From NCBI RefSeq assembly GCF_036669915.1, contig NC_089317.1, positions 248,001-312,000 on the forward strand: DNA of 64,000 nucleotides, read 5' to 3'. Positions within the stretch are counted from its first letter, which is position 1; every line of letters begins with the position of its first letter. The DNA is from Pocillopora verrucosa (taxonomy: Eukaryota; Cnidaria; Anthozoa; Scleractinia; Pocilloporidae). Shown here one piece after another: positions 1 to 64,000 of the stretch. Both the position numbers and the translations under genes were made by a program. The notes beneath the pieces are model-generated. The model had not been told where the DNA came from and made no database searches. It saw nothing but the letters and a program-made list of their open reading frames with translations.

Positions 1-1460
1 AACTTGGAGGAGCTACAACCTGAACTGGGTTTTTAAGTCTCATTAACAAAGTTCTATTGTTTCAATATTCAGAGAGGATTTTCCCGACAAACGAAAGAGC
101 TACAACCTCGACACTCCGGCACAATGCACATCTAATCACGCTCTTTCTAACGCACTTTAAATTATCTCACAACTTTTCCTTTTCACAGAGATAAGAAGCC
201 ATGAATATTGAAACAATAGAAACTCACTAATGAGCTTTTGGTAACTTGGAAGAACTACTAGCAAAATCAAGTTTTCAAACTCATTAACAAAATTCTATTG
301 TTTCAATATTCAGAGAGGATTTTCTCGGCCAATGAAAGAGCTGCAACCTCAACACTCCTGCACAATGCACATCTAATCACGCTCTTTCTAACGCACTTTA
401 AATTATCTCACAACTTCTCCTTTCCACAGAGATAAGAAGCCATGAATACTGAAACAATAGAAACTCGTTAATGAGCGTTTGGTAACTTGGAAGAACTACG
501 AGCAAAACCAAGTTCTCTAACTCATTAACAAAACTCTATTGTTTCAATATTCAGTGAGGATTTTCTCGGCCAATGAAAGAGCTGCAACCTCGACACTCCA
601 TCAAGATGCACATCTAATCACGCTCTTTCTAACGCCCTATAAATTTTCCCAGAACTTCTCATTTCCACGGAGATGAAAAGCCATGAATATTGAAACAATA
701 GAAATTCGTTAATGAGCTTTTGGTAACTTGGATGAACTACGAGCAAAATCAAGTTTTCAAACTCATTAACACAATTCTATTGTTTCAATATTCAGAGAGG
801 AATTTCTCGCCCAATAAAAGAGCTGCAACCTCAACACTCCTGCACAATGCACATATAATCACGCTCTTTCTAACGCACTTGAAATTATCCCAGAACTTCT
901 CCTTTTCACAGAGATATAGAGCCATGAATATTCAAACAATAGAAATTCGTTAATGCGCTTTTGGCAACTTGGAGGAGCTACAAGCTGAACTGGGTTTTTA
1001 AGTCTCATTAACAAAGTTCTATTGTTTCAATATTCAGAGAGGATTTTCCCGACCAACGAAAGAGCTGCAACCTCGACACTCCTGCACAATGCACATCTCA
1101 TCACGCTCTTTCTAACGCACTTTAAATTATCTCACAACTTTTCCTTTTCACAGAGATAAGAAGCCATGAATATTGAAACAATAGAAATTCGTTAATGAGC
1201 TTTTGGTAACTTGGAAGAACCACAAGCTTAAATGAGTTCTTAGCTCATTGGAAAAATTCTCGTCTCAATGCTCAGAGGGGACTTTCTCGGCCCACAGAAG
1301 TGCTGTATCTTTAATACTTTCACACAATACACAGCAATACATGCTTTTTATTACGCGTTTTAATTTGACCCAAAACTCTTCCTTTTCATAGGGATTGAAG
1401 CCCATGAGTATTAAAAGAATAGGAGCTCGTTAATGAGCCTTTTGGTAACTTGGAACAACC
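1..1460. repeat. Tandem satellite, ~241-bp unit, about six copies
   Basis: Units begin near 1, 242, 483, 724, 965, 1206 and 1447, each opening with a variant of AACTTGGAAGAACTAC and carrying an internal TTTCAATATTCAGAGAGGA block. The first five copies are very similar; the sixth, from about 1206, is clearly diverged and the seventh is only a start. The array runs off the left edge, so its true length is unknown. Small open frames inside it are not genes. Confidence 0.93.
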
Positions 1461-2827
1461 ACGAGTTATACTAAGTTTCTAAACTCGTTTATTTACAATT
1501 ATCTAAAAGATAAAATTATCTCACTTTAGACTGCTTTGTCGGTCTATATGTTATTATAACACCTGTTACGTAGAGAATATCTCCATTTCTTATTCTGATC
1601 TCTTTATTATTACTTAATACTGATCTGTAGCGGTAGGTTCAAACTATAAAAAATTAAGAATTAAGTTTACTATTTAAGATACACAAACTGTAAACAGCAA
1701 ATGAATACAAACGAAGCGAAACGTAAAAAAAATACGTACATTGATAACACCCAGTATAAATGCAAAATTGCCCTCTAAAATAGAGAACAGCGTCAAGCGC
1801 GACTATAGGTAAACTAAGAGAATATCAACGCTTGAGGTAAACTGACTCGAAAAGTGATTATTCGGAAAAGAAACTGGCTCTAAATATAAGAGGACTGCGA
1901 AATAACGTGCGGTATGAGAAACGACCGGAAAGGTGCAACCTACGAAGAAAAACGCTAACAAAAAACACTAACGAGGAGGTATGAAAAAATATAAAGAACC
2001 AAATAAATGAATACAAATTACACGAAAAATAACTAGAAAGAGTTTAGATCTTACACTAAATGATATGCCAATTCTGATTGGTTCTTACTTACGAGGTGTT
2101 GGTAAACAGATAAATAGATGACGTCACCATTGACAGCATTTTTCTCTATCGTCATAAATAACAAAGTGCGCCTTATGCGTCACTTTTCTGTTCTTACCAA
2201 ATCTTGGCGTCATCTGTGATCATTTACTGAACAGACACACCACAACCTGAATCTAATTTTCAAACGCATTATGATTTCCACACATTCATGCATCTCAGAG
2301 TTTTAAAAACAACATCTGCAAAATGACCTCAAAAGCAACAAATATCAGAATTCTACAGGCTTCTGCTTTATTGAAAATCAGGACTACTTTTTTTCAAAAC
2401 TAATAAACTTACCAATCTGAATTAACAAGCAAACCAGATGGTGATTCTGATAGAAGCAGTCAAATGAAATCACTCCAATCATTCTGATAAGAAACATGTT
2501 TTCATGGGAACTTTCTATATTCAAAATATTACAAATTGGAAAAAATGTTTTCAGAGACATAGGGAATCCACCGATAATTTGGCATTTGCCTCCGTTGTTT
2601 ACGTGTCTCCATGTCATTTTTCTAGGACGAAAAGAAAACGCTCAGTCATCACTTGAGGAAAAAGAAAACGTAAAAATCTCAGACGGAACCTCCATACACC
2701 GTTTTCCCATTAAACCCACTTTGTTGCACAGGCATCCCAGGTTACCCCAATGCTACGCCCATAATGTATATGAGAATTTCGGCAAATGGTGAACGACCTT
2801 ATCATAAGTTATTCAAATGCCTTTATC
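1461..2827. other. Intergenic, no gene seen
   Basis: AT-rich spacer between the satellite and the 3' end of the first zinc-finger gene. Part of 2060-2260 resembles stretches near 32470-32620 and 56390-56540 (for example TTATGCACCACTTT-like and GTCATCTGTGAT words), suggesting an old dispersed repeat. No supported coding exon. Confidence 0.5.
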
Positions 2828-5128
2828 TCAATTCAGCATGTAGTTGACACCAGCCTGACGGTAGCTTACCATTCTCCTTAAGTGCATCATCACGTGATTT
2901 TTTTGAGCGGACGACTGGGTAAAACGTTTATCACAGTAACTGCACTTGTAAGGTTTGTCTCCTGTGTGAATCCGCACATGCGCGGAGAGGTTTCCTGATT
3001 GAGCGAAGGCCTTGGGGCAAAACTGACACCGATAGGGCTTTTCACCTGAGTGAATTCGCATGTGAACCTGACAGAAAAAATTAATTCGGTCAAGGTCGTC
3101 AGTGAGAGTAACAGATTGTGATCGAAATGGAAAATGGTAAAAGAACAACTACTTATGAAAATGAGAGTGAAAAAGAGAGGATAGACGGAAACGAAGATGA
3201 GGAATTAAAAAGGCGAGTGAAAACGATAATGTTACAACAAATAATGATAATGATGGTAATTAAATCAAAGTTTGAAGTTAGTCTAAAATCAAATAAACAA
3301 TTCACCCGTAAGGATCCGAGCCTGGAAAATTTGTGGTTGCAAACAGGACACTTTGGCCGAGTATCCACCTTTTGGTTTTCATCAACGAATTGGATAACGG
3401 AGGGTCTAGGAGCGAGATTTCCTTTCTCCGGGGGGGAACTGACGACCTGGTCAGTTAGGTCAGAGTTGGTAGATGTTTCATGAGCCACGTGAACAAACTT
3501 ACAAGGACTGAAAAACAAAATTAAACTAAAAAGTTAGCATGACCACGTTTTATTTTCCTTGGGTAATTTTATTCAAGGAAATTTAAAAAAACACTACGCA
3601 GCTCTCACTGGCATCATCCACTTTCCGCTTGGTGTGCACTTAATATGGGGCTCGCCGGGTAAGTTTCAATGAATGTCTTGAAAGCAGCTTCATAATTACT
3701 TCCATGCGACTCAAAATGCCTTCAGTCCCATGTTCCCAAGTTTACTAAAACTTGGCTATCTTCTGTAACGTTTATCAATATGACGAAGGATCCGATTAAA
3801 TACGACCAGAGGAAATTCGCAAAAATTTAGATATGAAACTGGATATGGTTTTAAATCCCTTTATTTTGGGAAAATCTAGGAAAATCGCTTTAAATGTGAT
3901 ATGCTTTCCCTGTTACTTCCATACTGCAAGCCATTTTTAAGCTGAAAAATATTTGTCAAATTTTGAATTCATCGCGTGAAAACCCAACATAAGACTTGAC
4001 TCACCTGTGTGCCATAGGCACGTAATAAAAAGCGTGGAATGGAATTTGATCCAGTGACGTGGTTTTGATGTAGGACGATTCACTCCCTAAAATATGAATC
4101 AAATATAACAAACGATAAATTTACCATCTCCATCTTTGCATTACATAACGTGCCCTCCCTAGTCGTTTTTGGTGGCCCTCAGTAATTTCAAGATATCAAA
4201 ACACTGCTCGGGTTAAAAGTAAAAAGCCAAAGAACGCATGAACGGTGCAATGGAAAGGGTGAAACCCTTAGGAATCTAACGGATTCCCAGGTGATACTCA
4301 GTAGCACATGGAGTTCACTAAAACGTAAAAGAACTAGAGATTACGAAACAGTCTGCTGGGACAGTCGAGATGCAAGATGCTTGGGCAGTAGAGATACAGG
4401 ATTTTGCAATCATTAACTGCCAAATGATAGAAGAGAAGAATAAGAGAGATGGCAAGTTTTGAGCTCGGTAAAGAAATAGAGAAAGATGTTTTTCGTCTTG
4501 TCACGAGCGTGGGACAAAGTTAAAATTCTGTGTCCCCATGAGGAATCGAACCTCAGACCTTTGGATTCCCGATAAAAAAGAAGTAAGGTTATCTAAATGT
4601 GACACTGATTTTAAATACTGATGAACACGCTATGCGAATGCTCCGCTTCATGTTTTTTCTTTTTTGGAGGGCAAAAGCCTTCTAGACCATTGGCGCGGAC
4701 ACCGGATTACCGCGACGATCGAACTTCTAATCAAATTTATGTCAATGCTTTCGCATTTATTTCGCTACTTGGCATTCTTTTTCAAATCAAATTGTTGGCT
4801 GAGGGCTTTTTGAATTTGGATAAAAGACGGTCCACACTAACAAACCATAGGTGCGCTACCAAACAAGCTAACGATCTTAGCTGATTCAAGATAAAAATCC
4901 TTCTTTACAGTTATTTTATTTCCACACTCAACAACAGCGATCTGATTTTGTTTCGTGCATGACCGAAGGAATTTACCAAACTGTGGAAGAAAAGAGAGAG
5001 CCGAATAACGTTTTTTCAATATTTATCTCGTAAATAAGGTTTGATTTAAACTTAAAAAACGAGTTGGATGCATTATGCCTTAAACAGAAATACATATCAA
5101 ACGCTGCAATACCTTGATATTCCTCCAT
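2828..5128 (-). CDS. C2H2 zinc-finger protein (paralogue A), 4 exons, ~179 aa
   Basis: Predicted exons on minus: 5128-5113, 4086-4005, 3507-3306 and 3067-2828, with phases 1, 2, 0. The protein ends in three consecutive C2H2 fingers (C-x2-C-x12-H-x3-H) joined by HSGEKPY and HTGDKPY linkers, as expected of a sequence-specific DNA-binding nuclear protein. The intron after CGG at 3306 falls inside finger 1, just before its first histidine. Intron phases and finger sequence match the genes at 7532-9942 and 11452-13038, so this is a local duplicate. Exon 1 is only 16 coding bases (MEEYQ plus one base) and is the weakest call; an alternative first exon is possible. No KRAB, SCAN, BTB or other extra domain is visible. 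Targets cannot be inferred. Confidence 0.78.
4440..4575 (-). repeat. SINE-like, tRNA-derived fragment
   Basis: Read on minus, this holds a tRNA T-arm-like GAGGTTCGATTCCTC followed by a tail with GGGGACACAGAATTTTAAC. A diverged relative lies at 11570-11690, on minus in both cases. A complete cloverleaf is not formed, so this is a SINE or tRNA pseudogene remnant and not a functional tRNA. It sits in intron 1 of paralogue A. Confidence 0.45.
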
Positions 5129-7531
5129 ATCTTGTGGTAATCAGGAGCGGGAATGATACTGAAATGAACAAACAACCTAGAGGTAGTTTACACGGTGAGA
5201 ATCATTGCGTGCAGAACAGCGAAGAACTGAGGTCAGAATAAGACACATTTTGCAATAAGGCTGAGATCTCATTGGCTGACGCAGTGACCCTGCCTCGTGA
5301 TTCCAACAGATGATATAACATTTTTATGACAAGCTTTTTCATTGGTTGATTCAATTTTCTGAAAACGTGAACAAACATGTGAATAAGGAATCTTACTCAG
5401 CCCCAACATCATGGCCAATCAGGAAACGGCATTCGTCGCACGTGAAAAAAAGCTTGCCCAGACTACAAAGTAACACCGACAGTGAGGTAAGACGCAAGGG
5501 ACTCAATAAAAAATAAAAACAAAAATCAAAATAAAGATAATAACGTCAAGATAACGCAAACGACTCAAAAAATAACAAGTAGTAACGAAGGCAAATCAAC
5601 CAGCAGTACTGCGGCATCCATGACTTGTTGCTATTTGCACTGAAAAATCATATAAATTCTTACCAAAATGGCTGAAAAACACTTACGATTTATTTTTGAT
5701 ATTCACATCCGTTGATCAAAGATTGGAGATTTTGTTGAACGCTTTCACAGCTTGCTGTGTCTCAGAGCGTTTTTCATAATTGTTTTCTCGATTCAGACTT
5801 CACATTCCTTGTTGCTTTTAAAATATTTTCCCCATTGTTCAACGATTCGTTCTAAGTTTCTATCGTACCTTTGCTTTTTCACGTTCTTGCGTTAGTGGGA
5901 AAATACTTCATATTTTTATTCTGTAAATTTGAGAGAGAGCCGCACGATTTCACCCCTTTTTTTCTTGAATAACAAGAGCATAAATTGTACGTCCTTAATT
6001 TGATTAGAAGAAAGGGTTGACCGCTAATTTCCGCTCTATTCGAGCAGTCCTTTATAGTAAGTCACTCTTAAAAAGTGTCATGCGTCTAAAAACGCAAATG
6101 GACGTATTCATGCCGAAGACACATCATCTGTCTGACTGAACTTAGGCAAACATCTGGTTATGCGTCATTTGTATTATGACGGGCACAAGACATATAACGC
6201 ATCGAGACAAATTATCCTTCGTACTGCATATTAAATGCACCTCAAGAAAGATAATACGTCAGGACATGTGACGCCGCTGTGTCTCAAGACGAGCAACAGA
6301 CGAGGTACGTTAAAAATGAGACCGTGTTATAAAATGGCCAGCGGCTGTACGCCAAAGAAAACTACATGGCAGATGTAAAAGTAACTTGGACTGAGAAATC
6401 GGCTCTGAACAGAAACAAACCTCAAGTACTTTGCCTTCCCCCTGGCAGACGAGGAAAACGATTGTTGACATAAGAGCGGGTTCTGAGGCTTCGCTTTCGA
6501 AGTTCATCTCTCTAAGAAAACGTTTCTTTACCATTTCCTCCCTCTTTTTTTGCATGCACGCTTTGATAACTCCTCTTCAGCTTTTCTTAAACAGGAGAAC
6601 TGCCAGTCTGTTTTGCAGTTTTCAACGAGGCGTCATCTTAAATTTTACCCTCCCCGTGTGCTGGTCTCTTCTAGTTAAACTTGTCCATCGTCCTGTCTTC
6701 ACACTAGACGCAGAGCGCGAGAGATACATTATCCTTCAATAAGGATATTGGGTCCTCTAGTATAAAAACAGCCAGTTAGGACGTGTGGAAGATAAAATTT
6801 GTGACATGTATGTGTTGTAAACAGAGTAACCATCTTTTACACCGTTTTCATACTTCCATGTCTTTATCATTTTAATATCAATGGATATTACTACAATGGT
6901 TATCAATCAACCATCTTGTCCTAAAAGTTGTCATTCTAAGTTTCATATCTTCTTAAATAATACACCAACCAGTGCTACATTTTAACTATAACGCTCCCGC
7001 TGACCTTTCCGATGATAAGGGAAATAAAAAATGCGAGGCTTGCTAACAGTTTATTGCTGGAAATTATGACCTATATGTGCAATTGTTATAAAACAAATTG
7101 TTGTACCCTTAAATTATAATCATATCGATCTTAACATCTGTCATTAGTACCGTAACGTGTACGTATATATTTGTATGTCCTACGAATCAGAGGCAAAGAT
7201 ATTAAAAAAAAAATTTCGATCGTACCTTTAAATACCCGACACGTAATTGGTGCAAATTTTTACAAATATGATAAAATTAATGATGATTCTGTCTAATCTT
7301 ACAGTACATCGTCTAATCTAAGCCGACGAGAGTCTACATATCAGATGATCTTGTTGTGATTGATACAAAGGAGAGTGTTTCCCATGTATTTTATTGTGCT
7401 GTTTTACAAAGCGTCTTTTAAAGAGGAGCCAAGCTACAGAAGTATCTTATGTGTGATCTGAAGCAACATTAGCTTAACCTCTCCTCTTCTGATTAATCAA
7501 CACATTTTGCTCCTTAGGATTTAAAACCGAC
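5129..7531. other. Intergenic between zinc-finger genes A and B
   Basis: AT-rich spacer of 2.4 kb between two genes on the minus strand. No exon with splice signals and a recognisable protein was found. The part next to 5128 should include the promoter of gene A. The open frames near 6310-6742 look like chance overlaps. Confidence 0.5.
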
Positions 7532-9942
7532 TTACTCCCCTGCTTTATGTATAAATGTTTTCGTCCGAGCCATATCTATCACAGACAAACTCATCTTTAT
7601 TGCACGACTCCTCTCATGAAGTTTCATATGATTGTTTCTACTTGACTTTTGAGTAAACCGCCGACCACACTCACTGCAGGCGAAAGGCTTTTCTCCGGTG
7701 TGAATGCGCATGTGTACTGCAAGGTTCCCGGATTGAGTGAAGGCCTTGGAGCATTGTGGGCATTTATATGGCTTTTCACCGTTGTGAACCCGTAAGTGAA
7801 TCTAAACAATAAACACATTCGACACTTGATGACAGAAATAAAATCAAATTTTTTCTGAACACTTCTAAGGCTTTATTATAGCTTTATCATGGACGCCATG
7901 AGATGAAAGTAGATAAATTGAAACCATTTGATAAAATTTTAAAATATCCATTCTTAAGATCGAACTCACTTCAGCAATCCATGATTATTACAAATTTAAC
8001 CCTTTACTCCCAAGATGACCTTAGTAATTCTCCTTACTGTCTGTCATACAATTCTTATGATGTGAGTTTACAGAATTGGGTATTGGATCACCTAACAATC
8101 TAAAAATCGATATTTGATGTATTTTCTCATCACCTGTCTGCTTGATATTATACCGATATTGTACGGAGAAATTCTCTCTTGATCATTCACGAAAATTAAA
8201 GGTTAGGAATGTTACCTTTAGCGTTCCTGGCCTGGCGTATGTTTTCAAACACACAGGACACTGCATTCGTTGTTTTTGTGTCTTCTTTGATTCAAAATCT
8301 TTAGGCATGTACGTATCTTTTTCTTTATGTTGCTGCGTCATCACTGAACAGACAATAGCTGTCTCGTGTGAAATCATCGGATCCTTATTTGGAAATCTTA
8401 TTACACTTTCCCGTTTCGGTCGCCGACTGCACGACGAGGGGTCATTACAGTCATTTATCTCTTCAAGTCTGCCATGATGATATTGATGTTGAGCATATCT
8501 GTTAATACAACATAATGAGGATACTGTCTTTAAGATGCCAGAGATCAAAAGGGAATTTGATCATTTACGAAGGCGGGGTTCAGGAATGACTCGTTCAAAC
8601 TGTAATCGACATTCACGTTATGAATTCTGCGAAAGGTTTGACGCGTCAACTTCCCAAACGAGGCTACTCTTTGCCTAGCCATAACAAGTGAAGACAGGTT
8701 TAAAATTTAGTTTCATGTAGAACGAGAATATTTTTCCGTCTCAGTTTCACTACACATAATTTGGGAACGGGAAGAAAATTTTGCAGTGGGCATTCCACGA
8801 AGCAGCTTCTCTTGTCCTCTCTTTCCAGGTCGAACTTTAATTTCGAATGTTAGTTTTTGTGGGGGGCGGAAAACCGGAGGAGCAACGAGAACCATCTTAA
8901 CTTACACGTGACATCAGGTCCAGAACCTGGACCAGAGCGGGTAGGAATGTGAGCGGACTCATCATTGCACTATTCCCATGTTTTTGTTTGTATAGGTAAT
9001 CACACGATTTCGAGTGCAATTTGGAATAAATAAGCACAAGCAATTTTTTTCAAAGACCAACAACATTGCACAAGCCCGCAAGGCGAGTGCAATTTGTGGT
9101 CTTTGAAAAATTTTCAAGTGCTTATTTATTCCATATTGCACGAGGAAATAATGTGATTACGTATTAATAGTATACATGAAAAAATACGAGATAGCTTATT
9201 ATAATTATGCAGAAGCAAAGAGTGCGCATCAAGTGCAAAAATAATTTATTCAAACCGTGCGTTCTGCGTATCCAAATGTTGCCACATCCAAGCTCGCATT
9301 TGATTGGCTATCAGTGAGTTTCTTTGATTGACCAATCAAAATGTCTGATTTGTTACTTCTTTGCACTGAATTAACCCTCTTCTGCATTGAATTACCTGAA
9401 AACTGCTTTTATCTTAACCAATCAGTACTGAGTAATTTTCTATGTATATTATTAGCACTAAAATGTATAAAATCTTAAGATGCACGTGCAGGGGCGTTCT
9501 GTTGCTCATAAGATTTGTTGTTTCACTACGTTCTCGTAGGTGTGTTCAAGCTTTGATCATGGTCTCTAATGATTATCACATCTCAGTGTCCTACCTGTCA
9601 TTTTTACTGAAATGCCGGCGTGTCGTATTTAGAGGCTTCTGCGAAGTAGTTGAATTTGTCGACCAAAAATTCTGACAGGAATCAATAGCAGCAGTGGTTA
9701 GGGGATCAACCAAGTAACTCCTCCCAGAAAGTGTACTGCACGTGTTCGATATGTCCTCGACGGTTGCTTCCACAAATTGATTTGAATCCTTTACACAATT
9801 AGAAAATAAATAAAAAAATATATTTCTTCTAGATTTAGTTTTCTTTTAGGAATATGCTGGAAAATATTCAAGATTTTAACCGACAAAACATAAGACCTAA
9901 GGCACTGAAGATTACCTCTTCCGTCGATTCTCTCACGTCCAT
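7532..9942 (-). CDS. C2H2 zinc-finger protein (paralogue B), 4 exons, ~257 aa
   Basis: Predicted exons on minus: 9942-9916 (MDVRESTEE), 9788-9595, 8498-8216 and 7801-7532; the frame is continuous across all junctions. The N-terminal 165 residues are Ser/Thr/Asn/Gln-rich without a known domain. The C-terminus has three C2H2 fingers: finger 1 is [15 protein letters not shown] plus IHLRVH, split by the last intron exactly as in A and C, and fingers 2 and 3 follow HNGEKPY and HTGEKPF linkers. A basic tail of about 25 residues follows. The role is presumably a nuclear DNA-binding regulator. The second intron holds a short palindromic element (8998-9159). This gene is transcribed away from paralogue C, with 1.5 kb between the two starts. 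Confidence 0.82.
8998..9159. mobile_element. Palindromic MITE-like element
   Basis: TAATCACACGATT at the left end is matched by AATGTGATTA in inverse at the right, and the arms (GCAATTTGGAATAAATAAGC on the left, GCTTATTTATTCCATATTGC inverted on the right) are long imperfect complements meeting near 9075. There is no coding capacity. It lies in intron 2 of paralogue B. Confidence 0.65.
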
Positions 9943-11451
9943 TTCTTCAGAAATCGTCAGGTAAAAAAAATGGTCTCACATACTAGTCTCAGCCAGCCCT
10001 CTTCGGGAGGAATTAAAGCTAAGCGAATATTTATACTCAACTAAAGGGTAAAATACATCTCAAGGAATTTATAAACAGTAGCCATGGAAATGGAAAAGTG
10101 CGTAACGTTTAGTCTTGTTATGCTATCGCTATAGCAACGCGGAAACTATTCAATTGCGATTCATACGGTATGGTTTAGTTACCATGACATTTCATAGCTG
10201 GTCTCATTGCAATCGGCTAAAATAATAAAATCTAGAAAGCACCAAGTGTTTGAGATATAAATACAGCTAAGGTGTGAAGATTTATGTATGGTAAAAATAA
10301 AATACCTATGGTAAAGTAAGGTTCTTTTATTTATTTTTTTTTCAGTGCATGGTTTTCTTCACGTGGTACCTGAGGTTAACATGTGATGGTGTAATCTGAT
10401 CGTCCGATGAGTGTAGTCCTGAGAAGGACTGGTGTTGGTAGTGGTGACTGACGTTTCAACAACCTGAGCGGAAGTCATCATCAAGTGAATGGTTGTCGTC
10501 AACCGAATGTTCTAATTTCGGTTCGTACAAACTGATTAGTCAGTTTTGCCGTAATATTATCGGTTGTAAGACTCTCGCTCGGGATTGGTCCTTTTCGATC
10601 CGTTGTTAAAGTTAGGTCGTTCTATTCGGCTCGTTTGTAATTTTAATTTCGTGAATAGGAACTTTAATTTGTAGGTTGCCGGTGGCTGTGGTACTGAGCA
10701 CCTTAGTCGATAGTAGCGTTGGGTGTCAATGGCGCTCGTCTTCTGGAGTGTCAGTAGTTTACAGTTGAGTTTGTGTTGAAGTGCAGAAGTCGCACCTTTT
10801 TTATTTTAAGAAACTGACTTTCTGTGCGAGCGAGCGAAAACAGTCAGGTCATCATCAATGATTGAATCGAAATATAGAAAGCAAGAACCAAGCACACTTC
10901 ACAACGACAGATTAAGAAATCCCTAGACCCCGTTAATGATAATGATACGAGTAAAACTGATACTTCATATGATAACAACTTTGGAAATAATAATAATGAT
11001 GATAAAATATGATAATAATAGCAATATTTAGAGAGATGACATCAAAATGGTACCAAGGTCAACTGGGCGGCCCTAATTATTTACTAGTAACGTCATTGTT
11101 ACCAGAGAGACAAATAACAAACCAGCTGACTGCCCTCTGTTGTTTTAGAATTACCATAGCAACAACACACATCACTCCCCTTAATACATTATACAGAATT
11201 GTGCGTGATCGTCTTAAAGCTGTTTTTTTTCGGCAAAAGTCTTTCAGGCTAGTAGCAATTCAATAAAAAGAACTTTCAAACCTCATCAAACTATGCCGCT
11301 TTCCTCTCATTGGCTTTTTAAATCAGCCTGTATTTCCCATTCTTGCTGTTTTCTAGGGAATAAGGAAGTTCGCTCTGTAAGATATTAATTCTGACGTTCC
11401 ATTCAGCTCGCACAGTTGAAAAAAACAACGCTCTTCTTTTAATTTGTAGAG
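9943..11451. other. Divergent intergenic region between zinc-finger genes B and C
   Basis: This 1.5-kb gap separates two divergently transcribed paralogues and should hold both promoters. No exon was found. A Penelope-type tail with a hammerhead-like motif lies at 10440-10500, and 10940-11040 is rich in ATAATG-like simple sequence. Confidence 0.5.
10442..10495 (-). ncRNA. Degenerate hammerhead-like motif, Penelope-type fossil
   Basis: Read on minus: TTGATGATGAC, then a short stem-loop region ending GGTTGTT, then GAAACGTCAGTC. The first core box is CTGATGA with its first base changed, so activity is doubtful. The GAAACGTC box is the same as in the motifs at 44 and 53 kb. In Penelope-like elements such motifs lie in the terminal repeats. 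Confidence 0.35.
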
Positions 11452-13038
11452 ATGAATCGCAAGGTTGGATTTCGACCACCAACAAAGAGACAAGGTATGT
11501 AAAGAAATGCCTTAATAATCCAAGATTTTTTTTTGCCCGTTTTAAAAATGGAAAATTAACATTTTAGTTAAAGTCACAAGCACGTACTCGGAAAATAAAA
11601 ATTCGGTGTTCCCCCAGCTGAGAAGCTAGAATCGAATCTATGACCTTTCGTCACTGACATGAATGGCCTGCCTCTAAATTGTATAACCATCACTTGGTCA
11701 AAACTCAACATCTTCATCGTCATCGCGGCGTAAAAGCCTCAAGGGGACTTTGTAATCTGAACGTGTGTGTGTGGAATGCTGATCACATGGAGATCTGTTG
11801 AAATGATCTAGAACAAAAACATAAAGAGAAATCACATAAAATCAAAATTGTTTTGCAAACCACGATGCCGAAAACGAAGAAAATTTTACTCGACACGAAT
11901 AAGGAGCGTAATGCTTCATTTTGGTGTAAATAATACATTTTCATATGCTGGTGTTAAGATAGAACCGAGGCCTCTTCCCTTTACTAACCTATGCGTCTCG
12001 TTTTGTGTTCAGCCCCTAGCATGGATTGTCCATATTTGGAATCCAAAGTGAATCGTCCAATCTTCTACCCGTGTGACACCACACGATTCTTGTATGGACA
12101 CTTGCCACCGGAGTTGATGATAATACAACCTTACAACACAACAGAGGGCAGTGTCACGGGAAATTTGCCTTTTTATTGCTACAATGGACACTTCTTTAAA
12201 CCTAAAACAGAACGGTGAGTTTTCTCTTCTCATTTGCTCTTAAAGCAGTTCCTTTATACCCCAATTTAATTTTAGTAAATATAACTTAATGCCATTAGTC
12301 AGTTTAAGCATCGCGTTGTCATAACAATTTCACTTTCCTCAGAATTGCCTTTAAACAAGCAAACCATACAAGTAAACACAATCCAGCGGATAAAGACAAG
12401 GTAGTCTTTGACGTCCCTATTGCAACTGCTGATTCGGGCACTTCCTCAGTTCGGGTGAAGAGGGAGAAACCAGACTCTCCCCAAGCCTCCGCTCGGGCCG
12501 TGACGAATCCCAAGTCTACTCCTTTTCCGAGCATGGTAAGGCTTGGTTACCTTTCTCAGAATCAAGCTGTCGCCAACACATCAAAGATGGCTGGAAAGGT
12601 GCTCGTTCGGTTCCAGTGCACTCTCTGCTCAAAAACTTTTTCCAGATCAGGCACTTTAAAGGTAAATGTTTATTTTAGAACTTACACATTTTCCCGCGCT
12701 TGGTACTGGACGATTGTTTCTGCTTGGTTCAACTACTTAGAAAATCAAGGAACCTCTCACACACTTGCCAACGGATTTGTTCATGACAGAATATACTCGG
12801 TGCCGTAAATTAATGTTTTTCCTATTTTCAGGTTCATATGCGGATTCATACTGGCGAGAAACCTTTCCAATGCCGGTTCTGCTCGAAACAATTCGCTCAA
12901 TCCGGGAACCTTTCTTCTCATGAAAGGATCCACACAGGTGAAAAGCCATTTGAATGCAAGTACTGCGGAAAACGTTTTACCCAATCCTCCGCGCAGAAAA
13001 GCCATATGATGACTCATATTAACAAGCAACTGCTATGA
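11452..13038 (+). CDS. C2H2 zinc-finger protein (paralogue C), 4 exons, 256 aa
   Basis: Exons: 11452-11494, 12013-12214, 12343-12661 and 12832-13038, with intron phases 1, 2 and 0. All junctions are GT-AG with good donors (GTATGT, GTGAGT, GTAAAT). Residues 1-175 carry no known domain but are rich in Pro, Ser and basic residues. Three C2H2 fingers follow to near the C-terminus: [15 protein letters not shown] / VHMRIH, then [17 protein letters not shown] and [17 protein letters not shown], joined by HTGEKPF linkers. The last intron splits finger 1 at the same codon as in A and B. Likely a nuclear transcription regulator. This is the best preserved of the three and can serve as the model for the others. 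Confidence 0.88.
11570..11690 (-). repeat. SINE-like, tRNA-derived fragment
   Basis: On minus it reads AAAGGTCATAGATTCGATTC and then a GGGG..GAATTTT..TTTTCCGAG tail, parallel to the copy at 4440-4575. It lies in intron 1 of paralogue C. Confidence 0.4.
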
Positions 13039-13933
13039 ATTCTATTTTGCACGTTATCTTACGAGTGAGAACGTCGCTAAACTGTTCTACTAGTTTTCTT
13101 TCCCGAAGTCGCTGACAAACTCTGAGAAGATTAGTGTTCTTCTCATTCTCGCGCATTTCAAATCAAATTTTGCTTTCCCCCACCCCTCCCCACAAATGAA
13201 ACTTGGCTCTTCTTCAACCCTACCCATATTGCATTTCTCTCTTTTTCATTGTTGCGTCACACTTTTGAAGGAAAAGTTACCAGTAGAGGAGGAACTACAT
13301 GTAAGCGTACCAATATGTATGGGCAGAAGCATATGGCCATGTTTAAGCATATGTTTCTGGTGCAAGTTGGTCACAGAAAAGTTAGTGGGGGTTATTTGTG
13401 ACAATGTTAACAATAAAATGCAATATTCTTGTTTACAAGCAGTTGAACGGAAAGCATGTAATGCATTATACGTATTTCGGACACGAACAGTAGTAAAAGA
13501 TTTCTCATTTTTTCTTGCACGCACACTTTGAGTTCTAATGCATTGGTTGTGTTGGGTTTGAAGATAACGACAATTTATGTAACTGTTTGCATTTAATTTT
13601 AGTTCGGATGTTTCCGTCACATGTACAGCAAATAAACTTCCTTATGCACAGGGTTGTACCACGATGCCTGTTATGATAACTTTTATTACCATTTGAATAC
13701 TTACAAAGCTCAGAACTCCATCATAACAATACAACCAGTTTATGTACAATTAAAATAAAGGAACATCTCCATTCGGGTTTTCTTCCACTCTTCGGTGAAA
13801 AAATAACAGTTTATTGCAATCCAGCAAACTATAGTGTCCTGCATGACAATTTTTTTAGGGTTATACAATCTTTCCAACTAATAGGGTGACGAATTCCTTG
13901 TAAAGGCAGAATAATATCCTCTGTGATGCAAGC
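13039..13933. other. Convergent 3' region between zinc-finger gene C and EFHC2
   Basis: The two flanking genes end toward each other here, so the stretch probably consists of both 3' UTRs and little else. AATAAA-type signals are present (for example near 13410 and 13630 on plus), but none can be assigned with certainty. Open frames at 13196-13620 on both strands show no recognisable protein. Confidence 0.5.
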
Positions 13934-16900
13934 TTAGTCCACCTCAAGAAGATTTTGTAAAAGATCCTTGTAGCTGACTAAACATACAAATTCCTGCGGA
14001 CCAACCCGCTGCTAAACAATTAAAGTAAAAAGCAGATATTAATACCATTAAAAAAAACCACACAGAATCATTCTCCTGCTGTACGTTTATATAACTCCTT
14101 TCAGATGGTTGCTTCCTCAGTCAATACATCATTAAGCTTCCAATACACAAGAAGAGCGAACATTTTCAAATGTATTTTTAAAAAACAACTTTTCAGTCAT
14201 GAAACAAACAGTACTAGAAACCAGCATATAACATGTTCCGTTTTCTTCTAACATTTCCCCTCCTCTCACACACGTCCTAATATCTTAAAATGTTACTATC
14301 TTACCATTGACTTGGGATCTGGAGCTGCGGCTGGGACAAACTTCTGGGTTGTGACTGTAGAAATGAAAAAAAAAGAGGTTTACTAAGACAATGAACAGTT
14401 TTAGGAATGAGTTTTAATTGCTACAAATCTTGGAAAACGCTAACAAGAAGTCACTGGCAAAGAATTTGCAGTCCAATTCAGTCCTCCATGATCAGCTATA
14501 ATATTTCCTATTTTCACCCTCTTTTATTACCACGTGACTCTCGCCCCAACCCTTCCCGAGGAAGCAAAGCTATTTTCCCACCTGGAGAGTCCCTCCAGTT
14601 AAGTAGTTTTAGGAAGTGTTCATAGTTCCCTTCGTTCTTGTCGTTTCGTTCAACTCTTTCCAAAATGGCTTGGAGTAAATCCGACTTGGCGGGCACGTTA
14701 AACCTTTTGCATGCGTTGTGGAGTTCTTGAATGGGAAGGAATCCAGTTCTGAAAAAACAACAATGGAATTAGATTGATCTAAACAAAAATTTCAAAATAA
14801 AACCAATGGATAACACACCCTTCACCGATAAATACAAAAGCTTATTTTAGGTTTTGAATCTAATGATCATTTCCATCTCAGAAGGAAAGATTTCATTTAC
14901 AACGGTTACGGTTTTCATAAATTGCAGTAGCATACGAGTACGAATTTGATAGAACAGCAATAAACAAAACATCTTGGTTCGTATCCTCACCCAAGGACAT
15001 CCTCGTGTCTACATGAATCCATCATGTTGGAGAAATCTTCAAAGTTAGCTTTTCTAAGCTGTTCTTGAACTGCCACTACCAATATTTGCAAATCATCTTC
15101 TTTCTCCTGAAGCACAAAGAAAATGTGTCAAACACTTGTTACACAAACACCATGAAATCAGTGACAGAAAACTAACAGGAAAAAAAATCAAATAAGCCGT
15201 TCTCGTACTTCAGCGAGTGGGAGAGACAAGATTAACCTTGCGTATGGGATAGGCCTCTATTGTTGCACACCCAAATTTTTTTTCAGGCTTTCTTTTTACC
15301 AATATAGCTAAGCTGTGGTCACCGAGGATATGATTGGGATTTTAAGGTGTCACTACGGCAACCACTGGAAAACGTCGTCGAAAAAAAAAACCGAACTGTC
15401 TTTCCTCCTAACAATTTTGCTACGAGATAAATGCGTTTATCGTTTCTAGCGGTACGACATCTTTACGTCGGCATAACAAGTGGGAGTTCGTGTACAGTTC
15501 AAAGAGAAAGGGCCCTAAATTGCTGTCGAGGTTTCCGTGCTAAAAAATGCTGGCGTGGTTTTCTTTAAAATCCTAATACTGGATATAAGCCCCATTCATG
15601 TTTAAATCACTGTAATGAACCACTGCTTTATTTCAGTCCAAGCTAACAAAGCCATGTAAGCCTCACGTTTGATCAATACAAGTATAGTTCTTATCTGACG
15701 AAATAGAGAGCTCCAAACTCACCGTCAAGGCACCAAAGTATCTGGACACAGTTAATTGCTCGTGGACAGTCAAGAGATTTTGCCCGAACTTCTGTAAGAT
15801 TCCCCTGTAAAGAAAAGAGGAACTTTTAAGAGTTTCTTCAACTTCCCCAAAATAAACCCAGAATATCTACGTTCTGATTGAGCCATCCTTCTTTGTCGTC
15901 TCAAATTCAAATCCCTCCTCAACATGGATTCACCTCCAACAAAATAAGGACATTGAATATTGACAATTCCCAACATAAATTCTTGGCGGGGGGGAGGGGG
16001 GGGGGGGAGGGGGGTTCGGATCTTACGCATATGACAGCTTTTTGGGTAAGGGAAGAGAGTACGAATTCCGGGACAGGTGGGGTCTGGCATGGCACCCGAA
16101 TGGGGAGGGGGGGGGAAGAGGAGGAAAGAGGGGGGGGGGAGGGTATACATTTGTGTTAAGTAATACCAGATTACACGCTTTGCAACTCACCTGAAAATAT
16201 CGCCAGGGATTCTTCCCTCGTTACCAGGATCGTGTTGCTGGAAGTCGGCTTTAATTTCTTCGTATTTTTGTTCCAGAATTCGCTTCAGTTTTGGAAGAAT
16301 AAATTGAATGTTGGCCTGGGGAAAGTCTGCGGAGTGTTTTTCCATGTAATTCACGGCATATTCATCCGCGTCAATCAGAATAAACTGGAAGTTGTGGAAC
16401 GCCACATCAGCACCGATGTATAAATCCTGCAATGAAAAGAAAATACAAATGCTATCGTTAAATGGGACATGAAACTATTCGAATACCGTATAAACATGCA
16501 ATGAAAAGCTGTATTCGCTTCATCTTTCAACTTACATTTCCTTCAAAGTCAGAGCCTTCCCTCGTTACGCTGGACATGTGCCGTATCCAACAAAATCTCC
16601 GTTGGAACTCTCGAGAGTTTTTGAGGCTTAGAGGCCAATAAGCATACAAAACGAACACTCTTGAATATTCCGAAAGGTTTTCGAACAATCTTCGTGATGG
16701 ATCCGAACAATTTCCGATGCTGGTTGTTAATCAGAAAACAGCGCAAACAGCGCAAACAGTGCAAAATTTGGCTATTTAAGGGACATGCTGGTGTAGGTGA
16801 CGATATTAGGATTTGCTAACAGTGTGCATTCACAAAACAATCTAAGTAGGACAGATCACTAACTTGAGCGATAAAATAATTGACACCATCCGGTTTCTTA

Positions 16901-19900
16901 ATTCGTCCTCGCTCCAGGAACTTGCCGCCGAGTATCCCAGAGTTCCTCTGGGGTGGCTCAAACACAAGAATTGTGTCATCAGACAGAAAGTAAGAGATGA
17001 TGAACCTAAAAGGAATGACAAGCAATCTTAATACTAAGGATGTAAAATTCTCGTACTTCTTCATTACCGTCACTTCAATCTCACCACCGTTCTACAGGGA
17101 GAGTTGGGACCTTAAGCAAGCACGATAGCAACAGCAACGAGAACGTGGCAAAACAAAAGAGTTAATGAGCACATCAATGGCTCAGCACGTGCGTTTTGAA
17201 GCTTTGTACATTTCTTAGCCTCTCTCTTTGCAAAACAACAACGTCAAATCACCGACATTCGCGTAGTCTGAGGAATTAAACCCCAAATGGCAAATTATTG
17301 AAGTTTCCTATTAAACTCAACGCTGCTCACAAACGTTAATCTGAAGTTGAAGCGTGGTCCCGTTAGAGATAGTAAACGCATGTTGCTATTCGCGCAACTC
17401 TCGCTAAAAATATGGATTCATACTTAAATAAATAATTCCATCGGCATGCCGTCATAACTGCTTAAGGTCCCTAGTACCGTAAATCCTGAATGGGCGCCTC
17501 CCTTCAAAATCGCCCCTTCTAATAACCAAAATGTACAGTATGACCTTATTCTCCTCCCTTGGTTAATTCAAGACGAGTAATGAAACAAATAGGATTATCT
17601 GTACCAAATGTGCCGCAATAAAAGTTTAGAACCAGCTTTGAATGACATTACTCAAAAAAGCCTCGTCTAAGTACTCAAACCTGGCAATGTTCTTGGGAAA
17701 CATTTAAAAAGTAACCCAAGCGTTATCCTATCCATAACTGTATTCTCTTCAAAGCACTGTATTGGAGTTGTTAAACTCACCTTCTGTCCATGTCAATGGG
17801 ACGCGTCGTGTCCAGACGCGCAACAAATCGAAGAACATTACTTTCCAAACCATGTCTGAAAAAAAAAACAGACAATGCGTGTTAAATATATAAAAATTAA
17901 GCGTTATAGATGTCAATATTGTAATTTCATTGTTGAGAATAAACACTTTCTTCCATAGAATCGCCGCTACCAACTCACAGAGTCAAGCCGTTCAAAGTAG
18001 GTTGAATATTTCGTGTTCAGATTCACAGCTTGAATTCACTTGTATCTATGAGAGACGAAAGCTGGCTTGAAATGTGGCCAGATCGCTTTCTCACCGCGTA
18101 CAAAACTAATTTCAGAGATGAAAGAAGTCTATGTGTTGGGCATGAGCAAATGGATTAAGTATGGTCGGCTGCGCGCCAATTCCCCGCGCAAGGCGATCAC
18201 GTAAGTATCAAGCACGGTGTCACACACAATTGACAAAAACACAAAATATATTGAAACGTTCTATGAAACCTGTAATAGGACACAAAAATACACAAAAGGA
18301 AAACTTGAGCCTTTTCGAGCGCTAAAATAATTTTATCACGGATATTCTGTTGATTTACTGTTCTGCTCAGAACTTCAACAAAATAGTCAAACTTTCCAAT
18401 GGCTTTCGTAAGCTTTTTTTTTTGCTGTTGCTGTTCTTACAACATTTTGGCTAGTTTTTGGGGCTGCTTCATTGTTCTCAGACGTTTGATACCTTTGTTT
18501 TACATACAACAACTTAATCACTACAACACTTTTCGCTTACCTGTCTTTTTCCATGAACTTCTTGAAATCTCTCCGAGTGGGCTTGGGTCTGAGACTGAGA
18601 CAAGTAGCCAACGAGTCTTCCTCAGAACCAAATCCGTTATATGGGGGGATCTCTCGGGGTGCCAGGGGCTCTGGGTCGGCTTTAAAGTTGATACTTTCAA
18701 ATTCCTCTGCAGACAAAAAAACATGAGAAAATTAACCAATGTTCTGTTCCTTTTGCACTAAGAAGTAAAAGATCACTTAAAACGACAACAAGAAATATAA
18801 ATTTCCTGCTTCCACTCCAAAAAGAAAAGCTTCCTGTATTACACTAATTAAAATAAAATGCCAAAAAATAAAATACAAAACTCATGATATCTTACGTAGT
18901 CCATATTTTGACTTGTAATACTCTTTGGTGAACTCATCACAGTCACAGATACGGAATTTCCGGCCCCACACATTAATAACACTGCCTATGGTGAGATCAT
19001 TGTCCTGATAGTAATCTGTATACACTGCACCAGTCTGAAAAATTAAAAACAGGTACATCATTCATCAGGCACTACTCTATACTTGAAAGAAATGAGCCTT
19101 AAGGTACCTGGTAATTATTCTGAGAGAAAAACTCTTCAAGGTTGTCTGTTAACCTTTAACAAGATCTGTTTGCTGATTTCCCTCTCTAGCTGCTAAACAT
19201 TTCCTTTTAATTTAGTTACAAGGTTTTGGTATTTCATCAAGAGAGCAGCTTCTACTTGACAACTTTGAGTATTCTCATTACCTGGATAATGCATAGATAT
19301 CATGGAGAAGTAACATGTTAATCTCTTCTGTAAATAAAGGGCTACATTGCATTAGATGAAGTAACCGACTGTTCTTAGGCAAGGCCATCTCCCCTCACAA
19401 GGGATCAACAAGGAAAGGACTTGGGAGGGTAGTAGAAGACAAGACAATTTTTTTTCTGAGTCATGCACTTTGTATTATCAATTGTCTGACTTGTTTCAAG
19501 TAAACTAACCTTAAGGCTGTCCAAAATCCATCTCCCGCCATGTCCCATGGGACCAAAAACATTCAGCACTGTTCTGCCTGTAATCTCCCCTGGTTGCCGC
19601 AATGATGTAGGCTCCTGGAAAGAAACAATAACCATTCAATTACAAAAGTCAGACAACTATGCAATGCAAGCATACCTATAAGTGTTAACTATAATATATG
19701 TAGTACTCTAGACTAATTCTTGACAAATACCTTTGGTAGCCTTTGTCTTCTGAGGAACATGGGCACTGCATCTCTACCGCTGTTGTTTGGAATACGCTCA
19801 CAGATCTCTACAGTGTCATCAGCAAGGAAATAATGCATCTCCATCTCACGTGCATCACCAAACATACTAGAATAAAGTGAGGAAAAAAATTAGATACTTG

Positions 19901-22821
19901 CTAAATGTTTCCAACATAACAATATCACTATCTATGCCATAAGCACAACCCCAATGCACAGAGAATCTTAGGGAAAACTAACCTGTCACTGTCATCCCAA
20001 ACACAGAAGAATCGCAACACATTGCGATCAAACTGAAGAAACTGCTTGAGAGTGTCCTCTTTCTCATAAGGACGTAATGGCTGCATGCTCTCCACCAGCT
20101 GGAAAATATACAGTAACACCAAAGATTAGGTTTATTTTGATACAACAAGCCTATTACAGTGGAGAATCAAAGATAAGGTATTTTGTATGAGAGCATGTTT
20201 ATATGGCATACCCCAGTTTAAGTCAGACTAAAAACAAACCTTTTTGCGGTGGTCTGTATATGGATCTGTTGGAATGTTTTCTGGGTTGCGTATCCTGACT
20301 CCAAGTTTACGGAGAAAATTATGAGTAAAATCATCACATCCCTGAAAACAATAATAACACATATAGCAAACTCAATTTTAGTATATCAAAAGTGAAAATT
20401 GTTTCAACATCTGTACTGAGGTCAGTGTACATCTAAGACTGCAAAGATATACTTTGTCTGGCTTTTTTCCATCTCAATCATAGCTACGATTATGAAGATG
20501 GACAGACACCCAAAATTTCCATTTGAACCCTCTGACAATCCTTATTGTCTGCCACACAAATCTGATGATGTTAGTTTGAAAACTTTGTATTGGATCAACT
20601 AATAATCCCTTAAATGATATTTTTCTTTACCCTCATCACTTGTCAGCTTGATTTTGTACTTGCGACCCATGGGAGATGAAGGGTTGAAACAAGAGAGGGG
20701 AAATTACAACCAGTTCATAAAGAAAATGACTTGTTTTAATCACAATGCTAAGTGGTATTTCAGTGATATCTTGATATACTCACAGTGATCTTAAATGTGC
20801 GGGAGTAAAGTGTGATTTCCTGACCAACATTAAAGTTCTCCACAGTATAAAACTCTTCATCATTAGGTGGAGGTAGTGGAATGCGATGACGACGAATCAA
20901 TGTTCCTTTTAAGAATAAAAATGACAAAAATCAAGTTAACATTCTTTTTAACAGTAATCACAACTCATTTCTCACATTCCAGTCAAAAAAAAAAATAACA
21001 TACCTTGTGGAATCCCACTGTTTTCAACTTTTGGCTCAATCACCTGGATACTGTCATCCTCCAAATAAAAGTAAATTTTGCATCTACCAAGAAAAAGATA
21101 CAATATTTGAGAGGTCAATGAAATATCTAAGATAACACAGTTTAAATCTTATCAAGATTTTAATCATACAATTCATTATGCAAAAAAATATGATGTTAGC
21201 AATGATGGTGCATGACAAATTTAAAGCTTTACAGAAAGTGACACTACATTGCCTTTGCTTTGCAACCAAAACCAAGATAAGACTGCCAGATGTTTTTATT
21301 TATTCTAACTGGTAAGGCAAATAAGGAATGAAACAAGACTAAAATATAGTTTGATACCTTCTAATCCTGTATTGCTCCTCTCTTTTCTCATGTACTGCTT
21401 CTTGGAAATAAGCATCAAAGCACAAAACCTGTATTTCACAACAAGTAATTAGACATCAAACACCATCTTCATAGGTAACCTTGTTTCTTATTGGTCTCTG
21501 GTTCATAGCAGTCAGTGGAGTGTTTTACATTTCCAATTTTTTATTACAGTTGGCCTCTATTGTATCTGTTTGAAAAACAACACTCGCTGCATACATATAT
21601 CACTTAATCTATCAAGAAAGACCCACAAGCATGTTTTCATTCTGGAGTGTAGATCAAATACTTTTCAGTGCTCCCATACTTTTCATACATTTTCTCCCAA
21701 GATTTAAATCAAATTCTCCCCTCTAGCTGCTATATATTCCTTGTAAATTAGTGAGAAGAATCTGTTGATTAGTCAAGATAACAACCTCCAGCTGATAAAA
21801 TTTTCTGCTCTCATGACCTTTAGCAGGATAATGTATCAAAATTATAGGGAGAAGTACCATTTCAATCAGTACTGGGAGTTGAAAGGTTAAGGTACTATAC
21901 ATCATACTCTTTTGCTAGAAATGAATGCAAATTGTGTTGTATCCCCAGATTGTTGTATATTTTACTTAAACCCAGTAAGTAGATATCTCACTTGTTTTAA
22001 TTAAAACAAAACTGTAGGGTTGACTCCGTTTTGCTTCTCAACATTCATGCAAACCACAGTTTTCATGAACAAAAAAATACCCCTGGTTTCTCTTAAACAA
22101 ACAAAAACTGTAGGGTTGACTCCGTTTTGCTTCTCAACATTCATGCAAACCACAGTTTTTATGAACAAAAAAATACCCCTGGTTTCTCTTAAACTGCTAA
22201 AGATCGACATCTGTCTTCCAAGTTCTTCCACAAACCATTTTTTGAACGTCAGGGTACATTTTCTTCACGATTAAACCGCAGAAGCATTTGCGGTAAAAAT
22301 TTCTGAATTTAGCCAAAATGACTGACGAATTTCTTACCTGTCTGTCAAATGCAACCCAGGCGGGTGCCTCTCCACCAATACCCTTTGGATAACCACTGTG
22401 TCTCGGTTTTAACTTTTGTCCTGGTAAAGGATCTCCTCCTGATAAAATGGAAACAAAACAGCTAAGTAAATGTGTCAAGTCTTCAACTATGTGTTTGGGT
22501 TAGAACAGTTACAGTTACCTCTCAACGTTTTGATCTGAAATAGAAGAGATGTAAACTTCAAGGAAGTAAACGTATTTTTAAAACTTACCAATTCCACTTT
22601 TATCTTCACCTACAAAGGATGATACATCATTCCGGTAATCAAATAATTGTGACTTGTGAAACTTGCTTTTCCCAATCTGGTAAGAGAGATTTGAGTCAAG
22701 TAAATTTTACTAGATTTAAGTTTTAACTCAGTCGTAAAATATCAAGAAATATACGGCATTGTATAATTTGAATGCTCACCTTTCGATCAAAAACTTGGCC
22801 TGGCAGGAAAGGTAGAGCCAT
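13934..22821 (-). CDS. EFHC2: EF-hand domain-containing protein 2 (EFHC2), 20 exons, 737 aa
   Basis: Exons on minus: 22821-22780, 22676-22589, 22438-22338, 21428-21358, 21083-21004, 20905-20784, 20341-20240, 20098-19983, 19866-19731, 19614-19510, 19034-18896, 18706-18541, 17855-17781, 17005-16864, 16426-16191, 15804-15723, 15106-14991, 14748-14582, 14354-14305, 14011-13934. Every junction keeps frame; 737 aa is close to the vertebrate length of about 750. The N-terminus MALPFLPG and the YPKG, PLPPPN and [13 protein letters not shown] blocks are diagnostic. Three DM10 domains lie at roughly 75-180, 226-366 and 430-545, and an EF-hand-like C-terminal part follows from about 560. EFHC proteins are luminal microtubule inner proteins of ciliary and flagellar doublets; Rib72 of Chlamydomonas and Tetrahymena is the relative. 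The start was chosen as the conserved MALP at the expected distance from DM10-1. Confidence 0.93.
15983..16143. repeat. G-rich low-complexity tracts
   Basis: Two tracts, about 15985-16016 and 16104-16143, consist almost wholly of G with a few A, inside EFHC2 intron 15. On the plus strand they could form G-quadruplexes. Long open frames across them on both strands are artefacts of the skewed composition. Confidence 0.7.
17106..17472. mobile_element. DNA transposon fragment (MITE) with GGGACCTTAAGC termini
   Basis: The left end GGGACCTTAAGC is answered by GCTTAAGGTCCCT at the right. The interior shares the words CAGCACGTGCGTTTT, TTTGTACATTTCTTAGCC and CAAAACAACAACGT with the element at 40791-41120, so the two are copies of one non-autonomous family. 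It sits in EFHC2 intron 13. Confidence 0.72.
19170..19320. repeat. Dispersed repeat copy in EFHC2 intron 10
   Basis: Shares CTCTAGCTGCTA, a following TTCCTT..AATTAGT block, and a later GGATAATG..GGAGAAGTA block in the same order with 21715-21885. No coding capacity; the family is not identified. Confidence 0.45.
21715..21885. repeat. Dispersed repeat copy in EFHC2 intron 3
   Basis: Second copy of the repeat at 19170-19320, in the same orientation and also intronic. The copies are diverged, so this is an old insertion and not a recent duplication. Confidence 0.45.
22001..22195. repeat. 96-bp tandem duplication, two copies
   Basis: ACTGTAGGGTTGACTCCG recurs at 22011 and 22107, and the following ~80 bases (through TACCCCTGGTTTCTCTTAAA) are almost identical. 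This is a recent local duplication inside EFHC2 intron 3. It keeps frames open on both strands by chance. Confidence 0.9.
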
Positions 22822-23149
22822 AGTAGTTTAATCACAGCAAACTCCAACCTGCTTTTATCGTAGAGCTTGTTTGAATTCAAGATGTCTGCCGTGTTGCTAA
22901 TATACGGTCCGTCGCTAAGATTTGTGGGTTTACCATAGCAACAGCTTCGAAATATTACATCACTTTTGATTGGTCAAAATTCTTTTATTCTTCAAATGCA
23001 AACCAATCAGGTTGTTGGATAGAATATGACTGGTTCTCCCGCCAACTGGGTTTGTTTGTGGTTCTTCTAGGTCGGTCGAATAAGGATTTTTGCAAACACT
23101 AGTGAAGAAAAGTCTTATTCAAGGGAAACAAAATGTAGAAAGAAGATCC
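22822..23149. promoter_or_regulatory. Bidirectional promoter EFHC2 / CAP-Gly gene with RFX X-box-like site
   Basis: Only 328 bp separate the two divergent start codons. At 22929-22942 the sequence TTTACCATAGCAAC fits the RFX X-box consensus (RYYNYYATRRNRAC) at 13 of 14 positions, 108 bp from the EFHC2 ATG. Near 22970 and 23002 lie CCAAT-type boxes, one per strand (GATTGG and CCAATC). X-boxes near starts mark ciliary genes in animals, which suits EFHC2. Core promoter position and activity are inference. Confidence 0.6.
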
Positions 23150-25338
23150 ATGGTTTTCTTTCATAACATCAATTCTGGGGCTCGTGTGCAAGTGAGATGG
23201 CGAGGAGAGATCGAAAACGGGACAATCCGATATGCGGGAAGCTTGGTGGCGAAAGATGGCGAATGGGTTGGCATTGAACTAGACAATAGAGGTAGTGTTA
23301 ATTAACCCTTCGATCTTGGCCAGAAAGTTCATTATATTATAATCCATTTAACCTCCATGCCGAAGTGATCTATCATAGAAGCTCGTTTAACAGATAGCCA
23401 ATTCTGTACGACATCACTAACACATTCTTTCACACTTCATTATTTCACGTACCTCGTGTTTTCTACGTAAACCATACAACCAACGCTTTCTACGATACTA
23501 TTAGTCCCAAAAATGAAGCAATCGTATCATCCACATCGAAACCACCATTTCCTGGAGTAATCGTGCATTTTTCCCCTTCAGCAATATGATGGTTTCCTCT
23601 TCTATAATCAACCCAATCAATAGCTTTGAGTGACATAATACAGTCCCAACTTAACTATCGTCGTAACCCTGGATTGCTGTCCTTTATAGCGCAAAACAAT
23701 CATCGAAATGACATTTATTCTGCTTACCCACAAATACCCATCTTAGCATTAACAGCATTTATTTTGGTAGCGAAAGTAATGATTGTATTTTCGATTGGTT
23801 TTTCCTCAAGTTGGTAATACAAGCGGCCTGTACAAGGGGATCCAGTACTTTCACTGTAGAGATGGCCATGGAATATTCACACATGCAAGAAACATCAGAT
23901 TCATTCCAAGTCAAAGAAAGTAAGTTATTACCAGAAGCTATTGCAGACTCAAAAACAGGCCAGTGGTGCTCAGCACCTCTCTAACTCATAGTAGCTGCAT
24001 ATAGGTGCTAATAAAATGCTACTATTTTTCATGTAAGGAAATTATTTTACATGTTTGCTACAAAGGAAAATATTGGATAAAATAGAAATAAAGATGATTT
24101 ATTTCATTTGACTGTGATCTTATCTGTTTCTTGCTGATCACTTTTTGAAGAAAACTGTGAAAATTTTCAGATAGTTTTTTAAAGGATTATCATGTCTAAT
24201 TTTCCCTTTTTAGGTTACATGATACATTCAAGGTAGTTTCCAGGACCTCATCTGTTGATGAGACTCTCTTTTCTAAAACTGAAGGTAAAGGACAGCAGTC
24301 ACACTTCATTCTTAGACTTCTTTTCATAATGCTGAACCTGTCTGTTAGATCTTGTTTCAAATGCATATATGTTTCCTGAATAGTGGAATGTTCTTTCAAG
24401 TTGGGTTGACTGTGATATTTTTTTCCTTCACAGTGACCCCAGTGAAGAGTTACTCTGACCCTGAAGTCATAAGCACTAAGCATCTGGACAGGATCAAAAC
24501 AATGATTCAAGGTCTTTTCATCTCTCTCATAACTGACTAAATTTTGTATGAATATGAAACACATGTGGTATATGTAGTGACTGCCACTGAATGAGTCAAG
24601 AGTCAGAGGGCATATCAACATAAAAACAAGCCATGCTCCAACCAATAAGTATTTTGGTTGACACTCAACTGATACTCATTCTATTGTTGGTCAGTGGTCA
24701 ATGAGTCAGTCAAGGTGAAGGAAGGCTGATGTCGTGACTTAGAGACTCTGAAAAACCGTCAATTAAGCAGATCAAGTGTCAGTCAACATCAGGCTGAACA
24801 TGGTGTAGACTACTGACCAAAATATTGACTAACTATCCTTCAATACATCAATCTCTCGCGAGCTGAAATATTGATCTACTAAAATATTTTATGGGTACCT
24901 ATGGTAACCACGATTGATAAATATCATCAAACTATCACCCAGGTAAATTTACCACCAATTTTTTACCTTCAGAAATTTTCAGAGGTGTGCAGGCAATGAA
25001 GTAAGATTAATGGTCAAAATTGCAAGGGCTGTCTCATTTTTTAACTCCAGCTTGATAACTTAAATCATAATTTTCTTTTGACAGGGGAATTTTCTTGGCC
25101 TGAACCGAAAACCCGGTTTAACAAAAGCCATTTAGTTGGAGCTCACATCCCATCAGCAACAAGAGAGAGAAGTCTCTCAGCCACTACCTTCAAGCCAGAG
25201 GAAGACTACAGCTTTAACAAACACTTCATTTCTCCTTCATCAATTCCAAACATTCATGTACCTAGGCCCATTTTGAAGAGAATGTTAAGATCTGAATACT
25301 TTGGGACAACAATCCCAAGGTATTCTAGTCTTTCATAA
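23150..25338 (+). CDS. Small CAP-Gly domain protein, 5 exons, 217 aa
   Basis: Exons: 23150-23291, 23811-23919, 24214-24284, 24434-24511, 25085-25338; the frame is kept throughout. Exon 4 ends CAAG|GTCTTT, a weak donor. Residues ~8-80 form a CAP-Gly fold: GARVQVRW, GTIRYAGSL, GEWVGIELD, then YKGIQYFHC, HGIF and FI. The usual GKNDG tubulin/EB-tail-binding motif is replaced by GNTSG (residues 49-53). The remaining ~135 residues have no known domain and end in basic stretches (RPILKRMLRSEYF). CAP-Gly proteins bind C-terminal EEY/F tails at microtubule plus ends or on tubulin. The ATG at 23150 is the first in frame and sits just before the domain. It shares a promoter with EFHC2, so a microtubule or cilium role is plausible. 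No exact orthologue is recognised. Confidence 0.8.
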
Positions 25339-26496
25339 GAGGGGACCTTGGTCAGTAGTGTGTTGTAGAGGCAGAGTAAAGGCCTATTTACACGGCACGA
25401 CTTTGTCGCATGCGACAAGCTTACAACAGGCCTACAACATGACTTAAGAGTCGTAAGCGAGTTGTAGGTTTGATTTACACGAAACAATTCGTGTCGTAAG
25501 CCTGTCGTAAGCTTGTCGCATGCGACAAAGTCGTACCGTGTAAATAGGCCCTAAGACTACCATTACTTTCCCTAGGAGTTTCCTTCCAGTACCATTCTGC
25601 TACTGTTTATGAGCCACCCTACCAAAATTAACCAATCATAGTGTGCCTCCTGCTTCCAGTATGTCTATTTTTTGTGTTTTGTTTTTGTATTTTTTGTTGT
25701 TGTTGTAAATTGTGTTACATACTTCACGTTAAATACTGGGTACCTAGTTAGGTGCTGACTATCGGCCACTTACATCAGACAAAATGAGTTTGTGTGTGTT
25801 TTGAAACAGTCCTCTGTGAGGACAAGTGTAGATTGCTAACCATTAAGTGTCTTATGATTGTCAATCATTACACCATGTATTTAACAAACAATGATTCCAT
25901 CTAACTTCAATTGCACCAAGAGGTACTTAGGAGCAATGGAAGAAAAAATGACAAAGAGAATTTAGGTAAAATTCACAGTTTGTTTCCTATCATAGTAAAC
26001 AGAGCTGACCTTAAAGTTTAAAGTAGATGAGCCAGGCAACAGCCCTTAATTTGTAGCATTATAATTGTCACTAACAACAATGTTAAACCCTGAAGCACAG
26101 TAAGCCCAAATTTCATGTTCAAAGTGCAATTGACTGGGTGACTCTCTGTGATCGAGGGCTTGGAGGAGGCTACCAGACTCAGCAAAGTCACCATACAGTA
26201 AGACAGGAGCTGTGTCTTGTTTGAAATTCAGCTACTGACTTTCAAACAAAAATTGTATTCTAAACACACTTACTAAAACATACAGAACGACACAGTTTAC
26301 ATTCCATTCTTACCTATTTATTACAAAAGATTACATGATATGCACTTCTAGTGATTGAAATATGGGGCTAAAAAAACTTTGAACTAACTACAATGTACCT
26401 GCAACCATGACAGGGTTTTGTTTTTTTGGATGATATAATTTTGTACAGGTACTTATTAAATACGTACATTTTTAAAAGGCGAGTTTTAGTCAATTG
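25339..26496. other. Convergent 3' region between CAP-Gly gene and TAF6
   Basis: Both flanking genes end here, so UTR sequence is expected. Apart from the palindromic element at 25381-25550 the rest is AT-rich and without a recognisable exon. Confidence 0.5.
25381..25550. mobile_element. MITE with ~44-bp near-perfect terminal inverted repeats
   Basis: The left arm begins GGCCTATTTACACGG and contains GACTTTGTCGCATGCGACAA; the right arm is the reverse complement and ends CCGTGTAAATAGGCC. Only about 80 bp separate the arms. The GTCGCATGCGAC core is itself palindromic in each arm. There is no coding capacity. It lies about 45 bp after the CAP-Gly stop codon, so it is probably in the 3' UTR. Confidence 0.85.
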
Positions 26497-33349
<6,853 letters not shown>

Positions 33350-34463
33350 TTTAAATCAAGATGTAATTTACTCCTAATCCGCCGTGTTATCCGCCATTTT
33401 TTGTTATCATCGGTGAGCCAGCGGTCAAACGTACGAGTGCCAGTCCCTCACGCTCGCACTCGATCTCAAATAGCTACATTCAACTCTCTCGTGAGCGGAC
33501 ACCTTCGGGAATTCGAAAAAGAGTCCGTTCGTATAGAAGAGCTGTCCGTTTAGGATAATTATTCTCATAAGTGGAAACCAAAGAAAAATAGGGTGAATGT
33601 TCACTTTCGGGAAGAAGAGGAAGGAAAGAGGCCGTGGCCAGAACGCGGCACTACAGAAATTATCGCACTCTTGCTTATGGATAACTTGTTTTCCCACAGA
33701 CAAATGGGGATCGACAAAACTGGTCCCTACTGTTCTGTTTAGGCTCTGTCGAAGGTCACATTTTTGTCGAGTTGATTTGAAAATTCAAGACAAATTTCAT
33801 TGCAAGAGTCACTTATCATGCCTGGGGTGTCTGCTTACGAGAGAGTGTAAACAAGAGAATATCTAATTTTCACTTTTATAAGTGTCTGCGTCCGTTTATT
33901 GTTAAAGTGTCCTCTTACGGGAATGTATAAATACTAAGCAGGCAAAGCAGGGAACTGAAAAAGTGTCCGAAAGTAGAAATGCCCGCTTATGAGTGTCTCT
34001 TAGCGGAGATGTGACTGTAATTTGGCAATATTTTATTCCTCGGGCACTTTTCCATGGCGTATTCTTCCTCTGAACATTTACCATCTCTCCCAAGCTCACC
34101 TTTTTCTCACCTTTTAAAGGTTTTTTACCTTAATGGTACGCTATCCTTACAGAAGAAAAAAAACGCGCAATATACGTTAATGCGGGTTCTAATTTGTGCG
34201 TATGGCTACTGTTGAAATTTTGCGGGAAGTTGAAACCTATAACATAAGTTTTCAGGATTACATCTCGAGTTTTACTTTGGGCTCTGGCCCTGTACATTTC
34301 CTAACTCAATTCGTGCAGGTTTACCGCCATTTGAATGGTTAAATATTATTTTATTTTACATAAAATGTTTAAGAGTAATCTCACTTTGGACAAAAACAAA
34401 TCGCGCCCCGTCAGACAACAAGGCGAGATGTCTTTAAGAAACACAGGGACCAAGTTGTTATTC
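33350..34463. other. Spacer between TAF6 start and MGAT4-like 3' end
   Basis: The first ~100 bp should hold the TAF6 promoter. From about 33430 to 34020 several short words such as GTCCGTT, GTGTCCGAAAG and GCCCGCTTATGAGTGTC recur, in a manner typical of an old dispersed repeat; similar wording (TCGGTGTCCGCTTTATAG) appears near 59110. No exon found. Confidence 0.45.
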
Positions 34464-36521
34464 CTATTCTCTTGGCCAAACTGAAATCTCTCGAATCATA
34501 ACCCATTGCTTAGCGTCCGCAGTAAAATAAATTTTTAAGCATTTTACTGGAAAGCTCACGACAGTTTCCAGGTTTCTAACATCTAAAATGGGATCTGCGA
34601 AGGACCCAACTGCCTTACACTGTGATTCATCGCACGTGTTTGTTTCCATATCATTAGCGCACAAGAGGAGTTCGCTGTTGATCATAATATCTCTGTAAAA
34701 AGGACTTCCAGTGGTTACAAGCACACGCGATATTGCAAAAGGTTTTCCGAATTTCACAATAACTTTATCATCCTTTTTCGGTGTCCGGAGCCAAGCAAAG
34801 CTTTCTTGAATGAAAGCTTTCTCTATTTCATGACCTTTCTCACACTCGACAGTTGTGTCAAACTCAGCCCTTGGTTTTGCACCGCGTGGCTCTGCAGCCA
34901 GTTTAAAAAGGAACTGACCACCTGTCTGAGATGTTGATGAACTGGAAACCCTCAGAGCTGCAAAGAGATCTATGATTGATTGAGGGAAACGACCCCCTGG
35001 GAAAAGAGCCGCATATTCAGCCAAATCGCCAACTAAAGCCTCCGAATAAAGCCGCCCTAAGGAAGGCAGCGACCTTTCTCCGAAATCATGTGCGTAAAGT
35101 GTACGGTTTTTCTCTTCAATTCTGTTTACAACTTCCTTGATTACTGACAAATAAGGTTTCAAAGCACGGGCTTGATCGGTCAAAAGTAAGCAGTGTTTAG
35201 ACGAACGAAAGCAGTACTCGAGAAGGAAACAGAGTCTTTTGTTGAAGGCCATTGTAGTCTTTTTAAAATCCTCTGTTAATGTCAAATCACCCCATCCCAG
35301 GGGTTCTATGTTGACTGCCTCATTAAATTTATCCGTGGGATGTAAGACCTGAATGAGACCTTTGTCCACTTCGTGTTCGAATTCGCTTTTTATGCGCTGT
35401 AAGAGAAGTGATTTTGAATCTCCTTCGGAAACCACAGCGAACACGATGTCGACATGCTCATCTATTGAGATATGCTTTTTCAAGGAATAGAGAGCTTGTA
35501 TCAGGTTGCTCTCTTCGCCTTTCGTTGCAACAATGCCAAGAGTGAGGAAAACTGGAGAAAAATTGACAAAAGTCAGAAGAACGCAAATAAAAACACAATT
35601 GTACAAGTTATAACTCGCGCCTCACATTTCCGAAAATCGTTCCACCTGCCCTGTTACATAAGAAATTTCCACGCAGGCTTAAACGCGAAATGTTTGGAAA
35701 GAAACATCCAAGGCTCTAGCTATCCTGTATAAGAAACAAATACCGGTGTATCGGTGAATAAAACTGTCTTGAAATTTCTCTTCGGTTATTCTGTGTCTAA
35801 CATGACAAATATGCTCTTTCAGTAATTGCAAAATTAAACCGTTTGAGTTTCATTTTAGACCGTAATCTACCTCGTAAAATTAAGATGGCTATCGAACACT
35901 AATACCTTTCTGTTTTCTTTCCTTTCCAAGAACAAGCCCTTGGCTCATGTTCACACCGTCCAATACTCTTTGAGTGCAGTGACTCGATAGAGCTTTCAGA
36001 GGACACTGTTCAGCAGACATGCCAAGATTGCTGTCTGAATTTTCACATGTGAGCAGCAATGAAGTGCGCCTGTGGTAAATATCTGGAAGGCAAATGAAAG
36101 TAAAACAAAATCCTTAAGTACCACTAAAAAATTCCAATGAAACCTGTTTTTTTACAATCCATTCAAAATCTTACCTGTAGGAAAAAAAGCAAAGTAATCG
36201 ATTGAATAAATTTTCCACGTTAAAATTGTACGGATGATGTTTTGATTTTGATAAATCTCATTGTTGAGAGACTGAAATCAAATATATCTCAACTCAAATC
36301 TACATTCACTGACACCAATGAGGAACGAATAAAGTTTTCTTTTTGAAGATAAAAAGCGTTTTTCCCAAGAGATAAATATTGCAGTCGCCATATTCAAAAG
36401 TCAACAAGCTCACTAAATATAACAAACAACTGATGCATCGCTTACGTTTTAGTAATACCATTGCAGCATTAAAAATTATGACTCCATATAGGAAAATTGT
36501 GAAAAGGTTTTGCTTCCACAT
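34464..36521 (-). CDS. MGAT4-like N-acetylglucosaminyltransferase homologue, 3 exons, 446 aa
   Basis: Exons on minus: 36521-36446, 36082-35906, 35551-34464 (phases 1, 1). Residues ~4-24 (NLFTIFLYGVIIFNAAMVLL) form a signal anchor, giving a type II Golgi membrane protein. A stem follows, and from residue 85 a GT54/MGAT4-type region begins: LGIVATKGEESNLIQALYSL, then GLIQVLHP. The C-terminal part matches the MGAT4 lectin-like domain: GHEIEKAF, then FAWLRTPKKDDKVIVKFGKP and a closing WVMIREISVW. MGAT4 enzymes add a beta-1,4-GlcNAc branch to the alpha-1,3-mannose arm of N-glycans. Where active enzymes have an acidic EDD-type metal site, this protein has TDQA (residues 209-212), so catalysis is doubtful; it may resemble the inhibitory MGAT4D. 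Family call firm, subfamily not. Confidence 0.78.
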
Positions 36522-37993
36522 TTTATGAAAAATTTCCTTAAGTGAATAAGATGGAACTTTCAAAAGAAAGAAGATCCAAGAAGTTGACGGAGCAGAAAAC
36601 CTGCTGCCTGGTTACTGTACTCAGCCAGGAAAAATGTTATGCGGTAACCTTGAAATTTAGTCCTCCTGAGTGGTGATTGTTTAGAATTGAATCCAAATTG
36701 ATCAAAACTTAAAACCAAATCCTACTATAAACAACGATTTTGTCAAAGGAAAAAACAAACAAACAAACCAAAAACAATCTTAAATTGATTAAAATTTTAG
36801 ACAAGTCAATTGAGGAGGTCAAAACTTATCACCTGACCTCTGTCTAGAGATCGGAGTTGAGTGTTACTACGCCAACAAAACCTGAGGGAAAGGCGTGTGA
36901 TGAAAAGCTTCCATGCCCGGGATTCAGTTTTTAGTATGCGTTTTACAAGGATGTGCGGTTATGAATATGTCATCTTATTACGCTTTTTGAAAACAAGATC
37001 GGGAGGATATGCTGCATGTTACTATGGCTCCGTCGCACTTTGCGTTCTCCTTTCGCGATTCGCGTTCAAAGTATCTCACTTGCTGCACGTTTTCTCCACT
37101 GCTGACATCATTATGACGCACTCGCGCCTATCTTAAATGGGTTTCAGGGCATTTGGTAATTACACCGGAAATAGCTTTCAGGACATTACTTCCGTTTAAG
37201 GAATAACGTCAAAACACAGCAAACAAAGAGTCATAACCTCAACTAACCGATAATTTACTGATGACATGATTAACTAACAACTCATAGAGGCCAGATACAG
37301 AAATTAAGTATGGTCATCAGATTGAAATGGGTCATCGCAACTATGCGTCAAAAATAGTTGATATCTCAAGCACTCAATGATAAAAAGAAATACTTTTTTG
37401 ACCGAAAAGAAAAGGATAAAAGTTCTTTTCGGGAATAAAAGGGATAAAATAACGAAGGCAACTTGATGGGTGAACTGACGAGTGCCGAGGGAAATATGCA
37501 CAAAATTTGAGTTTGTTAAAAATAAGTTTAATTCGTAAAGTCACATAGGTACTATACGTGACCTTTTTATTTCCGCGCAGAAGAAATAAATCCTGCTATA
37601 GCGAGTCTAACTTTGAGAAATGTGTGTATCTGTATCCACATCATGAAGTTGGAAGAAAGTTTAATTAAAGTCAGGTCACCAGTAGCTGCGTTAATTACCT
37701 GGTAAGCATCTGAAAGCATCTCATTAAAGTTGATGTCACCTGCTAATTCATTGCCTTCACTCAACCTAACTTGACATTTTGTTTGAGGAGTTCACTTGCA
37801 AGCTGTTGTTCGATGAAGATAAGTTAGACTGAAGTGAATCTCCGAGTTTCCTCTGAGCCCGATCACTTCTCTGGAAACGTTTGCATGCAAACAAAGGAAT
37901 AATGAGTTGAGGTTTTGTGGTTTCTTGTTGCACGGTGGTGTACAAATTTGAACATTGCAAGCCCATAAATCGCCGTGCGCTGGCACGTTCTAA
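36522..37993. other. Divergent intergenic region, MGAT4-like / SAM-angiomotin genes
   Basis: The 1.5-kb gap lies between two divergent start codons and should contain both promoters. No exon was found; the open frame at 36861-37136 shows no recognisable protein and lacks support. Confidence 0.5.
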
Positions 37994-40900
37994 ATGGATT
38001 GGAACGCTGATGAAGTTGCTCATTGGTTAAAAGAAATAGGGCTTCCAAAGTATGCGAAAAGATTTAGAGGTAACTGATTTTTGACATTGTTAATCCAGCT
38101 CTTCCTTTTATCAGATACACTCATCCAATGAGCTATGCTTGACTCTAAGTGAGCAGAATGAAAGTTTTCAGTTATTCAACATGAACAATATCAGTCTGAC
38201 AGAGAAATCGTTAAGCGCGACAAGGTCATGCAATATCGTTTGTTTCAAATGTTTTGACAGAAATCTTTTGTAAAGTTGTTCTGTAGTACAAAGATGGGAA
38301 AGTTTCGCCAAATTTTTACAACACATTCATACTTGTAAAGTCTGTTCTCTTTCAATTATTCACTGTTGATTTCTGGTAGGATATCTTGTCAATGGAGCTG
38401 TTTTACTCCAAATGGATGATAATCTTCTTGGTAAGTACTTGACAACAAAATTAAACTCAGTTCCTTGAACAGAAATTATAACAGCTTCATATCTTAAATA
38501 TTTCGTCAAGTCCAAAGCCACGCTCTTAGCTTCTACACTCTCATTTATTTTATTCTACCGGCAGACAAAATTCGAATTACTTACTAACTGAACACATAAC
38601 TCTGATAATCAGAAGTTTAGCTTGATAAACAAACATACATTGGAAACCAAAACACAATTATTCCCTACATAATATTCAAACAGTAGTTGTGTGAAAATGC
38701 TCTATAATTCGCTGGATATAATACTGTCTGTCTCTCAGAGAACACTTGATCGATAGCTATAAAATATTTGCTCTCCTTCAATAAAGCAACGGGGCATATT
38801 GATATAAATGTGGTAAAGTTTAGACGCTCGGATAAGAGAGAGCACAAACTTTCGCCTTTGTTTATATTCTTGATTGCTCGCGATATTGCGTCAGAGAATA
38901 AATGTGAATCTTTTTATCTCCTAGTAAGTGTTTCGTAAGACGCTTTTAATCCAGCCGTTTTGCTTACTAATTAACAGCAGCAAGAGAACTTAACACTTTT
39001 TCCTCGCTTCACCTCTACGTAACACAACGAGGTTTACTTTTGATTCTGTGACTCTATAATCAGTGATTCCGCTCTCTTTTGTTTCATCTCTATGCTTTGT
39101 CGAAATGGGCAGAAATTCTCAACAATAGATCAACGGCTTATTTCAATTGAAGTCCAATTTCTTTTTATCTCAGCCTATAAAATGTTTTATGCTTCACTTA
39201 ATTAAACTGCAAATTAGCGACAACATGCAAATCACGAGAGGTCACGACAGTTGTAAACTAGTTGCAATTACCGGGCAAATTTGTGTCTATGACTTTTCTT
39301 CTGTTATGAATAAACCCTTTCTTTTACAGTCTCTGAAGGAACAGATGAAAACATTATTGTAACAAAACGCTTCATAAAGAAAAAAAGTTGAATAAAGACT
39401 TAAGAGAAAGAAGAAACTGAACTTGTGGTCTTAGTGATATAAAGTCCCTGTCAAAACCTAGAAATAATAAAATAATTTGTAGTATGGGCTCATTAACATT
39501 TTCAAAAAAGATTTGAACCTAATCAGAAAATTATATGAAAAGCCATTGTCGTCAAGAATGACATTGCAATTTTTAAATCATGAATTACTAAGCACTTTGT
39601 TCATCTATTTATTGTTATCTACATCAATCAATTGTAATTGGCTCAGCGGGAAGGGAGCTTAAGAAGAAGGGTGGTGGGGTGGGGGGTTAAGATTGCCCAA
39701 GTTTTTTCGGCAGAGTATGTAATGCTTAACAAGCTGTGGTTTGGGGGGTCATAACAATTAAACAGAGCATACAGGTTTACTTTAAGCGCTTACTTTTTAG
39801 TTTTTTTTTGGGACTTAAAGCCCTCAAAAGCGAGTGAATTTTGTCGTCTTAAATTCCCTTTAGACACCCGTTCCCCCTCCTCCTCCCCCTGTAGATTATA
39901 GCTCAGCTGGGAGAGTTATTTACCAGAAATTCTGCTTTTATATTTATCAAGCTAGAAAACCATAAGAAAAAACTCGAATTTGTTCATTTTGCCTTAACAG
40001 AGCAAGATTGAACTTTCAACCATTCATATGTTTCCTTCAGAAGCTCATATTTAGTAGTCAAAATCTAAAACTGCCCCATAAAGATCCTTTAGAACTGTTA
40101 AGGGTCTACATTCAGATCCTCGTGGTGGAGACATTTTCAATCAGCGATCAAGAATTTACTCTTGCTGTCGGCTAAATCTTCAGTGTAACTTAGTTCAAGA
40201 AAAAGTATATAAATATATAAAGAAGCAAAAGTTCAAACAACTTGATTTTATCTCTAATCTTTCTCCAGATGACCTAGAGATCACAAATGTTAAGGACAGG
40301 GAAATTCTCCTGAAAGAATCCTCCAAGCTTGCCTCAATAAAAATAAAACCAGCGCCCAATGGAAGAGACTATACAAAACGGACAAAAACCTTATGGACTC
40401 CTCGTATTACTGTGAGCAATTTTGATGACAATGAAAGTGAACAAAGATTTATTGTTGTGTATGACGGCGATGAGCGAAGAGACGGTAATGGATGCAGAAC
40501 GAATGAAGAACTGTTGAATCAAAGAGTTATAAGCTTCAAGCATAGAGATGAAGAAGAATCAGTGGGCGATGATGGCTCTGACGGAAATTTTAGTTACAAA
40601 GACAGTGACAAGCGATACGGTTTTGGTAAGAGCAATGTAATACTCTCTTTCAATTACTGTACTTGTCTGTCATAATAATGTATTTGAGTATCGATCAGTG
40701 AACAATCACCGACCGATTTTACTCATATTGAGCACCTATTTACTGAGAGAGCACGAGCTGTCTACGCCCGATCCGTTCCAGAAGGGTGTTAGGGACCTTA
40801 AGCAAACCACGTCGGCGACGGAGATGAGGAAATGGAAAAACAAAAAATCTAATTGGCAGAACAATAGCTCAGCACGTGCGTTTTAAAAACTTTGTACATT

Positions 40901-43900
40901 TCTTAGCCGTCCTATACAAAACAACAACGTGAAATCACCACAATTTGCATCGTCTCCAGACCAAAACCGCGACGGCAAATTGTTTTAATTTTCATTTGGA
41001 ACTTTTATACGCTATGACGGTAAACACATGCAATCATTTTTTAATTCTAATTAAAGGCAGAAATTTATTTTTTAATCGAAGTCTTCCTTGGCGTTGCCGT
41101 CCTGACTGCTTAAGGTCCCTATTAATAGTATGAGAGATCTCGGACACAGACCACAAAAACATCGGGCAAAAGTATAAGGGGGCCAAGACTGCATTTCTAG
41201 TCATGAAGTCTCTGTCGACTGGCTCATGAAAAGATTTAGCGGCCACATACATTTGTCCTTCTCCTGTAGATATACCTGATAAAGATCCAGACAGACCAGT
41301 TGATTCGACGCCAACAGCATCAGCAGTTGCCACAAGAGCCACTCAAATGGTTGAATTGTTATCACGTGATAATGTTGCATTACGAGAAAAACTGCAAAGC
41401 GTTTACCATAAGATGAGTAGAATGCAAACGGTGAGGAAAGAAAAAATCTCGTTCACGGTTTTTGAAGGCACAATCTGAGCACCATGATTTTAATCCCTCG
41501 GGATTGTTCGGTCTATTCCCGTAACAACACAAAATTAATCGAAGCCGGCATAGACACTTCCGGACATCTTAGAAAATGTTGTTTACACGAAAAAAGTTTC
41601 CTGGAAATTGTTAAAAATGAATCATAAAACATAGCAATCACATTTCTTGAATATAGCAAAAACAAAGAAAAATGTTTTTTTGAAGGCACTTTGCAGTGAA
41701 GCGAACTTTCTCAAGGAAATATTTTGGACAGATGATAAATCCTTTTTTGAACAAAGTTCAGGTCATCATGATTGGAAATTTACGTCATCTTTTCTTCTGA
41801 CGTTTTTAGGGAGCCTTGATATGTCTTGGTCCACACAACGAAAATAAAATTAGCCAGTATACGTAATCTCGACCTCAAGCAAGGTCAATAACGCAGTTAT
41901 ATTGCAGGTTGAAGATGAACTTGAGAGCTTGCGCACTGCATACGAGGAACTACAAATATCGTTTAAGAAACGTGAAAACCTGGAATACAGAACAAGAACA
42001 CGGATGGAAACGGAGATGAAGGAACTTCGAGAAAGAGACAGGAATCTTGAAGGTGAGAATGGTTTGGATTTCAAACAGAAAGGTATTGTAAATTAAATGT
42101 GAAACAGTTCACTGTTATTTTGGTATCAGCTGTATATTCATGACGACAATTTTACAGGAATGCTATGATCTAGTCATAATAGTATATCTTTCGGCTGCGC
42201 AAAAACATTCACGACACGATTGAAAGCAAACAGATCTCAGTAAAATCTGCTAAATACAGAAATATTCTTTAGGTAGATGTGAAATGATCATTTTGAAGAT
42301 AATAGATGTATGTTTTAATGTTTTAGGATGCTCTAGTCGCTGTTTGCCTGATCTTTCTTTACCCAAAAAACATGCATCAAAGACGAAAATAATGTTTGGA
42401 TTTTCTCCCGCAAACTTACAGCAAATACGAATGGAAAAAGACAATCAGTTTTCCACCTTAAAATCTGTGAATGAAAGAATGAAAATATTTCACAAATTTA
42501 TTTTTGAACTCGTAAGGGGAGACAGTAATTTGCTATTAAGTGGCACAGATATATTTAAATTAAAGGGGAATTAAAAATATTGGTAGAATATTTGCGATAT
42601 TTAGGAAACTTGTCAAAGCCGACATCTACTACAATGAAAAATCAGAAATAAGATCACGTTAGGTTCATTCGTGTTTTTTTCAAGCAGAATTCTACTACTC
42701 AGAGATTTCATAAGATTACAAATACCACAATTTTAACCTGATGACCGAACGGAAATCAATGAGTTCTCGTCATGTCATGTAATGTACGTATAAGGTCATT
42801 TTACAGACTTACAAGTTGACGTTTCTCATAATGATTGAATGTTTTATTTGATCAGTTTGTTGTTAAAATCTCTAAGGAAAGCCATCAACAGCCGATATAA
42901 ACCGATGTATAAATTAAGCAGATAGAGCTTGCGAAGAGGTATTTAAAGAAACAGAGACAAAATTAAGTGAGGTTTGTTTGTATTGATCCAGATTGAAGAC
43001 TTCAAGAACCTGTTCATCAAGTTGGAAAATACATGAACTGATTGAAGGATACTATTACACAAATACGTTTACGTCAGTTGTAAAAACTACGTTAGAAAGA
43101 CAACAAGTTTGGATGCAGTTAAAAAACTTCAATATTGATATCATTGTTGGTGATGTTTGTACCGGATATGGCGGTCATATTATTATCAAAACATTCTTCA
43201 CTTAATATTCTTTCAACAGCTGAACTAGAGAAATGTAAAGATGAAGTCGAACAAGGAAAGGTAATTTATCAAAACATAAAAGTTTGGACGATATGTAACA
43301 GCACACCTACAGATGTTTTCGAAAACAGGTCCAGGTTTGCAACCTTGTTCACACAAATACGTCTTCTTGTGCTTAATAAACCCCCAATATACCGACAGCA
43401 AGGCAACATTTCAATGGCCAAAGACAAGAGAATGTAAGAGCATGTATTAGCATGCGTATTAAATATATTTTAGCGCCTTAGACATTAAATATTACTAAAG
43501 CGTCTTGTACCATTTTCTTTTCTATTTTGTTACAGAATTCATTGGAGAACTTCAAGAGGGAACTTAGGCTCAAAAATGACATCATACGACAACTCATCGG
43601 TCAAAGTAATCTTAATACTAAGTTTTTAAAACACTTTTCAATGTGTTGAAAGTAATCCAGGACTGCAATGGTTTTGCTCCAACACGGTCTGTGATTGGTT
43701 TAGGAAAATTGCGCCATCTTCTCCACCAATCAGATACAAAAATAAAGCCAGCCGCGACTCGCTTTTTCCCGCGCTTTAAGCTGTTTCCTTTTAATGTGAG
43801 TTCCCATTGGCTCCCGCACGGTCTCTGACATAATCTCATGACCAGGTCTCCCAAAGCCACGCGAGCAGGACTGAGTGAGAAATTACTCCGGAAGTTGCCT

Positions 43901-44432
43901 AGTGATCAGACGGGCTTTGGTCCCTCTTGTCGTATACCCTCTCTCCTCTCTCCTGAATATATGCACGTAAGAGTTTCATGATCAACTTTTCACTTCGCAG
44001 CCAACGTAAGGCTTGTTAATTAACAATAAAAGAGCTGCTGCAGACAATCATTTTAAAAGTAGTTGATAGCAACATTTCATATGTCTGGAATTAGGTAACC
44101 TCTTTATTTCAACGCGAGAAGAGCTGGAACATACAATAAACCGACAGAACACACAAATTGAAGAACTGGAGAGAGATAAAGATCTGCTGAGTTCATCGCT
44201 AGCACAAAGTCGAGAGAGAATAACATGTCTCCAAAATGAGGTGAGATTCATGTTTTCTTGGAAAACAAAATTAAGACGTGCCCTAATTGGTTTGGAGCTT
44301 AAATAGCGTAATCCGTATTAGTTCAATCGCTCTGACGAAGGGCTAACGCTCGAAACGTCAGCTTTTAAACCTCTTTACGGTGGCCAATTTACGTTGTAAA
44401 CTCGGTTGATAATTCTAAATTACCCTGTTATA

Positions 44433-44469
<37 letters not shown>

Positions 44470-46035
44470 ATTACCCCCTTAGTTCAATTTAGCTTTAACA
44501 GAAATACAATGTTTCTATTACAGCTCGAGGAAAAGTTGCACAAGAATCACGTAAGCCCCACAGGGACGGTACATGGTCTGGGCATGATGGAAAGTAACCC
44601 TGTTGACGAGAGGTTGTGCTCAACAACTGCTGATGAAATAGGAACACATCACCGGCATTCAATCTCAGCTGAAGAAGTTATAGCAGAGTTAGATGGACCT
44701 ACATCTATCCCTGGGTTACTTGAAATGTTGAGAGAAAAAAACGAAAGGATTCAAGTGCTGGAAGATAATCTATCACGGGTAATTGTGAAAGTAAAATGTT
44801 ATTTTTTATGCAAAGAAAATTGGTGATTGAACCTTCGTCTGCTTCTTTTTAGCTTGAACAAACGTTAATGCAGGAAGGTACATCAAGGAGCTTGGCCATA
44901 AAAGCTGTCTCTGTCCCAAAGTAAGTTTATTCTTGCGCAATAGGTTCAAAAAATTCCATAGATGAGTCATAGCTCAAAAATCAAAGTGAGCGCGAACAAG
45001 TGTTAGGAATCATGTACCTAATGGAAGACCTGAGAAAATGCGTAACTCGAAAAATAAAATGGCGGGAAGATAGCACAATCCGTGTTGGGAAACGCGTTAC
45101 TCACCAATGCGCGGTGATAACAAATGAACGAAGAAAGCGCGGTGTAATTTGTGTTAATGCGCGAAAAAATCTTTCACCACAGTTCTAATGATGTGTTATG
45201 TATCTAATTCAGGGAAGCACGGATAGCGGCATTGGAAAAATCCATCCAGGAACGTGAAAAGATTATTGCTGAATGTAGAGCGGAAAATTTAAAATCCGTT
45301 GAAGAACTATACGTGGCCAACAGGCGCTGTGCTGATTTAGAATCTATGTAAGTGATAAGAATGAGTATTTTTACCTTCCATCGAACTATAGTGATTTTTA
45401 CCACAGGAACACTAACCTTTAATATTCCACCTTCTTCAACATAGAATAAAATCCCTTCACTCGCAGTTGGCGGAGAAGACAGCAACAATTAGAGTTCTTC
45501 AAAATAATAACAACGATGAACTGAGTGAGCCTGAATGGCCACTAGACCCAGCCTACTGTCGGACAGACTTCGCTCAAATGAGGGAACTGGCGCGAGATTC
45601 TTGTAAGTAAACTTGTACCTGAGGAGTACATTGTAATTACTTGAGCATTAAGAAAAACCTCATGAAAATTGTCTTAAATTGTTGATATGTTCTGTCCTTT
45701 GTTAGATGCAGAGTCACTTGATTCCGGAATGTCACTAACTAATGCACTAGATGCGAGACAAACAGATCCTGAATTCAAGGTACGGTGAAAAGTAAATAAT
45801 TAAATAATCAAGAAACAAGATCTTCATTAGTGCAGCCATGATATGATGTGGAAGTGAATTCTTGCGATAATCAGCTGAATACTGCAAGGATCCAGGAATA
45901 TCATTGAAATGTGTAACTTTATAGTCGGAACTGTATGTCAAACTACGAAAAATTCCTTTTTTTCTGTTTTGTTATTCATCTCCACAGACAATGGACGAAC
46001 CAGACGAGCTATCAGTTCACTTTTGGTCTGTGTAA
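37994..46035 (+). CDS. SAM domain plus angiomotin-like coiled-coil protein, 14 exons, 594 aa
   Basis: Exons: 37994-38069, 38380-38430, 40269-40625, 41270-41430, 41908-42052, 43220-43260, 43536-43605, 44095-44240, 44524-44778, 44853-44920, 45213-45347, 45445-45602, 45706-45779, 45988-46035. All junctions are GT-AG and in phase. Residues 1-65 are a SAM domain (VAHWLKEIGLPKYAKRF, GAVLLQMDDNLL, DLEITNVKDREILL). An acidic, probably disordered region spans ~85-165. From ~180 a long coiled coil follows angiomotin closely: TAYEELQISFKKRENLE, LLEMLREKNERIQVLE, and ANRRCADLESIIKSLHSQL with AEKTATIRVLQ. The last residues SVHFWSV make a hydrophobic-x-hydrophobic PDZ ligand, as in vertebrate angiomotins. 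Angiomotins scaffold junctions and actin and restrain YAP; here no PPxY or LPxY motif is visible. The join of SAM and coil exons rests on phase and needs transcript proof. Confidence 0.78.
40791..41120. mobile_element. DNA transposon fragment (MITE) with AGGGACCTTAAGCA termini
   Basis: Ends are AGGGACCTTAAGCA and TGCTTAAGGTCCCT, exact inverted repeats. The interior shares CAGCACGTGCGTTTT and TTTGTACATTTCTTAGCC with 17106-17472. It lies in intron 3 of the SAM-angiomotin gene. A TTA or ATTA target-site duplication is possible at the edges but not clear. Confidence 0.78.
44328..44480 (+). ncRNA. Hammerhead-like motif plus Penelope-type tail
   Basis: CTGACGA at 44332-44338, GGGC-TAAC-GCTC (a four-base-pair stem and loop), then GAAACGTC at 44352-44359. 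AGC after the cleavage box can pair with GCT before the first box (stem I), and ACGT is self-complementary, as in dimer-acting type I hammerheads. A conserved tail follows (GGTGGCCAATTTACGTTGTA, then CCGACGCAGCACCACAG), also present at 52830-52960 (inverted) and in the 53.6-53.9 kb element. It lies in intron 8 of the SAM-angiomotin gene. Confidence 0.5.
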
Positions 46036-49000
46036 CAATTACGATTCGGAAAGGTCATACAGACTTCATCCAAGTGTCGTCTCGGATATTCGGATCAGAA
46101 TATTATTTCTTACGAACTTCCTTTGAAATGATCAAGCCTAGACCTCAAAAGTCGAGATCTCAAAATTTTAAGGCACAAGGAAAGACGAAATGTTCTGAGA
46201 CAATCCATTTTAAGGAAGACCAACCCACTCAGAAGTCTCCTGTTGGAGGGGATTAATTTGGACAATACTCTCCTGGAACACTATGCAGTATCACTGCCAT
46301 GTCTATTGTAAGATGGGGGGAGGGAAGGGGAGGGGGGGCTCAATCGATTTGCTTTGCTAGAGGTATATCACCTCTTCACCAAGAATTATTAATCAAATCA
46401 TCAAGGATATTGGCTGTGAAGCAGAGCATCCTATCATATGATAAATTAAAGGCATTTTTTAAGAATTCTTGTTCATCGAGAGCGCCCTCGGTTTTGTTTT
46501 TCCTGATGTACCAGTTCGCCCAGGTTTAAGTGAATTTCTCTTCGTTCGCAGTCTATCAGCGCCGGGTGAACGACTCACTTCTCTCTCTGCCATATCTTTT
46601 TCCAAGCTCGCTAAGAAAAAAACAAGATTGAAAAAAGAAAAAAAAAACTTACCATCTCTCTTATTTCTGTAAGATTGAAGTAGTAATGGTTCCTTGGTAA
46701 TAGTTTTTATCAAAGTAAAAGACACTACTGGAGAAATTCATTTTCGCTTCATTACCCACCCCACCCCCTTGCGTTTTGAGTGAAAACAAAAACAGTAAAA
46801 GCTGACCAAGTGGACAACTGATGATGGGCCGGTTATTTAGACAAAGTTTGACCGTTGTTTAACAAAACTGTGCACTAAGCTATCCACAATTTAGCTGAAC
46901 CTCTTACCTGTATACTTTATTTTGTGAACTGTGTCAAGAGGACCAAAAATTAGCAGTGGAAATAAAATTTATCTGATTACAGTCAACTCTCTTATAAAGA
47001 AAACCTGAGGCTCACTGCTTGCGCAAAATCGCGGTTTGGGTTAGACCTCGTGTAAATAACCGGCCCGATATGTTTTACAAGGCTGTGATTATGTGACTTT
47101 ATAAAGATCATTTTCTTACCTAGAAAATGGTCAGTGATAATAGATTTATCCCTAAGAAGAGGTTTGTAAAAGGATTTTCCATTTTCCCCTGAAAAGAAAA
47201 ATTACAAGTAAAAATTCAAGATCACGTACTTAAACTTTTTTTCAGAATAAATTCTAAATGCCTGGAAATGTAAGTATTAACCTTGCCAGGGATACATATT
47301 ACGCAGTTCGCAGAACCACATAGGAATACACTCGAAAGCGAAAACTCAAACCATTTATTTTCAGGGATTCCAATGATAATCCACAAATGTTCCATAATCG
47401 AACCGAGTAAACATCCAATTTTGACAATAGAGTAGATTTTCGACTGTTTCAAGTTTGACCAACAACAACAACGATTTTAGGTAACAAAATATGCCAGTAT
47501 AAACACGACTAGTTCTTTTTCGACAAACACTTGGTCCGTTTCGCGGACGTTGACGTAAAAAATGTAGGCACGCAATGGGAGTACAACACAGCATAACGTA
47601 CTTTCCATTTGTATTAGGACGTATTTTCCTCTGGGTTTTAAGAAATTTGTGGCATAAGATTCTTGAGGCTGATGTTGTAGATATTTTGGATGACCGGTTA
47701 CTTCACACAGATCCACTTCAGCTGAAGAAAAAAAAAGGGGCAGAATCCATCACAGCTTCTGCATTGGCGTTACTTGTTATTCATTTTGAACTATTTGGTG
47801 TTATTTATCGTATGACAAACCATTTCTTAAGAAATGCTTCAATAAAAGTATACAGCATGTAAATTCTATATAAAACTCCTGTAAAAATCTTGCGTTTTGA
47901 TTGGCTGACATTTGCCGCCCCATCTTGCCGCATGCGTATTAGACTATTGCTACATGAGGATGAGCGGCGATATGAGCCACATCACGTAAGTGCGCAGATA
48001 TCCATAAGTGTGACCCCACCCACTCCTCCCCCATTTATTTGAAAAATCCTGGAGTCGGAACAAAATATGATTGTCACAAATATTATATTTTAATCACCTT
48101 GCATTTCACACTTGCACAGCTTTTTGATACAATCTAACAACAGCTTGAGCTTGCAATCGGTGTTAAACAACACTTCCTCTTGTTCTGCGAAAAACAATAC
48201 CTCTATGAAAGGTTAAGCGGCCAATACTCTGAGCAGTTATGGAGCTCGTTGCAGCTGAAACACGTTTCCTAAGACCTTTTCACAAAATTTATACTTGGTA
48301 ATCCTTGGACCCCTATGAGCGACCAGCATCTAATTTTTTCCTACAATATCACTCCTGAATCAAACATTTAGATCATGAATATAAAGGAAATGATCACCAA
48401 CTTAAGAAGCTCTTGATTATTAAACAAGTTCTCCTTGTCAGCTCACAAGGAAATCTATAGAGAACAGCATGGCCAAAATACATACAGAGGTGTGCTAAAG
48501 GGTGTAAAGAGTTTAAGTATTCACTGAAATATCGTGACTAAACTATACTCCAGAAACCCTTAATGATACCAAACTTTAACGAGCACTCCTCTTTACCTGA
48601 CAAAGTTCAAATGTGAAGAGCCTTTTAGATATTTGTTTAATTTCTGTCTACTTTGAAGATCCTTAATAACTTTTTCAGTCATCTATGAAAGAAGCTGCAT
48701 TTATGTTGTACTTATGTTTGCTAGATACCTTCACTGATAAAGTTGCAGACTTACCCCCATAAACGACTGTAATAAACATTTTTCTCAGAGCTTCACTTGG
48801 TGCCTCTTATTCAACTAATTTCATCCGACAAGTTCAGGATCTTAAGTAATGTAATTAATTTTGGAATCTTCTCTTGCTAACGAGGTGCTAATTAAATTCT
48901 TTGCAAATTGTTTTTTTCAAAATTGTTTTGATCTACAAAAGCCTGAAAGAACATCAACTCACGGATTACGTGGAAACAGAAATTCATCGAATATTGAAAA

Positions 49001-49643
49001 GCTTCCGTAAAATGTGTCTTTAATACAGCCTTGTCATAATTTCTTTATTAAGTCTTCCTGGATGTCCTTATAAAAGCTCATCCGTGGCTAAAATTGATGT
49101 TGACTTTGGGAAACTGTTTTAAACGTTTTAATTCCAAAAGGATTAACATCATGAATGGCGCCAAAATACCTGATAAGTCTTCTGAGGAAACAATATAAAT
49201 GTCACTTGTCAAACGGAGACATCAGTCTAAATGATTTATTCCCTCAACCGCGGATCAATTTGTTATATCGAAGTCAATGGGGAGAGGTTTAACAAAGACT
49301 GAATAACCTCGATGGTGAACCGAGGAAAATGTTCTGCTCGCTTTCCATGGCGTATTGATCGAAAAAGGTTTGCAGTCTCAAAATACACGACTTCTATACG
49401 ATATTTCAATATCACTGTCAGTTACGTTGTCCTAGCAACTACTAATGTCCTTCCCAGATCTACCACGGTGAGATCACAGAAAGTCGCAGGAACGAGCGAG
49501 AACTGGTGACGCTTTTCGTGCAGGTAATGCTACCAGTTGTTTGCGAAGACTTTCGCCTATTGTCCCTATCCATTCAGAAGAGCTGCTAAAAATTTTTTGC
49601 ATTATTAGAAGGAGAACATTTTTTTCGCGGGTTAACAGAAAGG
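46036..49643. other. 3.6-kb spacer, no gene seen
   Basis: Convergent region between the SAM-angiomotin gene and the GPCR; both 3' UTRs are expected at its edges. Open frames on both strands (for example around 46459-46725 and 47477-47862) overlap each other and match nothing recognisable. An inverted copy of repeat family 1 lies at 48290-48480. Confidence 0.5.
48290..48480 (-). repeat. Dispersed repeat family 1, inverted copy
   Basis: Carries GAGCGACCAGCATCTAATTT, TAAAGGAAATGATCACCAAC and GAACAGCATGGCC, the reverse of the order seen at 29790-29990 and 57045-57250. Confidence 0.65.
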
Positions 49644-51849
49644 TTAATCCACAGAATTTTCTAATTTAGCAGCGTTATGAGAGCGAAAACATGGAATTAC
49701 TGCCTGAAACCCACTTCTGAATTTCCGGTAAGTCAGGGTATATATAAATGGGTTGCAACCGCTGTTCAACATAGCCAGCGTGGTGGTGATGATGTGGTAA
49801 CTGTCGGGGAATGGGCACAAGCCGTTTGTAAAGGTTAAACACATCATTCCAATAAAATGAGGAAACCAACAGAGAAGGAACGTGCCATTTACCACAAGCA
49901 GGATAAACGTGATCTTCATCTCCTTCCTAAAGAACACATTAAAGATAAAATGTTTATTCCTTACAGTGGGCGACCGTAAGTCAAAAATCACAGGATGAGA
50001 GGGGGGTACCATTTGACCATTTTTTCTACTTATAGGTTGAAATACTAATTCTTTTTCAGTACTACTTTTGAAATTATTTCACAGTTGGAAAACACAACTG
50101 GAACCCTTACCCTCAGAAATAACAAAGGAGAGTTTTATGGAAGGGGATAAGAAGGGTGCACAGGGGAGGTAACAAACAAGGGGCACAGGGAAGGTAACAA
50201 ACAGAAACAAGGGTTTGTCCACTGATCAACTTAAAAGTTGAAGTAATTGGTTCAAGACTTGCCTCTTATGTCGCCCGTCTCCCTTTTTCCGCTCGTTCAT
50301 CCATCCGCGCATTCGAGCGAGGGGTTCCGGCAGCCCGGCGGTAGCTGTTATTGTTCGGGAAAGAGGGTATCTCTTTCCCTCGGTTTCTTCTGGAATAACC
50401 GTCGATTCCTTCCTTGGAGAGATATCCTCTGTCCAGCGGTTTATTACCGGTGCAGCGACGTCAACTTTATTAACACCAGTTCTACGAGAGGAAGGGATAC
50501 TAAAGTTCCTGGGGTGTTTGCCTTTTCCAGCCATTTTAGAGCAACCTTTGGCTGCTACGACAGTATTTAATTGAGCCACTCCACTTGTACTCGAGGGAAC
50601 GACTCTAGATGAGGATTTTCTCTTTGTTTCTTTTTTCCGAATCGTAGATGTCGAACTCAGCTCAGAGTCACGTTCAATCTCATCATGGTGTTCTTCCATT
50701 TTAAGTGAGGTCGATTCAGATTTTTCCGGCCCGATATGACATTCCTCAAAGACACTTTTCTCCCACCTCTTCTTTGAATTTGAAATGAATACATGATTTT
50801 CTTTTCCGCGAACATATTTTCCTGAATTATCGCAATTTTTATCGAAAGCTTCTTCCGTGCTACTCGTACCAGGCTTCACATTCGACCCACTAAATCGGCC
50901 AACCGTGACACGTGGTTCCTCGCGCGCTTTACGACGAGCGGTTTTCAAGACACTTGAGTAACACAGCACCACGACGATCACGGGTGTCACGAAACTTGTC
51001 GCGCTAAGAAACATCGTGTAACTCTTATCGCTTTCCCATTGGACTGTACAGATGAACTCATAAGGCAAATAAACATACCTGCAACAACATGAATCGAAGT
51101 TAGCTGAAAATACAAATGTGTTTCTCTGTAGAGCGTTAAGTTACGGAAGAGTTTCGGTATTTCTCGGCCCAGTTCAATATGTCGAAAACGCACGCGCGCT
51201 TGAAAATCGCTGATTCATCCCAGAAGAAGGAAGATGAACTCTCGAATGAATGAATGAATGAAAAGCTAAACTGAGGGGAAAATTTAATTTTGCGCGAATA
51301 TTGGTCACTAAAAAAATGATTGCTCAATGCTTACACCGTAGTTAATGATTGAAGGCCCAGAAAAATGCAGATCAGATCTAGAAGATAAAAATCAACTGAT
51401 TTCACAAACCTTGACCAACCAAACACAGGAAGAATCGCCACAAATAGAGCATGTATCCAGATGTAAACCAATGTAAACCTTGCTCTTCTGACAGTCAACC
51501 AATTTCTGTACTGGAGTGGGTATACAATTGATAGCCATCTATCAACAGATACTGCTGTTAGCGTCAAAACAGATGTCACACAGAAGAGCGAGTTGGTCAA
51601 CCCACTTATTACACAAAGAGATTCACCAAACAGCCATAGTTTGTGAAAAGCTGAAGCAGCTATCAGAGGCATCCCAATGATCGACTGCAAGAGATCTGCC
51701 ACAGCGAGATTTGCCAGAAACATTCCAGTTTCATTCCGTAACGGTTTGTAACGGATTATCACGAATAAGGTCATAACGTTTCCAATCACACCGATTATTA
51801 TAATTCCGCTTATAACGATTCCCGTGATGAAACCGATATCGACTGGCAT
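49644..51849 (-). CDS. Class A (rhodopsin-type) orphan GPCR, 3 exons, 512 aa
   Basis: Exons on minus: 51849-51410, 51078-50263, 49926-49644. Seven membrane helices can be placed: TM1 with GN (N24), TM2 LAVAD (D52), a TM3 start with C79, TM4 FGW at its end, TM5 SFVTPVIVVVLCY, TM6 with CWFP, and TM7 NSGCNPFIYTLTY with the NPxxY motif. The DRY box is DRW (103-105). A second conserved cysteine in loop 2 (FIC, 157) can bond with C79. The third cytoplasmic loop is about 225 residues and rich in Ser, Lys and Arg. The N-terminus is only a few residues. Intron 2 has a GC donor (AG|GCAAGT) and keeps frame with the acceptor at 49927. Amine-receptor or GPR161/GPR52-like affinities are possible; the ligand is unknown. 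Confidence 0.85.
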
Positions 51850-54315
51850 GATATGCGATAAGTATCTTACCAGCACGGTCAAAAATACATTTAAGTTATT
51901 ACTGCACGATGGAATTTAGGTCTGTGAATGGATATAGATGATGAGAGGAAATTAGGCCATGAAAAAAGCCATGCAGAGAAACTATTCCTGTTTTTCGATC
52001 TGCTCAAGTCTTGTGATTCTTTCAGCGTTATACAGATGCCTTTAGAAGAATAATCTACGTCAGTAATCGGACGTATCTTTGTTCTAAAGAAGAATGGAAG
52101 AGGAATGAAAAAAAAATGTTATTGATGTTTCACGTGTTCCGTTTGGCTGTATTTCCTTGATCAAAAAATACCTTTTATCAATAGCAATGGGTTATAACAA
52201 GTATCGCGTTAAAATTGAACATCCACACTTGTTCCAGAACGTGATCGAAATGCTTTCCTTCGCCGATTCACAGCGGAAGAGTTTCTTTATCCGAATAAAA
52301 CGCCGCTAGTTAAATAAGGACTTGTTAGAGCGAGGAAAGTTCCGAAGGCCTTTTCCACGAGATGCCACCTAAAGAATACCGCTTTCGTCTCTATATTCAT
52401 GGTCTCCAATCCAGCTGCGCCTCTTTTTCTTTTCTCCTCATCGTCCGCAGAACATTTTGGATCACATTTTCAAAATAAAAATTCAAAGAATGGAAAATAT
52501 TGTTCTCAGATATGACAGATGGCAGAAATGGCTTCCTCGACTAAAAAAACTTCTTGCATGAACGAATCTTTATCCTCCACGAAGTGAAAAATAATTATAA
52601 CAAGAGCTAATCGGCTATTGTTACTATTGTCATGAAAAGGGATAACCATGAAACACCACACACATCGGAAGCAAGAAAATGCTTTTCTATTGGTAGTTTT
52701 GGTCATTTTTTTTCAATAATTTTAATGATCTTAAATTTAAGAAATGAACTTATACTTTAGCGCATCATGTTTTCTTCGTCAAAGTAAACTCGTACATTTC
52801 TTCCAAATAAAGGGGGCAAGTTTCTAAAGAAGCCGTGGTGCTGCGTCGGTGGGAGAGTATAACAAGGTAATTTTGTATTATCGACCGAGTTGATAACGTA
52901 AATTGGCCACTGTTAAAAGTTTCAAGCGTTCTCCTCTCGTCAACTCAGTTAATAACACCGAATTACATTTCTTCAAAAGTTTGTTTGTTTGATATTGTCA
53001 GAATGTATTAACGATGCTTTTTCAGTTTTTTTCCCTTGAAAACGATCTTGGCCATTTACAAACAGCTGCTAGATTCCGTAAATTTGCGTTTCCAGTAAAT
53101 GATGAAACATAAAGAGTTATCCAAAGGAAAGCGTGGGCTGATGAGAGGGGGTTGGAGCCTAGGACAGGACATTGAGACGAGGCGACAATCGCGTCTTGTG
53201 TTCCCTCACGTAAAGGAGAAAAAAAACTCACTGGCGGCTGTAACTCACCTTACCTCATTCTCATTTGAGGAGTCCTCATTTCTTTGGTCACGTGGTCGGC
53301 GACACGAAAGACCGTAAGAAAAACCGAGAGGCGCTGAGAACGAGATTGGCCCGTCCCATATCTCTTTTAGATTAGTGGTTTGCGCATACTCGGTATAACA
53401 GTGAAAGCTTATGTTTCAAGACAGATCATCTTAGCGCTGAAAATAACATATTTTCAAAATTATCAAATACAGGAAGGGAGTCAATATTCTATGCAAGTGA
53501 CCGACGAGGTCCTTAGATGCAATACGGGATCAGAAACCATCCAGAAGTTCTCCTCGCAAATTTAATACGACTTTGTCATCTTTCAAGTAAATCAAGCAAC
53601 CAAGGTAATTCAGTCTTGTCAACTGAGTTGATAATGTAAATTGGCCACTGTGAAGAGTCTACAAGCTGACGTTTCGAGCGTTATCCCTTCGTCAGAGTGA
53701 ATGGGGGGAGGGGAGGGGTTTTAGGGAGCCCTTATTCGCTTTGACGAAGGGCTAACGCTCGAAACGTCAGCTTCGAAACTCTTAACGGTGGCCAATTTAC
53801 GTTATCAACTCAGTTGGCAATACTAAATTACCCTGTTACACTCTCACACCGACGCAGCACAACAGTATCTTTAGAAACTTCCCCCTTTGATCAAACAGAC
53901 AAGCCTGTTGGCGGTAACATCAAGCAAACAATCAAGCCTTGGCATCCCTCCCTGGGATCTATCGCTAGCCGCTTTTGCACGGGAAACCAAAATCGATGTC
54001 TTTCTTGAAAAAAGCTCTCGTTTAAAACAAGACGGTAAAGTTTCCAACATGTGCGCATATAAGAGGCTTTCTGCGTAGTCAGACCCGTTTCTTCTTATTT
54101 AAGACAGAAGATCTGAAGATGCGTCCTACAGATGTTACAGGATTCAAGTTCTTTTGCTTCCCTCTCGCAGCTTGTGCCACTCAGAAACGAACCAGCCACG
54201 CTTCTGCCAAATATAATAACTTCCGTATTTTAGGTATAGCCTGTTGAGAGAATACCAGAAGAAAACAGTTTGCTCCTGTTGAACAAGTAGCAGAAAAAAA
54301 CTACAAATAGTTTGC
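51850..54315. other. Spacer between GPCR start and PARL 3' end
   Basis: No supported exon. The part next to 51850 should hold the GPCR promoter. An inverted Penelope-type tail lies at about 52830-52960 (CTGCGTCGGTGGGAGAGTAT, GAGTTGATAACGTAAATTGG) without its hammerhead boxes, and a palindromic element lies at 53602-53880. Confidence 0.5.
53602..53880. mobile_element. Palindromic Penelope-type terminal repeat pair with two hammerhead-like motifs
   Basis: Left arm (minus) and right arm (plus) are inverted copies meeting near 53700-53740. The left, read on minus, has an intact CTGACGA, GGGATAACGCTC, GAAACGTC series (53695 down to about 53667). The right has TTGACGA, GGGCTAACGCTC, GAAACGTC (53741-53768). 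Outer ends carry the GGTGGCCAATTTACGTTATC tail found at 44 kb. No reverse transcriptase is left between the arms, so it is a solo or collapsed copy. Confidence 0.6.
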
Positions 54316-57300
54316 TCACGTGAGAGAGTGATGGATTACAAAATAAACTGATCGAGTAGCAGTGGACACACCCACTTCTCTTGGCAATTTCAAGAATTCC
54401 TTGCAAATCCAAAATAAGTAGTTTTCCTCCTGTGCAAATATGGCTGGGAACGTTTTAACAATGTAAGCTTCGCAGCAACAGCATTAAAATGACACGTATC
54501 ATTTGTGTTAACTACTTACGCCCCAAATAAAACACCACCGAGATGTGCCGCATGATCAAACACTCTCCAACGCATCAACAATCCTAGCAAGTCAAAGCCA
54601 GCTACAGCTAGGAGGCCCTGGGGACGAGAGAAAACGAAACACCCGTGACATGATATTCACATGACGCTCCTGGGGTCAATGACGCCATGAGCAGTCACGT
54701 GTTGTCGACTGTATCGAAATAGATTAGTGAGTTATCAGAAACAGGGTCAAAAAAATAATCATCCTCAGGATTTCTTTCTTATTACTTACCACTCCAGCAG
54801 GGAATGTAAAAAACGGCAGAAACACAATAGACAAGCGCAAATCTGGTTCATTGATGCACACAAGCGATAAACACGCAAGCAATGCCCCTGACTAGGAAAC
54901 AAAACAAAAATTGGTTTTTAAAATGTGGATTTTACGGAGTTAAGCCTCACCGTCTGTATGTCTGTTTGACTAGATGACTGCTGAATGACTAACTGACTTA
55001 CTGACTAGCCAACTGACTCACTGACTAGCCAACTGACTAGCCAACTGACTAGCCAACTGACTCACTGACTGACCAACTGACTCACTGGCTGACCAACTGA
55101 CTCACTGACTGACCAACTGACTCACTGACTGACCAACTGACTCACTGACTGACCAACTGACTCACTGACTGACCAACTGCCTCACTGACTGGCCAACTGA
55201 CTCACTGACTGACCAACTGACTCACTGACTGACCAACTGACTCACTGACTGACCAACTGACTCACTGACTGACCAACTGACTCACTGACTGGCCAACTGA
55301 CTCACTGACTGGCCAACTGACTCACTGACTGACCAACTGACTCACTGACTGACCAACTGACTCACTGACTGACCAATGATTTACTGACTGGCCAACTGAC
55401 TTACTGACTGGCCAACTGTAAGAACATGTAGGAAAATGACTGACTGGCTAAGTGACCAACTGATTTGCAGGCTGACTGACTGACTGACTGGCTAATTGAC
55501 TGACTCACTGACTAAACTACTGGCTGGCTGGCTGAACAAATGAGCAGCTGACTGACTGAGCAAATGACTGGCTGACTGACTTAGTGGCTGACTGACTAAG
55601 TGGCTGACTGACTAAGTGGCTGACTGACTTACTGGTTGAACAACTGACTAGCTGACTGACTAAATGGCTAACTGACTGACTGACTGACTGGTTGACCAAC
55701 TGACTAATGGACTGACAGATCAAGTGGCTAACTGACTGTGAAGATAATTTAACTTTGAATCCTTACCGCTCCTAGTGAAGCACCTACACGAAATGCATTG
55801 GTGAAACCAATTCTGCATGCCTGACTCAAGAATGAAGCAAAAACACCTGGAAAATATACATTTGAGCAAATGTCACATAAAGAATGACTATTCATGGTCA
55901 AGATTCTCTTTCCATAACTCATCAGTTGACTACTTTTGGAGAAGTTGTGAACTGTTTCTCACAGTATGAATTTGAGATATTTTTAATAAGCTTACCTCCA
56001 GTAATGTAAAATGCAATAAACTGTTCTTTGCCAAGAAGAGCTGTAAAAGAAATACAACCTTTTTAGAGGTGTATCAAAAGTTTTGGATTGCATCGTCCCA
56101 GAATATCATGGTTATTTTGGCAAAATACAAAATATAAAATGAAAATTGTATTGAAATTTGTGTATCTTAAAATGAAATACCAACACTGAAAAACAAAACA
56201 AACCAAAAAAAATCACAGTTTATTGTATTATCTACCTTCTAGATGAGGTGCAAAATTCCAGAGCACAAACATGTTGATAGATAAATGCCAGATTTCTTTA
56301 TGACTAAAGATAGATGTCAGCATTGTCAGACTTGAGCCTGGAGATAAGAGTATGAACTTCATCATGAGAAGAATTGTTAAATCATGTTATATGATAAGAT
56401 GCATTATGTATGCACTTTGATTGGTTCTGGATGTTGCCACCAACAACATTTTTCTCTTTTAGAGGAGAGATGCACAGATGAAGTCACTATTAACAACACT
56501 TTGGTTTTTGAAGGAAAAACAAATTGATACCATATTGCTGTGGGTCTGTTCAGTTATAGATTGAACAAAAAAGCATCCAGATGTGGTAAGAGCATTGGTG
56601 ACACACTCAGCTGGGCCTCCGGTGACACACTCAGCTGGGCCTCCGGTGACACACTCAGCTGGGCCTCCGGTGACACACTCAGCTGTGCCTCTAGTGACAC
56701 ACTCAGCTGGGCCTCTAATGACACACTCAGCTGGGCCTCTACTGCCACACTCAGCTGGGCATCCTGGGCCACTTTTTCTTTCTTACCATGCTTTAACATT
56801 TATCTGTGATCTGTACATACAGCAATATGGAATGTGTAAAAATCTTCAACTGATTGATGACTGACCTGAGAATGGAGATGTTGTAAACCACTTGTACATG
56901 AACAAATGTAATCTAGGTTGATACCATAACAAAAGCACTGCTGTGTTTATGAAGATAATTACAGCTGCTGTCTTTGAGCCTCCATGCAAAGAGTTCCACC
57001 ATTTATTCAACTAAATAAAAAACAACAAGTCAACAGGAGATAACCTTTTAACCCCTAACATCAGTATGCATAATCTCCGTACTGTTCTCTGTACAATTCT
57101 TAAGGTGCTGATAAGGAGAATTTGTTTAACAATCAATAGCTTCTTTAGTTGGTGATCATTTCCTTTATTCTCATGACCTCAATGTGTGATTCAGGGGTGA
57201 TAAGGTAAGGAGAAATTAGAAGTTAGTCACTCTTAGGGATTGAAGGGTTAAAGAAACAGCCACCATATCACTACCAGATCAATTAAATGAAAAATTGAAC

Positions 57301-58218
57301 ACAAACCATATTGCGGAAGTCAAATGACTTGGATGAATGAGGAGAAGGCTTGTTTGTCCTTTTTCCTTGTACATACAAATTTCTGACTCGTTCATAGTTT
57401 ATAATTGAACATGTTCCAAAGCTCACTACTCCTGTCTAGAGTTATGAAGAGAAAAACTATGTAAGTGGTAAATAACTCCAAAGTAGAAGATAACCTTTGA
57501 AAATTGGAAGCAGAACATGAAGACAATGGAATTCTTCTACAGGTCTTGAATTTAGAACTGCTACTATACTTCACTATTTTGATACTGTACAAAATGAGCT
57601 ATGAAGTCCTACAGAGGAAGACAGCATTTCAAGCAAAGTAAAGAAAGATACTCGGCCACCTGCCTCCCTTCCCCAACCCCCTCCCACTTTTTACCTTTAC
57701 CTTCCATCAAGGGAAGGAGGGAGCCTGTGAAATATCAAATTGGGCCTGGTCATTGTTTGCAGTCATACTAATCCTAAATGGTTCTTTGCACTAATTAATT
57801 TACCACCAGCCTCCTTCTCAATGGTGATATTGATCATCTTTAAAACTTCAAGACATATTCTAATTTTTAAGAGGTTGATGTTTGGATCACATACTAGCAC
57901 TGTGAACCCCAAAGGACGCACAATCATCCGTACTTTACTGACGTCGTCTGAAATTTCGGGCTGATTTTCATTTTTTCCGGATGTTCTTCCATTCTGGCCG
58001 GGAGTTCTCTCTCGTGGGTGAAACTGTCTTGATCTTGATCTAACACATGTAAACAAAACCAGTACACGTGCAATGAGTAGTTCCTAACGCCTTAAAATTT
58101 CTCTTGTTTGAAAATGAAAAATCTATACGTACTACCTGTGAAAAGGAAACCTTACGGACGATGTTTTCCCAGAAAGTTCTCTTATTCCGCGCCGCAAGGG
58201 AACGAACACGGCCGCCAT
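54316..58218 (-). CDS. PARL: Presenilin-associated rhomboid-like protease, mitochondrial (10 exons, last one uncertain)
   Basis: Exons on minus: 58218-58136, 58039-57895, 57435-57307, 57010-56866, 56337-56236, 56040-55996, 55846-55767, 54891-54790, 54617-54520, and probably 54443-54316. PARL is an intramembrane serine protease of the inner mitochondrial membrane that cleaves PINK1, PGAM5 and other substrates. The Arg-rich start (MAAVFVPLRRGIRELSG) fits a mitochondrial leader. NKWWNSLHGG, HLSINMFVLWNFA, LGKEQF and RLSIVFLPFFTFPAG are conserved. The catalytic Ser opens exon 8 (GA|SGA, residue ~244) and the catalytic His is in FDHAAHLGG (~302). The acceptor before TCA must be used; the one four bases further would lose the Ser and the frame. 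Exon 9 ends in phase 2 (GC|GTAAGT), but the PARL-like reading of exon 10 (NYLFWICKEFLKL) needs phase 1. This is a one-base conflict. Confidence 0.88.
54980..55740. repeat. Minisatellite, 20-bp CTGACTGACCAACTGACTCA-type unit
   Basis: Regular 20-bp units run from about 55070 to 55375; both flanks decay into less regular ACTGACTGGC/CTGACTAAGTGG words to about 55735. It lies in the PARL intron between exons 7 and 8. Read on minus it gives a Ser/Gln/Val-rich open frame, which is an artefact of the repeat. Confidence 0.95.
56597..56764. repeat. 24-bp minisatellite, seven copies
   Basis: Unit GGTGACACACTCAGCTGGGC plus CTCC starts at 56597, 56621, 56645, 56669, 56693, 56717 and 56741. The first three are identical and later ones diverge by one to four bases. 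Because 24 is a multiple of three, frames on both strands stay open. It lies in the PARL intron between exons 4 and 5. Confidence 0.95.
57045..57250. repeat. Dispersed repeat family 1, copy in PARL intron 3
   Basis: CCCCTAACATCAGTATGCAT, ACTGTTCTCTGTACA, TAGCTTCTTTAGTTGGTGAT, TTTCCTTTATTCTCATGACC, GTAAGGAGAAATTAGAAG, TAGTCACTC: the same series as at 29790-29990. Confidence 0.72.
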
Positions 58219-58552
58219 GATGACTTCTTTCTTCGGCACCAGTCTTATTACAGACAAACCAAACACGGACAAGAAAACCTTCTGGCAATAGAAATTTAAA
58301 TCGGTATTCTCACACAACTTCCTGGGACTACCTTTTATTTATTGCAGCTTGTAACTACAACTTTTCATGCTGTTTTTGTCAGTTCATCCTGTATCGTGGT
58401 ATGTTAGTTTTGGAGCCAGTCTTTTCTCTCATGCAATGTAACGGTAAGTTAACTTGTGCATCTACATAGTTTACTCTCTTGGAACAAAGATAAAATAAAA
58501 ATTTAACTACCTATGACATATTAAAGTTCACACGGCAACCAGGTGAACAATC

Positions 58553-58836
58553 AGACATGGTTTGATGCTACTCTGGTTTACAGATTTAATGAATGTAACC
58601 GAAGAAGTTACAGTTCATAGACCCAACATTTCGACACTCCTGTTTAGTGCCTTCATCAGGGGTGATCTAAACGCTGCAACAATTAGTGATCATATCAACG
58701 GACCTCTTGTTGCAGCGTTTCGATCACCCCTGATGAAGGCACCAGATAGGAGTGTCGAAACGTTGGATCTATGAATTGTAACTTCTTCGGTTACATTCAT
58801 TAAATCTGTAAACCAGAGTAGCATCAAACTATGTCT
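58553..58836. mobile_element. Near-perfect 120-bp-arm palindrome with paired hammerhead-like motifs
   Basis: The left arm begins AGACATGGTTTGATGC and the right ends GCATCAAACTATGTCT; arms of about 125 bp flank a ~25-bp centre near 58695. On plus the right arm has CTGATGA (58730), GGCAC..GTGTC (stem II), and GAAACGTT (58757-58764). On minus the left arm has CTGATGA, GGCAC..GTGTC, and GAAATGTT, a one-base decay. This layout matches inverted Penelope terminal repeats. No coding sequence lies between. Confidence 0.65.
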
Positions 58837-61800
58837 ACTTATGGCATTTTATTCTTCAGCGATCATATGTTTCAGATTAATCGTGCGAAAAAAGAGATCA
58901 TGACATCACTAAGGGGCTTTCCGCAAATAATAATAAAGAAATTGACTTCCCATGACAACTTCTTTAATTGTTTGTTTGGGATGCAACTGTAAAAACATAA
59001 AAATAGACGTCGAGGGGGTTGATATTGCGCTTGGTTTGGATCAAAGAGATTTAAAGGATATTGCCACACAACATTAGTTAAGTTAAGTCTCCTCTTACGA
59101 TCCCCTTTCGGTGTCCGCTTTATAGAGGCCGATCATCCTTAAGAAGGTCTCCCCCTAAGCTTATTGTTTTAGAAAATATGACCTAGGAACCATGAACGAG
59201 AGGCGGCGATCGACTCAAAGTGACTTTTTCGTGTAGACGTGTCAGTGAAGAAAGTGTTCACTCTGTGATAATACATGCAAAAAAACACAAGAAAAAGCTG
59301 AATCAAAGGAAAAACACCCACCACATCCTTGTAAGCCAACACTTAGCAGGACTCCTGAGACGAAAAACCATTTTCATTCAGCTCACGAAACAGGAGTCAT
59401 TAAAAAATAATTAAATTCAAAACAAATGTTTGACAACTTGACTATATACCTTCAGCGACGACAATATTAGATGTATTGTGTAATAGTACTGAACTATTTG
59501 CTTCACGTCAACAGAAGAGAACATATGTTAATTTAAAATTTTAATAAAAGATAATTAGGACCGTATGGCCTGACATGAAGGCACTTGGCTGTTTTATGTT
59601 CTGATTTCTTCTTCGAACGAGATTTATCTCGAAAACCTGAAGTATTTGTACACCGTATAGCTAAGGGAAAGTGTGTGTAACTAATCGGTAATATGATACT
59701 GGAATCTGTTGGTAAATTTCACTTAAATTCGGTTTGTGGTAAGACTGATTTAGTTAATATTATTATTATTTATAGTTTTTTCCATCAGATTGCCTGCCTG
59801 AACGCGAATAACAGCTAAAGGTGAAGGACAAACCCCTCGCCGGCGGACAGGATGATACGCCAAGCTTCCAACGATATGAGAAGATCGGTCGAGGAAGGAA
59901 GGCGTCATACTTAAGCGGCGTTGTTTAGAAAGTGTGCATGTTACTTCTCACGCAGAGGAAAACCCAATCTTAAGGGAATTGGAAACCATTTTATATGCGG
60001 AATGGCCGGTTTTTTTGCCGAAACTGTGTTTGCAAAATTATTTATACGGTGCAAGAATGATACCAACTTGACTAATATAGGAATCGAAGGAAACATTTAC
60101 AATTCAAACTATAGTAGGTGCTTCAGAAAGAGGAAATTACCTGTACACACTTGGCAGTAATAGCAAAAACCCTTATAAAAAAAAAGCTGTAAAGAAGAAG
60201 GTTAAAAATAGGAACAAAATATACAAAATGAAGCAACGTACCAACGAAGCAACGTTTTATCAGTGAGATGATTCATGGAAAGGGGGTTATCGGAAGGAAA
60301 TTTCTTTCAATGTCTTCAGACATTTTAGTAATGTTATGAATGTGTCAGCAAGACAGTGTAAAAAGGTTTTTTTATCGTCACTTTCCAATGGAATAGACTT
60401 TAAATGGTGCAAAAATAGATACACGGATTAAATAAAGATATTAAATTTGTGGTTATTATTATCTGGTTTTATGGAAGATCTTCATTTGAACTTAAGTCAG
60501 TGTTGGTTTACTCACCGTGGTGCAATTTGTAGGACAATTAACTAAGTCGAAAGCATGGGAACGAAATGTGGTCCTAGAAATGTCGATGAGGTTAGAATGA
60601 TAACTAAACTATTGTTGATGGTCATATTTCTCAATTAATATCCAGGAAGCCACTGAGAGTGATTTTTTTTTTCGTTTGATTAATGGCAGGAAAACCCGGT
60701 TACCCGGCTCAAACACCCACAAAGGCGATAATTACTAAATATCGGATCAGCAAACCCAGTATATTTCCGTTTATTTTAGCACTTCTTCGTCTTGTGGGAT
60801 ATTTATCAAGTTTGAGGTTTAATTTTTCATCTCGGCACAATCTCCTTTTTTTCCTCGGTGAACCACAAGAAGATTAAAAAGTGACTCCTATGTTTTTACG
60901 TCAATTGGCGATTCTTTTTTCTCGTTTCGTATCGAGTTAACTTAAGTGTTGAAGTCGTTGAGACAAAAACAGCAAGGGCCGGCGCATCTTTACTAATTAT
61001 TAGACAATGGGTAGTCCAATAATCGTATTTCTCACAAGCAGAGAAATTTTAACAACTAAAAGAATCAGAAAATAGGATTTCCGTCGGTTAGGATTGATGT
61101 TTACAAATGCGGTTTATCGGTATTTACTAAATCACGTTTAATCCAGGTCCTACAGGCCAAGAGAAAGCCTGATTCTAATTTCGTCAAGCCCTTTTGCTTC
61201 CTGTCATTACTAACTTTTATTTCACAGACCAGTACAACAGCTACAAAAAAAACAGAGGAAACGTTTACAGTCAAAAACTGCAGCTTATTAAATTAAATGG
61301 TGGTGATTTGAAAAAAGTAATCATTGTTGTTAACATATCAACGGAATATTGATTTATGAAAATCAAATAGCGAAAATTTCGTTTGCGTTTTTTTCCCTTT
61401 TTTTAATTCAAGCTCAGTAATTGTCTGCTTTCACAAATCTGTATCAGTTAAAACACAAATAATTTACATGTACCGCGGTCCGCTCAGTTCGTTCCCTCGA
61501 TCTTCATTACCTGTTTTGGGAACTTTGGTTTCAGAGTTCTACGATTTAATGATGAAAGCGAGTTAGTGCAGAAAAAAAAAAATTGTATCTGCATGACCTT
61601 CTCTCATCCAGGTGTGTGGTATTTTGATCGCCTAATTCCCTTCCATCAAGGAATCATCATGAGGTTTGTTTCTTATCCAGTTTTCTTAATAAATAGTTTC
61701 ATCACTGCTTGAAAGAGCTTAGGTGCAGGGGATAAAGGTTTGACTTCAGGCTAAAGAACGGAGCTGAGAAATTGCACAAAAATACCATAGAGGCTGGAGA

Positions 61801-64000
61801 GGAAGACATGTTAATAATAATAGGAATGATAATGATGATACTAATAATAATAAAAATAGTTATAATGATAAGGATGATAATGATAATAATGCAGGATGAT
61901 TGATAGTTATGTTCATAAAATAAAAAAAATGTAATAGGCTATTTTTATTAATAAGAATAATAATTATTATAATGTTATTTATAGCTACCTGTCTCGCGTC
62001 ATCATGATAACGGCATAACTTGTAAATACAGCGCTTCTTCCCAAATTTTCCACACGGCCGATCAAATATCATAGAGCGTTCATTGGTTCCTCTGTCATGA
62101 TTGACTCGCTGGTAAATCAAGAATGCTGGAACACGCTCAGAAGTTGAATCGTGCACGTTTGTTTCTTTCTATTTTCGTCATTGCAACTGATTGGATTAAA
62201 AATCAACTTATTCACACTGATTGGATAATTTCAGCACCTTGCACGATTTTGCTGGCGTACGTACCGTAACAACACACCGACACAAATGAAAGTATTTCCA
62301 GCTTTAAAGAAAAAAAAATGGCGAACCAGTGTGGATTTCGAAAAACTCCTAAAAAACTTCTTGGTTCTGAAGATGGCCCCAAGCCGCCGCTCCCCCTCCA
62401 AAAAAATTGATCTTGCTTCTCAAAGCTCGGGGAACTTTTTTTCTCTCTTTATTTTCCTTGAGATTTGACGTCGCTGGAAAAGGTCCAGAAGAGCCTCTAT
62501 CCTTTTATACTTGAAGTGGAATGAGTAAGTGAGTAAACAATTTTATTAATCTGAAACCTTTCAGCATGAGGTCTGCAAGTTATGCGTCATGTGATTATTG
62601 AGGTATAAAAATCACAGTTAATCCGCTTTCTTGTCTGTTATCCATTTAACCCCTAGGCAAAATGTGTCAGTGAGAAGATGGATTTGAAAACTCCAATCAC
62701 GCAATGATTCCTATTTGGAATAAACACTTAAAAATCTGTTTTTCTTTCTTCAGAAGCAATTGAATTATTTTACAGTAACACGGCCATTGCGAAAAGAGAA
62801 ACGATATTTCCGTTTATCTTCCCTCAAATGTCAAGACTGAGTCATTGCTGCAGAGCAAAATTAATCTTACCAATAATGCGATGGTTTTCGATGGTACGTC
62901 AAAAATAGCTTGTGAACTCACCGCGCAAGTCAGTTAAATTGTGTGCTAAGTTCCGTAATCGGTACTAATTGACAACGAAGGAGACCCCACATTTAAAACG
63001 TTATCCATACCATAAAAGAGATTGCGATCAGTTGAAAATATCGTGATATTTTTTTCATGTTTGTAGGTTTCATTCTTTCTTCCAGACAAATTATCAGACA
63101 AATGTCCTGAATTCGAACGCTTGACTGCCTGAAGTTTGACGTTTATCGATCTATTTATGAAAACATTCTGAGTGCCGCAGCGTTGCTACGTACTTGAAAT
63201 GTTTAGTTAAGATATGAATGAAGATTTCTGTTAAGTTTCTTGTTTTGTCATGTACGCTTCAGGCTGACAGGGTCTTCAAAAAAGCTTGAAATATTTTTGT
63301 AGAGATTGTTTGTATATAAAATGACAGAGTAGTTTTGATGTTTAACATTCATTTTCATATAAGCACGCGATTTCGCCGCTCTTTGATTACACTTTTATCC
63401 CTACGATGGCTCCCGAGGGCTATCATTTAACGGTTTAATTTTCATGGTCACGTTAGAAATATTTATTAAAAAAGTTCCCACTAAAATCATTTGAAATCAA
63501 TAAACCATTCCTAAATGACCTTATAAAGAACAGTCAACATAAAGATTGTAAAAATTTGCTGTCGTTTATTTTCTATGAAGTAGGTATTCGTCAACATGGA
63601 GGAAACGTTCCCAAATCCTTTCAAGAATTTAAGCTAACTCTTCGCAGCGAAATTTGCTAAGTATATCAGTTTGCGTCCGCGGTGAAGGTTCACAACAATG
63701 GAACGAATTGTTAATTGCCTGCTCTTGAATGTCTGTCCTCTCTGTAAGTGGAGTCTAAGTGTGTTTGCCCAGCCAAGGTAACCATTAACTGACATAACAA
63801 CTAATCATAATAAAAATGTCTTTGCTTTCAGTTTCTTGAGAGGCCATCATTAAAGTGATAAATGACAGACAAGTTTGTCCGCCCTAATTTACCATATTGC
63901 CTCGGGCATCACGACAATTGACCATGCAGTCAATTCAAATCCTGCTTGAAATATTATAGACAGCACGTCCATGAGTGTTTGGAAGTGTTTTCTTGGCTTA
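58837..64000. other. 5.2-kb region, no gene seen
   Basis: Upstream of PARL, whose promoter should lie just after 58218. All open frames are short, overlap across strands and lack splice context. Simple repeats of the TAATAATGATAAT kind run from about 61810 to 61980. The region may hold regulatory sequence or UTR/intron of a gene to the right, but nothing supports that here. Confidence 0.45.

Follow-up and report, generated by a model that had tools for sequence, protein, structure and literature searches.

A predicted angiomotin scaffold with an N-terminal SAM domain in the coral Pocillopora verrucosa

Results

A 14-exon gene and its neighbours

The window, by which we mean the whole 64 kb stretch of DNA analysed (C6:248001-312000 of a genome of 353 Mb in 52 contigs), is unbroken and contains no N. 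On its plus strand lies a gene of 14 coding exons, running from an ATG at 37994 to the end of the stop codon at 46035, and the coordinates that the initial annotation gave for it (37994..46035) proved exact, as did its start, its stop and its 14 exons. GT-AG borders are present at 13/13 introns, with consistent phases, and splicing yields 1785 nt including the stop, a single open frame of 594 codons. However, the exon ends were picked by eye so that the frame stays open. The open frame is therefore not independent proof by itself, and the independent proof of the exon chain is the profile matches described below.

Exon 1 (37994..38069) carries the start codon and the first part of a SAM domain (aa 1-25). 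An in-frame TAA at 37991-37993 directly abuts this start codon, and therefore any protein that uses exon 1 starts with the SAM domain. The middle of the domain (aa 26-42) is encoded by exon 2 (38380..38430), and its end, together with a charged linker (aa 43-161), by exon 3 (40269..40625); both exons are symmetric, with phase 1-1, a pattern often seen in shuffled animal modules. Exon 4 (41270..41430) begins in phase 1 and opens the angiomotin coil (QMVELLSRDN...), which continues through exon 5 (41908..42052), the sole exon to match PF12240 alone in a genome scan, and through exons 6 (43220..43260), 7 (43536..43605) and 8 (44095..44240). Exon 9 (44524..44778) holds a linker and opens the main Angiomotin_C match (LLEMLREKNERI), which extends over exons 10 (44853..44920) and 11 (45213..45347; ELYVANRRCADLES) and ends in exon 12 (45445..45602; IKSLHSQLAEKTATIRVLQ). 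Exon 13 (45706..45779) encodes a C-terminal tail, and exon 14 (45988..46035) the final residues (...DELSVHFWSV), a candidate PDZ ligand, and the stop. Intron 8 contains, at about 44334-44362, the sequence GACGAAGGGCTAACGCTCGAAACGTCAGC, which we take to be a motif common in cnidarian genomes.

A Pfam scan of the surroundings took in 8 of 23 open frames, and the two nearest neighbours that it recognised are both on the minus strand. Upstream of the gene is a frame resembling an MGAT4-like N-acetylglucosaminyltransferase (34464-35621, minus strand), which scores 51.3 bits with MGAT4A_C (cut-off 42.9) and 50.8 with MGAT4_cons (cut-off 51.5). The second neighbour is a class A GPCR (49644-51915, minus strand) with 7tm_1 matches in two frames, at positions 1-131 and 195-260; between these parts lies a 304-codon open frame (50226-51140) that perhaps encodes a very long third cytoplasmic loop. 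Elsewhere in the window, short frames at 3153-3533 and 8183-8560 (both minus strand) and at 12308-12808 (plus strand) share a C2H2-finger-like half, C..C followed by F/Y.R.G.L(K/R)V, with no Pfam match at E up to 0.01.

Both domain profiles match the spliced protein

The initial annotation had proposed a HMMER run on the spliced protein, and hmmscan bore out both of the expected domains above the curated cut-offs of their families. SAM_2 matches at aa 3-59 with E 6e-13 (49.2 bits, cut-off 20.5), as does SAM_1 with E 3.4e-10 (40.6 bits, cut-off 23). Angiomotin_C (PF12240) matches in two stretches, the first starting at aa 219, with E 3.7e-19 (69.5 bits, cut-off 23.5). Thus the claim that SAM-coding exons 1-3 are in phase with angiomotin-type exons is sustained, with one open frame of 594 residues in which both profiles are found. 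When exons 1-3 were scanned alone, SAM_2 returned E 9.9e-14.

As coiled coils acquire chance matches easily, the coil could in principle be an unrelated, generic one that merely resembles angiomotin, attached to a SAM protein. Exons 4-8 scanned alone are barely above the Angiomotin_C cut-off (E 2.5e-5, 24.3 bits), and other coil families also match the spliced protein weakly, every one of them under its own cut-off. Exons 9-14 alone, however, score 60.1 bits (E 2.7e-16), and the scan of parts and controls, which took in 6 of the 9 sequences prepared, assigned no family at E up to 1 to one shuffled coil or to one coil shuffled with its heptad positions preserved; the reversed coil matched three families, all below their cut-offs and none of them Angiomotin_C. 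Furthermore, two blocks of the coil align with presumed human AMOT blocks, and do so in the same order as in the human protein. The block at aa 183-275, which lies partly upstream of the profile match, is identical at 36/93 positions (score 173) and the second block at 42/112 (score 178), whereas the maximum over 500 heptad-preserving shuffles per block was 66 in both cases. A generic coil is thus extremely improbable.

One gene or two

Two adjacent genes, a SAM-only gene made of exons 1-3 and a short conventional angiomotin starting from about exon 4, would fit the length of introns 2 and 3 (1838 and 644 nt) and the eight AATAAA/ATTAAA words in intron 2, although these polyadenylation-like words lie within AT-rich DNA. 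Translation of a p80-like protein could also begin at Met188 (41347), where the coil opens, if its first exon were non-coding. Exon 3 itself runs 102 residues beyond the SAM match, from aa 59 to aa 161. Against such a split, the exon 3 donor is a canonical GTAAGA in phase with exon 4, and the read-through frame stops at 40675; the exon 4 acceptor is preceded by a pyrimidine-rich stretch, the open frame of exon 4 contains no ATG upstream of Met188, and intron 3 contains no AATAAA and a single ATTAAA. The initial annotation had named a separate promoter and start codon before exon 4 as a sign of two genes, and a simple scan of introns 2 and 3 for a rival coding first exon (an ATG extending to a GTRAG donor and joining exon 4 in phase) found none, a scan blind to transcripts whose first exon is non-coding and whose translation begins at Met188. 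Codon bias, trained with intron 2 in the non-coding set and exons 4-14 in the coding set, gave the exon 3 tail 0.049 in frame 0, against a maximum of -0.026 in 84 intron windows. Frame 1 of the same tail, with four stops, scores higher still (0.126), and so composition does not pick its frame. We give two separate genes a low probability.

A single gene might also make a p80-like form alongside the SAM-angiomotin, either through an internal promoter or by starting translation at Met188. This would parallel the p130 and p80 forms of vertebrate AMOT and is compatible with the explanation that we prefer. The position of Met188 speaks for it, as does the vertebrate p80, which is described as arising by alternative splicing without 409 N-terminal residues (PMC5898069), but the simple scan found no internal coding first exon, and we regard a second product as rather doubtful. 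Judged from the sequence, the SAM domain and the angiomotin coil lie in a single open chain of exons with compatible phases, which makes two genes unlikely.

YAP-binding motifs and the C-terminus

The 594-residue protein contains no match to PPxY, PPxF, HxRxxS (the LATS site) or [ST]QT (the LC8 motif). Its single LPxY is the LPKY at aa 17-20 (38042), which lies within the SAM domain and whose tyrosine is probably a core residue of that domain. With PPxY absent and the lone LPxY inside the SAM domain, neither the N-terminal LPxY/PPxY arm nor the HxRxxS by which p130 and the AMOTL proteins are recognised is found. A weakly tankyrase-motif-like RRDGNG at aa 112 we count as no evidence.

Hidden YAP-binding exons were also sought in the plus-strand frames of 33000-47000. 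These frames contain PPxY at 33379 and 43381, LPxY at 35646, 36604, 38042, 44420 and 46904, and HxRxxS at 33449 and, with a stop inside, at 35851; only the LPKY at 38042 falls within the exon chain. The PPxY at 43381, a PPIY, is reached only with intron 6 retained, after which the frame stops, and it is possible that an intron-6-retaining isoform would carry a YAP-binding motif.

The last five residues of the protein are H-F-W-S-V, with hydrophobic side chains at positions 0 and -2. Of the PDZ ligand that had been claimed for this end, the hydrophobic pattern stands; binding stays putative, and the FWSV ending presumably differs from the vertebrate motin C-terminus.

Copies and relatives

Searching the same genome with the protein by tblastn produced 13 matches with an E of 1 or less; 12 of them are this locus, and the remaining one is a weak SAM match at C3:19439994 (E 0.007). 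PF12240 matched the genome once, in exon 5 of this gene. Thus no second angiomotin copy was found in this genome, by scans that ran exon by exon, in which PF12240 missed the gene's own exons 9-12 and a diverged copy could be missed. SAM_2 gave 34 exon matches, one of them exon 1 of this gene, and there is no clear SAM donor or sister among the listed SAM_2 and tblastn matches. The nearest solved SAM sequences are the neurabin-1 SAM, 2gle (E 1.6e-8, 37.5 bits over one domain), and the liprin SAMs of 3tad, whose E of 1.3e-12 is reached only by adding up three domains that score about 16 bits apiece. Pattern matches in prokaryote contigs (28) and viral contigs (4) yielded no confirmed relative, an absence that means little given this prokaryote and viral scope.

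Discussion

The explanation that we favour, with moderate confidence, is that one gene encodes a 594-residue angiomotin scaffold with an N-terminal SAM domain, which would act on Hippo signalling or polarity by scaffolding and not by PPxY-WW capture of YAP. The angiomotin coil would dimerize and bind the membrane, Merlin, and Hippo or polarity partners, as vertebrate Amot-p80 does, and a PDZ protein in the junctional complex might be the docking site of the hydrophobic FWSV tail. Standing where p130 has its YAP-binding arm, the SAM domain would cluster the scaffold or link it with a second SAM protein. By eye, it has an acidic mid-loop (DDNLLDDLE) and a basic KDR before its last helix, a distribution that is suggestive of, and would suit, head-to-tail SAM contacts.

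In vertebrates, angiomotins tie cell junctions to YAP (PMC5746249). The LPTY/PPxY arm binds YAP, and Amot-p80, which is without this arm, fails to bind YAP1 (PMC5898069); the N-terminal layout of vertebrate motins is also given in PMC5415356. As PPxY and HxRxxS are absent here, and p80 without the arm fails to bind YAP1, we read the coral protein as a p80-like body that appears to carry a SAM domain where p130 carries its YAP-binding arm. However, the WW- and PDZ-binding motifs of AMOT are reported to have become conserved only within vertebrates (PMC5746249), and so this protein may not be alone in lacking WW-binding motifs.

Several known systems invite comparison. With the vertebrate motins (AMOT, AMOTL1, AMOTL2 and, above all, Amot-p80), the protein shares an Angiomotin_C match over the cut-off, a hydrophobic C-terminus and, judged by presumed human AMOT blocks, a pair of coil blocks whose order is kept. 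It differs from them in its N-terminal SAM domain, the lack of a PPxY arm and of an [ST]QT LC8 motif, and its FWSV end. Neurabin and the liprins are scaffolds that combine SAM domains with a coiled coil, and neurabin-1 and the liprins provide the nearest solved SAM sequences. Unlike them, the coral protein has its SAM domain at the N-terminus and a coil of angiomotin type, and it lacks the PDZ and PP1-binding parts of neurabin and the three SAMs of liprins. Tankyrase, finally, also has a SAM domain, and in vertebrates it has been linked to AMOT as a regulator (PMC9688111), but no other tankyrase domain was matched, and here the SAM domain sits on the angiomotin itself.

Published accounts of the age of the family vary. 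AMOT orthologues have been reported in all vertebrates and in none of the invertebrates analysed (PMC9688111). Elsewhere, AMOT is present in arthropods and lancelet, is absent from the fruit fly and is taken to be younger than KIBRA (PMC5746249). The text of the latter source does not contain the word SAM, and further domains are marked in its Figure 8, among which there might be a SAM in an invertebrate AMOT. A word search of a paper on Hippo signalling in Hydra (PMC8526868) found no word starting with amot or motin. A cnidarian Yorkie has been described that is nuclear where there is proliferation and otherwise found mainly in the cytoplasm (PMC4761220). Among the matches listed in the full-text literature there was no description of a SAM-angiomotin, although databases may hold automatic names for one, and papers that name both angiomotin and the SAM domain are, by title, mostly on tankyrase. 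As far as these searches go, the combination of a SAM domain and an angiomotin coil is an architecture undescribed for the motin family.

It is tempting, if tentative, to see in this protein an ancestral or deep cnidarian form of the motins, and we hold this to be possible rather than likely. A junction scaffold clustered by SAM, without direct YAP binding, would then have come first, and the SAM module, joined through a phase-1 intron, would later have been swapped for the disordered YAP-binding arm on the way to vertebrates. An anthozoan SAM-angiomotin would place the angiomotin coil before the split of cnidarians and bilaterians, with a different N-terminal module, and it allows the sequence of changes to be tested: was YAP capture acquired later, and was the SAM domain lost or gained? 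The wiring of the angiomotin scaffold for growth control may therefore be different in early animals.

Additional observations

To judge from its GFP family, the host is most likely an anthozoan. For this family, a search of the same genome returned 74 exon matches, many of whose listed entries carry stops within the scanned stretch. Two clusters lie on contig C1, at about 0.67-0.88 Mb and 28.36-28.79 Mb. For one exon, the nearest solved chains include the LEA ('least evolved ancestor') GFPs, amFP486, EosFP and Azami Green, which we take to be fluorescent proteins of anthozoans (corals and anemones).
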